Assembly: GCF_015694705.1 (NCBI RefSeq)
Contig: NZ_JADQDR010000013.1
Span: 62,001 to 126,000, forward strand
Length of the DNA stretch: 64,000 nucleotides
DNA from: Pontibacter rufus
GTDB lineage: Bacteria > Bacteroidota > Bacteroidia > Cytophagales > Hymenobacteraceae
Direction: 5' to 3'
Of this stretch, positions 1 to 64,000 are shown piece by piece. The notes beneath the pieces are model-generated. The model was not told the origin of the DNA. It saw only the letters and a list, made by a program, of their open reading frames with translations, and did no database searches. The first letter of the stretch is position 1. The number at the start of each line of letters is the position of its first letter. The translations under genes and the position numbers were made by a program.

Positions 1-1190
1 GCTACGCCATGGCGGGTCTCACCGGCTACGGCGCTTCCTTTGTGGTGCGCGATCCGAATGGCATCCGCCCGGCCTATTATTATGTGGACGACGAAGTGGT
101 GGTAATTGCTTCTGAAAAACCAGCTATCAAAACAGCTTTTGATATTGACTACAGCCAGATAAAGGAAATTACCCCCGGCCATGCGCTGATAGTGGACAAA
201 GCCGGCAACCCGTCGATGAAAGAGGTGGTGGAGCCGCGTGAAAAACTTTCCTGCAGCTTTGAGCGCATCTACTTCTCCAGGGGCAACGACCCGGAGATTT
301 ATGAGGAGCGCAAAAACATGGGCAAACTGCTGTGCCCCCAGATTCTGGAAGCAATCGACTATAACCTGAAGGACACCGTTTTCTCTTATATCCCCAATAC
401 GGCTGAAAGTTCGTGGCTGGGTATGATGAAAGGTATAGAACAATATTTGCGTAAATACCGCAAGCAGGCCATACTTAACCAGAACCTGACTGAAGAGGAA
501 CTGGATGAAATCCTGCAGTTTAAGCCGCGGGCCGAAAAGCTCGTCATTAAAGATGCGAAACTGCGTACGTTTATCACCGATAACGACCACCGCGACGACT
601 TGGTGACGCACGTATACGATACCACCTACGAAGTAGTGAAGAAAGGCGTGGATACAGTAGTCGTGCTGGACGACTCTATCGTACGTGGCACCACGCTGGA
701 AAAAAGCATCATCAAGATGCTGGACAAGCTGGAGCCGAAAAAAATCATTATCGTTTCCTGTGCTCCCCAAATCCGCTACCCCGACTGCTATGGCATTGAT
801 ATGTCGAGAATGAAGGAATTTGTGGCATTCAGGGCGCTACTAGGCTTATTAAGCGACAGAGGCCTGTCTAACAAGATAGATGATGTTTACGATAAATGTA
901 TGGCTGCCGTGGGCACACCTGCCTTTCAGCAAACCAACTTTGTGCAGGAACTCTACGACATGTTCACCCATTACGAGCTAGCCGACAAAGTAGCGGAAAT
1001 TGTAAAAGCGCCGGAGGTAAATGCCGAGGTCGAAGTTATTTACCAGACCATAGAAGATTTGCACCTGGCCTGCCCCAACCACAAAGGCGACTGGTATTTT
1101 ACCGGCAACTACCCCACACCGGGCGGCACGGGCGTAGTAAACCGCGCCTTCATGAACTTTATGGAAAATAAAGTAGGCCGCGCTTACTAA
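1..1190 (+). CDS. purF: Amidophosphoribosyltransferase (PurF-like), 5'-truncated
   Basis: This is the C-terminal part of a glutamine PRPP amidotransferase, which makes phosphoribosylamine in the first committed step of purine synthesis. The reading frame is open at the window edge, so the N-terminal catalytic cysteine lies outside. Visible are the end of the glutaminase domain (FVVRDPNGIRP; SFERIYFSRGNDP) and, around 657-695, the PRPP-binding loop VVVLDDSIVRGTT typical of type I phosphoribosyltransferases. The insert and C-terminal extension differ from the compact E. coli PurF and resemble a longer Bacteroidota paralogue, so it could be a second purF-like copy. A strong hairpin terminator follows 30 bases after the stop. 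Confidence 0.85.
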   Translation, partial: YAMAGLTGYGASFVVRDPNGIRPAYYYVDDEVVVIASEKPAIKTAFDIDYSQIKEITPGHALIVDKAGNPSMKEVVEPREKLSCSFERIYFSRGNDPEIYEERKNMGKLLCPQILEAIDYNLKDTVFSYIPNTAESSWLGMMKGIEQYLRKYRKQAILNQNLTEEELDEILQFKPRAEKLVIKDAKLRTFITDNDHRDDLVTHVYDTTYEVVKKGVDTVVVLDDSIVRGTTLEKSIIKMLDKLEPKKIIIVSCAPQIRYPDCYGIDMSRMKEFVAFRALLGLLSDRGLSNKIDDVYDKCMAAVGTPAFQQTNFVQELYDMFTHYELADKVAEIVKAPEVNAEVEVIYQTIEDLHLACPNHKGDWYFTGNYPTPGGTGVVNRAFMNFMENKVGRAY

Positions 1191-1220
1191 GTATAAAACA
1201 CATCTTTCTTACAATACAGA

Positions 1221-1251
1221 ACCGGCTCCTATATCAGGAGCCGGTTTTTTG
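1221..1251 (+). terminator. Rho-independent terminator after purF
   Basis: A perfect 10-bp stem (accggctcct / aggagccggt) with a 5-base loop (atatc) is followed by a T-run. It sits 30 bases past the purF stop codon on the same strand. Confidence 0.9.
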
Positions 1252-1383
1252 TTTTCGATAGTTTCCATCGCAAATAAAAAGTGCCTTGCTTCCGTGTAGC
1301 CCCTCCACCCGGATTGCTTTTTAAAGTATCGCTCAGAGTATGGCGGACGCTTTGTTCTGATTTTAATGAATTTAAAGAATAAA

Positions 1384-1412
1384 TTGAACTTTGTTGCTAT
1401 ACCTTAAGTTTG
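1384..1412 (+). promoter_or_regulatory. Putative Bacteroidota-type promoter for the T9SS-sorted protein
   Basis: TTG at 1384-1386 and TAAGTTTG at 1405-1412 are separated by 18 bp, fitting the Bacteroidota -33/-7 pattern (TTG, about 17-20, TAnnTTTG). The predicted start would be near 1419, about 65 bases before the chosen ATG. The rest of the spacer 1252-1383 shows nothing recognisable. Confidence 0.4.
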
Positions 1413-1483
1413 TTCTGATATCTATCCAAGATTAAGTAGTGTTAATGCTATTCTTAAAGGTAGATACCAAGCCCGACTTATAC

Positions 1484-2776
1484 ATGAAAACAAATTTTAC
1501 TTCTTCGGTGCAGATGTGCTCTGCCTGTTTTTGTATGGCTATACTTATGGTTGCGAACATGGCAACTGCGCAGGTAAGTATGAGTAAGTATAAAACAACC
1601 TACGCACAGGATTTTAATGTATTGCCATCGTCCGGCACAGCAGCCTGGGAGGATGGTACTGCTTACATGCCCGGCTGGTACGTGCAGCGGACTATACCCA
1701 GCAGCACATTAACAGCCAATGCAGGCAACAGCAATACGGGCGGCCTGTATAGCTATGGTTCGTCCGGTGCTGCAGATCGTGCGCTGGGCTCCATCAGTTC
1801 TCTGAAGGCAGGAGAGTTTGCCTACGGTTTGTTGCTGCAGAACAACACAGGCGACACTATCCAGCAACTTGATATTAGCTTTTACGGCGAGCAGTGGCGC
1901 ATCTCTAACAGCACAGCCGGTGAGCACCAGATTGCTTTTTACTACGCCATCAGCACCGACGCTGCTGCTTTTGACCTGTCGCCGGGCTCCGACAAGAACT
2001 GGACGGCTTATCCTGATCTCAACTTTAAAGGCCCTAAATTTAAAACAACAGGAGGCGCCCTTAATGGCAACGCTGCCGAAAACAGACGGCTTGTGTCGGC
2101 TTCTATCCCTGTGAGTATACCTGACGGTGCTTATGTGATGCTACGCTGGAGGGATGCCGACGAACTGGAAGCTGACCACGGACTGGCGATCGACGAATTT
2201 AGCCTGGCCTGGAGTATAAACAGCCCTGATGTGCTGCCGGTAGAACTTGTTGAATTTACAGCCGAATCATCGGGCGATGCGGTGAAGATAGCGTGGCAAA
2301 CCGCTTCCGAAGAACAAAATGATTTCTTTCTGGTGGAACGGGGCACGGAGGAGAGCGGATTTAAAAGTATAGGCCGCGTACAGGGAAACGGAACTACGTC
2401 GCTCCGCAACAATTATACTTTTCTGGATGAAGAGCCGGTAACCGGTACTGCTTACTACAGGCTAAAGCAAGTGGATGAAGATGGCACCTATACTTACTCA
2501 GCCGTTGTAGCTGTTACCAGGGCCCCTGGCAGAAACATCGTAAAAGTATATCCAACCGTCACCTCAGAACTGCTGAACATTGCCTGGGAAGGACAAAGCC
2601 AGCAGCGGCTGGCAATGGTGGTAGACGCAAAAGGCCGGCAGGTATTACAGCAAGCATTGTCTGGCAACATGGGGCGGCAGGTAGTTGATGTAAGCGGCCT
2701 GCAACGCGGAATATACATGCTGATGTTGCTGGATGAAAACGGGCAGCGGATTACCAGCCGCTTTGTCAGGGAGTAG
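1484..2776 (+). CDS. Secreted protein with T9SS type A C-terminal sorting domain
   Basis: This is a predicted extracellular protein of about 430 residues, exported by Sec and then the type IX secretion system. I chose the ATG at 1484 rather than an upstream in-frame GTG (1439), because it places a hydrophobic signal peptide at the N terminus ending in MATAQ. The middle is an unrecognised, probably beta-rich ectodomain beginning FNVLPSSGTAAWEDG. A segment starting LPVELVEFTA with a WQTASEEQNDFF motif is the fibronectin-like module that commonly precedes Por sorting domains. The last ~80 residues (VYPTVTSELLNI...GIYMLMLLDENG) form the sorting domain. It is monocistronic between two terminators. 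The ectodomain function is unknown. Confidence 0.8.
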   Translation: MKTNFTSSVQMCSACFCMAILMVANMATAQVSMSKYKTTYAQDFNVLPSSGTAAWEDGTAYMPGWYVQRTIPSSTLTANAGNSNTGGLYSYGSSGAADRALGSISSLKAGEFAYGLLLQNNTGDTIQQLDISFYGEQWRISNSTAGEHQIAFYYAISTDAAAFDLSPGSDKNWTAYPDLNFKGPKFKTTGGALNGNAAENRRLVSASIPVSIPDGAYVMLRWRDADELEADHGLAIDEFSLAWSINSPDVLPVELVEFTAESSGDAVKIAWQTASEEQNDFFLVERGTEESGFKSIGRVQGNGTTSLRNNYTFLDEEPVTGTAYYRLKQVDEDGTYTYSAVVAVTRAPGRNIVKVYPTVTSELLNIAWEGQSQQRLAMVVDAKGRQVLQQALSGNMGRQVVDVSGLQRGIYMLMLLDENGQRITSRFVRE

Positions 2777-2904
2777 CTGTGAGCGAGGTATATATGAGGG
2801 GGAAAGCGGGCCGCACTTATACTATTTTGTAGGGTTTGTGCGATGCAGCGGCGTTAATTAACCAAGAGCAGCACAAAACAGAACAGCCAGAAGGATTTAT
2901 AAGT

Positions 2905-2950
2905 ATAAAAAAGAGGAGGGCAGCTATACTTTAGCTGCCCTCCTCTTTTT
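2905..2950. terminator. Bidirectional terminator between T9SS protein and isc operon
   Basis: A perfect 16-bp inverted repeat (2911-2926 with 2932-2947) and a 5-base loop tactt is flanked by A-tract and T-tract, so it can end transcription from both converging sides. The loop and stem top spell the TATACTT word that is iterated throughout the window. Confidence 0.88.
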
Positions 2951-2968
2951 TATATCTGGTGCTGATTG

Positions 2969-3295
2969 TTACACCGAGAAACTGTCGCCGCAGCCGCAGG
3001 TGCGGGTGGCATTGGGGTTGTTGAAAAAGAAGCCTTTGCCGTTCAGTCCGTCGGAAAAGTCGAGTTCGGTGCCGGCTAAGTATAAAAAGCTTTTCATATC
3101 AACCACCACTTTCACGCCTTTGTCCTCAAACTCCTGATCCATGGGCTTCACTTCATCATCGAAGTCCAGGTTGTAAGAAAGACCGGAGCAACCGCCGCCT
3201 GCCACAGAGGCACGCAAACGAAACGAATCGTCGAGCTGCGCGTCCTGCTTCAGCTTCACAACTTTTTCTTTTGCTTTGTCTGATACTGTAATCAT
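2969..3295 (-). CDS. iscA: Iron-sulfur cluster assembly accessory protein, IscA/ErpA/HesB family
   Basis: This 108-residue A-type carrier receives or delivers Fe-S clusters to apoproteins in the cytoplasm. The three conserved cysteines are present: Cys36 in the GGGCSGLSY motif and Cys100/Cys102 in the C-terminal TCGCGDSFSV. The length is typical of the family. It is the last gene of an operon read leftwards, iscS-iscU-unknown-iscA, with a 12-base gap from the upstream small gene. ErpA and IscA cannot be told apart from sequence alone here; the operon context favours IscA. Confidence 0.93.
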   Translation of the reverse strand: MITVSDKAKEKVVKLKQDAQLDDSFRLRASVAGGGCSGLSYNLDFDDEVKPMDQEFEDKGVKVVVDMKSFLYLAGTELDFSDGLNGKGFFFNNPNATRTCGCGDSFSV

Positions 3296-3307
3296 GATAC
3301 TTATAAT

Positions 3308-3598
3308 TTAGGAGACAGGATTCAGCACCACGCTAAAAACGGTGATGGTGTTCATGTCCCGGCCATAGTATAATTTGTCGGGCGTCTCATACATGGTATG
3401 TGCCCGGAAGTAAGAAGTATTCAGGTCCTTCTCAATACGCGCCATCCATTGCACCGTGTATGGGCTTTCCTTGTCACGGAAATTCTGCACATACGCCAGC
3501 ATTTTGCGGAGCGCTTCCACCCGATCATATCCTGTCGCCAAATGAAACAGGAAAGACTGGTGATGCCACGGATTTACCGTTAGCAGGTCGAGGCGCAC
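3308..3598 (-). CDS. Conserved small protein inside the isc operon, possibly the 3' part of a frameshifted gene
   Basis: I do not recognise a family. The frame encodes 96 residues from a GTG (3598) and is rich in aromatic and charged residues (LTVNPWHHQSFLFHLATGYDRVEALRKML...). It lies between iscU and iscA on the same strand with short gaps, so it is probably co-transcribed and linked to Fe-S assembly, which is inference. No ATG exists in this frame after the preceding stop. The frame is open for several codons upstream (EFRKIEHK), and a separate ATG frame (3716-3621) ends in TGA just where a +1 shift would join the two into a protein of about 135 residues. Either the GTG is real, or the gene is split by a frameshift or sequencing error. 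Confidence 0.55.
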   Translation of the reverse strand: MRLDLLTVNPWHHQSFLFHLATGYDRVEALRKMLAYVQNFRDKESPYTVQWMARIEKDLNTSYFRAHTMYETPDKLYYGRDMNTITVFSVVLNPVS

Positions 3599-3620
3599 TT
3601 TGTGCTCAATCTTCCTGAAC

Positions 3621-3716
3621 TCACCCGAACAACAGGCTGCCGCCCCTTATACTTAAGGAACTCTCTATCTGCTGCTGGCGCGCACTTTCCGGATGCACCG
3701 CTGTCGATGACACCAT
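3621..3716 (-). other. Short ATG frame that may be the 5' half of the isc-operon unknown gene
   Basis: The ATG at 3716 lies 12 bases after the iscU stop and opens a 31-residue frame beginning MVSSTAVHPESARQQQIESS that ends at TGA (3623-3621). Reading TTC GGG TGA with one base skipped gives FG-EFRKIEHKV and continues straight into the 3308-3598 frame. The junction GGG-TGA has the layout of +1 shift sites (sense codon followed by a stop). It may also be an assembly error or a decayed start. Confidence 0.4.
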
Positions 3717-3728
3717 CAAGCCGGCGGC

Positions 3729-4142
3729 TTAGTGGTGAGACTTTGGCAGTTGCAGTTCCGGCAAACCGTTCTTCACTCTATAGTCGTTAATAGCGCCTTT
3801 AATCGCATCTTCAGCCAGCACAGAGCAGTGAATTTTTACAGGCGGCAAAGCCAGTTCTTCCACAATATCCATGTTGTCGATAGTGAGTGCTTCGTCAACA
3901 GATTTGCCTTTCAGCCATTCTGTTGCCAGAGAAGAAGAAGCGATAGCAGAACCACAGCCGAAAGTCTTGAACTTGGCATCGGTGATGATCTGGTTTTCGT
4001 CTACTTCAATCTGCAGGCGCATCACGTCGCCACATTCCGGAGCACCTACTAAACCAGTACCCACGTTGGTTTTTGCCTTATCAAGCGTACCCACGTTGCG
4101 CGGGTTGTTATAATGGTCGATTACTTTATCTGAATAAGCCAT
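3729..4142 (-). CDS. iscU: Fe-S cluster assembly scaffold IscU
   Basis: This is a 137-residue NifU-N/IscU scaffold on which the [2Fe-2S] cluster is built from sulfur donated by IscS. The ligands are in place: Cys37 in GAPECGD with Asp39, Cys63 in FGCGSAIASS, and Cys106 in the PPVKIHCSVLAEDA segment. The length equals that of the ISC-type IscU, without the zinc-loop insertion of SufU. It is the second gene of the isc operon. The 107-base gap to iscS is filled by an AT-rich word-repeat spacer, unusual inside an operon. Confidence 0.96.
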   Translation of the reverse strand: MAYSDKVIDHYNNPRNVGTLDKAKTNVGTGLVGAPECGDVMRLQIEVDENQIITDAKFKTFGCGSAIASSSLATEWLKGKSVDEALTIDNMDIVEELALPPVKIHCSVLAEDAIKGAINDYRVKNGLPELQLPKSHH

Positions 4143-4149
4143 AGCTTTT

Positions 4150-4242
4150 TTAATTACGAATTATTAATTAAGAATTCCGAATTGAATTAGAACCTACGAA
4201 GCATGATTTGGTTTCGCTACCGTTCGCGGTTTCTAATTCTTA
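4150..4242. repeat. AT-rich word-repeat spacer between iscS and iscU
   Basis: Reiterated words of the type AATTACGAATT / AATTAAGAATT run on the left, then about 40 bases of unique sequence, then the complementary words (TTCTAATTCTTAAT) on the right. Similar inverted word pairs occur near 29084-29180 and 58275-58397. They look like a spacer class, not a gene. Confidence 0.6.
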
Positions 4243-4249
4243 ATAGATT

Positions 4250-5464
4250 TTAGTGTTCTGCCCACTCAATAGAGTTCAGGTCGATGCCTTCTTTGTACAT
4301 CTCCCACAGCGGCGACATTTCGCGCAGCTTCGATACAGCCTCTTTTACGTGGTCGATGGCGTAGTTGATTTCTTCTTCTGTTGTGAAGCGGCTCAGTCCG
4401 AAACGCAGCGAAGAATGCGCCAAATCATCACTTAAGCCTAAAGCTTTCAGCACGTAAGAAGGCTCCAGGGAAGCTGACGTACAGGCCGAACCGGACGATA
4501 CGGCCAGGTCTTTCACGCCCATCATCAAACCTTCGCCCTCTACATACTTAAACGAAATATTCGATACATGAGGCAAGCGATGTTCAGTAGAGCCATTCAC
4601 ATAAGATTCCTCAATGGTCAGCAATTCACGTTCCAGGCGGTCGCGCATGGCCGAGATACGGGCAGTATCTGCTTCCATTTCCTGCTTAGCCAGTTCGGCA
4701 GCCTTGCCTAAACCAACAATGCCGGGTACGTTCAGGGTTCCGGAACGCATCCCGCGCTCGTGTCCGCCGCCGTCCATCTGGGCCGTAACTTTTACACGCG
4801 GGTTCTTGCGGCGCACATACAGGGCACCAACACCTTTGGGGCCATACATTTTATGCGCCGAGAAGGCCATGATGTCGATGCCGTCTGCCTCAACGTCTAC
4901 CGGAATCTTACCAACAGCCTGCGTGCCGTCAGTAAAGAACAAAATGCCGTGCTTTTTGGCGATAGCAGAAATCTCACGAACCGGCTGAATAACACCCACC
5001 TCATTGTTGGCATACATGATAGAAATCAGGATAGTCTTATCCGTGATAGCTTCTTCCAGTTGCTTCAGGTCAATCAGGCCTTTGTCATCTACGTGCAGGT
5101 ACGTTACCTTGCCGCCAATCTTTTCGATGTGCTTGCAGGTATCCAGTACCGCCTTGTGCTCGGTAGTGGCGGTGATAATGTGGTTGCCCTTGGAGGCATA
5201 CATCTCATACACACCTTTGATAGCCAGGTTGTCAGACTCTGTAGCGCCGGAGGTAAAGATGATTTCTTTTGGAGAACAATTAATCAGCGCCGCAATCTGG
5301 TCGCGGGCATAATCAACGGCTTCTTCTGCCTGCCAGCCGAATGCGTGGTTGCGGGAAGCAGCATTGCCAAACATTTTAGTCATGTATGGCAGCATGGCCT
5401 CCAGCACGCGTGGGTCCAGGGGTGTAGTAGCGTTGTTATCCAGGTATATAGGTAGTGTTAGCAT
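4250..5464 (-). CDS. iscS: Cysteine desulfurase IscS
   Basis: This PLP enzyme of 404 residues converts cysteine to alanine and passes the persulfide to IscU. Lys205 in [18 protein letters not shown] is the Schiff-base lysine, and Cys328 in the flexible loop [21 protein letters not shown] is the persulfide cysteine. That loop has the long group I (IscS/NifS) form, not the short SufS form. The start [18 protein letters not shown] fits the family N terminus. It is the first gene of the leftward isc operon. No IscR-type regulator is adjacent. Confidence 0.97.
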
Positions 5465-5520
5465 AGCACTGTTTTATTTATCTCTTTCGTCCTGTTTTAG
5501 TAACAGTCTGTATAAATTAT

Positions 5521-5544
5521 TAGTTTTGAAATCATGCAAATTTA
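5521..5544. promoter_or_regulatory. Divergent -7 elements between iscS and mce
   Basis: On the minus strand, 5544-5537 reads TAAATTTG, about 70 bases before the iscS ATG. On the plus strand, 5521-5528 reads TAGTTTTG, about 55 bases before the mce ATG. Both match the Bacteroidota -7 consensus TAnnTTTG. Neither has a clear TTG at 17-20 bp, so these are tentative. Confidence 0.35.
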
Positions 5545-5581
5545 CATAAAAAAGGTTACTTAGACTAATTACAAATTAAAA

Positions 5582-5983
5582 ATGCTGAATATAGAACATA
5601 TCGGAATTGCTGTCAGAAACTGCAGTGAGGCAAATAGTTTATACACAAAGCTGCTGGGCACGGAGCCGTATAAGTCAGAACAAGTAGCATCAGAGGGCGT
5701 AAATACCTCATTTTTTAAAGTAGGCGGTTCTAAAATAGAACTGCTGGAAGGCACTACTCCCAACAGCGCCATCAGTAAATTTATTGAGAAACGCGGTGAG
5801 GGCATCCATCACATCGCTTTTGAAGTAGAAGATATTACAGCGGAAATGGCCCGCCTGCAGCAGGAAGGTTTTACGCTGCTAAACGAAACACCTAAAAAAG
5901 GAGCCGACAACAAGCTGGTATGTTTCGTGCACCCCAAAAGCGCCAACGGCGTGCTGATAGAACTGACGCAGGAGATACGGTAG
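5582..5983 (+). CDS. mce: Methylmalonyl-CoA epimerase
   Basis: This 133-residue vicinal-oxygen-chelate protein interconverts (S)- and (R)-methylmalonyl-CoA in propionate and odd-chain or branched-chain metabolism. Two glyoxalase beta-alpha-beta modules are visible: the first starts IEHIGIAV (metal ligand His6) and the second contains GIHHIAFEVED, with the C-terminal glutamate in GVLIELTQE. Length and start are typical. It diverges from iscS and is followed by tsaC after a word-repeat spacer. Confidence 0.92.
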   Translation: MLNIEHIGIAVRNCSEANSLYTKLLGTEPYKSEQVASEGVNTSFFKVGGSKIELLEGTTPNSAISKFIEKRGEGIHHIAFEVEDITAEMARLQQEGFTLLNETPKKGADNKLVCFVHPKSANGVLIELTQEIR

Positions 5984-6054
5984 GTCGTTATGCGTTAATC
6001 GTTATCTGTTATCCGGAGTTCTACGATTAACTAACAACGATCAACGAACAACCT
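5984..6054. repeat. Word-repeat spacer between mce and tsaC (inverted pair)
   Basis: The left half reiterates GTTAATCGTTATCTGTTAT-like words. The right half carries the complement-like run of CGATTAACTAACAACGATCAACGAACAAC. The words resemble the repeats around 47338-47370 and 47749-47780, which bracket the four-helix-bundle gene in the dcw cluster, but here nothing lies between the arms. Confidence 0.6.
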
Positions 6055-6066
6055 TAACATAAAAAT

Positions 6067-6639
6067 ATGAACCAGTTTCTGAAAGAAATACAGGCGGCTG
6101 AGGAAGAGTTGCTGATGGGCAATGTGATACTATATCCCACCGATACGGTGTGGGGGCTTGGCTGCGATGCGGAAAATGCAAAGGCTGTCCGGAAGATATT
6201 TGAGATAAAGGAGCGGCCCGAATCGAAGACGATGATTGTACTGGTGGCGGATACAGATATGCTGCGGCATTATGTGAAGGAGTTGCCGGAAGGTTTTGAA
6301 AAACTGCCGGCGCAACAGGAACGGCCAACCACCTATGTGCTTCCGGGGGCGCAGAACCTGCCGCAGGAAGTAATTGCCGATGACGGCACCGTAGCCATCC
6401 GGATTACGGATGATGAATTTTGCCACAAGCTGATTCGCCAGTTTGGCAGGCCCATTATTTCTACCTCGGCCAATGTGAGCGGCAAACCGGCAGCAGTTTC
6501 CTTTGCCGATGTCTCCGAAAGTATAAAACAGCGTGTAGATCATGTGGTGCGCTGGCGTCAGGAGGAAAAAGTAGAGGCAAAACCTTCCCGTATCGTTAAA
6601 ATAGAGCCGGACGGTACACAAACCGTATTGCGGTCATAG
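6067..6639 (+). CDS. tsaC: L-threonylcarbamoyladenylate synthase (TsaC/YrdC/Sua5 family)
   Basis: This 190-residue YrdC-domain protein makes threonylcarbamoyl-AMP from threonine, bicarbonate and ATP for t6A37 in ANN-decoding tRNAs. The YrdC signature is clear: GNVILYPTDTVWGLGCDAEN at residues 20-39, then KERPESKTMIVLV and SANVSGKPAAVSFADV. It lacks the C-terminal Sua5 domain, so it is the short TsaC form. It lies 14 bases after the mce/tsaC spacer and ends about 100 bases before the CCA-adding enzyme, so both nearby genes act in tRNA maturation. Confidence 0.92.
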   Translation: MNQFLKEIQAAEEELLMGNVILYPTDTVWGLGCDAENAKAVRKIFEIKERPESKTMIVLVADTDMLRHYVKELPEGFEKLPAQQERPTTYVLPGAQNLPQEVIADDGTVAIRITDDEFCHKLIRQFGRPIISTSANVSGKPAAVSFADVSESIKQRVDHVVRWRQEEKVEAKPSRIVKIEPDGTQTVLRS

Positions 6640-6686
6640 GGACAGGCCGCGACATGGCCCTACATCATCGTTTCGATTTATTCCCT

Positions 6687-6694
6687 TATTTTTG
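6687..6694 (+). promoter_or_regulatory. Putative -7 element for the CCA-adding enzyme gene
   Basis: TATTTTTG at 6687-6694 followed by CACC is a good Bacteroidota -7 box. It predicts a start near 6701, about 37 bases ahead of the ATG at 6738. The -33 region is poor. It argues against the longer reading frame that would begin upstream at 6654. Confidence 0.45.
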
Positions 6695-6737
6695 CACCTC
6701 GGGCGGCGCCACTGTAGCCCGGGGTTTGATTCTAAAG

Positions 6738-8165
6738 ATGGACAAAGTACAATTACCTGAGCACCCGATTTTTGCCGTTATAGCTGAAGCTGCCGCCGCG
6801 CTGGGGACTGATGCCTATGTAATTGGCGGCTTTGTACGCGATTTGGTGCTGAAGCGGCCTTCCAAAGACATTGACGTGGTATGTGTGGGTGATGGCATTG
6901 CCCTGGCAGGTATGGCTTCGCAGTTATTGCCGAACAAGCCAAAGGTTACCGTTTTCAAAAACTTTGGGACAGCCATGCTGCGGGCCGGGGAGTGGGAGGT
7001 AGAGTTTGTAGGCGCCCGGAAAGAATCGTACCGTGAGCACTCGCGCAAGCCGGAAGTGGAGCAGGGTACGCTGGACGACGACCTCAAACGCCGCGATTTT
7101 ACCATTAATGCCCTGGCTATCAGCCTGAATGAACACAACTATGGCGCGCTGATAGATGAATTTGACGGCCTTAAAGACATGAAGCGTAAAATTATACGCA
7201 CGCCACTGGCGCCCGGCATCACGTTTTCCGATGACCCTTTGCGGATGATGCGCGCCATCCGTTTTGCTTCGCAACTCGGCTTTGACATTCACCCGGACAC
7301 CTTTGACGCGATTATCGATAATAAAGAACGCATCAAAATTGTATCGCAGGAGCGGATTACGGATGAACTGAATAAAATTATACTTTCGCCTACGCCAAGT
7401 TACGGATTTAAGCTGCTGTATGTATCGGGTTTGCTGCACCTCATCTTCCCGAAAATGGTGGAACTGCAGGGCGTGGAAACTATAAACGGCAACGCGCATA
7501 AAGATAATTTTTACCATACCCTGCAGGTGCTCGACAATGTGGCCGAGGTTTCGGAAGACCTGTGGCTGCGCTGGGCGGCGATACTCCACGACATCGCCAA
7601 GCCGGATACCAAGCGCTATTCCCCAAAAGTAGGCTGGACGTTTCATGGGCATGAGGACCGCGGCGCGCGCATGGTGCCCAAACTGTTTGCCGCCCTGAAA
7701 CTGCCCCTGAATGAGCACATGAAATTTGTGCAGAAGCTGGTGCGCCTGCACCTGCGCCCTATTGCACTGGTGAAAGATACCGTAACAGATTCGGCTATCC
7801 GCAGGCTTTTATTTGAGGCGGGCGATGATGTGGATGCCCTGATGGCCCTCTGCCGTGCCGATATTACCTCTAAAAATGACACCAAAGTAAAGCGCTACCT
7901 GCAGAACTTCGATAAAGTAGAGAAACGCCTGGTAGAAGTAGAAGAAAGTGATAAGCTGCGCAACTTCCAGCCGGTAATAACAGGTGAGGTGATCATGGAT
8001 ACGTTCGGGCTCAAACCTTCTAAAACTGTAGGCGAGCTGAAAGAAATGCTAACAGAAGCGATACTGGAAGGCAAGGTCAAAAATGAGTTTGACGAAGCCC
8101 ATACCTTCCTGCTGCAGAAAGGAAAGGAAATGGGGCTTCGCCAGGTTCACTCATCAAACAACTAA
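6738..8165 (+). CDS. cca: CCA tRNA nucleotidyltransferase / poly(A) polymerase family with HD domain
   Basis: This protein of about 475 residues adds or repairs the 3' CCA of tRNA. The class II nucleotidyltransferase head has the GG and DxD motifs (YVIGGFVRDLVLKRPSKDIDVV) near residues 25-45, followed by RRDFTINALAI and the PLRMMRAIRFASQLGF motif. An HD domain follows (LHDIAKPDTKRY; HLRPIAL), common in Bacteroidota homologues. I chose ATG 6738 because the -7 box at 6687 and family length disfavour the 28-residue upstream extension. The gene converges on the pspC gene. Confidence 0.93.
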   Translation: MDKVQLPEHPIFAVIAEAAAALGTDAYVIGGFVRDLVLKRPSKDIDVVCVGDGIALAGMASQLLPNKPKVTVFKNFGTAMLRAGEWEVEFVGARKESYREHSRKPEVEQGTLDDDLKRRDFTINALAISLNEHNYGALIDEFDGLKDMKRKIIRTPLAPGITFSDDPLRMMRAIRFASQLGFDIHPDTFDAIIDNKERIKIVSQERITDELNKIILSPTPSYGFKLLYVSGLLHLIFPKMVELQGVETINGNAHKDNFYHTLQVLDNVAEVSEDLWLRWAAILHDIAKPDTKRYSPKVGWTFHGHEDRGARMVPKLFAALKLPLNEHMKFVQKLVRLHLRPIALVKDTVTDSAIRRLLFEAGDDVDALMALCRADITSKNDTKVKRYLQNFDKVEKRLVEVEESDKLRNFQPVITGEVIMDTFGLKPSKTVGELKEMLTEAILEGKVKNEFDEAHTFLLQKGKEMGLRQVHSSNN

Positions 8166-8235
8166 ACAAACAACTATTTTATTAAACTCATGCCCTCGCT
8201 TGTGGTGTGGCTTATACTTAAGGAACATTTGTTCC

Positions 8236-8273
8236 AAAGACCTTGCGGCGTGTTCAGCTCCCGCGAGTGTCTG
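8236..8273 (+). repeat. REP-like element, copy 1 of the AGACCT/AGTGTCT family
   Basis: This 38-base element begins AAAGACCTTGCGGCG and ends GCGAGTGTCTG. It matches the copy at 39144-39181 at 32 of 38 positions and the inverted copy at 37228-37266 with one indel. Its ends are imperfectly complementary (AGAC...GTCT), so it can fold as a hairpin. Confidence 0.65.
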
Positions 8274-8417
8274 TGCCAGTGGGCTTCTCTATCCAGCGCC
8301 TTGGCTCACATGCAGGCACAACAGCGGGTATCTTTTTAGAACTGCTTACTTTGCCTAAGATAAAAAGCATGTTGGTTCTTATATAGTTTTATTTTGTACT
8401 AATAGCGGCAGATTTTT

Positions 8418-8460
8418 GGAAGCGGCCCGAACGGTAATAACTATGGTTCAGCCCGCTTCC
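8418..8460. terminator. Hairpin at the convergent end of cca and the pspC gene
   Basis: GGAAGCGG (8418-8425) pairs with CCGCTTCC (8453-8460), and an internal GAAC/GTTC pair extends the stem. ATTTTG follows on the plus strand and AAAAATC on the minus strand. The short T-run makes terminator strength uncertain. Confidence 0.45.
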
Positions 8461-8519
8461 ATTTTGCTTAATTTAATTTATACTTTGACAAACATCGAAG
8501 TATAAACCGGTTTAGATTA

Positions 8520-11030
8520 TTACTTATGTTCTACCTTGCTGGCGCCGTTAGCGTTGATGCGGGTAATACCAGGATTGCCATCATACTTTATCTGGCTGGC
8601 ACCGGAAGCTTCGGCTCGTAATTCAGAGGTAACGTATACCTCAACTACAGTCATACCAGCGGCATCAACCTCTACTTGCGTGGCCGACATCTGTCCTGCA
8701 TCTATGCTGCATGCGCCGGCTGCATTTAAATCAAATACATCCGTATGGCCCACAAATCTGCTGGCTGATGCACCGGTAATATCAGCTTTGAGGTTTTGGG
8801 TGCGTACATTAAATGCTGCTTTGGTTGCTCCCGTCAGGCTCACATCCAGGTTGTTGCTGGTGATGCCGTTTACGTCGGCTTTAATGGCGCCGCTCAGGTC
8901 TATTTCGTTGATGTTTGGCGCGGTAATCTGAATAAGGATAGGCTCCCGATCGTCGAACAGGTTAATGGTATTGTCTTCGTAGCTTATAACCAGCTCGTTG
9001 CCATTCTGCTTTATTTCCATTTTGTCCATTTCCTCGTTGCTGGCGTGCACCCGCACGCTGTAGTTACCGCCCTGCGTTAGCTGCACGTGGTAAGGGCCGC
9101 CGATGCTGATGTGCTCGAAGTTGCTATAGTTGAAGTTCCGGACGTTTTCGCTGTACGCGCTCTCATCCAGCAGCACGCTTTCGCCATCGCTAAAGGCATC
9201 TACATCCATGTTGATGTTAAAATCATCGTCATTCCGGTTATTGTCATTCTCCGTGTCGAGTGTGTCGGTGGCGCAGGTGAGGCAGGTCAGCATATCGCCT
9301 TTTACCTGCCAGGTGTTACGCGCAATCTTCTCGTGGCTGTAGTCCTGGTCGAAAGTGGCGCCGGGCAGCATGTTCACAAAGTCTTCTGTCAGCCGCAGCT
9401 TCTTGTTTTTCGGCAGCAGGAGCTTTATTTCCAAATCCTGATCACGGTAGGCAGCGCCCGGCTTAAATTCATAGCCGTTGTCGAAGCGGAGTACGGAGTC
9501 TTTCTGCACCACGCGGTAAGTTATCATGCGGGCATTGGCCTGCGCCTGCGCCTCAGTCCGGCCTTTGGCTTCTACATTCTGGATGATCTCTACATTGTCT
9601 CCGTCAGCTTCACGCACATCCACATATATGTTGTCATAATCGGTGTTGATATCGTAGGCATCCAGCGTCAGCGTTTCGTAATTGCTCACAGGTATAATTC
9701 TGTTTGTGATAACTTCGCCGGAGCGCTTAAAATTACCGGCATACGAAGCGATGCAGAGAATCAATATAAATACGCTTACCAACCATAAGCCGAACATCGA
9801 CCAGCCCACTATGGCGCGCAGAAAGAAACGTTTTGTCAGTAAACCAATGCCCAGGAACATCAGCAGAATCAAGGGAATAATGCCTACAAAGAAGCCTGCC
9901 ACCAAGCCGAGCCGGGGAAACCCCTCCAGAAACACGGAGGCCGGATAATCGCCAAAAGAAATATTCTGAGGTTCAGCAATCCACCCTAAGGTATAAAACA
10001 GAGTCGTGAGCAGGGCAATGGTGAGCCCGATGGCAAGCACCAGTAAAAACACGCCTGCCCCGATTCTGATTAACGTAATCAGGAAGGCAAGTATAGGGCC
10101 CAGTGCTCTGCCCAACCAACTGAAAATCTGGGAAATCAGGCGTACAGGCAGGAGTATAACCCTGGCAAGTGTGCTTTCCTGGCCGTTGCTGTCCTTCATG
10201 TTCAGGTTGTCTTTCAGCGTTTTTTCTATACCCGCCAGCGTTACCGGGTCGCCCTGCATCTGCATGCGTTCGGTAAGCGTAACAGCTTCAGGCACAGCTA
10301 TCCACAGCACGATGTAAGCAATCAGGCCAAAGCCACCGGCAAAAATAAGGGCCAGAAATATAATGCGGATTACAGCCACATCTACGCCGAAGTATTTGGC
10401 TATACCGGCACAAACGCCGGCCAGCTTCTTGTCCTCGGGATCGCGGAACAGCTTTTTAACAGTGGTTTCGGGCAGCAAATCATTAGGAGGCATCGAAATC
10501 CAGAGGATGATATAGACGATAACAATAAAAGCCACCGATATACCAGCTGTGAGCGGCGCAATAGCCACCAGGAAGATAAAGAACAGCCGCATCCAAACCG
10601 GGTCTACGTTCAGGTAGTTGGCTATGCCTGCACAAACACCGGCAATTACTTTGTGGGTAATATCGCGGTACAGCTTTTTAGGGCCTGTGTAAGTATGGCT
10701 TTCTGTTCGGGTGCCGGCGCCTGCTGTGGCTGTTGTGGTATAAGGAATATCATCATCCATGGGGTCGAGTACTTCAAAATCGGTTACATCGCCCATGCGA
10801 GCAATCAGGTATTGTACATCTTCCAGAGAAATAACCTGCTTGCCGGGCACCAGCCGCGCGGAGAAAATCTCTGCAATACGGTATTCGATATCGGCTATAA
10901 TTTCTTCGTGCCCTTCATAGTTGGAGAAGTAGGTTCTGATAGAGGCAAGGTAACGGCTAAGCTGCTCATATCCATCCTCTTCTATATGGAAGATGATGCC
11001 TTGCAAGTTGATGCTTATATTCTTTTTCAT
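8520..11030 (-). CDS. Membrane protein with two PspC domains and a C-terminal GIN (DUF2807) domain
   Basis: This 836-residue inner-membrane protein probably acts in envelope-stress sensing. The first ~100 residues form a soluble segment (MKKNISINLQGIIFHIEEDG). Two PspC domains follow near residues 117-175 and 188-250, each with an AGVCAGIA motif and hydrophobic helices. Then come several predicted transmembrane helices (~290-440), and a large soluble part ends in a GIN-type beta-solenoid with repeating NxxNLDVSLTGATKA-like rungs. It lies 6 bases after padR in the same direction, a pairing common in Bacteroidota where the PadR-like regulator controls the PspC protein. The ligand is unknown. 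Confidence 0.88.
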   Translation of the reverse strand: MKKNISINLQGIIFHIEEDGYEQLSRYLASIRTYFSNYEGHEEIIADIEYRIAEIFSARLVPGKQVISLEDVQYLIARMGDVTDFEVLDPMDDDIPYTTTATAGAGTRTESHTYTGPKKLYRDITHKVIAGVCAGIANYLNVDPVWMRLFFIFLVAIAPLTAGISVAFIVIVYIILWISMPPNDLLPETTVKKLFRDPEDKKLAGVCAGIAKYFGVDVAVIRIIFLALIFAGGFGLIAYIVLWIAVPEAVTLTERMQMQGDPVTLAGIEKTLKDNLNMKDSNGQESTLARVILLPVRLISQIFSWLGRALGPILAFLITLIRIGAGVFLLVLAIGLTIALLTTLFYTLGWIAEPQNISFGDYPASVFLEGFPRLGLVAGFFVGIIPLILLMFLGIGLLTKRFFLRAIVGWSMFGLWLVSVFILILCIASYAGNFKRSGEVITNRIIPVSNYETLTLDAYDINTDYDNIYVDVREADGDNVEIIQNVEAKGRTEAQAQANARMITYRVVQKDSVLRFDNGYEFKPGAAYRDQDLEIKLLLPKNKKLRLTEDFVNMLPGATFDQDYSHEKIARNTWQVKGDMLTCLTCATDTLDTENDNNRNDDDFNINMDVDAFSDGESVLLDESAYSENVRNFNYSNFEHISIGGPYHVQLTQGGNYSVRVHASNEEMDKMEIKQNGNELVISYEDNTINLFDDREPILIQITAPNINEIDLSGAIKADVNGITSNNLDVSLTGATKAAFNVRTQNLKADITGASASRFVGHTDVFDLNAAGACSIDAGQMSATQVEVDAAGMTVVEVYVTSELRAEASGASQIKYDGNPGITRINANGASKVEHK

Positions 11031-11036
11031 AATTAC

Positions 11037-11372
11037 TTAGCGTTTCTTGTTTAGGATGATATGTTCAGTAGAGGCAACCAGTTCGCGCCATGTTTCCCGG
11101 AGCTGTTCTAAGAAGACGATGCCAGTATCAGTAAGCTTATAATACTTTCGCGGCGGACCGGAGGAAGACTCTACCCAGTTGTATTCGAGAAGCGACGCGT
11201 TCTTAAGGCGGGTGAGCAGGGGGTAGAGCGTACCCTCCACAACAATCATTTTGGCTGCTGTTAGCTCCTCCAACATGTCGGACGCATATACTTCACCACG
11301 CGAGATAATCTCCAGGATGCAGAACTCCAGAATTCCCTTCCGCATCTGCACTTGTGTGTTTTCTACTTTCAT
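11037..11372 (-). CDS. PadR family transcriptional regulator
   Basis: This 111-residue winged-helix repressor of the short PadR class (PF03551) contains LEFCILEIISRGEVYASDMLEEL, the recognition segment VVEGTLYPLLTRLKNASLLEYNW, and the wing SSGPPRKYYKLTDTG. I chose the ATG at 11372 (MKVENTQVQMRKG), which matches the family N terminus. An upstream in-frame ATG at 11399 would overlap the -7 box. It forms a two-gene operon with the PspC/GIN protein. Two 9-bp direct repeats in its own promoter suggest autoregulation. Confidence 0.9.
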   Translation of the reverse strand: MKVENTQVQMRKGILEFCILEIISRGEVYASDMLEELTAAKMIVVEGTLYPLLTRLKNASLLEYNWVESSSGPPRKYYKLTDTGIVFLEQLRETWRELVASTEHIILNKKR

Positions 11373-11396
11373 GATGATTCCGTTATAATGTTGAGG

Positions 11397-11434
11397 CAAA
11401 TATATTATAAGGTACTATGTAAAGCAAGGTACTA
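11397..11434 (-). promoter_or_regulatory. padR-pspC promoter with direct repeats (possible PadR operator)
   Basis: On the minus strand TTG (11427-11425), a 20-bp spacer and TATATTTG (11404-11397) make a good Bacteroidota promoter. Two exact 9-bp copies of TAGTACCTT (11434-11426 and 11417-11409) are 17 bp apart; one overlaps the -33 TTG and the other lies in the spacer. Placement suits a repressor site. Confidence 0.55.
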
Positions 11435-11500
11435 TTGAAAATAATTACGAAACTTTTTTCTAATGGTTATCAGCACAGCAGGATTATAATGATAATTCCT

Positions 11501-11508
11501 TATTTTTG
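11501..11508 (+). promoter_or_regulatory. Putative -7 element upstream of the PorV-like gene
   Basis: TATTTTTG at 11501-11508 matches TAnnTTTG. The -33 TTG is not evident and the leader would be about 140 bases long, so confidence is low. Confidence 0.3.
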
Positions 11509-11651
11509 GACAAGATACAATTGTCCTGAAAGCTGGTAAAACACTGTGTATGATGTTTAAAGAGGACTTTAGACTGGACTTTGTTGAATAGAGCAGCCGG
11601 ATAAAGTGCAATACTGGTTTTTAAGTATGAAAAAGTTTTTATTTCTATAGT

Positions 11652-12749
11652 ATGATTAAATTCTTGATTGGCTGTGTGGTTGCAGTATGTCTGCTGCTAA
11701 GCTGGTCCGCTGTTTCCGCGCAGGTAGTCACGCCCAAGTATAGCAACGAGTTTCTGAACATCGGCGTGGGGGCACGGGCGCTGGGCATGGGCAACGTGCA
11801 GTCGGCAATTGCTGATGATGCCACAGCCGGATACTGGAACCCAGCCGGCCTGCTTCGCCTCGGTTATAAGTATAACATAGGGCTGATGCACTCAGAACTG
11901 TTTGCCGGTATCGCCAAAAACGATTTTGCCAGTTTTGCCATGCCGCTGGATTCCTCAAGTGCGCTCTCTGTTTCAGTTATCCGTTTGGGCGTGGATGATA
12001 TTGCCGACACGCGCCGCCTGCAAAACGAGTATGGCTACATTCAGTACGACAGCATCCGTTTTTTTTCGGTAGCAGATTATGCCATGCTGATCTCGTACGC
12101 CCGCCGCAGCAACCTGGTGCAGGGCCTGCGTCTGGGTGCAAGCGCCAAAATTATTTATAGAAACGTAGGCGAGTTTGCCAATGCTTATGGCTTCGGCATC
12201 GATGCCGGCGCACAGCTGGAACGCGGCAGTTGGCAGTTCGGCATTATGGCCAAAGACATCACTACCACCTTTACCGCCTGGACACACAATGTAGAAGCCT
12301 TGGAGGAAGCCTATCAGCAAACCGGCAACGGCCTGCCCGAAAGCACCGCCGAACTTACGCTGCCGCGCGTGGTGCTGGGTGTGGGCAAAACTTTTCACTT
12401 CACCGATAAATTCTCCGCGCTGCTCGCCACCGACATCGATTTTACTTTTGATGGCAAGCGCAATGTGCTGCTAAAATCGGAGGTAGTGTCGGTAGACCCG
12501 CATGCCGGTCTGGAACTGGCTTATGCCAACACCGTTTTCGTGCGCGGCGGCCTCAACAACTACCAGGAAACCATAAACTTTGATGGGGGTACCACCAGGC
12601 GCCTGCAGCCGAACTTTGGCGTGGGTATTTTAACCAATGGTTTCAACGTGGATCTGGCCCTTTCGCGGGTAAGTGGTAAAGAAAGCAATACTATCTCCGG
12701 CAATGGCGCTTCGTCCGTTATCGTGTCGCTGGGTTATTCCTTCAACTAA
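11652..12749 (+). CDS. PorV/PorQ-family outer-membrane beta-barrel protein
   Basis: This is a 365-residue outer-membrane protein of the FadL-like PorV/PorQ family associated with type IX secretion. PorV shuttles substrates from the translocon to the sortase PorU. A signal peptide (MIKFLIGCVVAVCLLLSWSAVSAQ) precedes the family hallmark NIGVGARALGMGNVQSAIADDATAGYWNPAGL near residues 35-65. The rest alternates beta strands and ends in an aromatic-rich strand (VIVSLGYSFN). It sits 22 bases upstream of a PorU2-like C25 protease, so the two likely work as a pair. Which of PorV, PorQ or a substrate-specific paralogue it is cannot be settled here. Confidence 0.82.
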   Translation: MIKFLIGCVVAVCLLLSWSAVSAQVVTPKYSNEFLNIGVGARALGMGNVQSAIADDATAGYWNPAGLLRLGYKYNIGLMHSELFAGIAKNDFASFAMPLDSSSALSVSVIRLGVDDIADTRRLQNEYGYIQYDSIRFFSVADYAMLISYARRSNLVQGLRLGASAKIIYRNVGEFANAYGFGIDAGAQLERGSWQFGIMAKDITTTFTAWTHNVEALEEAYQQTGNGLPESTAELTLPRVVLGVGKTFHFTDKFSALLATDIDFTFDGKRNVLLKSEVVSVDPHAGLELAYANTVFVRGGLNNYQETINFDGGTTRRLQPNFGVGILTNGFNVDLALSRVSGKESNTISGNGASSVIVSLGYSFN

Positions 12750-12771
12750 ATCTGTCCAGTACAAACGGCTC

Positions 12772-15700
12772 ATGCATACTATTTCAGATTACAGGCGGGT
12801 TTGGGTAGCTATACTTCTGTTCCTGAGCGGATTTGCGGCGTGGAGCGCACAGGCCCAGGGCAGTTACGGCAACGAATGGATTAACTATTCCCAATCCTAC
12901 TATAAAATAAAAGTAGCCAACAGCGGCCTGCACCGCCTGAGTTATGGTTATCTGGACAGCCTGGGGCTTTCGGGCATCAATCCGCAGCACCTGCAGCTTT
13001 TCCGCAGAGGCAGGCAAGTGGCGGTTTATGTAGCCGGAGAAGCGGATGGCAAACTGGATGTACAGGATTATCTGGAGTTTTATGGCGAGCGCAACGACGG
13101 CGCCCTGGATCGGGAGTTGTATAAAAACCCGGAACATCAGATACACCAGCTTTACAGCTTATACACCGATACAGCGGCTTATTTCCTGACCGTGAACCCT
13201 GCCGGGGGCAAACGCATGCAGGAAGTTAATCCTGTAGCAGAAGGCCGCACGCCCGAGCCCTATCAACTGCAAAAGGCCCTGTATGTAAACACCGACAGGT
13301 ATAACTATGGCAAAAATTATGGCGAAAGCCGGTTGCCCTGGATGGATGAAGGGGAGGGTTATATGTCGAATTACTCTAAAAATTCCCGCACCTATACCAT
13401 TTCAGGTATCACGAATATGGAACTGACGGGGCCGCAGCCATTTGTTACTTTCGTTACGGTAGGCGCCTACAATGAGAATCATACTTTAGATGTAAACGTC
13501 GCATCTGCCGGAGGATACAGGAAACTGGGAACTTACAAGTATGATCCCTTTAGCTTTGGAAGAGATACCCAGCCCATTACATTCTCAGAAATTAACGCAC
13601 AGGGCAAGATTACCTTACAGATAGTGCCGCTGCCTACTTCTACACAAGGCAACTCTATCAGCTTTTCATACGGCGTGGTCACCTATCCTCAGCAAACGGT
13701 ATTTACCGGCAACAGCATGTTCTTCTATACAGATTCAACCAGGTCTGATACGCCATACTATGCGTACAGCAACCTGCCCGCTACCGTGGTAGCTTATGAT
13801 GTAACGGATGCCTATAATCCTGTAAGAATAGAAGGATATGCAGCAGGAACAGGCAAGGGATTTGTGATCAACAGCGGTACTGCCACGCGCAAAATATTGC
13901 TTGCCAATACCCTCAAACCTTTCAGGCCCGCCGGATCTAAAGACGAGATAAAGTTCAGGAAAATTGCGCCGGAAGCACACAATTATATCATCATCACCAA
14001 CAAACGGCTGATGAAGCCTGCTGCGGGTTCGGGCCTGCCAGCACCAGTTGCATATGCTGCTTACCGGGCCTCCGCTGCCGGCGGCGGTTACGACACGCTC
14101 CTCATGCCTATGGATCAGATTGTGGATCAGTTTCATTACGGGGAGTTCTCTTCCAATGCTGTCCGGCACATGATGGCGTTTATAGATACGTCGCCGCGCG
14201 CCAGGCAGCTGTTTATACTTGGTAAAGGGCTCGCTTATGCCTCGGATACTTACCGATCCGTAAATGGGAAATTCAGCTTCTACCAGGTAGGTGCCCGTAA
14301 CCCGAAAGTACATGAACTTGATCTGGTGCCCACCGGCATCTCGCCATCTTCCGACATTTTTTTTACAGCCGATTTCAGGAACAACTCCTACGTGCCGCAG
14401 GTGCCCACGGGCCGCCTGGCCGCTACCAGCCCCGAGCAGATTATTAATTATTTAAACAAGGTAAAAGAATACGAAGCTCTTTCGCCGGTAGCGCCGTGGC
14501 GGAAAAACATACTGCAGTTGGGTGGCGGAAAAACAACTGGCGAAATCAACCAGATAGCGGCCTATCTGCGTGGATACAGGGAGATAGCTGAAGGGCCTTT
14601 ACTGGGAGCCACCGTCATCGAAAAGTACAGACAGAATGTGAGCGAGGTAGTGGAAACCGTAAATGTGGCGGATGAAGTAAACAATGGCGTATCGCTGATT
14701 ACTTTTTTCGGGCACAGTGCGCCCGGCATCACAGATCTGGACATTGGTTTTGCATCTGCTCCTATCAACGGGTACAAAAATAAAGGCAAATACCCGGTTA
14801 TGCTGATGAACGGGTGCAGCGCCGGCGACGCTTTTGTGCCGAACAACGTTTCTTTTGGCGAGGACTGGCTGCTGACCGCAGACAAAGGCGCGGTAGCGAT
14901 GATTGCCCATGTGGATGCCGGCTACCCGAATTTCCTGAACATGTATTCCAGTATTTTTTATGCCACTGCCTTTCAGGACTCCGCCTTTTATGGCAAACCG
15001 CTTGGCCTCGTGCAGCAGGAAACAATTAGCCGGGTACTGAAATCGACTACCAGCGATGTAGCAAAGGCGATGGTGATGGAAATGGTGTTGCAGGGCGACC
15101 CGGCTTTAACACTTTATACACCCGCAAAGCCCGATTATCTGTTTAGCGGAACCGAACTAAAGGTGGTTAACGAAGACGCTTCTACAGTAACAGCAGCATC
15201 CGAAAAGTTTAACCTTGTTCTGGAAACCGATAACCTCGGCAAAGCCATTCCTGATTCAGTGCACGTGCAGGTAAAGCGCACACTTGCCGACAATACCGTG
15301 CTCGTATTTGATTCCATCAAAGTAAAGCCTATACTTAAGAAAGGCACGATCGAGATTCCAATGCGCAACAAGGGAATTGTTGCGCTGGGGATGAATACGT
15401 TTGATGTATACCTCGACACCCCCGGCATGGTTGACGAATTTAACGAAGACAACAACATCGGGCATTTCCAGCATTATTTCCCGGCAAGCGGTTTAGTAGC
15501 ACTGCGCCCGGCAACATACGGCATTGTAAATACAAGGCAGGTAAAGCTGGTGGCGCAGGCTACGCAGGCGCAGCTCAACCAGCAGGGATATTACTTTGAG
15601 ATAGATACTACAATTGCCTTCACCAGCCCGGTAAGGCAGACAGGCATAGTTGAAAATACGCTTTTGCCGGCCTGGGAAGTAAACCTGCCGCAGGTGGGGA

Positions 15701-17805
15701 GCAATAACGACAGCACAGTATTTTACTGGAGAGCCCGCTTTCAGCATTACGCTGCCAATGAAGATACCATATGGGCTGCCAGCTCTTTCCGGTTCATCAA
15801 CGGAGGCAAAAGCGGGTGGTCGCAGAGCCATGCCGGGCAGTTTAGAGAGGTGCAGACAGAAAAAATCAACCAGACGGGAAAAGAGCACATCCAATGGGAA
15901 TTTAGCCCGGTAGTGGCCGAAGTTACTGTCAGAACAGTTGGCGGAGATATGAGATTTACAGATCCGCCTTATGGATTGTCGGTGAATGGCAGGCCTTTGC
16001 TGGAAGAATGGTGTGGCGATCCGACAAGCGCTACGCCCAAGCTGTACTTGGTTGCTATTGATAACAAAACGCTGAACACGGCGAAAGGCATTTACCCCAC
16101 GGACTTCTGCTCTCATGTGCCCGAACTCTACGAATTTATAAATTTAACCACAGCCGCCAGCCAGGCCAGATTAAAAGCCTACCTCGAAGCGGTGCCTGAA
16201 GGTTATTATGTTGCCGCTATCAGTATTAACAAAGTGCCTTTCGAAAGCTTTTCAGCCGAACTTAAAAATGCTTTTAAAAGTATAGGCTCCGGACTGATGG
16301 ACGAGTTGAAGAACGGCTACCCGTATGCGCTGGTAGGCCAGAAAGGCACGGCACCCGGAACAGCACAGGAACTCACGGCCACTGCCGACAACGCCACCCT
16401 GCCTACCGCGCAGCCTGTTTCTCTGAAAGTAACGCTGCGTTCGACGCAGCAGGCCGGTACGATTACTTCATCCGTTATCGGCCCCGCCCTGCGCTGGGAA
16501 ACATTATACCACAACATCGAAGCCAATGGCAGCGACAAGTATAAGCTGAGCATATTGGGTATAGATACTGCCGGCTATGAGCAGTTGCTGGTGGATAAGG
16601 CAGATGCAAAAGCGTACAGCCTTGCTGCCATAGATGCGCAAACTTATCCCAACCTGAAGCTGAAGGCCTTTGTATCAGACTCCGTTGCACGCACTGCGCC
16701 ACAGCTGAAGGAGTGGCTGGTATACTACGAGCCGGCGCCCGAAGGCGTCATCCGCCCTGATTTGGTGAAAGTGAGCGAACAAATGCTGACGGAGCAGGCA
16801 GGACAGGGAAGTATAAACCTGCCAATGGCTTTTCAGAACATCACCAACACCGCCTTCCCCGATTCGCTGACCGTGAACGTAACGCTGACGGGCGACAGCC
16901 GGCAGACAACAACCTCACGGTTTAAAATAAAACAGGCCGGTGCTAATGAAACAGTAACTTTTAACTATATCATGCCCACGCTTTCGCTGGATGGCAATTA
17001 TAAACTCAGCCTGTTTGTGAACCCGCGCGTGCAGCCGGAACAGCAGTATTTCAACAACATCTACGAAGTACCTTTTAAAGTGAAGTCGAAGTTGCACCCG
17101 ATTATGGATGTGGCTTTTGATGGCGTGCACATCCTGGACGGCGAGCTGGTGTCGCCGAGCCCTTTGATCAGCATTGTGCTAAAAGATGAAAACCGACAGG
17201 TGTTTCTGCAGGACCCGGCAGCCATGTCTGTTATTCTGATTGACCCCGATGGGCAGCAGCAGGAAATTTCGTTGGCCAACAACCCGCAGCAGGTGCGCTT
17301 TTACCCAGCCGATGAGAAAAATGATTTCAGGCTGGAGTATAAGCCCGAAAAACTGGCTGATGGCAGGTATACCATAGAAGTGCGCGCACGTGACGTGTCT
17401 GGAAAGGCTTCAGGGATTTCGCCGTACCGCATCAGCTTTGAGGTGATAAGCGAGGCGAGCATTACCAACTTTTACCCGTTCCCGAATCCGTTCTCAACCA
17501 AAACACAGTTTATTTTTACCCTAACAGGCAGTACCATTCCCGAGCACATGAAAATTCAGGTGATGACGGTAACGGGCAAAGTAGTGAAAGAAATTATGAA
17601 GGAGGAAATGGGGCCGCTGCGCATCGGCAACAACAAAACAGCATATGCCTGGGACGGCACCGACATGTATGGCGACAAACTGGCCAACGGCGTATACCTC
17701 TACCGCGTGGTAATGAGCCGGATAGACGAAGATATGAAGCACCGCTATACTGCCGGCGACAAATCCTTTAAAAACGGTTACGGTAAGTTGTACATTTTGA
17801 GATAG
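12772..17805 (+). CDS. Large C25 (gingipain-like) protease, probable T9SS sortase PorU2
   Basis: This 1677-residue cell-surface protein has a signal peptide (residues ~1-29), a C25 peptidase module with candidate catalytic His648 (FFGHSAPG) and Cys682 (NGCSAGD), long beta-sandwich repeats, and a C-terminal Por-type domain (FYPFPNPFSTKTQFIF...GVYLYRVVMSR). PorU proteins of this family cleave the sorting domain of T9SS cargo and attach it to A-LPS. This one is longer than classical PorU (about 1100-1200 residues) and resembles the PorU2 group. The ATG at 12772 is preferred to an upstream start inside the porV-like gene, as it alone gives a signal peptide at the N terminus. A secreted gingipain-type peptidase is the alternative. 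Confidence 0.8.
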   Translation: MHTISDYRRVWVAILLFLSGFAAWSAQAQGSYGNEWINYSQSYYKIKVANSGLHRLSYGYLDSLGLSGINPQHLQLFRRGRQVAVYVAGEADGKLDVQDYLEFYGERNDGALDRELYKNPEHQIHQLYSLYTDTAAYFLTVNPAGGKRMQEVNPVAEGRTPEPYQLQKALYVNTDRYNYGKNYGESRLPWMDEGEGYMSNYSKNSRTYTISGITNMELTGPQPFVTFVTVGAYNENHTLDVNVASAGGYRKLGTYKYDPFSFGRDTQPITFSEINAQGKITLQIVPLPTSTQGNSISFSYGVVTYPQQTVFTGNSMFFYTDSTRSDTPYYAYSNLPATVVAYDVTDAYNPVRIEGYAAGTGKGFVINSGTATRKILLANTLKPFRPAGSKDEIKFRKIAPEAHNYIIITNKRLMKPAAGSGLPAPVAYAAYRASAAGGGYDTLLMPMDQIVDQFHYGEFSSNAVRHMMAFIDTSPRARQLFILGKGLAYASDTYRSVNGKFSFYQVGARNPKVHELDLVPTGISPSSDIFFTADFRNNSYVPQVPTGRLAATSPEQIINYLNKVKEYEALSPVAPWRKNILQLGGGKTTGEINQIAAYLRGYREIAEGPLLGATVIEKYRQNVSEVVETVNVADEVNNGVSLITFFGHSAPGITDLDIGFASAPINGYKNKGKYPVMLMNGCSAGDAFVPNNVSFGEDWLLTADKGAVAMIAHVDAGYPNFLNMYSSIFYATAFQDSAFYGKPLGLVQQETISRVLKSTTSDVAKAMVMEMVLQGDPALTLYTPAKPDYLFSGTELKVVNEDASTVTAASEKFNLVLETDNLGKAIPDSVHVQVKRTLADNTVLVFDSIKVKPILKKGTIEIPMRNKGIVALGMNTFDVYLDTPGMVDEFNEDNNIGHFQHYFPASGLVALRPATYGIVNTRQVKLVAQATQAQLNQQGYYFEIDTTIAFTSPVRQTGIVENTLLPAWEVNLPQVGSNNDSTVFYWRARFQHYAANEDTIWAASSFRFINGGKSGWSQSHAGQFREVQTEKINQTGKEHIQWEFSPVVAEVTVRTVGGDMRFTDPPYGLSVNGRPLLEEWCGDPTSATPKLYLVAIDNKTLNTAKGIYPTDFCSHVPELYEFINLTTAASQARLKAYLEAVPEGYYVAAISINKVPFESFSAELKNAFKSIGSGLMDELKNGYPYALVGQKGTAPGTAQELTATADNATLPTAQPVSLKVTLRSTQQAGTITSSVIGPALRWETLYHNIEANGSDKYKLSILGIDTAGYEQLLVDKADAKAYSLAAIDAQTYPNLKLKAFVSDSVARTAPQLKEWLVYYEPAPEGVIRPDLVKVSEQMLTEQAGQGSINLPMAFQNITNTAFPDSLTVNVTLTGDSRQTTTSRFKIKQAGANETVTFNYIMPTLSLDGNYKLSLFVNPRVQPEQQYFNNIYEVPFKVKSKLHPIMDVAFDGVHILDGELVSPSPLISIVLKDENRQVFLQDPAAMSVILIDPDGQQQEISLANNPQQVRFYPADEKNDFRLEYKPEKLADGRYTIEVRARDVSGKASGISPYRISFEVISEASITNFYPFPNPFSTKTQFIFTLTGSTIPEHMKIQVMTVTGKVVKEIMKEEMGPLRIGNNKTAYAWDGTDMYGDKLANGVYLYRVVMSRIDEDMKHRYTAGDKSFKNGYGKLYILR

Positions 17806-17861
17806 CCGGAAGTTGTATGTTAAAACTTGAAGTTTGAGCCTTTAACTCTCAACTCACAAAA

Positions 17862-18347
17862 CTATTTTCGTCTCAGTTCAATGAAACTGTAGCTATACTT
17901 GTTTTTCTCGTCAGGGGCATGCTTTTCTTCGGACACCATCTGCCATTCAGCTTCTTTTAATTCAGGGAAGTAGGTATCGCCGTCAAAAGTATGATGAAGT
18001 TTTGTCAGGTAAACTGTATCTACCAACGGAAGCGCTTGTTTGTAGATTTCGGCTCCTCCTATTATGTATACCTGTTCATCCAGTGCCAGCGCTTTATCGA
18101 TAGCTTCCTGTATGGTGTGCACCACGATGCAGCCTTCCGCAGTATAATCCTGTTGCGTGGTGATAATGATGGAAGTGCGGCCGGGCAGCGGTTTGCCGAT
18201 AGATTCAAATGTTTTGCGGCCCATCAGCATCGGGTGCCCCATCGTGATTTGCTTAAAATGCTTCAGGTCGGCGGGCAGGTGCCAGATAAGCTGGTTATCT
18301 TTCCCGATAACGTTGTTTTCGTCGGTGGCAACTACAATAGCGATCAT
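17862..18347 (-). CDS. folA: Dihydrofolate reductase
   Basis: This is a 161-residue NADPH-dependent DHFR of the chromosomal type, supplying tetrahydrofolate. The signature is complete: IAIVVATDENNVIGKDNQLIWHLPADLKHFK at the N terminus, MGRKTFESIGKPLPGRTSIIIT in the cofactor loop, and YIIGGAEIYKQALP. It is convergent with the PorU2-like gene. A short spacer (17815-17860) carries reiterated AACTTGAAGTTTGAG/AACTCTCAACTC words like those at other junctions. The neighbouring fmt, also on the minus strand, uses the folate product 10-formyl-THF, a sensible but loose linkage. Confidence 0.95.
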   Translation of the reverse strand: MIAIVVATDENNVIGKDNQLIWHLPADLKHFKQITMGHPMLMGRKTFESIGKPLPGRTSIIITTQQDYTAEGCIVVHTIQEAIDKALALDEQVYIIGGAEIYKQALPLVDTVYLTKLHHTFDGDTYFPELKEAEWQMVSEEKHAPDEKNKYSYSFIELRRK

Positions 18348-18539
18348 GGTTTTGATGTGCTGATTCTTTAATGTGCTGATGAGCTCAACGGTTAAATGGT
18401 TAAATTGTTATGCTTGTCCTGATCTGGCGCAAGTGTTCAGCGCAGCGGTGACTTGAGCTATGTGTTTCAAAATGGCACCCATACTTCATAAATCACAATC
18501 ATACTATACAAGCATAAAACGAATAGCCAGAACAGTTAT

Positions 18540-19469
18540 TTAACCATTAAAAGTATACCCGCGCAGCAAATCCTGCAGCGGCATGCGCTTTTTGCCTTCC
18601 ATCTGCAAATCAAGTATAGCAATAGCGCCGGCTGCTGTTTGCACGTGCAGGAAAGTCTTGTTATCGGTCTTGATCTGCCCGGGTGCTAAAGTATAGGCTG
18701 TATTCTCCAAAACTTCCGCTTTAAAAATCTTAAAGGTTTTATCGCCGATGCGCGCCCAGGCGGTGGGGTAGGGGCTTAAGCCGCGAATAAAATTCCGTAC
18801 TTGTTCAGCCGGCTGGTTCCAGTTGATTTCGCAGGTTTCCTTGTATATTTTAGGAGCGTGTTTGACGTTGCCGGTTACCGCTTGCGGTAGTGGTTGCACC
18901 TCATCGTGCTCAATGGCCTGCACCGTGCGCAGGGCCAGTTTTGCGCCTTCATACTTCAGCTTTTCATACACCGAGCCAAAATCATCTTCCGCCAGGATTG
19001 GCACGTGGGACTGGAAAAGCAGATCGCCGGTATCAATCTCGTGTTTTAAAAAGAAAGACGTTACGCCCGTTTCTTTTTCGCCGTTGATGATGGCCCAGTT
19101 GATGGGCGCAGCCCCACGGTATTGCGGCAGCAGCGAGCCGTGGATATTGAAGGAGCCCAGTTCCGGCATTGCCCAAACCACCTCCGGCAGCATCCGGAAA
19201 GCTACGATAATTTGCAGGCTGGCCTGATAGCTGCGCAGCTCGTCCAGGAAAGCATCGGATTTAAGATTGGTGGGCTGCAGCACCGGAATACCCTCCTGCA
19301 CCGCATACGCCTTCACCGGCGACTGCTGCATTTTTTGGCCCCGTCCAGCGGGTTTATCCGGCGCGGTAATAACGGCCACTACGTTATACTTGTGTTCCAC
19401 GAGTATTTGCAGGGTAGGCACCGCAAAATCGGGCGTTCCCATAAATACAATGCGTAAATCTTTGGTCAT
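18540..19469 (-). CDS. fmt: Methionyl-tRNA formyltransferase
   Basis: This enzyme of about 309 residues transfers a formyl group from 10-formyltetrahydrofolate to initiator Met-tRNA. The formyltransferase domain shows LRIVFMGTPDFAVPTLQ at the N terminus and the folate-site motif SLLPQYRGAAPINWAIINGE. The C-terminal tRNA-binding domain covers roughly residues 205-309. I chose ATG 19469 (MTKDLRIVFMG) over a TTG two codons earlier. The 190-base spacer to folA shows nothing notable. Confidence 0.95.
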   Translation of the reverse strand: MTKDLRIVFMGTPDFAVPTLQILVEHKYNVVAVITAPDKPAGRGQKMQQSPVKAYAVQEGIPVLQPTNLKSDAFLDELRSYQASLQIIVAFRMLPEVVWAMPELGSFNIHGSLLPQYRGAAPINWAIINGEKETGVTSFFLKHEIDTGDLLFQSHVPILAEDDFGSVYEKLKYEGAKLALRTVQAIEHDEVQPLPQAVTGNVKHAPKIYKETCEINWNQPAEQVRNFIRGLSPYPTAWARIGDKTFKIFKAEVLENTAYTLAPGQIKTDNKTFLHVQTAAGAIAILDLQMEGKKRMPLQDLLRGYTFNG

Positions 19470-19551
19470 GTACAATCTGGTATTAAATTAAGTCTGCTGC
19501 CCGTTTAGGTATAAATTCTATACAAGCTGTAGTCGTGCTACGTGATACGAT

Positions 19552-20772
19552 TTATTCAGAATCGGGGTAAAGCAGATACTGCCTGCGGAGTTGCTTGTAG
19601 TTGGTAAGCGCCGGCTCCCAACTGGCTCTGATTTCGGCTTCGGTTTTGCCCGCTATAATTTGTTTCCGCAGCTCGGGTGTGCCTGCCAGTTTCTCAAAAA
19701 AGTTGTTGAAGAACTTGTCTTTCTGGGTAGAGTTCTGATACATTTCCAGCAGGTAAGCCAGGGTGAAAGGCTGTGCATCGGTAGGCTGCGTTAAATCAAG
19801 GCCATAGCAAACTTCGCCTTTGTGCGGCGGGCTGGCAGCGCCGGGCATACTTTGCGGCGTAAAAGAAAAGTCTTTCTTTGTATAATAGGGGCTGCCAATT
19901 ACCTGAAAAGGCGTAGGCGTGCCGCGGCCCACGCTCACCGTCGTTCCCTCGAACAGGCACAATGATGGGTAAAGTATAATGGACTGCATGTTGGGCAAAT
20001 TTGGAGAGGGCGTTACGGGCAAAGTATAAGCCGTTTGATGCGTATAATTTGCCACCGGGATCACTGTCAGGTTTGCCTGGCGGCCACCTGCCAGCCACTT
20101 CTCGCCATTTATCATTTTGGCCAGTTCGCCTAGTGTCAGGCCATGTACAATCGGAATCGGGTTCATCCCCACAAACGACTTCAGCGCCGGTTCCAGCACT
20201 GGTCCATCTACATAATTGCCGTTGGGATTGGGGCGGTCGAGTATCAGAATAGGCTTGTTGTTTTCTGCGGCGGCTTCCATGGCATAATGCATGGTGCTGC
20301 TGTAGGTATAAAAGCGCGTACCTACATCCTGCACATCAAACACCAGCACATCGATTCCTTTCATTTGCTCCGGCGTGGGCTTGGTGTTGCTGCCGTAGAG
20401 CGAAATAATAGGCAATCCTGTTTTCTGGTCTTTGGCGTCTTTGATGTGCGCGCCGGCATCGGCCTGGCCTCTGAAACCATGCTCGGGCGCAAAAATGGTG
20501 GCAACCTGTACGCCGCGGCTCAGTAAAGTATCAACCAGGTGCGTCTGGCCCACCATAGAAGTTTGATTAACGATAAGCCCCACGCGCTTTCCCTGCAGCA
20601 CCGGCAGGTATAGATCCAGTTGCTCAGCACCCGTTTTTAAAGGCTGTGCCTGAGCCGGAGGTACAACCGTTTGCGTGGTTGCATCAGCAGCGGCCGGCGT
20701 AGGTTTGGGCGTGCAGCCGTTAAAGGCAAGCAGCGCTGAAGTATAAAGTATAAGTATGGGCTGTATCATCAT
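19552..20772 (-). CDS. Exo-beta-N-acetylmuramidase NamZ-like (DUF1343) lipoprotein
   Basis: This protein of about 405 residues belongs to the DUF1343 family. NamZ from Bacillus and from Tannerella forsythia removes terminal MurNAc from peptidoglycan fragments. The ATG at 20772 gives a lipoprotein signal (MIQPILILYTSALLAFNGC), with the lipobox cysteine at about residue 19, so it is probably membrane-anchored. The core shows GKRVGLIVNQTSMV, FAPEHGFRG, FDVQDVGTRFYTY and DRPNPNGNYVDGP, all typical of the family. It may recycle cell-wall muropeptides. It stands alone, between fmt and a divergent permease. Confidence 0.87.
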   Translation of the reverse strand: MMIQPILILYTSALLAFNGCTPKPTPAAADATTQTVVPPAQAQPLKTGAEQLDLYLPVLQGKRVGLIVNQTSMVGQTHLVDTLLSRGVQVATIFAPEHGFRGQADAGAHIKDAKDQKTGLPIISLYGSNTKPTPEQMKGIDVLVFDVQDVGTRFYTYSSTMHYAMEAAAENNKPILILDRPNPNGNYVDGPVLEPALKSFVGMNPIPIVHGLTLGELAKMINGEKWLAGGRQANLTVIPVANYTHQTAYTLPVTPSPNLPNMQSIILYPSLCLFEGTTVSVGRGTPTPFQVIGSPYYTKKDFSFTPQSMPGAASPPHKGEVCYGLDLTQPTDAQPFTLAYLLEMYQNSTQKDKFFNNFFEKLAGTPELRKQIIAGKTEAEIRASWEPALTNYKQLRRQYLLYPDSE

Positions 20773-20941
20773 AAGTAAATGTACCAATTCATTAATGTTC
20801 TAACTGAAATACAGCAAGTACGTCTGTGTATTTTTGTCTGGCTGCTTTAGCACATATAAGGTGTAACTACAGGCTGCGCCGTGATAATAAGGAAGAAGTC
20901 AAAATTCATACCTATCTTTAAGGCTGTTTAAAACCAGGTGC

Positions 20942-22150
20942 GTGAACATCTCCAAGTATATATCCGAAAAGATTTCTGAAGTGCAGGCCGGCTCGTTTAC
21001 GTCGTCGGTTACAAAAATAGCAATTATCAGCATAGCAGCAGGCATTGCCATCATGATTGTGTCGTTTGCCATCCTGGAAGGCTTCCGCAGCGAGATCCGG
21101 AATAAGATTTTTAGCTTCGGCGCGCACCTGCAGGTGAGCAAGTACGATACCAACAACTCCCTCGAAGGCGCACCCATCAGCAAAGACATCGGCATCACGG
21201 ATTCTATTTCAGGCATAAAAGAAATTCAGGCCTTCGCGCGCAAAACGGCTATCATCAAAACCAAAGAGGAGGTGCTGGGCGTGGTGCTGAAAGGCGTGGA
21301 TGCGGACTATGATCTACAGGCGATGCAGCAGAATCTGGTGGCCGGCAGCCTGATTTCATTTCCGGATTCGGCAGCTTCGCAGGAGGTACTGGTGAGCCGC
21401 ACCATTGCCGACAAGTTGCAACTAAAGGTGGGCGACGAGGCTGTTTTTTACTTTATCCAGAATCCGCCGCGCGCGCGCAAGCTCAAAATAGAAGGTATTT
21501 ACAAAACCGGGCTGGAGGAGTTTGACGAGGTGTTTGTGATAGGCGACATCCGGCTGATACGGCAACTCAACAACTGGCCCGACACGCTGGTGGGTGGCGT
21601 AGAGATCGTGCTGAAAGACTATAACCAGATAGACCAGGTAGCAGACCAGGTGTTTGATCAGATGCACTATGATTTACAACTGGAGAAAATAACAGACCGC
21701 CATGCACAGCTGTTCGACTGGCTAAAGCTGCTGCAAAAGAATGTAATCATTTTCCTGGTGCTCATCATTTTTGTGGCTACGTTCAACATGGTGTCTACGG
21801 TGTTCATCATGATTATTGAGCGCATCAACATGATTGGCGTGCTGAAAGCAGTTGGCGCCACAGATGCACAAATCCGGAAGGTGTTTTATTTCCGCGGCCT
21901 TAACCTGACGCTGAAAGGCATGTTCTGGGGCAACCTGATCGGCCTGCTCTTCTGCGCCATCCAGTACTACTTCAAAATCATACCCCTCGACCCCGAAAAC
22001 TACTACATGGACACGGTGCCCATCAGTTGGAACTTCGGTATGATTGTACTGCTGAACGTAGTTACGCTGCTGCTCACGATGTTGGCCATACTCATACCTG
22101 CGGCTACTGTAGCAAGGATTAAGCCGGTCAAGGCGATTAAGTTTGATTAA
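20942..22150 (+). CDS. ABC transporter permease, LolC/LolE-FtsX type
   Basis: This 402-residue inner-membrane protein has the MacB/LolE layout: an N-terminal helix (about residues 20-45, TKIAIISIAAGIAIMIVSFAILEGF), a large periplasmic domain, and three C-terminal helices of the FtsX fold. The N terminus, with GFRSEIRNKIFSFGAHLQV, is typical of lipoprotein-release permeases. The start appears to be GTG at 20942, since no in-frame ATG fits. The ATPase partner (LolD-like) is not adjacent, so function is inferred from family. Confidence 0.85.
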   Translation: MNISKYISEKISEVQAGSFTSSVTKIAIISIAAGIAIMIVSFAILEGFRSEIRNKIFSFGAHLQVSKYDTNNSLEGAPISKDIGITDSISGIKEIQAFARKTAIIKTKEEVLGVVLKGVDADYDLQAMQQNLVAGSLISFPDSAASQEVLVSRTIADKLQLKVGDEAVFYFIQNPPRARKLKIEGIYKTGLEEFDEVFVIGDIRLIRQLNNWPDTLVGGVEIVLKDYNQIDQVADQVFDQMHYDLQLEKITDRHAQLFDWLKLLQKNVIIFLVLIIFVATFNMVSTVFIMIIERINMIGVLKAVGATDAQIRKVFYFRGLNLTLKGMFWGNLIGLLFCAIQYYFKIIPLDPENYYMDTVPISWNFGMIVLLNVVTLLLTMLAILIPAATVARIKPVKAIKFD

Positions 22151-22244
22151 GACCTATATTTTCAGACAAGTATAAAACAGATAAGCCCACATTCCTGTGA
22201 GGTTCTTCCTGTCTTTAAAGGCTACTCCAAATTAACATTACCAA

Positions 22245-22946
22245 CTACCCCGGCAAATGGCGGCTTTGCAAAATCAGATTCGGATTGGGGCACAGCAGTT
22301 CATACTTCTCTCTTTCAGCCAACGTGGCTACGCCAGGAAAGTCGCCATACTTGCCGTCCATGGATTGTATTACCTGGAAATGGAGGTGTGGCGGCCAGTC
22401 GCCGTTTTCAGGATAGGGGCCCACTTCCGCTATCTGCTCGCCTTTGCTGAAATGCTTGCCTACATGCAGCCCATCCAGTGAGGTGCGCGTCAGATGGCCA
22501 TATAAAGTATAGAAAGTAATGCCTTCAAGTTCGTGCGCAAGTATAATTGTCGGGCCATAGTCGCCGAAGTTTGCATTATCCTGAAAGCTGTGCACGGTAG
22601 CAGCCAGCGGCGTGTATACAGGCGTGCCGGCCTCAATCCATACATCAATGCCCAAATGTAAATTCCGGCTCTCGGCCTGTATGTTAAAATGCGGGCTGCG
22701 GCGGTAAATAAAGCGGTTTTCAAGGTAGCCGCCTACGCCAATGCGGGCACCCTGCTGCTGTAGCAACTGCTGTACCGCCTGGTAAAAGGCTTCGGTATTG
22801 CGCAGGTCTACAGTTTGCAACAACCGGTTGCTTTCTGTAAAATCGAGCCGGCAAACAGTATCGGCATTCAGGTCAGCATCAAATACGGGGGCAAAGGCAT
22901 GCGCGTGCCGCCTTAGTATGGCACTAAGTTTTTTTGAGTCATCCAT
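22245..22946 (-). CDS. M23-family peptidase / LytM domain protein
   Basis: This 233-residue protein has a C-terminal LytM domain. The zinc-site motifs are recognisable: HLGIDVW (H and D ligands), a central YGHL motif (FYTLYGHLTR) and HLHFQV (catalytic and ligand histidines). Such proteins cut peptide cross-links in peptidoglycan or act as amidase activators; the intact motif suggests an active enzyme. There is no clear signal peptide at the N terminus (MDDSKKLSAILRRHAHAF), which is odd for a wall hydrolase, so it may be cytoplasmic or exported differently. It converges on the LolE-like permease. Confidence 0.85.
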   Translation of the reverse strand: MDDSKKLSAILRRHAHAFAPVFDADLNADTVCRLDFTESNRLLQTVDLRNTEAFYQAVQQLLQQQGARIGVGGYLENRFIYRRSPHFNIQAESRNLHLGIDVWIEAGTPVYTPLAATVHSFQDNANFGDYGPTIILAHELEGITFYTLYGHLTRTSLDGLHVGKHFSKGEQIAEVGPYPENGDWPPHLHFQVIQSMDGKYGDFPGVATLAEREKYELLCPNPNLILQSRHLPG

Positions 22947-22992
22947 AAAAACGAACGCGGAGGGTTTGCCGCGCAGGCAGGTATAAAAACTG

Positions 22993-23550
22993 TCAGGAAA
23001 CTACTTCCTCTGCAAACCTGGACAGCGTGCGTAAACTCTTGGTTTTACCGAAAAGCTCTTCGGATTTTTTGCTGTAAGCAAGTGCTGCTTCCTGCAAGGT
23101 TTCGAAGGTGCCCAGGTTAATGCGCTGCTTGTTATGGTGGATAATGGCGCGGTACTTCTGCGCCTCTTTGTGCACGCCGCGCACACCCAGCTTATTCTCT
23201 GTTTTGGTGGTGTTGCGCACAATTTTGCAGAGTGGCGCCCATTCCAGGTTTTCGCGGCGGCAATCCAGCTTGTTGCCGTTTTTAAAGTGCACGTAAAGCC
23301 TGATGTCGCTTTCGGGCTTGGCCAGCAGCTGCTCGCCAATCATTTTGTGCAGATAAATGGTTTCGTTGCGGTACTTGCCGTCCCGCAGGGGCCAGTTCTT
23401 CTGGAAAAAGGCATAGCCGTTGGAGTGGATGCGCAGGTGCTTCAGAAATTCGATCTGCTGCAGGTAAGCGCTGTTTTGAATGTACTCGTAGGTGCGGTCG
23501 TCCACTACTACGGTTTTTTCAGAGTTTTTTAGTGTGAGTTTGTAGAGCAT
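22993..23550 (-). CDS. HNH/AP2-type DNA-binding protein
   Basis: This 185-residue protein starts at ATG 23550 (MLYKLTLKNSEKTVVVDDRTYEY). Residues ~95-135 look like the conserved part of HNH homing endonucleases (LYVHFKNGNKLDCRRENLEW), and residues ~142-175 look like an AP2 DNA-binding domain (GVRGVHKEAQKYRAIIHH...GTFETLQEAALAYSKKSEELFG). The usual Asp-His before the NGN motif is altered to Val-His, so nuclease activity is doubtful and a DNA-binding role is possible. There is no intron, intein or phage context. The 241-base spacer to paaE shows only a degenerate AT-rich stretch. Confidence 0.65.
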   Translation of the reverse strand: MLYKLTLKNSEKTVVVDDRTYEYIQNSAYLQQIEFLKHLRIHSNGYAFFQKNWPLRDGKYRNETIYLHKMIGEQLLAKPESDIRLYVHFKNGNKLDCRRENLEWAPLCKIVRNTTKTENKLGVRGVHKEAQKYRAIIHHNKQRINLGTFETLQEAALAYSKKSEELFGKTKSLRTLSRFAEEVVS

Positions 23551-23791
23551 GTGATTTTTGATAATGATGTTGCAATACAAGGGTATAAGCGGTTGCAAAG
23601 TGCATGGTAATTTGCCTTTTTTTATATCCGCTACAACTAATATTGCAAAGTTTTTAGGTAATACGTAGAAAATATAGCAATGCGTCATCTTTTAGGCGAA
23701 ACTTTCTGGCAACAGGCAGGTTTGTTGTAACTTTCAGGCCCGAAACATGTTAAAAAATAAAAACCAAACGGTTCAAAAAGAATAAAAAATA

Positions 23792-24874
23792 ATGAGTAGC
23801 CCATACTTTAATCTGAGGGTAGTGGACATCACCCGCGAAACCTCAGATGCGATAACCCTCCACTTCGAGCATCCTGAAAAAAAACATATTACATATAAAC
23901 CAGGCCAGTTTCTGACGCTTATCTTACCTTTTGAAGGCAAAGAAGTACGCCGTTCTTATTCCCTGAGCAGCACGCCTCATGAGGCTCCCCGGCTGGCTGT
24001 AACCATCAAACGCGTGGCGGGCGGCGTGGTTTCGGGCTACCTGCTGGATCACGTAAAAGTAGGCGACGAGATAAAAGTGATGGAGCCGCTCGGCAACTTC
24101 TGCCTGACCTGCGCGCCCGACAACCAGCGCAATATAATACTTTTTGGGGCAGGAAGTGGCATCACACCGCTTATGTCTATACTTAAAGCGGTGCTGCGCG
24201 AGGAGCCCGGCAGCAAAGTGACCCTGCTCTACGGCAACCGCGATGAGGATTCTGTTATTTTTAAGCAGCAATTGGAGCCACTGCAGGCGCAGCATGAAGG
24301 CCGCTTCCGCGTGGAGTATATTTACAGCCAGCCAAAATACCACTGCGAGTACCGCGGCCGCATGAACCAGAGTATTATTATCAAAATTCTGGAACGCCTA
24401 CAACTGGCCAAAACAACCAACGTGCTATACTTTATGTGCGGCCCCGAAGGTATGATGGACGAGGTACGCAAAGCGTTGAACGTGCTGCACGTGCCTGCAG
24501 AGCGTATTTTCCGGGAGAGCTTTGTGAGTAACAAACTTACAGAGCAGCAACAGGATGATCATCACGGGGCCGTAAGCGCTACCGACGAAGATGAAATTGT
24601 GACGCAAACGGTAACTATCATTTACGAAGGCGCGGAGTATAGCGTGGTGGTTGAACCAGACCAGACCATACTGGAGGCAGGACTGGAGCAGGATATTGAC
24701 CTGCCTTATTCCTGCCAGGCAGGGCTTTGCACTGCCTGTCGCGGCAAGTGCCTGAGTGGCAAAGTGCACCTGGATGAGCGTGAAGGCCTTTCTGATGCCG
24801 AACTGGACGAAGGCTATGTACTGAACTGCGTAGGCCATCCGCTGACCGGCAACGTAGTCATCGAAATTGGCTGA
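23792..24874 (+). CDS. paaE: Phenylacetyl-CoA epoxidase reductase-type flavoprotein (PaaE-like)
   Basis: This 360-residue NAD(P)H:ferredoxin-type reductase feeds electrons to the PaaABC di-iron oxygenase. Domain order is an FAD-binding barrel (RRSYSLSSTPHE near residue 53), an NAD-binding domain (IILFGAGSGITPLMSIL; FMCGPEGMMDEV), and a C-terminal plant-type [2Fe-2S] ferredoxin (SCQAGLCTACRGKC, later VLNCVGHP). This is the PaaE arrangement, also called PaaK. The remaining paa genes lie 2-6 kb downstream on the other strand, which supports the assignment, though related reductases for other oxygenases share this layout. Confidence 0.82.
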   Translation: MSSPYFNLRVVDITRETSDAITLHFEHPEKKHITYKPGQFLTLILPFEGKEVRRSYSLSSTPHEAPRLAVTIKRVAGGVVSGYLLDHVKVGDEIKVMEPLGNFCLTCAPDNQRNIILFGAGSGITPLMSILKAVLREEPGSKVTLLYGNRDEDSVIFKQQLEPLQAQHEGRFRVEYIYSQPKYHCEYRGRMNQSIIIKILERLQLAKTTNVLYFMCGPEGMMDEVRKALNVLHVPAERIFRESFVSNKLTEQQQDDHHGAVSATDEDEIVTQTVTIIYEGAEYSVVVEPDQTILEAGLEQDIDLPYSCQAGLCTACRGKCLSGKVHLDEREGLSDAELDEGYVLNCVGHPLTGNVVIEIG

Positions 24875-24924
24875 ATTTTATAAGGATGACGTATAAGAGC
24901 ACCATAATTTAAGGTAGATACACT

Positions 24925-24932
24925 TAATTTTG
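24925..24932 (+). promoter_or_regulatory. Putative -7 element for the M3 peptidase gene
   Basis: TAATTTTG at 24925-24932 matches TAnnTTTG and lies about 46 bases ahead of the ATG at 24978. No TTG is seen at the expected -33 position. Confidence 0.35.
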
Positions 24933-24977
24933 TACTTTCAGGAGAACTGCGTACCTTGCACTATAATAATATAAGTT

Positions 24978-26714
24978 ATGACAATGAACTCATCCTCAAC
25001 TACAATAACAATACCTGAGCGCAGGCGGCGCATATACCTTTCCGAAGATTTTAGAGTGGATACCTGGCAAACCATACAGCCATACTTTGAGGAGCTAAAG
25101 AGCCGGGAAATTAACTCGGTGCAGGAGCTGGAAAAATGGATGGCTGATCGCAGCGAACTGGAAAGTGTGCTGTCGGAAGACCTGGGCTGGCGCTACATCC
25201 GCATGACCTGCGATACGCAGAATGAAGACATAACACAGGCTTTCCAATATTTTATTTCCGAGATAGAACCCAACATTGCGCCGTTTGATCATGAGCTGAA
25301 CCAGAAGCTGATGAGCTCTCCTTACATTGGCAGTATAGACCAGGACAAGTATAAAATATACCTGCGCGGGGTAGATCGTGCACTCGAGATTTTCAGAGAA
25401 GAAAATATTCCGCTCAACACCGAAATTAGCACCAAACAGCAGCAGTACGCCGCTATTACCGGTGCCATGACCGTGACGCTGGATGGCGAGGAAGTAACCC
25501 TGCAACGCGCTGCCGACCGCCTGAAGCGCAACGACCGCGCCGTGCGCGAAGAAGCTTGGCGTGCCATCCAGGAGCGCCGCTTCGAGGACCATGAAAAACT
25601 GGACCACCTGTTTGATGAATTGCTGAAACTACGCAATCAGGTGTCGCAGAATGCTGGCTTTGCCAATTTCCGGGATTACATGTTTGCCGCCCTTGGCCGC
25701 TTTGATTATACCCCACAGGACACGTTCGATTTTCATAAATCCATTAAAGAAACCATCGTGCCGCTGCTCACCAAAATCGACGAGGAGCGCCAGGAGAAGT
25801 TAGGCCTGGATGAACTCCGCCCCTGGGATTTGGACGTAGATACTTCCGGCAAAGCGCCGCTGGAGCCGTTTAAGTCCGGGGAAGAATTGCTGGAGAAAAC
25901 TGTGCAGGTATTTTATAAACTCGACACGTTCCTGGGCGACTGCCTGGCTACCATGCGCGAAATGGGCCACCTGGATTTGGAATCGAGGAAAGGGAAAGCA
26001 CCGGGTGGTTATAATTACCCGCTCGATGAGATTGGCGTGCCATTCATTTTTATGAATGCCACCTCCAGCCTGCGCGATGTGATTACGATGCTGCACGAAG
26101 GCGGGCACGCTGTGCACTCCTTCCTGACCCGCGAAATGAGCCTGAATGCCTTTAAGCACCCACCATCCGAAGTAGCGGAGTTGGCTTCGATGTCGATGGA
26201 GCTGATTTCGATGGACTACTGGGATACTTTCTTTGACAACGAAGACGAGCTGCGCCGCGCCAAGAAAACGCACCTCGAAAGCGTGCTCGAAACATTCCCG
26301 TGGGTGGCCACTGTCGATAAGTTTCAGCACTGGATTTACGAGCACCCGGAGCAAACACAGGACGAGCGCCACAAAGCCTGGGTAGATATTTTCGAGACCT
26401 TTAACCACAAAGAAGTAAGCTGGAGCGGTCTGGAGAAGTATAAACCCTTCCTGTGGCAGAAGCAACTGCACATTTACGAAGTGCCGTTCTATTACATCGA
26501 ATACGCCATGGCGCAGCTCGGAGCCATCGCCGTCTGGAAGAACTACAAGGAAAACCCTACCGAAGGGCTGGCGGCCTACAAACGCGCGTTGAGCCTAGGC
26601 TATACCGTCTCCATTGGCGAAGTTTACGCCGCCGCCGGCATCAAATTCGATTTCAGCACGGAGTACATCAAGAGCCTGGCTGATTTTGTGCAGGAGGAGA
26701 TGGAGAAGTTATAG
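24978..26714 (+). CDS. M3-family oligoendopeptidase (PepF-like)
   Basis: This 578-residue cytoplasmic zinc metallopeptidase degrades short peptides. The HExxH-type zinc motif is MLHEGGHAVHSFL, with His373, Glu374 and His377; a downstream glutamate in the SEVAELASMSMEL helix is the likely third ligand. The length and helical N-terminal region fit the M3B oligoendopeptidase F group. It sits between paaE and the paa operon with no obvious functional link. It ends 50 bases before a REP-like palindrome. Confidence 0.92.
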   Translation: MTMNSSSTTITIPERRRRIYLSEDFRVDTWQTIQPYFEELKSREINSVQELEKWMADRSELESVLSEDLGWRYIRMTCDTQNEDITQAFQYFISEIEPNIAPFDHELNQKLMSSPYIGSIDQDKYKIYLRGVDRALEIFREENIPLNTEISTKQQQYAAITGAMTVTLDGEEVTLQRAADRLKRNDRAVREEAWRAIQERRFEDHEKLDHLFDELLKLRNQVSQNAGFANFRDYMFAALGRFDYTPQDTFDFHKSIKETIVPLLTKIDEERQEKLGLDELRPWDLDVDTSGKAPLEPFKSGEELLEKTVQVFYKLDTFLGDCLATMREMGHLDLESRKGKAPGGYNYPLDEIGVPFIFMNATSSLRDVITMLHEGGHAVHSFLTREMSLNAFKHPPSEVAELASMSMELISMDYWDTFFDNEDELRRAKKTHLESVLETFPWVATVDKFQHWIYEHPEQTQDERHKAWVDIFETFNHKEVSWSGLEKYKPFLWQKQLHIYEVPFYYIEYAMAQLGAIAVWKNYKENPTEGLAAYKRALSLGYTVSIGEVYAAAGIKFDFSTEYIKSLADFVQEEMEKL

Positions 26715-26764
26715 GAAGTATAAACTTGCTTCCTTACCGGAAAGGGTAATAGAGTCTCTCTGCT

Positions 26765-26830
26765 CTGTCATCCTGAAAGGATCTCGTGAATGAATAGTAA
26801 GTAATTCACAAGATCCTTTCAGGATGACAG
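26765..26830. repeat. REP-like palindrome, 27-bp arms
   Basis: Two 27-base arms (26765-26791 and 26804-26830, beginning CTGTCATCCTGAAAGG) are complementary except at one position and flank a 12-base loop. There is no T-run, so it is unlikely to be a simple terminator. The form is that of an intergenic REP/BIME-type element. Confidence 0.75.
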
Positions 26831-26865
26831 AATGTATAAACAGTAAATTTTGCTAAGTATAAAGG

Positions 26866-26913
26866 AAATAAAAAGAGGCCCTTTCAAATATTTGAAAAGG
26901 CCTCTTTTTATTT
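26866..26913. terminator. Bidirectional terminator between pepF-like gene and paaD
   Basis: A perfect 15-bp outer stem (26866-26880 with 26899-26913; core AAAAAGAGGCC / GGCCTCTTTTT) encloses a second perfect 16-base palindrome TTTCAAATATTTGAAA. It serves the two converging genes. Confidence 0.88.
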
Positions 26914-26947
26914 GTCTAGCATCTAATGTCTAAAATCTAACGTCTCT

Positions 26948-27430
26948 TTACAGCGGCTTAAACTGCTCGAACATCTGCTTGCAATCGTTGCAGTAGTGCA
27001 TGGCGCGGCAGAGGGTGGGGCCGAAGGGTGTTCGGAGTGTGGTGTTGGTACTGTTGCAGTTGGGGCAGGTAGCGTATTCCAGAATATCCAAATCCAGCAC
27101 CATGTTATACTTGGGTGGTGGGGCCAGCTCGAACTCTTTTAAATGCTGGCGGCCTTTATCGGAAATTTTGTTGCTGTCCCAAGGCTTATCGAAGCTCATT
27201 CGAACGGTATGATGGTTGATGCCGTGCTTTTCGAGGGTGCGCTCTACGTCCTTTTTCATGTAGTCCATGGCCGGGCAGCCGGCAAAGGTCGGCGTCATGT
27301 TCACGGTTACGTGGTTATCCTCTGTAATCTCCACGTCCGTAATCACACCCAAATCTACCAGCGAGAGCACCGGTATTTCCGGGTCTTTCACCTCTTCCAG
27401 GAGCGATAGTATGTGTTCTTTGGTTAGCAT
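26948..27430 (-). CDS. paaD: Phenylacetyl-CoA epoxidase subunit PaaD
   Basis: This 160-residue protein has an N-terminal MIP18/DUF59 domain (LEEVKDPEIPVLSLVDLGVITDVEI) and a C-terminal zinc-ribbon-like cluster (CPNCNSTNTT...CRAMHYCNDC). PaaD is thought to help Fe-S or metal maturation of the epoxidase system. It is the last gene of the tetR-paaABCD operon, but is separated from paaC by 256 bases containing hairpin repeats, so its expression may differ from the rest. Word-repeat runs flank it on both sides (26915-26943; 27433-27465). Confidence 0.93.
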   Translation of the reverse strand: MLTKEHILSLLEEVKDPEIPVLSLVDLGVITDVEITEDNHVTVNMTPTFAGCPAMDYMKKDVERTLEKHGINHHTVRMSFDKPWDSNKISDKGRQHLKEFELAPPPKYNMVLDLDILEYATCPNCNSTNTTLRTPFGPTLCRAMHYCNDCKQMFEQFKPL

Positions 27431-27562
27431 ATTTTTGGACGTATCACGTATCTCGTATCAGGTAGCACGACTTTTACAATTAATTCTTTGGTATTCGGGC
27501 ATGGATTACAAGCATGCGCCTGTAGAGAACAATTCCTGCAACTTGTTCGCGGTTATCAACTT

Positions 27563-27627
27563 GAGGCCTTCAGCCTCAGTGAAGTCGGAGACTTCACACC
27601 GTCAAAAGACACGAGTTTGAAAACTCG
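27563..27627. repeat. Array of three small palindromes between paaD and paaC
   Basis: Three hairpins follow each other: GAGGCCTTCAGCCTC (27563-27577), GTGAAGTCGGAGACTTCAC (27579-27597) and CGAGTTTGAAAACTCG (27612-27627). They lie within a 256-base gap in the paa operon, which also contains reiterated GTCTAACGTCTA words near 27655-27685. REP-like clustering is likely. Confidence 0.65.
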
Positions 27628-27686
27628 CGCCAGAAATATTTATCAAAAAGTCTTATGTCTAACGTCTATCATCTAACGTCTAAAAC

Positions 27687-28442
27687 CTACCACTCAGCTG
27701 TCGGGTCAATCTTAAACACTTCGGCCATTTCGTCCAGGAGCGGTTGCAGGTGCTCGGTGTGCTCGCCGTAACGGCCGCCGAATTTCGGTTCTATACTTGC
27801 AAGGTCCGGCAGTTTTAGCTCTGTTTTTTCCAGCACGGCCTGTATGCGTTGCAGCCATTCGGCCTTTACTGCTTCCTCGCCACCGTACACACCGGCTTCT
27901 ATCAGTTCCTGTTCATACTTAGATTTCTCGAACATACCCAGGGCATAAGGCAAGGCCTCATTCAGCGACGACTGCAGACGCAGGATAGCTTCCTCGGTAG
28001 ACGAACCCAGGTTCTTAATCCAGGTGTTGGCGTGCAGCACGTGGTATTTTACTTCGCCTTTCAGCTTGGTAGCAACTTTGGCAATGGGTTCATAGCTGGA
28101 ATTACTCAGCATCTCAAAGCGGATGATTTCGGCATTGTCGTACAGGAAATGGCGTATCAAACTGAAATCATACTCGCCGTTAGGCAACTCTACCAACTGG
28201 TTATTATGGAACTGGCCGGCATTACGGGTAAAAGCAACTGTGTCCGGGTCGGCTTCGCCGAGCTCGTGCAGCAACGTATAAAAGGCCAGGCTATGGCCTA
28301 TTTTGTCCTGCGCCATTGAGGAGAAAGCAATATCCTCTTCCAGAATGGGGCCGAAGCCGGTCCACTCGGAGTTGCGATGGCCAAGTATGAGCTGGTCGTC
28401 GGCCAATTTGTATAACAGGTCTTTCAGGGCTAACTCGTTCAT
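27687..28442 (-). CDS. paaC: Phenylacetyl-CoA epoxidase subunit PaaC
   Basis: This 251-residue ferritin-like protein is the structural partner of PaaA in the 1,2-phenylacetyl-CoA epoxidase. The N terminus has LALKDLLYKLADDQLILGHRNSEWTG and FSSMAQDKIGHSLAFYTLLHELGE, conserved in PaaC. The gene overlaps paaB by one base (ATG/TGA junction at 28442), indicating translational coupling. A hydroxylation role is known for the complex, not for this subunit alone. Confidence 0.94.
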   Translation of the reverse strand: MNELALKDLLYKLADDQLILGHRNSEWTGFGPILEEDIAFSSMAQDKIGHSLAFYTLLHELGEADPDTVAFTRNAGQFHNNQLVELPNGEYDFSLIRHFLYDNAEIIRFEMLSNSSYEPIAKVATKLKGEVKYHVLHANTWIKNLGSSTEEAILRLQSSLNEALPYALGMFEKSKYEQELIEAGVYGGEEAVKAEWLQRIQAVLEKTELKLPDLASIEPKFGGRYGEHTEHLQPLLDEMAEVFKIDPTAEW

Positions 28443-29077
28443 CAGGCAGGGGTGTTTTTGTTTTCTTCTTTATACTTCGTGATTTTGTCCATCACTTTAT
28501 AAGCAATGGCTTCGCGGTACTTTTTATCGGGTGTGGTAGCCCACATGTCCTTGTCGTCTTCGGCAGACTGCAGCACATCTTTCGACTTTACCACCCATAC
28601 ATTCACGATAGGAGCTTTATCACCGAACTGGTTTTTTGCTTCCTGCAGGGCTTCCTGATAAGAGGTAGCCACCACGCGGCCTACATGCGTGTGTGCTTTG
28701 CCGCGTTTCTTCAGATGAAAGATTTCGTAAGGCTCCGGCTGTTCGCTTTGCGTTGCAGGTGCCTCCACCCGCAGTATATCGTACACATTCTCGCCATCGT
28801 TGGCATAGGGTGTTACCTGTATATTTTCGGTGCGCACCACCCACAGGCTTACGCACGGGAAACGGCGGCTATACTGCTCCTTCGCAAAAAGGAAAGCCAC
28901 ATCCTCGTTGGGTGCATGTACCGGGCCCGCATAAGCATGAGGAGTACTTTCTTTTTTCTGATGGAAAGCTTCGTAGGTTTCGAACTGGTCCAGCGCAGGC
29001 TTTTCTTCCATTGGAGGCACCTCGCCATCCGGCAAATGCAGTCGGGTTACTCTTGGGTCTAATGACTTCAGGCTCAT
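28442..29077 (-). CDS. paaB: Phenylacetyl-CoA epoxidase subunit PaaB, tandem-domain form
   Basis: This 211-residue protein has two copies of the PaaB domain. Residues ~33-93 contain YEAFHQKKESTPHAYAGPVHAPNEDVA...VSLWVV and residues ~113-175 contain YEIFHLKKRGKAHTHVGRVVATSYQEA...VNVWVV. The E. coli protein is a single domain of about 95 residues, so this is an internal duplication or fusion. PaaB bridges PaaAC heterodimers, so a tandem form could change the assembly. It is preceded by a 112-base AT-rich word-repeat spacer and overlaps paaC. Confidence 0.9.
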   Translation of the reverse strand: MSLKSLDPRVTRLHLPDGEVPPMEEKPALDQFETYEAFHQKKESTPHAYAGPVHAPNEDVAFLFAKEQYSRRFPCVSLWVVRTENIQVTPYANDGENVYDILRVEAPATQSEQPEPYEIFHLKKRGKAHTHVGRVVATSYQEALQEAKNQFGDKAPIVNVWVVKSKDVLQSAEDDKDMWATTPDKKYREAIAYKVMDKITKYKEENKNTPA

Positions 29078-29083
29078 GTTTTC

Positions 29084-29180
29084 TTAATTATGAATTAAAA
29101 ATTAGAAATTAGAAATGGGTGGCTCAGGTTCTGTTCTCACTCCAAATCAATTTCTAATTCATAATTTTGAATTTTTAATT
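29084..29180. repeat. AT-rich inverted word-repeat spacer between paaA and paaB
   Basis: Left words (TTAATTATGAATTAAAAATT, TTAGAAATTAGAAAT) are complemented on the right (TTTCTAATTCATAATTTTG, AATTTTTAATTT) around about 40 bases of unique sequence. It has the same architecture as 4150-4242 and 58275-58397. Confidence 0.65.
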
Positions 29181-29189
29181 TGCCACCGG

Positions 29190-30176
29190 CTATGCCAGTG
29201 GACGAACGTATTTTGCTTTGGGGTTGAGGAGGGCGTGACGTACCCAAGCGCCGCGTTCTTCGGCGGTGCGACGCACAGCCAGGCGCTCGGCGTTGCAAGG
29301 GCCGTCGCCGTTTATCACGCGTTTAAACTCATCCCAGTCTGGTTCGGTGTATTCCCATTGGCCGGTTTCCGCATTTTTCTTCAGGTTCGGGTCTGGCACA
29401 GTCAGGCCGAGCTCCCATATCTTAGGCACATACATGTCCAGGAACTGCTGGCGGCAATCGTCGTTAGAGGCCATTTTTACTTTCCAGCGCATCAGCGTCT
29501 CGGTGTGGGTGCTCATCTTATCCGACGGTCCGAAGAAAGTCATGATTGGAGGCCACCAGCGGTTTAGCGCTGCCTGCACCATTTCTCGCTGCTTCGGTGT
29601 GCCAGTTGCCAGGTGCACCACGGCGTCGTGGCCATACTTCAGGTGGAAAGCTTCTTCGGCGCAAATTCTTTCCAAAGCACGCGAATAAGGACCATAGCTG
29701 CCCTTGGCGTTCGCCATCTGGTTTACAATCGCGCCCGCATCAATCAGCCAGGAAATAATGTTAGAGTCGGCCCAGGTAAAAGCCGGATAGTTGAATACGT
29801 TGGAGTATTTCGATTTGCCATTGATAAGGTCGGTCAGCATCTGCTCGCGCGATTTGCCCAGTGTTTCGGCAGCGGAGTACAGCAACTGCGCGTGTCCAAC
29901 CTCGTCCTGCACTTTGGCCATTTGCGCCATTTTGCGGCGGAAACCAGGTGCGCGCGTAATCCAGGTGCCTTCCGGCAGCGCGCCGATAATTTCGGAATGC
30001 GCGTGCTGCTCAATCATGCGAATGAGTTGCTTGCGGTATAATTGCGGCATCCAGTCGGTTGGCTCGATTTTTTCGCCACGGGCGATGCGCGCCTCAAATT
30101 CAGCGAGTTTGGCAGGGTCTTCTGTCTGCAAATCGTCGAATTTGGTAGCTTCGAAAACGTTTCCTCCTCCGTACAT
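29190..30176 (-). CDS. paaA: Phenylacetyl-CoA epoxidase catalytic subunit PaaA
   Basis: This is the 328-residue di-iron oxygenase subunit that epoxidises phenylacetyl-CoA at the 1,2 position using O2. The iron-binding helices are present: [19 protein letters not shown] carries an ExxH pair and [17 protein letters not shown] carries the second. The length matches the family. It is the first structural gene of the minus-strand operon, 82 bases after tetR, and begins at ATG 30176 ([17 protein letters not shown]). Confidence 0.96.
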
Positions 30177-30258
30177 ATTATTTATAGTTTAAAGGTTCAG
30201 TAAAAGTGCCGGGCCGTAGGTGGCGGCCCGGCGATTAGTTAGTTGGTTTGGGCGTGTA

Positions 30259-30840
30259 TTAAGTTTGCTTCAGTCCGTTCAGGAGCATCGTTGCCAGGTT
30301 ATCGGCAATTTCTGTTGGTGTCATTTTGCCTTCCGGCTTGTACCAGGTATGGATCCAATTCAGGCTCGAAAGTATGGTGAGCGCTGCAAATTTTTCGTCG
30401 GGCACCGTAAATTCTCCGGTTCCAATACCTTCCCGGATAATCTCCCGGAAGCGTGCTTCATACTTGTCGCGCATGGCTAGAAAGGTGCTGTGAAAAGGGT
30501 CGCTCAGGTGGCGCCACTCGTGCAGGAATACGGCGGAGGCCGCCGTGTTCTGCGTTAGCACCCGTACGTGTGCCTTAATGGCTCCCTGCAGCTTTTCGGT
30601 GGCAGAAGCATCCGGTGTTTCGGCGGCATCCAGGGCCTCAAAAAACTCAGTCGCCATCCGGAAGCACACCCGCTGTAAAATCTCCTCTTTCGATTTGATG
30701 TGCGAGTAAATACTGGCTGCCTCAATGCCCAGCGCATTGGCCAGGTCACGCATCGACGTAGCTGAAAAGCCCTTTGCTTTAAAAAGGCTCGTGGCGGTGG
30801 TCTCGATTTGTTGTTTGCGGCTCAATACGACTTCTTCCAT
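30259..30840 (-). CDS. TetR-family regulator of the paa operon (PaaR-like)
   Basis: This 193-residue regulator has a standard TetR HTH (ATSLFKAKGFSATSMRDLANALGIEAASIYSHIKSKEEIL) and a helical ligand domain. It is the first gene of the paaABCD operon. Its promoter contains the perfect palindrome CTAACGAACGTTAG, which fits the CNAACGNNCGTTNG site reported for PaaR of Thermus. By analogy the inducer would be phenylacetyl-CoA, which is inference. It starts at ATG 30840. Confidence 0.9.
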   Translation of the reverse strand: MEEVVLSRKQQIETTATSLFKAKGFSATSMRDLANALGIEAASIYSHIKSKEEILQRVCFRMATEFFEALDAAETPDASATEKLQGAIKAHVRVLTQNTAASAVFLHEWRHLSDPFHSTFLAMRDKYEARFREIIREGIGTGEFTVPDEKFAALTILSSLNWIHTWYKPEGKMTPTEIADNLATMLLNGLKQT

Positions 30841-30850
30841 AGTATACCAA

Positions 30851-30882
30851 CAAATATAAGCAACCTAACGTTCGTTAGCAAA
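30851..30882 (-). promoter_or_regulatory. tetR-paa operon promoter
   Basis: On the minus strand TTTG (30882-30879), a 20-bp spacer, and TATATTTG (30858-30851) make a textbook Bacteroidota promoter. The predicted start is near 30844, so the transcript would be almost leaderless for the regulator. Confidence 0.7.
30865..30878. promoter_or_regulatory. Palindromic TetR/PaaR operator within the paa promoter
   Basis: The 14-bp perfect palindrome CTAACGTTCGTTAG lies entirely in the 20-bp spacer of the tetR-paa promoter, immediately adjacent to the -33 TTTG. Bound repressor would exclude RNA polymerase. I found no second copy upstream of paaE or the enoyl-CoA hydratase gene. Confidence 0.75.
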
Positions 30883-30930
30883 TTTAATATAGAAACGAGG
30901 AGTGGTGGTGTGTGGTTGCGGGGTTCGTCT

Positions 30931-31211
30931 GAATCAGGATTTGCAGGATGAGGGGATGGACAGGATTTTAAGAGAACATACATGTAAGCTGTTCACAACT
31001 CACCCGCTGGTGCGAGCTTGCAGCTCGTACCATATTATCAAACAGGCTTGAAGTAAGTACGAGCTGCAAGCTCGCACCAGCGAACACTGTGCCGTTCCTT
31101 TTCTGAGTATACTTGATAAAGCCTGTAACTCACCCGTATGCCCCAGCATCAGCGGCACGAAATTCCAGAAGTATAATCCTGTTCATCCTTATATCCTGTA
31201 AATCCTGATTC
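30931..31211. repeat. Nested inverted-repeat element upstream of the enoyl-CoA hydratase gene
   Basis: Outer arms of about 37-40 bases (30931-30970 and 31175-31211; words like AATCAGGATTTGCAGGATG) are mostly complementary. Inside them are perfect 26-bp arms (31005-31030 and 31057-31082, beginning CGCTGGTGCGAGCTTGCAGC) around a 26-base loop. No open frame of note lies within. It is a composite REP or MITE-like insertion filling most of the 478-base spacer. Confidence 0.75.
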
Positions 31212-31318
31212 ACAATGGTGCGTTATTTGCTACATTTTAAATCAGCGTTCTGCTCACGAATCGTAAATTTGAAAACCAGCTATCTGATGTATAGCGTATC
31301 TATATTAAAATTACCAAC

Positions 31319-32128
31319 ATGGCTACTATATATAACCCAACCCAGACACAGGCCACTGCCTACGTGAAATACCACGTGCAGGACCGCATAGGCTACATCA
31401 CCCTGGCCCGGCCTGAAAAACGAAATGCTCTGAATTATGAGCTGGTATCGGAACTTAAACGCGCTTTTGCTTATGCCGAGGACGATGAGACTTGTAAAGT
31501 AATTGTGCTGCGGGCCGAAGGCAAAGTATTTTGTGCCGGCGCCGATTTAGAATACATTCAGCAACTGCAGGAAAACGATTACCACGAGAACCTGCTCGAC
31601 TCTACGCATTTAATGGAGCTTTTCCGGCTCATTTATACTTTAAAGAAAGTAGTGATTGCCCAGGTGCACGGCCATGCCATTGCGGGCGGCTGCGGGCTGG
31701 CTGCTATCTGCGATATCGGCTTTGCCGTGCCGGAGGCGAAGTTTGGTTATACCGAAGTTAAAATCGGATTTATACCTGCCATTGTAAAAGTGTTTCTGCT
31801 GCGCAAAATAGGGGAGGCCAGGGCCAAGCAGTTGCTGCTGACCGGCGATTTGATTTCGGCAGCGGAAGCAGAGCGCTATGGGCTTGTGAACTTTGTGGTT
31901 CCCGCCGAAGAACTGGAAGGCCATGTTTTGGCCTTTGCCCAAAAACTTTGCACCGAAAACTCGCGTCAGTCGATGGAGGTCACCAAGGAGATGATTGCCC
32001 GCGTGCAGGAAATGAGCCTGGAAGATGGTTTAACCTATGCTTCGGAGATGAATGCCGTAGCCCGCGGCAGCGAAGATTGCCGTCGCGGCATTGCAGCATT
32101 TCTGAATAAGGTGCCCCAGGTCTGGTAA
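31319..32128 (+). CDS. Enoyl-CoA hydratase/isomerase family protein
   Basis: This 269-residue crotonase-fold protein has the oxyanion-hole motifs KVFCAGADLEYI and HGHAIAGGCGLAAICDIGFA, and a catalytic glutamate candidate in GFIPAIVKVFLLRKIGEARA. Its location beside the paa operon suggests a role in beta-oxidation-like steps of phenylacetate breakdown (PaaF/PaaG-like), but the sequence equally resembles methylglutaconyl-CoA hydratases. A TAAATTTG at 31264-31271 could be its -7 box, without a clear -33. Confidence 0.85.
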   Translation: MATIYNPTQTQATAYVKYHVQDRIGYITLARPEKRNALNYELVSELKRAFAYAEDDETCKVIVLRAEGKVFCAGADLEYIQQLQENDYHENLLDSTHLMELFRLIYTLKKVVIAQVHGHAIAGGCGLAAICDIGFAVPEAKFGYTEVKIGFIPAIVKVFLLRKIGEARAKQLLLTGDLISAAEAERYGLVNFVVPAEELEGHVLAFAQKLCTENSRQSMEVTKEMIARVQEMSLEDGLTYASEMNAVARGSEDCRRGIAAFLNKVPQVW

Positions 32129-32177
32129 ATTCTGTTTAATAATCTAAACTTTTTGTTAACCTTGCTGTTTCTTGCAT

Positions 32178-32663
32178 ATGCTGATAGGCGTGGGAATTAT
32201 GTTGTTGGCTTTTGTGGTGATGGAAGGTGTGGCCTGGGCCATGCACAAGTATGTGCTGCATGGGTTTCTGTGGTTTCTGCACAAGTCGCACCATACGCAC
32301 CACAACCATGTTTTTGAGCTGAATGACCTGTTTTTTGCCTATTATGGCACATTGGCGATGCTCTTCTTTGTTTTTGGCAGCGAGCCGATTGATTACAGGT
32401 TCTGGATAGGGGCCGGTATTACGCTTTATGGCGTATTATACTTTCTGATTCATGACGTGTTCATTCACCGCAGAATAAAACTCTTCGGCAAAACGTCTAA
32501 TGTTTATCTTAAAGCATTAAACATGGGGCACAAGATGCATCACAAAACCCAGGGCAAGTATGGCTCCGAATCGTTTGGGATGTTATGGGTGTCTAAAAAG
32601 TATTTTACAGCAGCAAATAATATTGTAAAAAAGCAGCAAAAAGGTGGCGCAATATACCATTAA
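32178..32663 (+). CDS. crtZ: Beta-carotene hydroxylase CrtZ
   Basis: This is a 161-residue integral-membrane di-iron hydroxylase that adds 3-OH groups to beta-ionone rings (beta-carotene to zeaxanthin). It belongs to the fatty-acid-hydroxylase superfamily: histidine boxes H23-x4-H28, HKSHHTHH (residues 35-42), a late HRR motif in FLIHDVFIHRRI, and HKMHHKTQGKYGSESFG. Several hydrophobic helices separate them. I use ATG 32178, two codons after a TTG. It overlaps the following MerR regulator by 20 bases, so the two are coupled. Confidence 0.92.
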   Translation: MLIGVGIMLLAFVVMEGVAWAMHKYVLHGFLWFLHKSHHTHHNHVFELNDLFFAYYGTLAMLFFVFGSEPIDYRFWIGAGITLYGVLYFLIHDVFIHRRIKLFGKTSNVYLKALNMGHKMHHKTQGKYGSESFGMLWVSKKYFTAANNIVKKQQKGGAIYH

Positions 32664-33540
32664 GGAACTGGAACAATTATCGGGTATCAAGGCACATACC
32701 ATACGTGTGTGGGAACAGCGCTATAACATTCTTTGCCCGCAACGAACGTGTACCAATATCCGCTATTACAGCGATGAAGACCTCAAAAGCCTGCTCAATA
32801 TTTCGTTGCTGAATGAGCGCGGCTACAAGATCTCGAAAATTGCCTGCATGGCGCCCGAGCAAATACAGCAGATGGTGCAGCAACTCTGCGAAACTCCCTG
32901 TGCCTGTTCCCACCATATCAGTTTGCTGGTGTCGGCTATGGTAGATATGGACGAGGATAAATTCGACAAGGCGCTGTCAACGGCAACCTTGCAGATGGGC
33001 TTTGAGGAGATGATGCACGAAGTGATTTATCCCTTTCTGAATAAAATTGGTGTTTTGTGGCAAACCGGAAATATCAGCCCGGCGCACGAACACTTTGTGA
33101 GCAACTTAATCCGGCAGAAGATAATTGTAGCCATAGATGGCCAGGTGGTGCGCAAGCAACAGGGAGCTCCCACCTACCTGCTGTACCTGCCTGAAGGCGA
33201 ACTGCACGAGCTGGCACTGCTGTACATGAATTATGTTATCCGGCTGCACAACCTGCACGTAATATATTTGAGCCAGAACCTGCCCTTTGAGGATTTGGAA
33301 CTTACGTATGAGCAGTGTAAGCCTGATTATATCTGCACCGTGATGACCTCGGCTCCGGAACGGGATCAGGTGCAGCATTACATCAACAGACTTTCCACCC
33401 GATTTGCTGACTGCCGGGTTTATGTTTATGGTTTTCAGGTACAGTATGATTTCCTGGTTTTTCCGGATAATGTGCAGCGCCTGGATTGTATGCGCAACTT
33501 TACAGCTATGTTTAAGCAGGGCAGCCATACCCGCAATTGA
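32644..33540 (+). CDS. MerR-family regulator with B12-binding domain (CarH/LitR-like)
   Basis: This 298-residue protein has an N-terminal MerR HTH (YTIKELEQLSGIKAHTIRVWEQRYNI), a helical cap domain, and a cobalamin-binding Rossmann-like domain. CarH photoreceptor marks are conserved: Trp139-x9-Glu149-His150 (the W-x9-EH cap motif) and His188 in PEGELHELALL, at the position of the lower cobalt ligand. This suggests light-dependent repression through adenosylcobalamin; the neighbouring carotenoid genes support it. The start is GTG 32644 inside crtZ. Light sensing is inferred, not shown. Confidence 0.88.
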   Translation: MAQYTIKELEQLSGIKAHTIRVWEQRYNILCPQRTCTNIRYYSDEDLKSLLNISLLNERGYKISKIACMAPEQIQQMVQQLCETPCACSHHISLLVSAMVDMDEDKFDKALSTATLQMGFEEMMHEVIYPFLNKIGVLWQTGNISPAHEHFVSNLIRQKIIVAIDGQVVRKQQGAPTYLLYLPEGELHELALLYMNYVIRLHNLHVIYLSQNLPFEDLELTYEQCKPDYICTVMTSAPERDQVQHYINRLSTRFADCRVYVYGFQVQYDFLVFPDNVQRLDCMRNFTAMFKQGSHTRN

Positions 33541-33696
33541 GTAACTTCCTATATCAGGCAGGCAACCGGGCTGAAGTTTGTTGTTATAGACAGGCTTAAA
33601 CATACCGTTTACAGAGCAGATTCTGCTGTTTGTCTGTTTTGTTGAATACTTCTGTAAAATTATTCTACAAAATAAGATTTTTTATTTTTTGACTCG

Positions 33697-33704
33697 TATA
33701 TTTG
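33697..33704 (+). promoter_or_regulatory. Putative promoter of the sigma factor-crtIB operon
   Basis: TATATTTG at 33697-33704 fits the -7 box, about 30 bases before the sigma factor ATG. The -33 region lacks a proper TTG. An inverted pair TGTA-N9-TACA (33653-33669) sits upstream and might be a MerR-type operator, but I have no second copy to support it. Confidence 0.4.
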
Positions 33705-33734
33705 TTTATGGTTTTACCTAAAACTATAAACAAA

Positions 33735-34250
33735 ATGACTGCTATAGAATTTACTAATCTTGTACAGGGGGTGTCGCAGTCGCTGCGGCCGGTTGCCATG
33801 AAACTGACCCGCGATGCTGATGATGCCAAAGACCTGGTGCAGGAAACGCTTCTGAAGGCATTAAATAATCGTGACAAATTTAAATCGGGCACCAACATCA
33901 AGGCCTGGTTATACACGATTATGCGCAACACCTTCATCAACAACTACAACAAAATTACCAAGCGCAGCAGCAACATCGACAGTGCCGAGTACCTGCAGTA
34001 CCTTAATACCGACGAAAACTACATCACCCAGAACAAAGGCACCGCTACCTTTGTGATGAGCGACATCAACAAAGCTATTGCGCAGCTGAACGAAGAGCAC
34101 CGCACGCCTTTTATGATGTACTATGTGGGGTATAAGTACCTGGAGATTGCCGATAAACTGCAAATCCCGATTGGCACCGTGAAGAACCGCATTCACATAG
34201 CCCGCAAAGAGCTCAAGCAAATGCTGAAAGTATACCAGCAGGAAGCTTAG
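33735..34250 (+). CDS. ECF-type RNA polymerase sigma factor
   Basis: This sigma-70 family protein of about 171 residues has region 2 (VAMKLTRDADDAKDLVQETLLKAL; WLYTIMRNTFINNYNK) and region 4 (LQIPIGTVKNRIHIARKELKQML). I chose ATG 33735 (MTAIEFTNLVQ); an upstream TTG frame would start inside the -7 box. No anti-sigma gene is adjacent. Its position directly after a CarH/LitR-like gene and 30 bases before crtI parallels the LitR-LitS arrangement of Streptomyces, so it may drive light-induced carotenoid genes. Confidence 0.88.
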   Translation: MTAIEFTNLVQGVSQSLRPVAMKLTRDADDAKDLVQETLLKALNNRDKFKSGTNIKAWLYTIMRNTFINNYNKITKRSSNIDSAEYLQYLNTDENYITQNKGTATFVMSDINKAIAQLNEEHRTPFMMYYVGYKYLEIADKLQIPIGTVKNRIHIARKELKQMLKVYQQEA

Positions 34251-34280
34251 CTTTTTAGCCTGAAATCACTAACTTCCGCG

Positions 34281-35777
34281 ATGGCGCCAACCAAAGTAAT
34301 CGTAATCGGCTCAGGTTTTTCCGGCTTGTCGGCAGCAACGTGCCTTGCTGATAAAGGCTATGACGTAACGGTTCTGGAAAAGAACGCCACACCAGGCGGG
34401 CGGGCCAGGAGCTTTGCAGAAGCAGGTTTTACGTTCGACATGGGCCCGAGCTGGTACTGGATGCCCGATGTGTTTGAATCATACTTTAACCGTTTCGGCA
34501 AATCCACGTCTGATTATTTTCAACTGGAGCGTTTAGACCCCTCTTATACGATTGTATTTGGTGAGGATGACTTGATGCAGGTGCCGGCATCTATGGATGA
34601 ATTGCGGCAGCTCTTCGAAAGCATGGAACCCGGCAGCGCACAGCAGCTCGATAAGTTTCTGGAGCAGGCCGCTTACAAGTATGAAGTAGGCATAAACAAA
34701 CTGGTGTACAAGCCGGGCCGCTCGCTTACGGAGTTTATGAGCCCGAAGCTGCTGCTGGATGTGCTGCGCATGGATGTGTTCCAGTCTTTTCACAAACACA
34801 TCCGCCGCTTTTTTAAGCATGAAAGAATTATCAAGCTGATGGAGTTTCCGATTCTGTTTTTAGGCGCTTTGCCCGAAAATACCCCGGCGCTTTACAGCCT
34901 GATGAACTACGCCGACATTAGCTTGGGCACCTGGTACCCCATGGGCGGTATGTATAAGATTGTGGAAGGAATGGTGCAGCTGGCTGAAGAAAAAGGGGTG
35001 AAATTTCTGTACAACCAGGAAGTAAAGCAGATAGAGGTGCAGGAAGGTATGGCACGCCATGTGGTGACGGCAAGCGGCTCTTTTGAAGCAGATGTGGTGG
35101 TGGGCAGCGCAGATTATCATCATGTGGAAAAAAAGCTGTTAACGGGCGAATACCGGAGTTACTCCGATACTTACTGGGATAAACGGGTGATGGCGCCTTC
35201 GTCGCTGATTTTTTACCTGGGCGTGAGCAAGCGCCTGCAAAACCTGCAACATCACAACCTGTTTTTTGATGAACCTTTCGGGCCGCATGCCCGCGAAATT
35301 TATGCTGATCCCAAATGGCCTGCCAAGCCGCTGTTTTATGTATGCGCGCCCTCTGTTACAGACCCTGCCGTAGCGCCGGAAGGCAGCGAAAACCTGTTTA
35401 TACTGATGCCTGTTGCCCCCGGATTAGAAGATACCGAAGAAACTCGCGAACACTACTATAACCTGGTCATGGATCGGTTGGAGCACCTCACGAAACAGGA
35501 AATCCGGAACAATGTAATATACAAGCGGACCTACGCCCACCAGGACTTTATAAAAGATTACAACGCGTTTAAAGGCAATGCCTATGGTTTGGCCAATACG
35601 CTTCTGCAAACGGCACTGCTGAAACCGAGCTTGAAGAGCAGGAAAGTCAGCAACCTGTTTTATACCGGCCAGCTTACGGTGCCCGGGCCGGGCGTTCCTC
35701 CATCGCTTATTTCAGGGCAGGTGGTAGCCAGAGAAATTGAGAAGGAATATGCTGCGCCGGTTGCAGCAAACGTATAA
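34281..35777 (+). CDS. crtI: Phytoene desaturase CrtI
   Basis: This 498-residue FAD-dependent desaturase converts phytoene to lycopene at the membrane. The N-terminal dinucleotide motif VIVIGSGFSGLSAATCLADKGYDVTVLEKN and GGRARSFAEAGFTFDMGPSWYWMPD are diagnostic, and the C-terminal FAD region is FYTGQLTVPGPGVPPSLISGQVVA. It lies 30 bases after the sigma factor and 20 before crtB. Number of desaturation steps cannot be read from sequence; lycopene is expected since a lycopene cyclase is present. Confidence 0.95.
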   Translation: MAPTKVIVIGSGFSGLSAATCLADKGYDVTVLEKNATPGGRARSFAEAGFTFDMGPSWYWMPDVFESYFNRFGKSTSDYFQLERLDPSYTIVFGEDDLMQVPASMDELRQLFESMEPGSAQQLDKFLEQAAYKYEVGINKLVYKPGRSLTEFMSPKLLLDVLRMDVFQSFHKHIRRFFKHERIIKLMEFPILFLGALPENTPALYSLMNYADISLGTWYPMGGMYKIVEGMVQLAEEKGVKFLYNQEVKQIEVQEGMARHVVTASGSFEADVVVGSADYHHVEKKLLTGEYRSYSDTYWDKRVMAPSSLIFYLGVSKRLQNLQHHNLFFDEPFGPHAREIYADPKWPAKPLFYVCAPSVTDPAVAPEGSENLFILMPVAPGLEDTEETREHYYNLVMDRLEHLTKQEIRNNVIYKRTYAHQDFIKDYNAFKGNAYGLANTLLQTALLKPSLKSRKVSNLFYTGQLTVPGPGVPPSLISGQVVAREIEKEYAAPVAANV

Positions 35778-35797
35778 ATGTCCAAACCGAATCATGC

Positions 35798-36631
35798 ATG
35801 GAATTATTCAGAGAAACGTGTCTTAAATGCAGCAAAGTTATCACACAGGCTTACAGCACCTCCTTTACGCTGGGCATCAAAACGCTGCATCAGAAATTTC
35901 ATGCGCCCATTTACGCTATCTATGGCTTTGTGCGCTGCGCTGATGAGATTGTAGACACTTTTCACGCTTATGACAAGCGCAAACTGCTGGCCGACTTCAA
36001 GCACCAGACCTTTGAAGCAATTGAAAGCGGCATCAGCCTGAATCCTGTTCTGCACGCTTTCCAGTGTGTGGTAAAAGAATACAGCATTGACATTTGCTAT
36101 ATCGAGGCTTTCCTGGAAAGTATGGAGATGGATCTGGATGATCAGGTATACGACTGCTCGCTATACAGCGAATATATTTACGGGTCGGCTGAAGTGGTGG
36201 GGCTGATGTGCCTGAAAGTTTTCTGTGAGGGTGATGAAGCGATGTTTGAGCGCCTGAAGAAACCTGCCTGCAGCCTGGGTGCAGCTTTTCAGAAAGTAAA
36301 CTTCCTGCGCGACATGCGCAGCGACTATGACGAGCGGGGCCGCGTATACTTCCCGCAGGTAGACTACCAGAGTTTTAACAACAACAGCAAGGCCGCAATA
36401 GAGGCCGACATTATGAATGATTTTGACGCTGCGTATGTTGGCATAATGGCGTTGCCCCGCACGGCTCGCATGGGTGTATACCTGGCGTATGTGTATTACC
36501 TGAAACTGTTCCGGAAAATACAGAGCCTGCCGGCCACCCACATTTTAAAAGAGCGCGTAAGAGTACCTGACAATAAAAAGCTGGCACTCCTGCTCGGCTC
36601 TTATCTCAGATACAGGCTTAACGCAATTTAA
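35798..36631 (+). CDS. crtB: Phytoene synthase CrtB
   Basis: This is a 277-residue squalene/phytoene synthase that condenses two GGPP molecules to phytoene. Both Asp-rich Mg-binding motifs are present: DEIVD (residues 49-53, RCADEIVDTF) and RDMRSDYDERGRVYFP. The N-terminal AYSTSFTLGIKTL is typical. Start ATG 35798. It directly abuts the next gene, whose ATG follows the stop codon without a gap. GGPP synthase (crtE) is not in the window. Confidence 0.95.
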   Translation: MELFRETCLKCSKVITQAYSTSFTLGIKTLHQKFHAPIYAIYGFVRCADEIVDTFHAYDKRKLLADFKHQTFEAIESGISLNPVLHAFQCVVKEYSIDICYIEAFLESMEMDLDDQVYDCSLYSEYIYGSAEVVGLMCLKVFCEGDEAMFERLKKPACSLGAAFQKVNFLRDMRSDYDERGRVYFPQVDYQSFNNNSKAAIEADIMNDFDAAYVGIMALPRTARMGVYLAYVYYLKLFRKIQSLPATHILKERVRVPDNKKLALLLGSYLRYRLNAI

Positions 36632-37165
36632 ATGACGAAATTTTTTTTACTGGTTTTGTGCTTCTTTGTAGCAGCAAATACATGGGCCGGCGATACAGCC
36701 CGCTATAGTATAAACGAGCTGCGGCTTAAGTATCAGAAAGCAAGCCTGGACGAAGCGACAGCGAAAGAGTTTAACAGGCAGATGAGCGCCTACAACGGAA
36801 AAGATCCGCTGGTGAAGGCTTACCAGGCGGCCTCGGAGGCGGTAATGGCCAAGTATGTCTGGAACCCATACAGCAAGTTAAAGCACCTGCAAACCGCTTC
36901 GGCTATGTTTCAGGAAGCTGTTAAGTTGGATGCCAGACAGTCGGAAATCAGGTTTTTGCGCTTCACCGTAGAGCATTATGTACCGCGTTACCTTAACCTG
37001 AGCGGGCATATAGCGGAAGACAAGAAGCGGATTATTGAGAGCCTGCAGGAATATCCGGAATCGGGCTTGTCGGAGGGGCTGGCACGCACCATGCGCGATT
37101 TTATGCTTTCCAAAGACCATTGCACAGCACAGGAGAAAAAGATCCTGCGGGACGTCAAGATTTAG
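36632..37165 (+). CDS. Unknown secreted protein in the carotenoid cluster
   Basis: I do not recognise a family. The product is 177 residues with an N-terminal signal peptide (MTKFFLLVLCFFVAANTWAG) and then a soluble, helix-rich sequence with many Lys, Glu and Ala (AYQAASEAVMAKYVW; LKHLQTASAMFQEAVKLD), reminiscent of a TPR-like repeat. It starts immediately after the crtB stop, so it is surely co-transcribed. A periplasmic role tied to carotenoids is inferred only from position. Confidence 0.75.
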   Translation: MTKFFLLVLCFFVAANTWAGDTARYSINELRLKYQKASLDEATAKEFNRQMSAYNGKDPLVKAYQAASEAVMAKYVWNPYSKLKHLQTASAMFQEAVKLDARQSEIRFLRFTVEHYVPRYLNLSGHIAEDKKRIIESLQEYPESGLSEGLARTMRDFMLSKDHCTAQEKKILRDVKI

Positions 37166-37227
37166 AAGATTGAAGGCAAGGAAATAAGTATGAGGTGAGC
37201 CTGTCCGGTTTAACTGTGCTTATTGTC

Positions 37228-37323
37228 CAGACACTCGCGGGGGGCTGCGCACACCCTGAGGTCTTTTGAGCAGCCTCCAATTTATTACCGGACACACAGC
37301 GTGCGCAGCTCCTGTGTGTATCC
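37228..37323. repeat. Two REP-like elements between the unknown gene and crtY
   Basis: An inverted copy of the AGACCT/AGTGTCT element spans 37228-37266 (39 bases on the minus strand). A second, flank-diverged element at 37291-37323 shares the core AGCGTGCGCAGCTCCTG with complementary ends (GACACAC / GTGTGTATCC). They split the carotenoid operon by 249 bases. Confidence 0.65.
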
Positions 37324-37414
37324 GGGCGGCTACTGAAACACGAGGTGTGGCAGAAGCAGTTGGGGCAATTTGTCATTATAAATTCTTCGGTTTACTTATC
37401 CCGATTTCAAAGTA

Positions 37415-38113
37415 ATGTACATTTACCTATACCTTAATATTTTCACCATCCTGTTTCCGGTGCTGCTCTCCTTCGACCGGAAGGTGGCGTTCTATAAACA
37501 GTGGCCGGCGCTCTTCCCGGCCATACTTGCCAACGCGCTCTTCTTTATAGTATGGGATTCCTTCTTCACGGATATGGGCGTGTGGGGCTTTAACAAAGAT
37601 TACCTGGTTGGTTTATACCTGTTTAACCTCCCGCTGGAAGAGGTTCTTTTCTTTATTACGGTGCCTTATGCCTGTGTTTTTATCTATGAGGTGCTGAATG
37701 CTTATGTCTCCAAAGATCTGCTGCAGCCTTACGCCAAGGGTTTCACTTTTTTGCTGATGCTGGTGCTGCCGCTGGTTGCTGTTTTCAATATCGGCCGTCT
37801 TTATACCTCTGTTACATTTGTGCTGCTCACCCTCATGCTGCTGGTGCACCTGCGTTATTTCGGCAGCCGTTTGCTGGGCCGGTTTTACCTCGCTTACCTG
37901 GTGCATCTGGTGCCTTTCCTGCTGGTAAACGGTGTGCTTACTTACCTGCCTGTGGTCTGGTATAACAACACCTATAACCTGGGATTGCGCATCGGCACCA
38001 TACCCGCGGAAGATGTTTTTTACTCGATGCTGATGTTGTTGCTAACTATCTCGGTATATGAGCTTTTGCGCAAACGGAAAGCTGTAAAACAATATAAGGC
38101 TGTAGTTGTATAA
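37415..38113 (+). CDS. Lycopene beta-cyclase, fused CrtYcd type
   Basis: This 232-residue polytopic membrane protein has lycopene cyclase domains of the heterodimer-derived class. It contains about seven hydrophobic helices and two related motifs, NLPLEEVLFF in the first half and TIPAEDVFYSM in the second, matching the P-x-E-(E/D) motif of CrtYc and CrtYd subunits, here fused as in archaea and other Bacteroidota. It would convert lycopene to beta-carotene. It starts at ATG 37415 and is 5 bases from ispH. Confidence 0.88.
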   Translation: MYIYLYLNIFTILFPVLLSFDRKVAFYKQWPALFPAILANALFFIVWDSFFTDMGVWGFNKDYLVGLYLFNLPLEEVLFFITVPYACVFIYEVLNAYVSKDLLQPYAKGFTFLLMLVLPLVAVFNIGRLYTSVTFVLLTLMLLVHLRYFGSRLLGRFYLAYLVHLVPFLLVNGVLTYLPVVWYNNTYNLGLRIGTIPAEDVFYSMLMLLLTISVYELLRKRKAVKQYKAVVV

Positions 38114-38118
38114 GTTGT

Positions 38119-38961
38119 ATGAAAAGCCTGCGCGTTACCATCGATTCAAACTCCGGCTTCTGCTTTGGCGTGGTATATGCCATCCAGATGGCAGAAGATA
38201 TACTGGCAGAGCAGGATTATTTGTATTGTCTGGGTGATATTGTACACAACGACGAAGAAGTGGAACGCCTGCAGCAGCGTGGCCTGCGCATCATCAACCA
38301 CCAGGAGTTTAGCACCCTGCAAAACGAAACCGTGCTGATACGCGCCCACGGCGAACCACCCGATACCTACCAGACAGCCCTGCAAAACAACCTGACCCTG
38401 ATTGATGCCTCGTGCCCCGTGGTGCTGAAATTACAGAACCGCATCAAGGCTTCCTTCGATAAGAAAGAGCAGATTTTTATCTATGGCAAACACGGCCATG
38501 CGGAGGTATTGGGTTTGCTGGGCCAGACTGGTAACCAGGCGGTGGTATTCGAAAGTATGGACGAACTGCTGCAGCACGACCTTCCGGCTAAACTTACACT
38601 CTACAGCCAGACTACGAAAAGCACCGACAGCTTTTATCGTATAAAACATGCTCTGGAGGAAAAGGGATACGAGGTAAATCCCAACGATACTATTTGCCGA
38701 CAGGTATCTAACCGAGATAAGGAGCTCCGCCGGTTTGCCGCTAAATTCGATAAAATTATCTTTGTGTCAGGCACTAAATCCTCCAATGGCAAGGTGTTGT
38801 ACGAAGTATGCAAAGCCACCAACCCGGCTACCTATTTTATCTCTAAAGTAAGCGAGTTGCAGCCCTCGTGGTTTAAGGACGGAGAAAGCGTAGGTATCTG
38901 TGGTGCAACTTCTACACCCATGTGGCTGATGGAAGAAGTGCGTGATGCCCTGCTGAAGTAG
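38119..38961 (+). CDS. ispH: 4-Hydroxy-3-methylbut-2-enyl diphosphate reductase
   Basis: This 280-residue Fe-S enzyme performs the last step of the MEP pathway, giving IPP and DMAPP. The three cluster cysteines are Cys15 (SGFCFGV), Cys99 (IDASCPVV) and Cys193 (DTICRQVSNR); HGEPP and STPMWLMEEV are also typical. It sits 5 bases after the cyclase gene, so precursor supply is co-expressed with carotenoid synthesis. This implies the organism uses the MEP route for isoprenoids. Confidence 0.96.
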   Translation: MKSLRVTIDSNSGFCFGVVYAIQMAEDILAEQDYLYCLGDIVHNDEEVERLQQRGLRIINHQEFSTLQNETVLIRAHGEPPDTYQTALQNNLTLIDASCPVVLKLQNRIKASFDKKEQIFIYGKHGHAEVLGLLGQTGNQAVVFESMDELLQHDLPAKLTLYSQTTKSTDSFYRIKHALEEKGYEVNPNDTICRQVSNRDKELRRFAAKFDKIIFVSGTKSSNGKVLYEVCKATNPATYFISKVSELQPSWFKDGESVGICGATSTPMWLMEEVRDALLK

Positions 38962-39143
38962 GCGTACTAATTGTTAAACTGCCGATTGTTCCTGATCTTT
39001 ATACTTTCGCGGGAACTGCACGCACCGCAAATGTATAAAGGCCAGGAACAGACGTTTAAGTTCAGGTATAGGATTATCAATAGTTGTAGCCAACAGAGCA
39101 GAATTACAAATCTGGTTCAGCAAAGGCTGGATGTATACTTCGT

Positions 39144-39181
39144 AAAGACCTCGCAGCGTGCGCAGCTCCTGCAAGTGTCTG
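39144..39181 (+). repeat. REP-like element, copy upstream of crtW
   Basis: AAAGACCTCGCAGCG...GCAAGTGTCTG matches the 8236-8273 element at 32 of 38 positions. It lies inside an upstream extension of the crtW frame, indicating that this extension is not coding. Confidence 0.65.
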
Positions 39182-39210
39182 AAGGTCAAGGACAATCAAT
39201 AATTAAACAA

Positions 39211-39894
39211 ATGGTTAGCAGGAAAGACAGCAGGGGCATCGTAATGGCGGCAGCAATAGTTGCCTGCTGGCTGGGATTGCTCGTATACCTGCTGTCTGTC
39301 TTTGCTGTGGATTTTGCTAACCCGCTTACGTACCTGTTCATCCTGCTACAAACGCACCTCTACACCGGCCTTTTTATTACTGCGCATGATGCCATGCATG
39401 GCGTGGCGGCACCTGGCAGGCCCGCACTTAACAAAAGTATAGGAACGGCAACGGCTTTGCTTTTTGCATTTAACTGGTATCCGCGGCTGCTGCCCCGCCA
39501 CCACCAGCACCACCGCCACGTAGCCACCAACCTGGACCCGGACTATCATGGCGGTTCTTTCGTGGCCTGGTATTTCAGTTTTCTGAAGCAGTATATTACC
39601 TGGTGGCAACTGCTGCTGATGGCTGTGAGCTTTAACGTGCTCAGGTTATACTTCCCGTTAGAGAACGTCATCCTGTTCTGGATGCTGCCGGCTATACTGG
39701 CTACTTTCCAGCTTTTCTACTTTGGTACTTACCAGCCGCATCATGGCGAACATGCACCCGGCAACAAACACAAATCCACCACACTGGCCACAAACCATTT
39801 GTGGGCTTTCCTGAGCTGCTACTTCTTCGGTTATCATTACGAGCATCACGACAAGCCATACCTGCCCTGGTGGCAATTGTATAAAACGAAGTAG
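39211..39894 (+). CDS. crtW: Beta-carotene ketolase CrtW
   Basis: This is a 227-residue membrane di-iron ketolase that introduces 4-oxo groups (beta-carotene to canthaxanthin, zeaxanthin to astaxanthin). The histidine boxes fit CrtW: HDAMH (59-63), HHQHHRH (97-103), a central FGTYQPHHGEH and the late GYHYEHHDKPYLPWWQL. The frame is open back to 38971, but that part carries a REP-like repeat and no family residues, so I start at ATG 39211 (MVSRKDSRG). It is 249 bases from ispH and may have its own promoter. Confidence 0.9.
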   Translation: MVSRKDSRGIVMAAAIVACWLGLLVYLLSVFAVDFANPLTYLFILLQTHLYTGLFITAHDAMHGVAAPGRPALNKSIGTATALLFAFNWYPRLLPRHHQHHRHVATNLDPDYHGGSFVAWYFSFLKQYITWWQLLLMAVSFNVLRLYFPLENVILFWMLPAILATFQLFYFGTYQPHHGEHAPGNKHKSTTLATNHLWAFLSCYFFGYHYEHHDKPYLPWWQLYKTK

Positions 39895-40495
39895 GTACTG
39901 GTGTTTGCTTTGTGCCACGGGAGGCTCTAAGGAGGGCGGAATGGTTCTGCATTACGTTTTCAGTGCTCCTGAAATCTCTCTTCCCTGGATTTACCTGCTT
40001 ATAGATATAAGGAACTCTGCTTTTTGAACCGTTTTTGCAGGAAAGTACATAAAAGCTTTTTGTTTTAGCAGGCGGCAGGAATCAATTTAAAGTATAAACG
40101 AAATCTGAAGAAGATACAAGCTGTTCAGCGTCAATAATTTGAACCTAGAAGTCTTTTGTCCTGCTACTTAATACAAACTGAAACAAGGTTTTCCAGGGGA
40201 GCTTTAAGCTCCCCTTTTTGTTGCCCTGAAGTTTAAGATGCAGAAGGCATTGCAACGGCTATCCGGGGGCAGGTTGCGCCACTTTCGGGCTTATACCTGG
40301 ATAATTATGCCACTTTGCCCCACTTTTCCCACTTAATGCCACAAACGCGGCAGCTAGCTGCTCGGTATGAAGTAAACTATACCTGGTGAAGGGTAAGGTG
40401 CTGGGAGCTAGAGTGTTAATGTTGAAGGGGATCGTATATAAGCAAAGAGTTAATCAGAAGCAAAAAAACTTATACCCAAAAATAAGTGCAGGATG
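39895..40495. other. Largest gap in the window, between crtW and mraZ (upstream part)
   Basis: No open frame of significance was found on either strand. The region contains the iterated 9-mer at 40090 and an orphan terminator (40195-40221). Reiterated GCCACTTT/CCCACTT words at 40309-40340 are pyrimidine-rich. A small RNA ending at the terminator is possible, but no promoter was convincing. The remainder up to 40635 is the dcw regulatory region listed separately. Confidence 0.5.
40195..40221 (+). terminator. Orphan rho-independent terminator upstream of dcw
   Basis: GGGGAGCTT (40196-40204) pairs with AAGCTCCCC (40206-40214), followed by TTTTTG. The nearest upstream gene on this strand ends 300 bases earlier, so it either ends a long crtW 3' UTR or a small RNA. 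Confidence 0.8.
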
Positions 40496-40542
40496 TGTGG
40501 ATAATGTGGATAAGTGGAGTGGATAACCATAATTTATCCACA
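40496..40542. promoter_or_regulatory. DnaA-box cluster upstream of the dcw operon
   Basis: Three perfect matches to the DnaA box TTATCCACA are found: reverse orientation at 40496-40504 and, directly abutting, 40505-40513 (TGTGGATAA twice), and forward at 40534-40542. A one-mismatch box AGTGGATAA is at 40518-40526. This is a dense cluster just ahead of the mraZ promoter. Confidence 0.7.
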
Positions 40543-40544
40543 AA

Positions 40545-40569
40545 GTGGTAAAAAGTGGTAGATTGTGGT
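40545..40569 (+). promoter_or_regulatory. MraZ-box-like repeats upstream of mraZ
   Basis: GTGGT occurs at 40545, 40555 and 40565, exactly 10 bases apart, the first two each preceded by AAA. MraZ binds three or four short direct repeats with one-turn spacing ahead of its own operon. The third copy runs into the -33 TTG, suited to repression. Confidence 0.6.
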
Positions 40570-40598
40570 TGCTGAGTTTTACTGAATCGCTACATTTG
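40569..40598 (+). promoter_or_regulatory. dcw operon promoter
   Basis: TTG at 40569-40571 and TACATTTG at 40591-40598 are separated by 19 bp, an excellent Bacteroidota promoter. The predicted start is about 40605, some 30 bases before mraZ. Confidence 0.75.
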
Positions 40599-40635
40599 TA
40601 GACACCGAAATCCATACGGACAAAAGCCCATTAGC

Positions 40636-41103
40636 ATGAATTTCCTCTCAGGCGAATATGAATGCAAGATTGATCCGAAGGGAAGGCTGGTTTTACCTGC
40701 AAAGATAAAAACCAACCTGCCGGAGGAATCGGGCAATCATGTGGTGCTGATGCGGGGGTTCGAGCCTTGCCTGGTGTTATATCCGAAAGCTGAGTGGAAG
40801 GTGATTTACGACAAAGTGGCCAGTCTGAACGAGTTTAACGAAGAATACCGCCAGTTTCAGCGCAACTTCTTCCGGGGTAATACCGAGATTGAGCTGGACG
40901 GAACAGGTCGTTTTATTGTGCCAAGGACAATGGCACGCTTTGCAGAACTGGAGAAAGAGGCTATTGTAGTGGGGCTTGGCAACCGCGTGGAGATATGGAA
41001 CCCTGATAAGTATGAGGAGTTCCTGATAAAGGATCAGCAGGACTTTTCGCAGCTGGCGCAGAAGTTTTTAGGTGATAAACCGGCCGGAGAGCCACTTATC
41101 TAA
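40636..41103 (+). CDS. mraZ: Division/cell-wall cluster transcriptional regulator MraZ
   Basis: This 155-residue protein has two AbrB-like swapped-hairpin domains, marked by KIDPKGRLVLPAKIKT (residues ~11-26) and ELDGTGRFIVPRTMARF. MraZ forms ring-shaped oligomers and regulates its own dcw operon; here a matching repeat array lies directly upstream. The stop codon overlaps the rsmH start by one base (TAATG). The first gene of the cluster. Confidence 0.96.
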   Translation: MNFLSGEYECKIDPKGRLVLPAKIKTNLPEESGNHVVLMRGFEPCLVLYPKAEWKVIYDKVASLNEFNEEYRQFQRNFFRGNTEIELDGTGRFIVPRTMARFAELEKEAIVVGLGNRVEIWNPDKYEEFLIKDQQDFSQLAQKFLGDKPAGEPLI

Positions 41104-42017
41104 TGGAGTATCATCGCCCCGTATTGCTGCAGGAGTCAGTTGAGGCCATGGCTATTAAGCAGGGTGGCGTGTATGTGGATGTAACGTTTGGCGGCGGCGG
41201 CCATTCCGCCTTAATCCTAAGCAGGCTTACAAGCGGTAAGCTGTATGGTTTTGACCAGGATCGGGATGCTGCAGAACAGGCCGCCAGGCTGGCAGGGCCA
41301 AATTTTGAGTTTGTACGCGCTAATTTCCGCGATCTTAAAAAGTACCTGCGCCTTTACGGGGTAAAGCAGGTAGATGCCGTGCTGGCAGATCTGGGTGTTT
41401 CGTCGCACCAGTTTAATGTGCCCGAACGTGGCTTTTCGACCCGTTTTGATGGCCCGCTGGATATGCGCATGAACCCGGAAGCAGGCATTACGGCAAAAGA
41501 AGTGCTGGAAACATACTCCGAGGAGCAGTTGCACCGCATTTTCGGGATGTATGGCGAAGTGAAGAATGCCAAAACGCTGGCCAGAACGATAGTAGAAAAG
41601 CGGGCCCGGCAGCCCTTTGCAACTATCAGCGAGTTTAAGCAGGGCATCAGTTCCTGTACGCCGAAAGGCAAAGAAAACAAATACCTGGCCCAGGTGTTTC
41701 AGGCGCTCCGCATCGAAGTAAACGACGAGATGAAGGCGCTGGAGGAAATGCTGGAGCAGGCAACAGAAGTGCTGAAGCCCGGGGGCCGGCTGGTGGTAAT
41801 ATCCTACCACTCGCTGGAAGACAGGCTGGTGAAAAATTTTATTGCCAAAGGCAGATTTTTCGGAGAAGTGGAAAAAGACCTGTTTGGTAATGAGCTTAAA
41901 CCGCTGGAGGCCGTTACGCGCAAACCCATTGTGCCGTCAGAACAGGAACTGCTGGACAACAGCCGCTCCAGAAGTGCTAAACTGAGAGTAGCAGTGAAAA
42001 GAGAAAAGAATGATTGA
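41103..42017 (+). CDS. rsmH: 16S rRNA (cytosine-1402-N4)-methyltransferase RsmH
   Basis: This 304-residue SAM-dependent methyltransferase modifies C1402 in the decoding centre. The family motifs are HRPVLLQESVEAM, VDVTFGGGGHSALIL for SAM binding, DAVLADLGVSSHQFN and the C-terminal VVISYHSLEDRLVKNF. Length is normal. It is in second position of the dcw operon as in most bacteria, overlapping mraZ by one base. Confidence 0.97.
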   Translation: MEYHRPVLLQESVEAMAIKQGGVYVDVTFGGGGHSALILSRLTSGKLYGFDQDRDAAEQAARLAGPNFEFVRANFRDLKKYLRLYGVKQVDAVLADLGVSSHQFNVPERGFSTRFDGPLDMRMNPEAGITAKEVLETYSEEQLHRIFGMYGEVKNAKTLARTIVEKRARQPFATISEFKQGISSCTPKGKENKYLAQVFQALRIEVNDEMKALEEMLEQATEVLKPGGRLVVISYHSLEDRLVKNFIAKGRFFGEVEKDLFGNELKPLEAVTRKPIVPSEQELLDNSRSRSAKLRVAVKREKND

Positions 42018-42058
42018 TAAATAAACAGCTGATTTATCAGCTAAAAACAAGTATAAGC

Positions 42059-42496
42059 ATGGCTACGAACCTCATGACGAAGAAACCGAGCGCACCCAGG
42101 CAGAATGCGGTGCGTGTGAAGCCTGAGGAAAAAGCGCCGCAATTGCCGCAGCCAAAACCAAGGGGCATCAGTTTATTCTCCCTGCTCGATAAGTATGCCA
42201 ACATTGACTTCCTGTTTGAGCAGGGCGTGCCGCTCAAGTACATGCCGCATGTTCTTTTTCTGACAGGTATTACTCTTTTCTATATCGGCAACACCCATTT
42301 CGCCGAAAAGACCATCCGCAAGATTGACAAAGTTAAGGTAGAGACGGAGGATCTGCGCGCAGATTATACTACCCTCAAGTCTGAATACATGGAGGCTAGC
42401 AAACAGTCGGAGGTGGCACGCAATGTGGCGCCGCTCGGCTTAATCGAAAGCTCTTCTCCTCCTTACCAGGTAAACGTGCCGGCAGATGAATATTAA
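42059..42496 (+). CDS. ftsL: FtsL-like cell division protein
   Basis: This 145-residue bitopic protein has a Lys/Pro-rich cytoplasmic N terminus of about 70 residues, one transmembrane helix (MPHVLFLTGITLFYIGNTHF), then a coiled-coil-like segment (EKTIRKIDKVKVETEDLRADYTTLKSEYMEASKQ). Size, topology and position between rsmH and ftsI fit FtsL, a partner of FtsQ and FtsB in the divisome. I prefer ATG 42059 to a TTG at 42014, which overlaps the rsmH stop. The sequence itself is poorly conserved, so identification rests on context. Confidence 0.75.
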   Translation: MATNLMTKKPSAPRQNAVRVKPEEKAPQLPQPKPRGISLFSLLDKYANIDFLFEQGVPLKYMPHVLFLTGITLFYIGNTHFAEKTIRKIDKVKVETEDLRADYTTLKSEYMEASKQSEVARNVAPLGLIESSSPPYQVNVPADEY

Positions 42497-44588
42497 AAAA
42501 TCCATACTGCTGCGGGTGCGGATAGCTTTTCTGGCTATCTGCCTTTTTGCATGCGCCATCGTGTACAAGGTGGTACGCATCCAGTTTATGGATGGCGCCA
42601 AATGGAAGAAGATTTCCAAAGAAAGACGCATACATTACCAGCCGGTATTTGCCACGCGCGGCAACATTTATTCAGACAACGAAAGTATACTGGCCACCTC
42701 GCTGCCATTTTACCGCGTTGCTTTTGACCCCACGGTAGCCGATGCGGAGGTTTTTAATGCCGGCATCGATTCCTTGTCGCTGCTGCTCTCACGCTACTAT
42801 AAAGACAGGTCCGAAGATTATTACCGCCGCAAGATCAAGAATGCCCGCCACGCCGGCCGGCGCTACATTCGCCTCAACAGCCACCAGATAGATTACCAGG
42901 CGAAGAAAACAATGGCTAAATGGCCTATCTTCAGGGAAGGCAAGAACAGGGGCGGCGTTATTTTCGAGAAAGTAGAGAAACGCTTTAAGCCATTCGGCAT
43001 ACTGGCAGACCGCACCATCGGCTTTATCAATGAAGACAAGAACGGCGCCGGGCTGGAGTATAGTTTCAATAGCGACTTGGCCGGTACAGACGGCGAAGCG
43101 CTGTTTGAACGCATGGCCGGCGGCAACAAACCTATCTACGATGGCACTGAAGTGCAGCCGCAGCATGGTTATGACATTACGACTACCATCGACATCAACC
43201 TGCAGGATGTGGCCGAAAACGCCCTCTACAAAACGCTGGAGAAGACGGATGCCGATCATGGCTGTGTGATTCTGATGGAAGTAAAAACCGGTGAAATAAA
43301 AGCTATCGTGAACCTGGGCAAAACTACCGGCGGCTACATCGAGGATTATAACTATGCCGTGGGCAGCCAGGGCCGCACAGAACCGGGCTCTACGTTTAAG
43401 CTGGCTTCTATGATGGCCATGTTTGAGTATACCAACAACAACCTGAAACTGACCGACACCGTGGACACGGGAAATGGCGTTTACCGCATCAAAAACACCA
43501 CCATGAGCGATTCCAAACATGGCGGCAACGGTAAAATAACAGTGCAGGAGGTTTTTGAAAAATCTTCGAACATCGGTGTGGCCAAACTCATGGAGAAGAC
43601 CTTTGGCAACAACCCGCAGGCCTATGTGGATTACCTGCATAAGTTTGGGCTGGATAACACGCTGGGGTTCCAGATGGAAGGAGAAGCGCGGCCATTTATA
43701 AAAAGTCCCAGCGACAGGACCTGGTATGGCACCACGCTTACTTCCATGGGCATCGGCTATGAGTTGAAAATATCACCCTTGCAGACGCTTGCATTTTATA
43801 ATGCTGTGGCCAACAACGGGGTAAAGGTGCAACCAATCATCGTGAAGGAAATCAGCAAGGCAGATAATGTAATCCAGGCTTTTCAGACACGCGTGCTGGT
43901 AGACAAGATATGCTCTGACGAAACTCTGAAAAAGCTGAAGGCTATGATGGAAGGTGTGGTAGCGCGGGGCACGGCAAGGAATATTCTGGGCACCGACTAT
44001 AAAGTGGCCGGCAAAACCGGTACTGCCAAAAAGGTGAAGAACGGCCACTATGTACGGGCTTACTCGGCATCCTTTGCAGGCTATTTTCCGGCTGATAACC
44101 CCAAGTATAGCTGCATCGTGATTATTGATGATCCGCAGGGGGTGAACGTGTATGGCGGCGATGTGGCGGCTCCTGTGTTCAAGGAGGTGGCAGACAAAGC
44201 ATACGCGCGCGACTTAGCCATGCACAAACCATTGCAGGAGCGCATGATTCCGAATAAGGAGAGCCTGCCGGATGTGAAAGCCGGAAATTTTGATGACCTG
44301 ACACTGATATGCAATAAAATTGGCATCAGCAACCATCCGCAAGGAACCGATGAGGAATGGGTGAAGGTAGAAGCAGCGAAAAGATCGCTCAACTTTAAAC
44401 CAAATCCGGTACTGGGTGGCCAGGTGCCGGACGTAACCGGCCTCACGCTGCGCGATGCTTTGTACATACTGGGTAATCAGCATTTCGAGGTGAACGTGGA
44501 AGGTACGGGCAAGCGTGTGAAAAAGCAGTCGCTGGAACCGGGCGCTGCCATCGATAAAGTAAAACAAATAACCATTGTTCTAAGCTAA
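42486..44588 (+). CDS. ftsI: Division-specific transpeptidase FtsI (PBP3-type) with C-terminal PASTA domain
   Basis: This 700-residue class B penicillin-binding protein cross-links septal peptidoglycan. It has an N-terminal membrane anchor (LLRVRIAFLAICLFACAIVYKVV), a dimerisation domain and a transpeptidase domain with Ser302-T-F-Lys305 (EPGSTFK), an SSN motif and Lys510-Thr-Gly. A single PASTA domain follows at the end (VPDVTGLTLRDALYILGNQ), not found in E. coli FtsI. It overlaps ftsL by 11 bases and murE by one. Confidence 0.95.
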   Translation: MNIKKSILLRVRIAFLAICLFACAIVYKVVRIQFMDGAKWKKISKERRIHYQPVFATRGNIYSDNESILATSLPFYRVAFDPTVADAEVFNAGIDSLSLLLSRYYKDRSEDYYRRKIKNARHAGRRYIRLNSHQIDYQAKKTMAKWPIFREGKNRGGVIFEKVEKRFKPFGILADRTIGFINEDKNGAGLEYSFNSDLAGTDGEALFERMAGGNKPIYDGTEVQPQHGYDITTTIDINLQDVAENALYKTLEKTDADHGCVILMEVKTGEIKAIVNLGKTTGGYIEDYNYAVGSQGRTEPGSTFKLASMMAMFEYTNNNLKLTDTVDTGNGVYRIKNTTMSDSKHGGNGKITVQEVFEKSSNIGVAKLMEKTFGNNPQAYVDYLHKFGLDNTLGFQMEGEARPFIKSPSDRTWYGTTLTSMGIGYELKISPLQTLAFYNAVANNGVKVQPIIVKEISKADNVIQAFQTRVLVDKICSDETLKKLKAMMEGVVARGTARNILGTDYKVAGKTGTAKKVKNGHYVRAYSASFAGYFPADNPKYSCIVIIDDPQGVNVYGGDVAAPVFKEVADKAYARDLAMHKPLQERMIPNKESLPDVKAGNFDDLTLICNKIGISNHPQGTDEEWVKVEAAKRSLNFKPNPVLGGQVPDVTGLTLRDALYILGNQHFEVNVEGTGKRVKKQSLEPGAAIDKVKQITIVLS

Positions 44589-46054
44589 TGCAATCGCTGC
44601 AAACCATATTGCAAGAGGTAAAAGTGCTGGATACCAGAGGTACGCTAAACGCCTCAGTGGAGGCAATTACCTTCGATTCGCGCCAGGTACGCGCGGGTGT
44701 GGCTTTTGTGGCGGTGCGCGGCGTGCAGACCGATGGACATGATTACATAAGCAAAGCTATAGCGACAGAAGCGGCCGTAATTGTCTGCGAAGCCCTGCCT
44801 GCGGAACTGGCGCCGGATGTAACTTACGTGGTGGTGCCCAATTCAGGCGAAGCACTGGGTAAAATGGCCTCTGCCTTTTACAATCATCCATCCCGGAAGC
44901 TGCAATTAATCGGCGTAACAGGCACTAACGGCAAAACAACTTCGGTTACGCTGCTGCACAAATTGTTCCGGGAACTGGGCTACCATGCAGGGCTGCTCTC
45001 CACGGTGCAAAATCAGATAGACGAGGAGGTGATTCCTGCTACCCACACCACCCCCGACGCTGTAACCCTCAACGCGTTGCTGGCGCAGATGCTGAAAGCC
45101 GGCTGCACCTATTGCTTTATGGAGGTGAGTTCGCATGCCATGGTGCAGCAGCGCGTAGCGGGCCTGACTTTTGCCGGTGGTGTATTTACCAACATCACCC
45201 ACGACCACCTGGATTATCACCAGACCTTTGATGCTTACATCAAAGCCAAAAAATCCTTTTTTGACATGCTGCCGGAAGGCGCTTTTGCGCTTATCAACGC
45301 CGATGATAAGCGCGGGCCCGTGATGGTGCAGAACACCAAAGCCAGTGTGCATTACTTTGCCCTGCGCAAAATGGCAGAGTTTAAAGCCCGCATCATCGAG
45401 AATACCCTGCAGGGGCTGCACCTGGATGTAAACGGGCACGAGATCTGGTGCAAGCTGATTGGCGCTTTTAATGCTTACAACCTGCTGGGCACCTATGGCG
45501 TGGCGGTGTTGCTGGGCGAAGATCCGGCAGAGGCGCTGACAGTGCTCTCCAGCCTTAACTCTGCCGCCGGCCGCTTCGATTACATCGTTTCGGATGCACA
45601 ACAAATAACAGGTATTGTGGATTATGCCCACACGCCGGATGCCCTGGAGAACGTGCTGCTCACGATAAAGGACATCCGCAACCCGAACCAGAAAGTAATT
45701 ACGCTGGTGGGCTGCGGGGGCAACCGTGATGCCGCCAAACGCCCGCTGATGGCTGATATCGCCTGCCGTTTCAGCGATAAAGTGATACTTACCTCGGATA
45801 ATCCGCGCTTTGAGGAGCCGCAGGCCATACTTGCGGATATGCAGAAAGGCGTGAAGCCCCTGGATTACAAGAAAACGCTCTCGGTGCTGGACCGCAAGGA
45901 GGCTATTAAGACTGCCTGCATGCTCGCGGGGCCCGATGATATCATACTCGTCGCCGGCAAAGGACACGAAACATACCAGGAGGTAAAAGGCGTGAAGTCT
46001 CCGTTTGATGATAAACAGGTGCTGCAGGAGATGTTCACCCAGTTAGGAAAGTAA
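44588..46054 (+). CDS. murE: UDP-MurNAc-L-Ala-D-Glu:meso-diaminopimelate ligase MurE
   Basis: This 488-residue Mur ligase adds the third amino acid to the peptidoglycan stem. The ATP-binding P-loop is GVTGTNGKTTSVTLLHKLF (~residues 110-128), and the DNPR motif (TSDNPRFEEP) is that of meso-DAP-specific enzymes, so the wall is expected to be of DAP type. It overlaps ftsI by one base. A 61-base gap separates it from mraY. Confidence 0.96.
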   Translation: MQSLQTILQEVKVLDTRGTLNASVEAITFDSRQVRAGVAFVAVRGVQTDGHDYISKAIATEAAVIVCEALPAELAPDVTYVVVPNSGEALGKMASAFYNHPSRKLQLIGVTGTNGKTTSVTLLHKLFRELGYHAGLLSTVQNQIDEEVIPATHTTPDAVTLNALLAQMLKAGCTYCFMEVSSHAMVQQRVAGLTFAGGVFTNITHDHLDYHQTFDAYIKAKKSFFDMLPEGAFALINADDKRGPVMVQNTKASVHYFALRKMAEFKARIIENTLQGLHLDVNGHEIWCKLIGAFNAYNLLGTYGVAVLLGEDPAEALTVLSSLNSAAGRFDYIVSDAQQITGIVDYAHTPDALENVLLTIKDIRNPNQKVITLVGCGGNRDAAKRPLMADIACRFSDKVILTSDNPRFEEPQAILADMQKGVKPLDYKKTLSVLDRKEAIKTACMLAGPDDIILVAGKGHETYQEVKGVKSPFDDKQVLQEMFTQLGK

Positions 46055-46115
46055 GCAGAAGACACAAGTATAAACCAGTTATTTGCAGATAAGCACAGGA
46101 AACCGATTTTAATAA

Positions 46116-47336
46116 ATGTTATATTTTCTTTTCACATACCTCGACCGCGAATTCGACTTTCTGGGAGCCGGTGTATTTCAATACATCTCTTTCCGGGCAG
46201 GTATGGCCACGTTGCTGTCGCTGCTGATTGCCATGATTTTTGGCGGCAGGCTGATAAAGGTGCTGCAGCGCAAGCAGGTAGGCGAGAGCATCCGCGATCT
46301 CGGCCTGGAGGGACAGATGGAGAAGAAAGGAACTCCTACGATGGGCGGCCTCATAATTCTGATGGCCATACTGGTGCCGGTGCTGCTTTTTGCCCGCCTC
46401 GACAATGTATACATCCAGCTGATGCTCGTGTCTACCGTCTGGCTGGGGATGATCGGCTTCCTGGATGATTACATCAAAGTATTCAGAAAAAATAAAGAGG
46501 GTTTGGCCGGCCGTTTCAAGATTTTAGGCCAGATTGGATTGGGGCTGATCGTAGGCCTCACGCTGTATTTCTCTGACGATGTAACCGTGCGCCAGTATAT
46601 TTTTGCGGATGGCGGCACTTCCTCTGTAAATGCTACCAAGCACTTTGTGGATGTAAAATCGATGATCACGACCATCCCTTTTCGCAAAAACAACGAGCTG
46701 GATTACTGCAACCTGTTTGCCTTTGCCGGCCCGCTCTTCCAGGACTGGTCCTGCTATCTCTATATTCCGTTCGTGATTCTGGTGATAACAGCAGTTTCTA
46801 ACGGAGCCAACATCACCGACGGCATCGATGGCCTTGCAGCAGGCACTTCGGCGATTATTGGCACCACGCTGGCCATCTTTACCTACGTATCCGGTAACAC
46901 CATTTTTGCAGATTACCTCGATATCATGTTTATCCCTAACTCCGGCGAACTGGCTATTTTCTGTCTGGCTTTTGTGGGAGCATGCGTTGGCTTCCTGTGG
47001 TATAACTCGTATCCGGCGCAGGTATTCATGGGCGACACAGGCAGCCTGGCCATTGGCGGCATTATCGCCGTGTTGGCCCTGATTGTAAGAAAAGAATTAC
47101 TTATACCAATACTATGCGGCATCTTCCTGGTCGAGAACCTGTCGGTGATGCTGCAGGTGAGCTACTTTAAGTATACGCGCAAGAAGTATGGCGAAGGCCG
47201 CCGCATCTTTAAAATGTCGCCGCTGCACCATCATTATCAGAAAATGGGCTACCACGAGTCTAAAATAGTAGGCCGCTTCTGGATTGTGGGCATCATGCTG
47301 GCCATTTTTACGCTGGTAACGCTGAAGCTGAGGTAA
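46116..47336 (+). CDS. mraY: Phospho-MurNAc-pentapeptide transferase MraY
   Basis: This 406-residue polytopic enzyme transfers phospho-MurNAc-pentapeptide to undecaprenyl phosphate, forming lipid I. Conserved parts are [14 protein letters not shown], the Asp pair in [13 protein letters not shown], and the [15 protein letters not shown] and [23 protein letters not shown] loops, and [19 protein letters not shown] at the end. About ten helices are expected. It ends one base before the repeat that brackets the inserted gene. Confidence 0.97.
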
Positions 47337-47337
47337 G

Positions 47338-47370
47338 GTCGTTGTTCGTTGTTCGTCAATCGTTGTTTGG
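47338..47370. repeat. Left inverted-repeat arm bracketing the four-helix-bundle gene
   Basis: A reiterated GTTGTTCGTTGTTCGTC run. Positions 47338-47355 (18 bases) are exactly complementary to 47750-47767 on the other side of the inserted gene. It begins just after the mraY stop codon. Confidence 0.75.
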
Positions 47371-47385
47371 AAATTAAGTATAAAG

Positions 47386-47742
47386 ATGATGGACTACAAG
47401 GAACTGGATGTATGGAAGAAGAGCAGAAGTCTCACCAGTAGCATTTATAATCTGTCAAGGACTTTTCCGAAAGATGAAGTCTTCGGCTTGACAAGCCAGA
47501 TGAGAAGAGCCGCAGTGTCGGTATCATCAAATATAGCAGAAGGTTGTGGCAGGCAGCATGCCAAAGATTCTATACAAATATTTTATATAGCCAGAGGATC
47601 TTTATACGAACTGGAAACGCAGCTTTATGTCGCGTCAGACCAAGGTTATGTGAAGCAACCTGTTTTTGACCAGACAATAAATGAGATTACAAATTGCAAG
47701 CAGATGCTAAACGGCCTGATCAAATATTTCAAAGGTTTATAA
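47386..47742 (+). CDS. Four-helix-bundle protein (23S rRNA intervening-sequence protein family)
   Basis: This 118-residue protein of the S23/IVS family (TIGR02436-like) contains MDYKELDVWKKSRSLTSSIYNLSRTFPKDEVFGLTSQMRRAAVSVSSNIAEGCGR, the typical N terminus and second helix. The family was first seen in intervening sequences inside 23S rRNA genes, and the DGR accessory protein Avd has the same fold; function is unknown. It interrupts the dcw operon between mraY and murD and is flanked by inverted repeats, so it is probably a mobile or horizontally spread cassette. The first of two adjacent ATGs is annotated. Confidence 0.88.
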   Translation: MMDYKELDVWKKSRSLTSSIYNLSRTFPKDEVFGLTSQMRRAAVSVSSNIAEGCGRQHAKDSIQIFYIARGSLYELETQLYVASDQGYVKQPVFDQTINEITNCKQMLNGLIKYFKGL

Positions 47743-47746
47743 CTGA

Positions 47747-49129
47747 ATGCGAACAACGAACAACGACAAACGAACAACTAAACTTGCTGTACTCGGAGCG
47801 GGAGAGAGTGGTGTGGGAGCCGCTTTGCTGGCAAAAGCAAAGGGGCTGGAAGTGTTTGTGTCGGATGGCGGGCAGATAAAGGAAGTATATAAAGCAAAAC
47901 TAGAGGCAGCAGCCATTCCTTTTGAAGAAGGTGGCCATACGTTTGAACGTATTCTGGAGGCGACTCAGATCATCAAAAGCCCGGGTATCCCGGACAAAGT
48001 GCCTGTTATACAGGAGGCTGTGAAGCGGGAAATCCCAATTATTTCGGAAATAGAGTTTGCCGGCAGGTATACCGATGCCAGATTCATTTGCATCACCGGT
48101 ACCAACGGTAAAACCACTACCACGCTGCTGACCTATCACCTGCTGCGCGAGGCAGGTATAAACGTGGCGCTGGCAGGTAATATAGGCGAGAGCCTGGCGG
48201 AGAAGGTGATCGAAAACAAGTATGATTATTATGTGGTGGAGCTTAGCAGCTTTCAGCTGGATAACATGTACCAGTTTAAGGCGCATATTGCCGTGCTCAC
48301 CAACATCACGCCCGACCACCTGGACCGCTACGAGTATAGTATGGACAAGTATGCCGCTTCCAAGCTGCGTGTGGCGCAGAACATGACGGGTACTGATTTC
48401 TTTATTTATAATGCGGATGATGAAAATATCAGCAAGGCCTTCCAATCCAATGCTTTCGGCGGAACTGCAGTGCCTTTCTCGCTGCAAGGCGCTGAAAAGG
48501 CCAAAATAACGCTGGAGGGGCAACGTGTAAAGGTGAATTTACCCTACTATGAAGGCAACGTCGATATTTCTGAATCGAGCCTGATTGGCAAACATAACCA
48601 GTACAACACCATGGCGGCCGTAGCCGTGGCCAAGTTGCTAAGTATAGACGATGCGGCCATTGCTCAGGCATTGGCGACGTTTCAGAATGCAGATCACCGC
48701 CTGCAAACCGTGGGAGAGGCCAAAGGGGTTACCTACATCAACGACTCCAAAGCCACCAATGTGGAAGCGGTGTGGTATGCGCTGGAAGGTATAAAACAGC
48801 CCATTATCTGGATAGCGGGCGGGGTGGACAAAGGCAACGATTACAGCACCCTGCAGGAACTGGCACGCGAAAAGGTGAAGGTGCTCATCTGCCTGGGCAA
48901 AGACAACGAAAAACTGCAGCAGGCCTTCGGGAAAGTGGTGCCCATTATTGCCGAAACTACCTCTATCGGGTATGCCGTGCGCCTGAGCCGCTCGCTGGCA
49001 GAGCCTGGAGATGTGGTGCTGTTGTCGCCGGCCTGTGCCAGCTTCGATTTATTTAACAATTACGAACACCGGGGGCAGCAATTCAAAGAAGCTGTAGAAA
49101 AGATAGTGCTGAAGAACAACCAGGAATAA
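47747..49129 (+). CDS. murD: UDP-MurNAc-L-alanine:D-glutamate ligase MurD
   Basis: This 460-residue Mur ligase adds D-Glu to UDP-MurNAc-Ala. P-loop FICITGTNGKTTTTLLTYHLL, then ELSSFQLDNMYQ, NITPDHLDRY and NDSKATNVEA are all typical. The ATG lies in the repeat arm flanking the four-helix-bundle gene, so the first ~12 residues (MRTTNNDKRTTK) are encoded by repeat DNA; the conserved protein begins at KLAVLGAGESGVG. A later start is not evident, since no ATG, GTG or TTG precedes that motif in frame outside the repeat. Confidence 0.95.
   Translation: MRTTNNDKRTTKLAVLGAGESGVGAALLAKAKGLEVFVSDGGQIKEVYKAKLEAAAIPFEEGGHTFERILEATQIIKSPGIPDKVPVIQEAVKREIPIISEIEFAGRYTDARFICITGTNGKTTTTLLTYHLLREAGINVALAGNIGESLAEKVIENKYDYYVVELSSFQLDNMYQFKAHIAVLTNITPDHLDRYEYSMDKYAASKLRVAQNMTGTDFFIYNADDENISKAFQSNAFGGTAVPFSLQGAEKAKITLEGQRVKVNLPYYEGNVDISESSLIGKHNQYNTMAAVAVAKLLSIDDAAIAQALATFQNADHRLQTVGEAKGVTYINDSKATNVEAVWYALEGIKQPIIWIAGGVDKGNDYSTLQELAREKVKVLICLGKDNEKLQQAFGKVVPIIAETTSIGYAVRLSRSLAEPGDVVLLSPACASFDLFNNYEHRGQQFKEAVEKIVLKNNQE
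47749..47783. repeat. Right inverted-repeat arm overlapping the murD start
   Basis: A CGAACAACGAACAACGACAA run, of which 47750-47767 is the exact 18-base complement of 47338-47355. It is translated as the N terminus of MurD. Confidence 0.75.
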
Positions 49130-49154
49130 CAAACCCGTTTTACCGGAGGTGATG

Positions 49155-50321
49155 ATGAAAAAGTGGTTACAGGAAAATTTAAAAGGAGATCCGATGCTGT
49201 GGGGTATTGTGATCATCTTCTCGCTTATAAGCGTGGCGGTGGTCTATTCTGCTACAGGCACACTTGCCTACAAAAAAATGGAGGGCAATACAGAATATTT
49301 CCTGTTCAAGCATTCATCCCTGATCCTGCTTGGCCTGGGGTGTATGTGGGCCGCCCATAAAATCAATTACCGTTACTATTCTAAGCTGTCGCTGCTGGCA
49401 CTGCTGGTGTCGGCACCGCTGCTGATCGTTACCTACTTTTACGGTTCTAACATCAACGAAGCCTCGCGCTGGATTACAATTCCGGTTATCAACCAGACAT
49501 TCCAGCCCTCAGATTTAGCCAAATTGGCCCTGATTTCATACCTGGCCAGCATGTTGTCTAAAAAGCAGCAGATGCTGCATGATATTAAACGCACCCTGAT
49601 CCCGATTTTCGGCTGGACAGTGGCTATTTGCGCTTTAATTGCGCTGACAAACACCTCTACTGCGGTGCTTCTTTTCATCACGTGCCTGCTGCTGATGTTT
49701 ATCGGCCGGGTGCCCGTAAAATATTTAGCTGCCGTGGTTGTGGCGGGCGGCATCATTGGCGGTACGGCTTTGACACTGGGCCAGCGCCTGGACACCGCTG
49801 TCAGCCGGATGGAAGATTTCATGGATCCAACTAAAACGGCCTTTCAACTGGAGCAGTCCTACATCGCCATCGCCACAGGCGGGGTAGTGGGCAAAGGCCC
49901 CGGCAACAGCGATCAGCGCGACATCCTGCCGCACCCTTATTCTGACTTTATCTATGCCATTATTCTGGAGGAGTATGGCTTGATCGGAGGCGTGGTGGTG
50001 CTGTTTTTATACCTGGCGCTCCTATACCGGGGCCTGGTTACGGTCAGTAAAAGCAACGGGGCTTTTGGCGGGCTCCTATCCGCCGGGGTAAGCTTTAGCC
50101 TTGTGATGCAGGCGTTGATCAATATGGGGGTAGCCGTGGGCCTGGGGCCGATTACGGGTTTGCCGCTGCCGCTTTTAAGTATGGGAGGCACATCGCTTAT
50201 TTTCACCGGTATTTCGCTCGGGATTATACTTAGCGTGAGCCGTGCTGATACCGAGTTTACACGTGCCGCTACAGAAACTGTACCCAATAAAATACAAGCC
50301 AATAAACCTGTAAATGCCTAA
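49155..50321 (+). CDS. ftsW: Septal peptidoglycan glycosyltransferase FtsW
   Basis: This SEDS-family polymerase of about 388 residues works with FtsI at the septum. There are about ten transmembrane helices. The conserved loops SRWITIPVINQTFQPSDLAKLALI and YSDFIYAIILEEYGLIGG, and GLPLPLLSMGGTSLIF near the end, identify SEDS proteins. GTG, ATG and ATG occur in a row at 49149-49157; a strong GGAGG at 49145-49149 is best spaced for the last ATG (49155), an unusually good Shine-Dalgarno for this phylum. Confidence 0.95.
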   Translation: MKKWLQENLKGDPMLWGIVIIFSLISVAVVYSATGTLAYKKMEGNTEYFLFKHSSLILLGLGCMWAAHKINYRYYSKLSLLALLVSAPLLIVTYFYGSNINEASRWITIPVINQTFQPSDLAKLALISYLASMLSKKQQMLHDIKRTLIPIFGWTVAICALIALTNTSTAVLLFITCLLLMFIGRVPVKYLAAVVVAGGIIGGTALTLGQRLDTAVSRMEDFMDPTKTAFQLEQSYIAIATGGVVGKGPGNSDQRDILPHPYSDFIYAIILEEYGLIGGVVVLFLYLALLYRGLVTVSKSNGAFGGLLSAGVSFSLVMQALINMGVAVGLGPITGLPLPLLSMGGTSLIFTGISLGIILSVSRADTEFTRAATETVPNKIQANKPVNA

Positions 50322-51426
50322 TCCGCAGAGACCATATCGCGTGATCATCAGCGGGGGCGGCACCGGCGGGCACATATACCCCGCAGTGGCCATTGCCAAC
50401 CAGCTAAGGGTGGTGGACCCGGCGGCGGAGATCCTGTTTGTGGGTGCACAAGGCCGTATGGAGATGACGCGCGTGCCGGAAGCAGGTTATAAGATTGTGG
50501 GCCTGTGGATCAGCGGGCTGCAGCGCCGCCTGACACTGGACAACCTGTCGTTCCCGTTCAAAGTGCTTTCCAGCGTGCGGGCAGCGCACCGGATCATCAA
50601 AGAGTTTAAGCCGGATGCTGTGGTAGGTGTGGGCGGCTATGCCAGCGGTCCCTTGCTGTATGCGGCCACTGCCCGTAAAATTCCGGCCCTGATTCAGGAG
50701 CAAAATTCGTATGCCGGCATTACCAACAAAATATTGGGCAGGCGTGTGGACAAAATCTGCGTGGCTTACCCCAACATGGAAGCTTTTTTTCCGGCTGAGA
50801 AACTGGTGCTGACCGGCAATCCGGTACGCGCCGACATCATGGACAGCCATACCAGAAGGGCAGAGGCGCTGCAGCATTTTAGCCTGAACGGAGATAAAAA
50901 AACAATCCTGGTGATAGGCGGAAGCTTGGGTGCCAGAACATTAAACCAAAGTATAGCCGCTGGGCTGGAGCAGCTGGTACAAACTGGTTATAACCTGGTC
51001 TGGCAGACGGGCAAGCTGTTTTTGCCGGAAGCGGAAGTATTCGCTGCTAAGTATAAAGCGCACGGAATCCGGGTATCGGACTTTATCAGCCGCATGGATT
51101 TGGCCTATGCCATGGCTGATGTGGTTATTTCCAGGGCGGGTGCTTTGTCTATTTCAGAGCTGTGCCTGGCCGGCAAGCCTGCGGTGCTGGTGCCTTCACC
51201 GAATGTGGCCGAAGATCATCAGACAAAAAATGCGCTGGCGCTGGTGCAGCAGCAGGCGGCTATACTGGTGCGCGATGCTGAGGCTGCCGAAAAACTGGTG
51301 CCCGCTGTGCTGCAACTGGCCGGCAACACGGAGGAACAGCAGCGCCTAAGCCGGAATATTCTGAAAATGGCGCGGCCCAATGCCGCCGCCGATATTGTGA
51401 ACGAGCTACTAAAGATAATCAGGTGA
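50314..51426 (+). CDS. murG: UDP-GlcNAc:undecaprenyl-PP-MurNAc-pentapeptide transferase MurG
   Basis: This 370-residue GT-B glycosyltransferase turns lipid I into lipid II on the inner membrane face. The N-terminal GGGTGGHIYPAVAIANQL motif and C-terminal VISRAGALSISELCLAGKPAVLVPSPNVAEDHQTKNA are diagnostic. It overlaps ftsW by 8 bases and murC by 4. Confidence 0.97.
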   Translation: MPNPQRPYRVIISGGGTGGHIYPAVAIANQLRVVDPAAEILFVGAQGRMEMTRVPEAGYKIVGLWISGLQRRLTLDNLSFPFKVLSSVRAAHRIIKEFKPDAVVGVGGYASGPLLYAATARKIPALIQEQNSYAGITNKILGRRVDKICVAYPNMEAFFPAEKLVLTGNPVRADIMDSHTRRAEALQHFSLNGDKKTILVIGGSLGARTLNQSIAAGLEQLVQTGYNLVWQTGKLFLPEAEVFAAKYKAHGIRVSDFISRMDLAYAMADVVISRAGALSISELCLAGKPAVLVPSPNVAEDHQTKNALALVQQQAAILVRDAEAAEKLVPAVLQLAGNTEEQQRLSRNILKMARPNAAADIVNELLKIIR

Positions 51427-52817
51427 AACTGGAGGACTATACATATATCTACTTCCTCGGCATCGGCGGCATTGGTATGAGTGCCATTGCCCGCTGGTTC
51501 AGGGCGAAAGGTTTTCCGGTATGGGGTTACGACAAGACCCGTACTGCGCTGACCGAAGCACTGGAACAGGAAGGGATTATGGTGCACTATGAAGACAACC
51601 TGGCACAACTTCCGGAACAGGTGCTGCAGCATAAAGAGCAGACTTTGGTGGTGCTCACGCCAGCCATCCCAGCCGATCACGAGGAGTGGGCTTACCTGAA
51701 AGCACAGGGCTATACGATAAAGAAGCGTTCGGAAGTATTGGGCATTATCACCGCTGCGGCTTATACCGTGGCTGTGGCCGGCACACATGGCAAAACCACA
51801 ACCTCTTCCATCGTGACGCACCTGCTGCACCAGGCGGGGGTAGATTGTTCTGCTTTTTTAGGAGGTATCGCTGCCAACCTGAATTCCAACCTGCTGATTG
51901 GTAAAGGCGAAACCGAACATGAGGTAATTGTAGTGGAAGCGGATGAGTATGACCGCTCTTTCCTGACGCTCTTTCCGGATATTGCCATCGTAACATCCGC
52001 AGACCCGGACCATCTGGATATTTATGGCAATCAGGAAGAGATGCTACGCACTTATCAGCAATTTATCAGCCAAATCAAGCCGGGTGGTTACCTGCTGTTG
52101 CAGGCAGATACAGATCCACGCCTGGCCGATAAGGTACAGGCAGGAGTATACGTTATCAGGTATGGCCTGCAGCAGGGCCAGGCGCATGTGCAGCAACTGC
52201 ACATACATGGGCGCTGGTTTGCGTTTGATGCGGTGAGTCCGTTGGGAGACATTACTGGGCTGCGCCTGGGGGTACTTGGTTTCCATAACGTGGAAAATAC
52301 GCTGGCTGCCATACTTGCCGCGCAGGTGCTAAAGGTGCCGGCAACAAGTATAAGTGCCGGTGTCGCGTCCTTTGCGGGGGTAAAGCGCCGCTTTGAGTTT
52401 GTATATGAAGGGAAGGGCAAAGTATACATCGACGACTATGCACATCACCCGAAAGAAATAGATGCTTTTATGACGTCTTTGCGCGCTTTGTATCCGGGCA
52501 AGCGGATTAAGGTGCTGTTTCAGCCGCACCTGTTCAGCCGCACCCGCGACTTTGCTGCCGAATTTGCCGAAAGCCTGGACAAGGCCGATGAGGTGGTGCT
52601 GCTGGACATTTATCCGGCGCGGGAAAAGCCGCTGCCGGGCGTTACTTCGGCGCTTATCCTGAACCAGGTAAACTGCCCGGTAAAGGAGTTGCTGCCCAAA
52701 GAGGAAATCCTTGGGAATTTGTTTAAAAACGGCGATTTTGATGTGCTGGCTACGATTGGCGCCGGCGATATTGATACGCTGGTAAAGCCGATTAGAAATT
52801 TTTTAGAAAAATCCTGA
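51423..52817 (+). CDS. murC: UDP-MurNAc:L-alanine ligase MurC
   Basis: This 464-residue ligase adds the first amino acid to UDP-MurNAc. The N terminus has FLGIGGIGMSAIARWFRAKG, the P-loop is VAVAGTHGKTTTSSIVTHLL, and EADEYDRSFLTLFPDIAIVTSADPDHLDIYG and IDDYAHHPKEIDAFM follow. It starts with GTG 51423, whose GTGA overlaps the murG stop. The D-Ala ligase and MurB genes sometimes found next are absent here. Confidence 0.97.
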   Translation: MKLEDYTYIYFLGIGGIGMSAIARWFRAKGFPVWGYDKTRTALTEALEQEGIMVHYEDNLAQLPEQVLQHKEQTLVVLTPAIPADHEEWAYLKAQGYTIKKRSEVLGIITAAAYTVAVAGTHGKTTTSSIVTHLLHQAGVDCSAFLGGIAANLNSNLLIGKGETEHEVIVVEADEYDRSFLTLFPDIAIVTSADPDHLDIYGNQEEMLRTYQQFISQIKPGGYLLLQADTDPRLADKVQAGVYVIRYGLQQGQAHVQQLHIHGRWFAFDAVSPLGDITGLRLGVLGFHNVENTLAAILAAQVLKVPATSISAGVASFAGVKRRFEFVYEGKGKVYIDDYAHHPKEIDAFMTSLRALYPGKRIKVLFQPHLFSRTRDFAAEFAESLDKADEVVLLDIYPAREKPLPGVTSALILNQVNCPVKELLPKEEILGNLFKNGDFDVLATIGAGDIDTLVKPIRNFLEKS

Positions 52818-52818
52818 T

Positions 52819-53580
52819 ATGAGCTTGAACGGTAAAATAAAATCTCTAATTTTTGCAGGTTGCAGCTTGGTTACAATCGGCGCTTTGGCAGGATTTGCTT
52901 CTTCCAGGCAGCAGGAAAAGATCTGTGAAAAAGTGACGATAAATATTGATAATGAATACAACAATTACTTTATTGGGGATAAGGAAGTACGGGACCTGCT
53001 GACCCGGGAGGGCGACCGGAATTTAGAAGGGCTGCCAAACCAAAATATAGATCTGAAAAACCTTGAAAAACGCCTCGAAGCGCATAAATTTGTAAAGGAT
53101 GCCGAGGTATACCGGGAGCTTGATGGAAATATCCATGTAAGTGTAAAACAGACAAGGCCTATCGCCAGAATTATACGATCAGATCAGGATGTATACATTG
53201 ATGCTGCGGGAAATATTCTTCCGCTCTCTGACAGATACACCGCTCGTGTAATCCCGATAACAAAGTCGGCGCTGCTGAAATCTTCTGACAAAGGTTTCTT
53301 CCAGGATTCCGTCGGCCAGTCTTATCTTTCTCTGCTGCAGTTCATCGAGAACGATCAGTTTTGGAAAGCACAGTTAGCCCAGATGCATATTGATGCCAAG
53401 GGCAAAGTATCCTTTTTGCCTCAGGTGGGGGAGCAGACCATTGAGTTTGGAAAGCCCACCAACATCGAGAAAAAGTTTACCAAGCTAATGATCTTTTATA
53501 AAAAAGTGCTGCCTGTTATGGGGTGGGATAAGTATAAAAGAGTAAATTTAGAGTACGAAAACCAGATTATTTGTGAATAA
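52819..53580 (+). CDS. ftsQ: Cell division protein FtsQ/DivIB
   Basis: This 253-residue bitopic divisome protein has a short cytoplasmic tail, one membrane helix (LIFAGCSLVTIGALAGFAS), a POTRA domain (about residues 40-110, VTINIDNEYNNYFIGDKEVRDLL...HVSVKQTRPIARI) and a beta domain. Its position between murC and ftsA is the canonical one. Its sequence is divergent from the E. coli protein, as usual. It begins one base after the murC stop and ends 12 bases before ftsA. Confidence 0.9.
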   Translation: MSLNGKIKSLIFAGCSLVTIGALAGFASSRQQEKICEKVTINIDNEYNNYFIGDKEVRDLLTREGDRNLEGLPNQNIDLKNLEKRLEAHKFVKDAEVYRELDGNIHVSVKQTRPIARIIRSDQDVYIDAAGNILPLSDRYTARVIPITKSALLKSSDKGFFQDSVGQSYLSLLQFIENDQFWKAQLAQMHIDAKGKVSFLPQVGEQTIEFGKPTNIEKKFTKLMIFYKKVLPVMGWDKYKRVNLEYENQIICE

Positions 53581-53592
53581 CCTAATAAAAAT

Positions 53593-54918
53593 ATGCAGAA
53601 CGACAAAATAGTAGTAGGCTTGGACATCGGGACAACCAAAGTTTGCGCGCTTGTTGGTCGGAAGAATGAATTTGGGAAGCTGGAAATACTGGGCATGGGC
53701 AAAGCCATATCCGAAGGTGTGGTGCGGGGCATTGTCAGCAACATCGATAAGACGGTAGAAGCTATTAAAAAAGCCATCCGCCAGGCAGAGGAGCAGTCGG
53801 GAATAAATATTGGCGTGGTAAACGTAGGGATTGCAGGGCAGCACATCAAAAGCCTGCAGCATAATGGCAGCATTACGCGACAGGTAACTGACAATGAAAT
53901 CACTGTAGACGATGTAAACCGCCTTACCAATGATATGTACCGATTGGTGACACCTCCCGGCAGCGAAATTATTCATGTGATGCCGCAGGAGTATAAGGTA
54001 GATTATGAGGAAGGTATCGTAGACCCGGTCGGAATGTCGGGGGTGCGACTGGAAGGTAATTTCCACATCATTACAGCACAGTCCAACGCCATCAACAACA
54101 TCAACAAATGCGTCACCCGTGCCGGGCTGGAAATTGATAACCTGATCCTCGAACCACTGGCTTCCTGCATGTCGGTGCTGAGCGATGAGGAGAAGGAAGC
54201 GGGCGTTGCTTTGGTGGATATTGGCGGCGGCACTACCGATCTGGCTATCTTCAAAGACAATATTATCCGCCATACGGCAGTTCTACCTTTTGGGGGCAGT
54301 ATTATCACCTCCGACATTAAGCAGGGCTGCATGGTGATGCAAAACCAGGCAGAGCAGCTGAAAGTGAAATTTGGCAAAGCCATTGCAGATGAAGCCTCGG
54401 AAAACGAGATTGTCTCGATACCCGGTTTGCGTGACCGCACGCCAAAGGAAATATCGCTAAAAAACCTGGCCTTTATTATTGAGGCAAGGATGGAGGAGAT
54501 TATTGAGCTGGTGTATGCCGAAATTGTGCGTTCGGGTTTTGCCAACACCTTAGCCGCCGGTATCGTGATTACGGGCGGCGGCGCACAGATGCAGAACCTG
54601 GTGCAGCTGGTAGAGTACATCACCGGTATGGACACGCGTATTGGTTACCCGAACGAGCACCTGGGCAAATCGAAGGTAGAAGCCGTGAAGAGCCCGATGT
54701 ATGCAACCAGCGTAGGATTGGTGCTGGCCGGCTACCAGCCGATAGACCAGCGTGTGGAGCATTACGTGGATGTGCCGGCGCAGGATGAATACAATAATAA
54801 GCCGATTCAACCGAAAGCCAACCACAGCAGCGGCAACGCTGCCGGTGCTGGCGGCGGTCTGCTACAAAAGCTCAAGGGCTTTTTATCAGACGATATAGAC
54901 AATAAACAAAGTTATTAA
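53593..54918 (+). CDS. ftsA: Cell division protein FtsA
   Basis: This 441-residue actin-like protein tethers FtsZ to the membrane. Phosphate-binding segments VVGLDIGTTKVCALVG and GVALVDIGGGTTDLAIF, and the GIVITGGGAQMQNL adenosine motif are present. A SHS2 insert lies between. A Ser/Asn/Gly-rich linker leads to the amphipathic C-terminal helix (GLLQKLKGFLSDD) that binds membrane. Confidence 0.97.
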   Translation: MQNDKIVVGLDIGTTKVCALVGRKNEFGKLEILGMGKAISEGVVRGIVSNIDKTVEAIKKAIRQAEEQSGINIGVVNVGIAGQHIKSLQHNGSITRQVTDNEITVDDVNRLTNDMYRLVTPPGSEIIHVMPQEYKVDYEEGIVDPVGMSGVRLEGNFHIITAQSNAINNINKCVTRAGLEIDNLILEPLASCMSVLSDEEKEAGVALVDIGGGTTDLAIFKDNIIRHTAVLPFGGSIITSDIKQGCMVMQNQAEQLKVKFGKAIADEASENEIVSIPGLRDRTPKEISLKNLAFIIEARMEEIIELVYAEIVRSGFANTLAAGIVITGGGAQMQNLVQLVEYITGMDTRIGYPNEHLGKSKVEAVKSPMYATSVGLVLAGYQPIDQRVEHYVDVPAQDEYNNKPIQPKANHSSGNAAGAGGGLLQKLKGFLSDDIDNKQSY

Positions 54919-54943
54919 CCCATTAAGAGCAGGAGAGATTAGT

Positions 54944-56461
54944 ATGACTTCAATGTACACTTTTGACTTACCATCCAGCAGTAAGTCCATCATTAAGGTG
55001 ATTGGCGTCGGGGGCGGCGGAAGCAACGCGGTGAATCACATGTATAGCCAAGGCATCAAAGATGTTGAGTTTATCATTTGTAATACTGATGCCCAGGCCC
55101 TTAAGAGCAGCAGCGTCCCGACAAAACTAGCTATCGGCCAGAACCTGACAGAAGGTCTGGGGGCGGGTGCCAATCCCGAAAAAGGAAAGCAGGCCGCCCT
55201 GGAGAGCAAGGAAGAAATCCGGGAGATGCTGAGTGCCGATACCAAGATGGTATTTATCACAGCAGGTATGGGCGGTGGTACCGGTACGGGGGCAGCCCCC
55301 GTTATCGCTAAAGTTGCCAAAGAGCTTGGCATCCTCACAGTGGGTATCGTAACGGCGCCTTTTGCCTTTGAGGGGAAAAAGAAAAAAACTGCTGCCGAAA
55401 ACGGCGTAAAGGAGCTGAGCGAGAACTGTGATACTATCCTGGTGATCCTCAACGACAAGCTGCGCGAGATGTTCGGTAACCTGACCATCCGCGAGGCTTT
55501 TGCCAAGGCGGATAATGTGTTGACCACAGCTGCTAAATCTATTGCAGAGATCATCACGGTTACGGCAGAAGTGAACGTGGACTTTGAAGACGTGAAAACG
55601 GTTATGAAAGACTCTGGCGCTGCAGTGATGGGTTCTGCAACGACAGAAGGCGAAGGCCGTGCCCTGCGTGCTGCAGAGGAAGCGCTTTCATCTCCTTTGC
55701 TCAACAACACTGATATCCACGGCGCCCAGAAAATCCTGCTTTCTATTATGTCTGGTGAGCAGGCAGAACTGGAAATGGATGAACTGACTGAAATCACTGA
55801 GTATATCCAGGACAAAGCCGGGCAGGAAGCAGAAGTTATCTTCGGCCATGGCATAGATTCCTCTTTGGGCCAGAGCATCCGTGTTACTGTTATCGCCACA
55901 GGTTTTGCCAGTAGCGCTGAGGACATCATGGAGCCAAAGAAAACGGTGTTTGACCTGGATAGCCAAAAAAAAATTGAGGCAGCTGAGCCGGTAAAACCAG
56001 AAGTAGCTGAGCCCGCTGCTTTTGTGGCCCGTCCGGCAGTGGTTCCGATGGCAACACCGCCTGCTGCTACGCCACCACCTTCCGTGCCGGCACACGAGCC
56101 TGCCCGCCGCCCGGTAGAGCAGCCGCAACGTGTGGTGTTTGAACTGGATGGCAATGTGCAGCATGATAATTATACTGCCCGCGAGGAAGACAAAGCCGCC
56201 CGTGAGGCGACGCGCCTGGCCGAAGAACGCGAGCTGATGCAGCGCCGTGCCGAAGAGCGCCGTGAGCGCCTGCGCATGTTAAGCTCTGAAGTTACATCTG
56301 AGGCCCTGAAAGAGAAGCTGGATACGCCTGCTTACCTGCGCCGCAACGTAGCCCTGGACAGGGTAGCACACTCATCAGAGCGCAACATCTCACGCTTTAA
56401 CCTGAACGATGACAACGAGATTCTGGGCGACAACCGTTTCCTGCACGATAACGTTGACTAA
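54944..56461 (+). CDS. ftsZ: Cell division protein FtsZ
   Basis: This 505-residue tubulin-like GTPase forms the Z ring. The GTP-binding signature GGGTGTGAAPVIAKVA lies near residues 107-122, and the T7 loop VDFEDVKTVMKDSGAAVMGS is intact. The globular core ends near residue 325, followed by a Pro/Ala-rich linker and then a charged, Arg/Glu-rich region (RLAEERELMQRRAEERRERL), giving a C-terminal extension longer than in E. coli (383 residues). The last gene of the cluster, followed by a strong terminator. Confidence 0.97.
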   Translation: MTSMYTFDLPSSSKSIIKVIGVGGGGSNAVNHMYSQGIKDVEFIICNTDAQALKSSSVPTKLAIGQNLTEGLGAGANPEKGKQAALESKEEIREMLSADTKMVFITAGMGGGTGTGAAPVIAKVAKELGILTVGIVTAPFAFEGKKKKTAAENGVKELSENCDTILVILNDKLREMFGNLTIREAFAKADNVLTTAAKSIAEIITVTAEVNVDFEDVKTVMKDSGAAVMGSATTEGEGRALRAAEEALSSPLLNNTDIHGAQKILLSIMSGEQAELEMDELTEITEYIQDKAGQEAEVIFGHGIDSSLGQSIRVTVIATGFASSAEDIMEPKKTVFDLDSQKKIEAAEPVKPEVAEPAAFVARPAVVPMATPPAATPPPSVPAHEPARRPVEQPQRVVFELDGNVQHDNYTAREEDKAAREATRLAEERELMQRRAEERRERLRMLSSEVTSEALKEKLDTPAYLRRNVALDRVAHSSERNISRFNLNDDNEILGDNRFLHDNVD

Positions 56462-56480
56462 ATCATACTTCTAAGCAAAG

Positions 56481-56530
56481 TATAAAAACGAAGAAGCCTG
56501 CTATACTTAGCAGGCTTCTTCGTTTTTATA
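56481..56530. terminator. Bidirectional terminator after ftsZ
   Basis: A perfect 23-bp stem (56481-56503 with 56508-56530) with a 4-base loop, T-rich on the right and A-rich on the left, separates ftsZ from the convergent FMN reductase gene. The top of the hairpin again contains TATACTT. Confidence 0.92.
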
Positions 56531-56550
56531 CTTGTAGAGATGCGTTGTCA

Positions 56551-57075
56551 TTAGAAGTGAATCAGCTGTTCTATCTGTTGCTCTATCAGCTCCTGGTAAA
56601 GCTGGTTGGTGATTATCTTGCCATCGAAGTTTTTCTTGATATGCGCTAATTTCAGCTTCATCGCCATCACGTGCATGCCCAGGTAATTCAGGATGTCGGT
56701 GAGGTGGCTCAGGGCTAAACCGCTGCCCTGCATACCGGATGATAAGCCCACCAACGCCGCTTTCTTGCCTTGAAAACTATACGGATAATCCAGCCCGTCA
56801 ATAAACGCCTTTAGCACGCCAGGAAAGGAGCTGTTGTACTCGGGCACCACAAACACAAATTTATCTGAGGTTGTGATCATGCCGCTCAGCCTGTTGAATG
56901 CTTCATTTTTCCCTGTATTATCGTAGAGCGCGGTTGTCGTGAAATCGGGCGGCAAGTCCGCCAGATCCATGATGCGGTTCTCTATACCTCTGTCGGAAAG
57001 CATCCGGGCATACAATTCAGCCACGGCTCTGGACTTGGATGCAGGCCTGTTGGTACCCGCTATAATGGTAATCAT
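56551..57075 (-). CDS. NADPH-dependent FMN reductase family protein
   Basis: This 174-residue flavodoxin-fold oxidoreductase has the FMN phosphate loop at the N terminus (IIAGTNRPASKSRAVAELYARML) and the PEYNSSFPGVLKAFIDGLD motif that contacts the flavin. Members reduce quinones, azo dyes, chromate or free FMN; the substrate cannot be assigned. Monocistronic on the minus strand. Confidence 0.88.
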   Translation of the reverse strand: MITIIAGTNRPASKSRAVAELYARMLSDRGIENRIMDLADLPPDFTTTALYDNTGKNEAFNRLSGMITTSDKFVFVVPEYNSSFPGVLKAFIDGLDYPYSFQGKKAALVGLSSGMQGSGLALSHLTDILNYLGMHVMAMKLKLAHIKKNFDGKIITNQLYQELIEQQIEQLIHF

Positions 57076-57478
57076 ACTTTATACTTGTTGGTGGGTTTGA
57101 TATGTAACCTGATAACAGTAAAGTTGTTTTCTACAGCGTTTACCTGCATATATGCTCCGGCCCACATATTCCGGCCGTGTCCGCCTGACTACGAGGCTCT
57201 GTAGGAGCTTTGGGCCTGATAATCTGCTGCGTTCAGCTATGGAGAAGATAAGCACACCCCGGAGTATAGCTGTAAAGTATAAACAAACGGCAATCACATA
57301 AAAAAGATAGTTTTGCGCATTTCATAAGTCTGTCATAAAGTTTGGGCTTGCAGAAAGGTGCGGCAGGTATTTATAACTGATAAGTTTTAAGGTGAGTACG
57401 GAAGCTAAGTATAAAACAAAAGAGGCGAGCACAGTTATGCCTCGCCTTTTTTGTTTTATACTTACTAATGATTGATAA
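57076..57478. other. Spacer between the FMN reductase and sdhB
   Basis: No gene was found in these 403 bases. It contains the iterated 9-mer at 57078, 57275, 57407 and 57455, an imperfect REP-like GC-rich part (57140-57220), and the terminator at its end. The density of 9-mers is the highest in the window. Confidence 0.5.
57407..57463. terminator. Terminator downstream of sdhB
   Basis: 23-base arms (57407-57429 and 57441-57463) pair with one G-T position; core AGAGGCGAG / CTCGCCTTTTTT. It ends the minus-strand sdhCAB operon and its outer ends are AAGTATAAA and TTTATACTT. Confidence 0.88.
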
Positions 57479-58264
57479 CTACGGCAGGTTTTCGGAGGCT
57501 GCTTTGGCTGCAATAAACTCTCTGCGCAGCATGGCAATATTTTCCAGCGAAATACCTACAGGGCACTCAGCGGCGCAGGAGCCAATGTTGGTGCAGGAGC
57601 CGAACCCTTCAATATCCATCTGGGCCACCATGTTTTCTACGCGCGTATAGCGCTCCGTCTGGCCTTGTGGCAATAGTGCCAGCTGCGATACTTTGGCCGA
57701 AACGAACAATATAGCCGAGCCGTTCTTGCAAGCTGCCACACAGGCACCGCATTGTATACAGGTGGCGGCATCAAATGCTTTATCAGCAACGGACTTAGCA
57801 ATAGGAATCTCGTTGGCATCGGGCACACCGCCTGTGTTTACGGATATATACCCGCCCGCCTGCTGAATGCGGTCGAAGGCCGAGCGGTCTACTATCAGGT
57901 CTTTATGCACCGGGAAAGCCGCAGCACGCCAGGGCTCAATGGTGATGGTATCGCCGTCAGCAAAGTGGCGCATGTGCAGCTGGCAGGTGGTGGTGCCACG
58001 CTCCGGGCCATGTGCGCGGCCGTTGATAAACAGGCTGCACATACCGCAGATACCTTCGCGGCAGTCGTGGTCGAAGGCAATTGGTTCCTCGCCTCTCAGT
58101 AACAGGTCCTCGTTCAGCACATCCAGCATCTCCAGGAACGACATGTCCGGGGAAATACCTTTTATCGGATAGGTAACCATCTGGCCTGCTGAATTTCTAT
58201 CTTTTTGGCGCCAAACCTTCAGCGTTAAATCCATCGGTTTAGCATTTGGATTACTTCCAGCCAT
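57479..58264 (-). CDS. sdhB: Succinate dehydrogenase/fumarate reductase iron-sulfur subunit
   Basis: This 261-residue subunit relays electrons from the flavoprotein to the quinone site. It has the N-terminal [2Fe-2S] ferredoxin motif ([30 protein letters not shown]) and two C-terminal cluster motifs ([23 protein letters not shown]). Last gene of the sdhCAB operon. The 133-base gap from sdhA is filled by an AT-rich word-repeat spacer. Confidence 0.96.
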
Positions 58265-58274
58265 CTTATTTTTT

Positions 58275-58397
58275 CAATTAAGAATTACGAATTAAGAGTT
58301 ACGAATCAAGAACTATAAATTATGAATTAGCAAAATCGGGGAAGTTATACTTGCCGATGAGCTTACTTCTAATTCGTAATTCTTAATTCGTAAATTA
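58275..58397. repeat. AT-rich inverted word-repeat spacer between sdhA and sdhB
   Basis: Left words (AATTAAGAATTACGAATTAA, GAGTTACGAATCAAGAAC) and right words (TTCTAATTCGTAATTC, TTAATTCGTAAATT) are complementary and surround about 40 unique bases. It has the same architecture as 4150-4242 and 29084-29180. Confidence 0.65.
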
Positions 58398-60332
58398 TTA
58401 TTTATAACTACGCTGCGTGAGCTTCATGTTTTCGAACTTAAGTTCTTCCTTGTGCAGCACCGGCTCATTATTTACACCCGTAAACTCCCAGGCTGCTACA
58501 TAAGCAAAATGCTCATCGTCGCGCAGGGCTTCGTTTTCAGGTGTCTGGTGCTCTTCGCGGAAGTGACCGCCGCAGGATTCTTCTCTGTGCAGGGCATCTT
58601 CTACCATCAGTTCGCCTAACTCCAGGAAGTCGGCCACGCGGTTTGCTTTTTCAAGGGTCTGGTTCAGCTCTTCGTTTACGCCCGTAACCCTTACGTCGCG
58701 CCAGAATTCATCACGCAGCCGGCGTATTTCCTTTCGGGCCAGTGTCAGGCCTTCCGCATTGCGGGCCATGCCGCAGTAGTTCCACATAATGTGGCCCAGC
58801 TCCTTATGAAAATCATCTACAGTACGGGTGCCATTGATAGAAAGCAGCTGGCTGTTTTTAGCGGCAACTGCCTGTTCGGCCTCTTTAAAAGCAGGATGAT
58901 CGGTACTTACTTTCGTCGCAGGCATGCGGGCCAAGTAATCACCAATTGTATAAGGAATTACGAAGTAACCATCTGCCAGACCCTGCATCAGGGCCGAAGC
59001 ACCCAGGCGGTTGGCACCATGGTCGGAGAAGTTGCACTCGCCGGCGGCATACAGGCCGGGCACGTTGGTCATCAGGTTGTAATCTACCCAGAGGCCGCCC
59101 ATGGTATAGTGCACGGCCGGATAAATGCGCATCGGTCTTTCGTATGGATTTTCGTCCGTGATCTTCTCATACATCTCAAAGAGGTTGCCATACTTCTGAC
59201 TGATGGCGTTCAGGCCATCACGCTTGATAGCATCTGCAAAATCCAGGAACACGGCCAGGCCGGTAGCGCCTACGCCGCGGCCCTCGTCGCATACCTGTTT
59301 GGCGTTGCGGGAAGCCACATCGCGCGGTACCAAGTTGCCGAAAGCCGGATACTTGCGCTCCAGGTAATAATCGCGGTCAGCCTCGGCAATGTCGCTCACC
59401 TTTATCTCTCCCTTACGCAGGCGCTGGGCTGTTTCCACTGTTTTAGGCACCCACACACGGCCATCATTTCGCAGTGATTCCGACATCAGCGTCAGTTTGG
59501 ACTGGTACTCGCCGGAAACCGGGATGCAGGTCGGGTGAATCTGGGTATAGCAGGGGTTGGCAAAGAAAGCTCCTTTCTTATACGCCCGCCAGGCTGCTGT
59601 GGCGTTGGAGCCCATCGCATTGGTCGAGAGAAAGAATACGTTTCCGTATCCGCCGGTAGCCAGAATTACAGCATGTGCGCTGTGCGACTCCACCGCACCC
59701 GTAATCAGGTTGCGCACCACAATGCCGCGTGCCTGGCCGTCTACGATAACCAGGTCGAGCATTTCAGTGCGCGGGAACATCTTGATTTTGCCGTAAGCAA
59801 TCTGGCGGTTGAGGGCCGAGTAAGCACCCAGCAACAACTGCTGGCCGGTCTGGCCGCGGGCATAAAAAGTACGCGATACCTGCGCCCCGCCAAAAGAGCG
59901 GTTGGCCAGCAAGCCGCCATACTCACGGGCAAACGGAACTCCTTGTGCCACGCACTGGTCGATGATGTTAACAGATACCTGCGCCAGGCGATACGTGTTG
60001 GCCTCGCGGGAGCGGTAGTCGCCGCCTTTGATGGTATCATAAAACAGGCGGTAAACGGAGTCGCCGTCGTTCTGGTAATTTTTGGCTGCATTTATACCGC
60101 CCTGTGCCGCAATAGAGTGCGCGCGGCGCGGAGAATCCTGGAAGCAGAAGGACTTTACGTTATAGCCCAGTTCTGCCAGGGTAGCTGCCGCAGAGGCGCC
60201 GGCCAGTCCCGTACCTACTACTATAATTTCATACTTACGCTTGTTGGCCGGGTTTACCAGCTTTATATCAAATTTATGCTTATCCCATTTCTCCGCTAAA
60301 GGGCCTTCCGGAACTTTTGAATCTAATACCAT
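58398..60332 (-). CDS. sdhA: Succinate dehydrogenase/fumarate reductase flavoprotein subunit
   Basis: This 644-residue FAD-bearing subunit oxidises succinate or reduces fumarate. FAD-binding [28 protein letters not shown] and [14 protein letters not shown] (covalent FAD histidine region), the active-site region FIHPTCIP-like ( [16 protein letters not shown] ) and [16 protein letters not shown] are evident. Size and fusion pattern fit the B-type (epsilon-proteobacteria/Bacteroidota) enzyme. Confidence 0.96.
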
Positions 60333-60354
60333 AGCAACTATTAAAAGTTATTAT

Positions 60355-61035
60355 TTACACAAAAAAGAAGAAATACAGCGGGATGGCTGCAAACGCCAGG
60401 CAAACGATAACTGAGAAGGCGTAGCCAAACATCTGGATAAAAGGCGTGTATTTCTTGTGGTTGAGCCCCAGTGTCTGGAAGGCGCTCTGGAAGCCATGTA
60501 TCAGGTGATAGGCCAGTGCAATCATACCCAGCACGTATATCAGCACGTACCACCATTGCTTAAAGGCATACACCACCTCTGCATACAGGTTTTCATACTC
60601 CACATCATCGATGTTCACCGGGTCGAGGCCATCAAAGCGGGCAGGAATCAGGAAGTTGTAGAGGTGAATAATCAGGAATACTAAAATAACCGTGCCCAGC
60701 AGGCCCATGTTGCGCGAGGCCCAGGAGCTGTTTTCTTCCGGATGATTGTTCTGGTAAGGAATAGGCCTGGCAGCCTGGTTGCGGCGGGTGAGCACCAGCG
60801 CATCGTAGATATGAAAGGCGAAACCGGCCAGCAGCACCCATTCCATGGTGCGGATAAGGCCATTATGCGCCATAAAATCAGAATAGAGGTTGAATGCTTC
60901 TCCGCCATCGTTCCTGAAGAGCTGCAGGTTGCCCAGCAGGTGCACAACCAGAAACGAGCACAGAAATAGGCCCGTGACAGACATCACGATCTTTCTGCCT
61001 ACTGTACTGGAAAACGTCTTAGTAAACCAATTCAT
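60355..61035 (-). CDS. sdhC: Succinate dehydrogenase cytochrome b subunit (b558 type)
   Basis: This 226-residue membrane anchor has five predicted helices. Haem-ligand histidines are expected in GLFLCSFLVVHLLGNLQLF, LLAGFAFHIYDALVL, IIHLYNFLIPARF and ALAYHLIHGFQSAFQ. It is the single large diheme subunit of B-type complex II, so no sdhD is needed. First gene of sdhCAB, 22 bases ahead of sdhA, with a strong promoter upstream. Confidence 0.94.
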   Translation of the reverse strand: MNWFTKTFSSTVGRKIVMSVTGLFLCSFLVVHLLGNLQLFRNDGGEAFNLYSDFMAHNGLIRTMEWVLLAGFAFHIYDALVLTRRNQAARPIPYQNNHPEENSSWASRNMGLLGTVILVFLIIHLYNFLIPARFDGLDPVNIDDVEYENLYAEVVYAFKQWWYVLIYVLGMIALAYHLIHGFQSAFQTLGLNHKKYTPFIQMFGYAFSVIVCLAFAAIPLYFFFFV

Positions 61036-61077
61036 CTGTATTTTTTAAAGGTTAAGGAATGATGCTTTTTTAATTCT

Positions 61078-61108
61078 CAAAGGTACATGCGGCCCTTCTA
61101 TAAAGCAA
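61078..61108 (-). promoter_or_regulatory. sdhCAB promoter
   Basis: On the minus strand TTG (61108-61106), a 20-bp spacer and TACCTTTG (61085-61078) match the Bacteroidota consensus. The predicted start is near 61071, 36 bases before the sdhC ATG. Confidence 0.7.
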
Positions 61109-61262
61109 TTTTGGAATCATATTTTGAATCAATCTAAATTGTATTCCGTACGACAGAAAACCTGTTCATACAACCCGCAATATCTCTGTTTGTTGATACT
61201 AAAATCAAAAAAAAACAGTTTACTTTATACTTCCATTTATTCTATTCCTTAAACCTGATTGT

Positions 61263-64000
61263 ATGCCAAACAGTTTACGCATGAGGTATCTGCTGCATGG
61301 CAGTTTGTTGTGGGTGTTGATCTTGTTGCTGGGTGGCCTTACAGAAGCACAGGCCACGCACATCAGAGCAGGAGATATTACGGCGCTGCGGGACACGACT
61401 CCTAACCCCAACCCGCGCCGTTTCTTCTTCACGATGGTGATTTACATGAACACCGGGGCCAGCGCCGACCACCAGACGGTAGACGTGGCTATGGGGGATG
61501 GTACCATTATCAAAGGAATACCACGTACCACGGGCGCTGACGGCATCCCGATAGGCAACCAGACAGATAAAAATATTTACAAATGGGAGTATACGTATGG
61601 CGCTGACGGAACCTATACTGTTTCCTGGAACGGCGTGAACCGCAATGGAGATATCCAGAACATCGCCCCGCCTTCTGATCAGGTTTCTTTCCTGATATCC
61701 ACTACCATCAACATCAACGCCCTGCGCGGATTTAACAGTACGCCGGTGCTGACGGTGGCGCCGATTGATTTAGCTGCGGTGGGACGTGTATTTGTGCACA
61801 ACCCCGGCGCTTATGACCGGGACGGCGACAGCCTTGCTTTTAAACTGCGTGTGCCGCAGCAAATAGATGCCGCTACAGGCCAGGTAGCGGATGTGCCGGG
61901 CTATACCCTGCCCAGCCGTACTTTTAACTGCCAGACAGAGGATGGCAGCGCGGCGGCCTATCTCACGCTTGATATAAACACCGGCCAGCTGGAATGGAAT
62001 GCGCCGTGCAGGCAGGGAGAGTACAACGTGGCTTTTGTGGTGGAAGAATGGCGTGTATCAGAAAACGGGGCTGTGAAGCTGGGAGAAGTGGTGCGCGACA
62101 TGCAGATTATTGTAAAGGAAACCGAGAACCACGCGCCGAAGCTTACACCTAAAGATACCTGTATTGTGGCTGGTACCACACTAACGGGCACCGTAGTCGC
62201 TACAGATCAGGATGGCGACTTTATAGATTTGACCGTGGCTGGTGGCGGCATTGTACCGCCGGCAACTTTTGATATTACGCGCAGGGTAAAAGGTATAACT
62301 ACCGGTACGCTGGCCTGGGCTACTTCCTGCGAGGATGTGCGGGAGCGGCCATACCAGGTGGTATTCAGGGCCCAGGATGTCAGGCCACAGACAGAAACAC
62401 ACCTGGCGGATTTGCAGGCATGGAATATAAAAGTAGTGGGGCCGCCACCGCAAAACCTGGCTGCCACCGGCGCCGACCGCAATGTAACGCTGACGTGGGA
62501 CCCTTATACCTGCCAGAATGCATCGGTAATTCGCATTTACCGCCGCGAAGGACCTTCGGGTTTTGTGCCGGATGTATGCGAAACAGGTGTGCCCGCCAGC
62601 ACCGGTTACGTGCTGATTGGCGAAGTTACCCCGGACAAAACTACTTTCTTTGATGATAACGATGGTGCCGGCCTGACAGCGGGCGTCGACTACTGCTATA
62701 TTATTTATGCGGAGTTTCCGTCGCCGGGGCGCGGGGCCAGCCTGGCCTCGAATGAAGCTTGTGTGGAGCTGGATCGCGATATCCCGTACCTGACCAATGT
62801 AACCGTTGACAAAACCGATGTAACAGCTGGCCAGATTACGGTGAAATGGACACAGCCCGGCAATGTAGACAAACTGACACCGCCGCTGGAGTACCGCCTG
62901 TACCGCAAAGTAGGACAGGAATCCGGTACGGGTTTCCAGCTGGTTGCTACAAGGCGCAACATGGCCGATACGACGTTTGTAGACCGCAACCTGAACACAG
63001 CAGAGAATGCTTACCGCTACCGCCTGGAATTTTACCAGGCGCCACGGCCGGGCGCACAGCCCACCTCGCTGCGCGACAGCACCGAGGCCTCCAGCGTACG
63101 CCTGAATGTAGCAGCAGCTGCCAATGATGAGATGGCTTTTGTCCTGAACTGGACATACGATGTGCCCTGGAACAACAGTGTGGCCATGCATCGCATCTAC
63201 CGCCTTATAGATAATAAATACGTGCTGATTGACAGCGTAAGCGCAACGGCCGGCAGCGGCACTTATACTGATCGTGGCACCTTTGGCGGTAACGCATTGG
63301 TGCGCGGCGAGAATTATTGCTACTATGTGCAGACAGTGGGCAGTTACGAGATAAGCGGACTGCCGGAGCCGCTGCTAAACAACAGCCAGGAGGCCTGTGT
63401 GGCATTGCCAAAAATAGTGTGCGCGCCGGAGCTAAGTATAAACGAACTCGACTGCGAAGCTTTTGCCCGGAACCCTACACAACCACCTTATCAGAATGTA
63501 CTGACCTGGGTACCGCAAATTACGGGCGAATGTACCGATCAGATAGATTTCTATACCGTATACTTCAAAGGCCCCGGCGATGCGGATTATACCAATATAG
63601 GTACCACCAAAGAGACTACCTTCACCCATAGTGGCCTGCAGTCGTTTGCCGGCTGTTATGTGGTAACCGCCACCGATACGGCCGGCCGCGAGAGCCCGCG
63701 CAGCAACGAAGTATGCAAAGACAACTGTATCTTCTTTATGCTGCCGAACATCATCACGCCAAATGGTGATGGCCTGAACGACTTATTCCGTCCGGATGAG
63801 CGCACCGCTTTTGTAAAGAGCCTGAAGTTTAAGGTGTTTGATCGCTGGGGCGTGCCGGTGTATGAAGGCACTGATCCATACATCAACTGGGCTGGCGTGG
63901 ATGAGGACGGCGACCAGCTACCTGACGGTACTTATTATTACGAAGCGCAGGTTGAGTTTTATACCATCGATCCGTCCAAAGCACAGGCTAAGTATAAAGG
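61263..64000 (+). CDS. Large secreted protein with gliding-motility-associated C-terminal (CHU_C) domain, 3'-truncated
   Basis: The frame runs from ATG 61263 to the window end, giving about 912 residues without a stop. A signal peptide (LLHGSLLWVLILLLGGLTEAQA) precedes THIRAGDITALRD, a start typical of Bacteroidota surface adhesins. Several fibronectin type III-like and cadherin-like repeats follow (AATGADRNVTLTWDPYTCQN; VTAGQITVKWTQPG). Near the end, FFMLPNIITPNGDGLNDLFRPDE and FKVFDRWGVPVYEG mark the CHU_C (T9SS type B sorting) domain. It is probably exported by T9SS and attached or released at the surface; the specific role is unknown. The final ~30 residues lie beyond the window. Confidence 0.88.
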   Translation, partial: MPNSLRMRYLLHGSLLWVLILLLGGLTEAQATHIRAGDITALRDTTPNPNPRRFFFTMVIYMNTGASADHQTVDVAMGDGTIIKGIPRTTGADGIPIGNQTDKNIYKWEYTYGADGTYTVSWNGVNRNGDIQNIAPPSDQVSFLISTTININALRGFNSTPVLTVAPIDLAAVGRVFVHNPGAYDRDGDSLAFKLRVPQQIDAATGQVADVPGYTLPSRTFNCQTEDGSAAAYLTLDINTGQLEWNAPCRQGEYNVAFVVEEWRVSENGAVKLGEVVRDMQIIVKETENHAPKLTPKDTCIVAGTTLTGTVVATDQDGDFIDLTVAGGGIVPPATFDITRRVKGITTGTLAWATSCEDVRERPYQVVFRAQDVRPQTETHLADLQAWNIKVVGPPPQNLAATGADRNVTLTWDPYTCQNASVIRIYRREGPSGFVPDVCETGVPASTGYVLIGEVTPDKTTFFDDNDGAGLTAGVDYCYIIYAEFPSPGRGASLASNEACVELDRDIPYLTNVTVDKTDVTAGQITVKWTQPGNVDKLTPPLEYRLYRKVGQESGTGFQLVATRRNMADTTFVDRNLNTAENAYRYRLEFYQAPRPGAQPTSLRDSTEASSVRLNVAAAANDEMAFVLNWTYDVPWNNSVAMHRIYRLIDNKYVLIDSVSATAGSGTYTDRGTFGGNALVRGENYCYYVQTVGSYEISGLPEPLLNNSQEACVALPKIVCAPELSINELDCEAFARNPTQPPYQNVLTWVPQITGECTDQIDFYTVYFKGPGDADYTNIGTTKETTFTHSGLQSFAGCYVVTATDTAGRESPRSNEVCKDNCIFFMLPNIITPNGDGLNDLFRPDERTAFVKSLKFKVFDRWGVPVYEGTDPYINWAGVDEDGDQLPDGTYYYEAQVEFYTIDPSKAQAKYK

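Follow-up and report, generated by a model that had tools for sequence, protein, structure and literature searches.

A Predicted Composite DnaA-MraZ Operator at the dcw Promoter of Pontibacter rufus and Its Close Relatives

Results

Organization of the mraZ Locus

The genome of Pontibacter rufus comprises 5.03 Mb in 21 contigs, and the window, i.e. the whole stretch of 64,000 nucleotides analyzed here, sits in contig C4. A 741-bp intergenic gap separates a crtW-like gene from mraZ, the product of which has its closest relatives in Pontibacter species (89-95 percent identity). Downstream of mraZ (Table 1), rsmH is followed by an unnamed ORF in the ftsL position, a gene for an FtsI/PBP2-like transpeptidase, murE, mraY, an ORF for a four-helix-bundle protein, murD, an ftsW-like gene, murG, murC, a second unnamed ORF in the ftsQ position, ftsA, and ftsZ. 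The FtsI/PBP2-like transpeptidase and the FtsW-like protein were assigned with scores under the curated cut-offs. The ORFs in the ftsL and ftsQ positions were labeled by position alone; profile searches (E up to 1e-3 and, in a second search, E up to 1e-20) returned no match for these two. The four-helix-bundle ORF (TIGR02436) lies at positions 47386-47742, between mraY and murD within the dcw cluster.

Table 1. Features predicted at the mraZ locus of P. rufus (positions in the window)
Feature	Position	Strand	Basis
Terminator-like hairpin with T-run, between upstream gene and promoter	40195-40215	+	Weak: 2 found, 0.9 expected by shuffling
Putative DnaA box 1, TTATCCACA	40496-40504	-	Exact match
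Putative DnaA box 2, TTATCCACA, abutting box 1	40505-40513	-	Exact match
GTGG linking boxes 2 and 3	40514-40517	+	1.94 bits, 58 loci
Putative DnaA box 3, near-match TTATCCACT	40518-40526	-	Inexact match
Putative DnaA box 4, TTATCCACA, orientation opposite to boxes 1-3	40534-40542	+	Exact match
MraZ-type operator, three GTGGT repeats, 10-bp period	40542-40569	+	Sequence pattern
TTG promoter element, -33-type	40569-40571	+	Sequence; conservation of 95 percent or more, 58 loci
-7 promoter element TACATTTG (TAnnTTTG)	40591-40598	+	Consensus of PMC9723704; 1.85 bits, 58 loci
mraZ, first dcw gene	40636-41103	+	TIGR00242, 121.5 bits, cut-off 98.35
Remaining dcw cluster, rsmH to ftsZ	41103-56461	+	Profile matches and position

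Because a terminator-like hairpin precedes it, the dcw promoter may be insulated from the upstream crtW-like gene. An RNA element was considered for positions 39850-40700 and dropped, since an Rfam scan of this region was negative (E up to 1).

DnaA-box Cluster, MraZ-type Repeats, and Promoter

The earlier note had claimed three perfect TTATCCACA boxes, two of them abutting, plus one near-match within 47 bp, and all of them were found between positions 40496 and 40542. Exact TTATCCACA occurs 40 times in the whole genome, compared with 21 occurrences of a reversed-pattern control. A triple of exact boxes inside 47 bp was found nowhere else among these 40; if 40 boxes were scattered at random, about 2e-6 such triples would be expected. 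A GTGG core common to boxes and MraZ repeats, likewise proposed in that note, was confirmed for all boxes, and the last A of box 4 also belongs to the first MraZ repeat (AAAGTGGT).

The GTGGT repeats described for positions 40545, 40555, and 40565 with 10-bp spacing were borne out by the sequence. The spaced triple is the sole match in the window at up to two mismatches, with 0.05 expected by shuffling, and RTGG-N6-RTGG-N6-RTGGTTG has a single occurrence in the entire genome. As expected of a MraZ operator, direct GTGG repeats are located close upstream of mraZ, and a MraZ protein scoring above the TIGR00242 cut-off is encoded. The TTG next to the last repeat we take to be the Bacteroidota -33 element; it is spaced from the -7 element TACATTTG by 19 bp. 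The good promoter postulated in the earlier note stood, and the placement of its TTG inside the last repeat held for the first T only, which is shared with the last GTGGT. TAnnTTTG is given as the -7 consensus of a flavobacterium, occupying -12 to -5 (PMC9723704), and on this basis the start site was placed near 40603. A sigma-70 promoter of the E. coli type was also searched for; none was found, and this candidate was dropped in favor of the Bacteroidota consensus, which fits.

Conservation in Pontibacter and Neighboring Genera

mraZ loci were sampled as the best 80 of 142 stretches, 79 of which were named loci; 57 of these belong to Pontibacter, Botryobacter, Rufibacter, Adhaeribacter, and Sabulibacter. 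Missing conservation of the boxes upstream of mraZ in relatives had been set as grounds for refutation, and the opposite was observed: in these five nearest named genera every one of the 57 fetched loci kept the cluster, with three or more boxes of no more than one mismatch each in the region from -160 to -1. Three exact boxes and one near-match were present in this region in 38 loci, two of each kind in 15, two exact and one near-match in 3, and one exact and two near-matches in 1. Exact boxes in the promoter region and box positions conserved in relatives from five genera are features expected of a DnaA-controlled promoter.

When the 57 loci were aligned with the window (n = 58), box 1 was exact in 55 loci and box 2 in 41, with 13 of the 17 box 2 variants differing at position 5 only. 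Box 4 was invariant (58/58). Box 3 was never exact and carried one or two mismatches in every locus (TTATCCACC in 30, TAATCCACA in 17, TTATCCACT in 7, and other forms in 4). Conservation over the 58 loci amounted to 1.95, 1.84, 1.71, and 2.00 bits per base for boxes 1 to 4 and to 1.77 bits per base for the MraZ array, with lower values around the block (0.66-0.77 bits upstream, 0.78 in the promoter spacer, and 0.83 in the leader). The bases between the boxes were nearly as conserved as the boxes themselves (1.94 bits in the gap between boxes 2 and 3 and 1.75 bits between boxes 3 and 4), and a further protein may for this reason be bound there. The conserved inter-box bases are 40514-40517 and 40527-40533; AAGTGG continues from box 2.

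A crtW-like neighbor within 2 kb of mraZ was encountered in only 14 of the 57 loci. Thus, the box cluster travels with mraZ rather than with the upstream gene. As it was not found within this distance in the other 43 loci, the crtW-like gene was dropped as a target of the cluster.

Enrichment of TTATCCACA at the GC-skew Switch

Boxes were counted at the skew switch of the P. rufus genome (G000) and of genome G067. The G067 zone and the stretch of contig C15 in P. rufus were chosen for their boxes, the position of the skew switch being independent of that choice; in these zones, 20 exact TTATCCACA occurred in 80 kb of G067, taken from the interval of 2.855-2.96 Mb, as opposed to 2 in 400 kb elsewhere, and 9 exact boxes in 100 kb were counted in P. 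rufus, a number also reached by 3 of the other 1679 permutations. The box-rich zones extend over C15:200751-282202 in G000 (L222-L226) and C1:2861184-2957890 in G067 (L237-L240) and probably represent the origin region. Their boxes are scattered over about 80-100 kb without a single tight cluster. Another exact box, at C16:156213-156221, precedes the dnaA match in P. rufus by approximately 150 bp and is likely an autoregulation site. The DnaA protein itself has GGRDHSTVIHS close to its C terminus. In view of its enrichment at the skew switch, TTATCCACA was taken as the working DnaA box here; the enrichment and the box upstream of dnaA suggest that this word behaves as the DnaA box of the family.

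The DnaA-box consensus is quoted as TTWTNCACA (PMC12371093). Box 2 reads TTATGCACA or TTATACACA in 13 of the 58 loci (Rufibacter, Adhaeribacter, Sabulibacter). These variants have lost GTGG and kept TTWTNCACA, pointing to box 2 as a site for DnaA rather than for MraZ. The common forms of box 3 depart from TTWTNCACA, and here the signal for DnaA versus MraZ is less clear than for box 2.

An inverted pair of boxes, TGTGGATAA-N6-TTATCCACA, was observed at C6:16867-16890 of G000 (L230:6867-6890). Twenty-six of 50 Pontibacter genomes have a single copy of the pair, and in 10 of the 12 loci fetched (from 12 of the 26 genomes) it is flanked by the same two neighboring ORFs; judged by eye, one is helix-turn-helix-like and the other plastocyanin-like. 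The G035 copy, at 0.545 Mb, is distant from the skew switch. The pair is perhaps a DnaA-recycling or titration site.

Distribution beyond the Five Genera

Twenty of the 40 genomes found for the Hymenobacteraceae genera g4 and g5 were sampled; g5 includes Hymenobacter, its locus L188 resembling the named locus L072 of H. ginkgonis. No exact box was seen within 700 bp of mraZ in any of these 20 Hymenobacter-like loci (L179-L198), two of which have a one-mismatch word. The MraZ array is present in all 20, with ATGG as the middle repeat in 16. Either the boxes were lost in these genera or they were gained in the sister genera. Conservation across the Hymenobacteraceae, which the earlier note had suggested checking, was upheld for five genera (57/57) and not for the family as a whole (0/20 in g4 and g5).

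Of the named loci drawn from the best 80 of 142 stretches, 22 fall outside the five genera, and 10 of these have an exact box within 600 bp. Twenty loci were inspected from other families (20 of 35 non-family genomes); in 5 of them, three from family f15, a box with no more than one mismatch occurs within 200 bp, and the other 15 lack such a box at this distance. Since the Hymenobacter-like loci are without exact boxes and most of the inspected loci of other families without any such box within 200 bp, dcw control in general does not depend on the link of boxes and array. In a set of 42 far loci, which was not deduplicated and contains some genomes twice (e.g. L061 and L252), exact TTATCCACA lay within 200 bp of mraZ in 11, against a mean of 0.16 over 1680 letter permutations, and only the MraZ motif outscored TTATCCACA among these permutations. 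Among 341 genomes of the order, some of which repeat named loci with the same match coordinates, 28 carry an exact box joined to the array; the reversed control gave none. Seventeen belong to the Hymenobacteraceae (including 11 of 12 of genus g1, P. rufus among them) and 11 to f15, and mraZ starts 51-73 bp past the array in 28/28. Extra exact boxes, dispersed to about 550 bp upstream of mraZ, were observed in L073-L076, L262-L265, and L247.

A Nine-mer Adjoining the MraZ Array in Bacteroidia

A looser pattern, TTWTNMACA, in which position 6 of the box is restricted to A or C, was found together with the array in 102 of 395 class genomes and 59 of 197 genera (control: 0); the genomes without a match include those without mraZ or without a regular array. 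mraZ lies downstream in 28 of 29 checked loci (29 of the 102 examined), the exception being L336. The 102 nine-mers are TTTTCAACA (43), TTATTAACA (24), TTATCAACA (24), TTTTTAACA, TTATCCACA, and TTTTCCACA (3 each), and two singletons. With A at position 6 in 95 of the 102 they mostly read TTWTYAACA, at the same spacing to the array, and so depart from TTWTNCACA at this position. In the class relatives L337-L339, a second, inverted TTWTYAACA precedes the array-abutting copy by 17 bp.

In the skew-switch zone of G067, TTATCAACA was found 5 times in 80 kb versus 3 times in 400 kb, ranking top of 1260 permutations, and TTTTCAACA 4 times versus 7 times in 400 kb, a result reached by 6 of 1260 permutations. 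TTATTAACA showed no enrichment there, with 1 occurrence in 80 kb versus 4 in 400 kb. In P. rufus, the 190-290-kb zone has three copies of TTATCAACA, a count matched by 78 of 1260 permutations. Near the skew switch of G1061 at 1.67 Mb, a 552-bp intergenic stretch contains four TTATCAACA matches with up to one mismatch and no TTATCCACA match; TTATCAACA ranked top of 1260 permutations in this stretch, which was chosen after viewing box density. Zone-wide, TTWTYAACA amounted to 12 in 230 kb around the G1061 switch and 12 in 340 kb elsewhere. From the sequences it is conceivable, and suggested here only tentatively, that the joint DnaA-MraZ operator is ancient and widespread in Bacteroidia, that the nine-mer abutting the array is the DnaA box of each lineage, and that Pontibacter and its kin expanded it to four. 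The lack of enrichment of TTATTAACA in G067 and of zone-wide enrichment in G1061 makes this reading less likely.

Alternative Explanations

A DnaA-box cluster in a 741-bp intergenic gap might be part of the chromosomal origin oriC, as the earlier note had considered. GC skew argues against this idea. The switch of the P. rufus genome was located on another contig (near C15:250 kb) and not at the cluster. Skew is positive on both sides of the cluster in contig C4, where eight sampled stretches of 16-20 kb were all positive; at the 4-kb scale, two windows at 56-62 kb were slightly negative. Sampling of the single-contig relatives G035 and G067 in 20-kb stretches placed the negative-to-positive change between 2.73 and 2.98 Mb and at about 2.84 to 3.06 Mb, respectively, with mraZ at 4.43 and 1.28 Mb, i.e. 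roughly 1.5-1.8 Mb from the switch; G067 was noisier at the 5-kb scale, and G186 and G310 were noisy. mraZ also lies outside the switch interval by at least about 165 kb in G616, a single-contig genome of family f15. According to a paper on Prevotella intermedia, oriC and dnaA commonly lie far apart in Bacteroidetes (PMC4755523), and the position of dnaA on contig C16 here fits this remark. As the cluster is not at the negative-to-positive switch, oriC was dropped; we regard it as highly improbable.

Distance from the switch is, on the other hand, what would be expected if the cluster were mainly a site for titration or recycling of DnaA, similar to datA or DARS, that happened to lie in the mraZ promoter and had only secondary effects on the dcw genes. 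The boxes are compact and strong, and Pontibacter has another conserved non-origin box pair (26/50 genomes). Such a site need not accompany mraZ, however, and the spacing of the boxes to the MraZ array and promoter is fixed over 58 loci, just as that of the abutting nine-mer is over 59 genera of the class sample, which makes this explanation unlikely. It is also rather unlikely that the boxes resemble the DnaA box by coincidence and either extend the MraZ operator in this lineage or serve another regulator. The GTGG core common to the boxes and the MraZ repeats, the almost equal conservation of the inter-box bases, and the departure of most class nine-mers (TTWTYAACA) from TTWTNCACA at position 6 would agree with this view. 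Yet three boxes agree in all nine letters with the word that is enriched at the skew switch of G067, where TTATCAACA is enriched as well (top of 1260 permutations), and box 2 loses GTGG and keeps the DnaA consensus in 13 loci.

Discussion

The features described above are best accounted for by a composite DnaA-MraZ operator of the dcw promoter, and binding of both proteins is predicted with some confidence from the arrangement of the sites. DnaA would bind to boxes 1-4, centered at about -103, -94, -81, and -65 relative to the start near 40603, and MraZ to the three repeats at about -58 to -34. The repeats extend to the promoter TTG, which is touched by the last of them. This fits repression, which MraZ would be expected to exert by obstructing the promoter. 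DnaA at box 4 might displace MraZ, activate from upstream, or aid repression by MraZ, and the level or nucleotide state of DnaA would then set the transcription of division and cell wall genes. We infer that DnaA and MraZ both bind here and influence each other. Simultaneous binding is doubtful since box 4 and the first repeat have one base in common, an overlap that agrees with the competition suggested in the earlier note, and the two proteins probably compete or cooperate at box 4. At about -107 to -61, the boxes appear better suited to activation or to displacement of MraZ than to a direct block of the promoter. Their position upstream of the promoter elements makes us lean toward activation or anti-repression, to which we assign an even chance; co-repression is a somewhat doubtful possibility. 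In a preprint dealing with E. coli and S. aureus, cell cycle-dependent changes in expression are mostly ascribed to replication of the respective gene; the mraZ-ftsZ operon of E. coli is treated likewise, and dnaA as an exception (PMC10081379); this account would count against control of the dcw promoter by DnaA.

The closest precedent is the ftsL promoter of Bacillus subtilis, where binding of DnaA was reported by ChIP (reviewed in PMC8203912). In both cases a promoter of division genes in the dcw neighborhood is concerned, bound by DnaA in B. subtilis and predicted to be bound in P. rufus; P. rufus differs in belonging to another phylum and in boxes that abut a MraZ array in a fixed and conserved order. 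RsmH and PbpB of B. subtilis are encoded in the FtsL operon; upon replication arrest, their levels were apparently unchanged and FtsL was not detected (PMC11019786). For E. coli and Mycoplasma genitalium, MraZ is described as repressing its own cluster, and the MraZ operators of E. coli and Mollicutes resemble the array described here in having direct repeats similar to AAAGTG[T/G], the Mollicutes motif, in the mraZ promoter, whereas the account in PMC8475190 makes no mention of DnaA boxes there (PMC8475190). In Caulobacter, DnaA likewise acts as a transcription factor for cell cycle genes (ftsZ, gcrA, podJ, mipZ), but at the ftsZ rather than the mraZ promoter, and a part played by MraZ is not mentioned in the review (PMC8203912). 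The DnaA boxes of E. coli ftsQA are also situated upstream of ftsZ in the dcw region; unlike those of P. rufus, they are intragenic and were later shown to be without effect on ftsZ transcription (PMC8203912). Compared with the box-rich zone of E. coli oriC, datA, DARS1, and DARS2 (PMC12371093), the mraZ cluster is distant from such a zone.

DnaA at the ftsL promoter of B. subtilis and at ftsZ of Caulobacter means that control of this kind is already known (PMC8203912). No description of such a DnaA-MraZ site was encountered among the matches listed from the open-access literature, which leaves most subscription papers outside its scope. As far as the open literature shows, the architecture, the strength of its conservation, the phylum, and the possible class-wide reach are new. 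If the class-wide reading were true, the initiator and the division repressor would meet on one site of the dcw promoter. Touching putative sites for DnaA and MraZ in front of the whole dcw cluster reduce the question to a few base changes in a promoter-reporter construct. The control region suggests that in Pontibacter-like bacteria the division genes may be tied directly to DNA replication.
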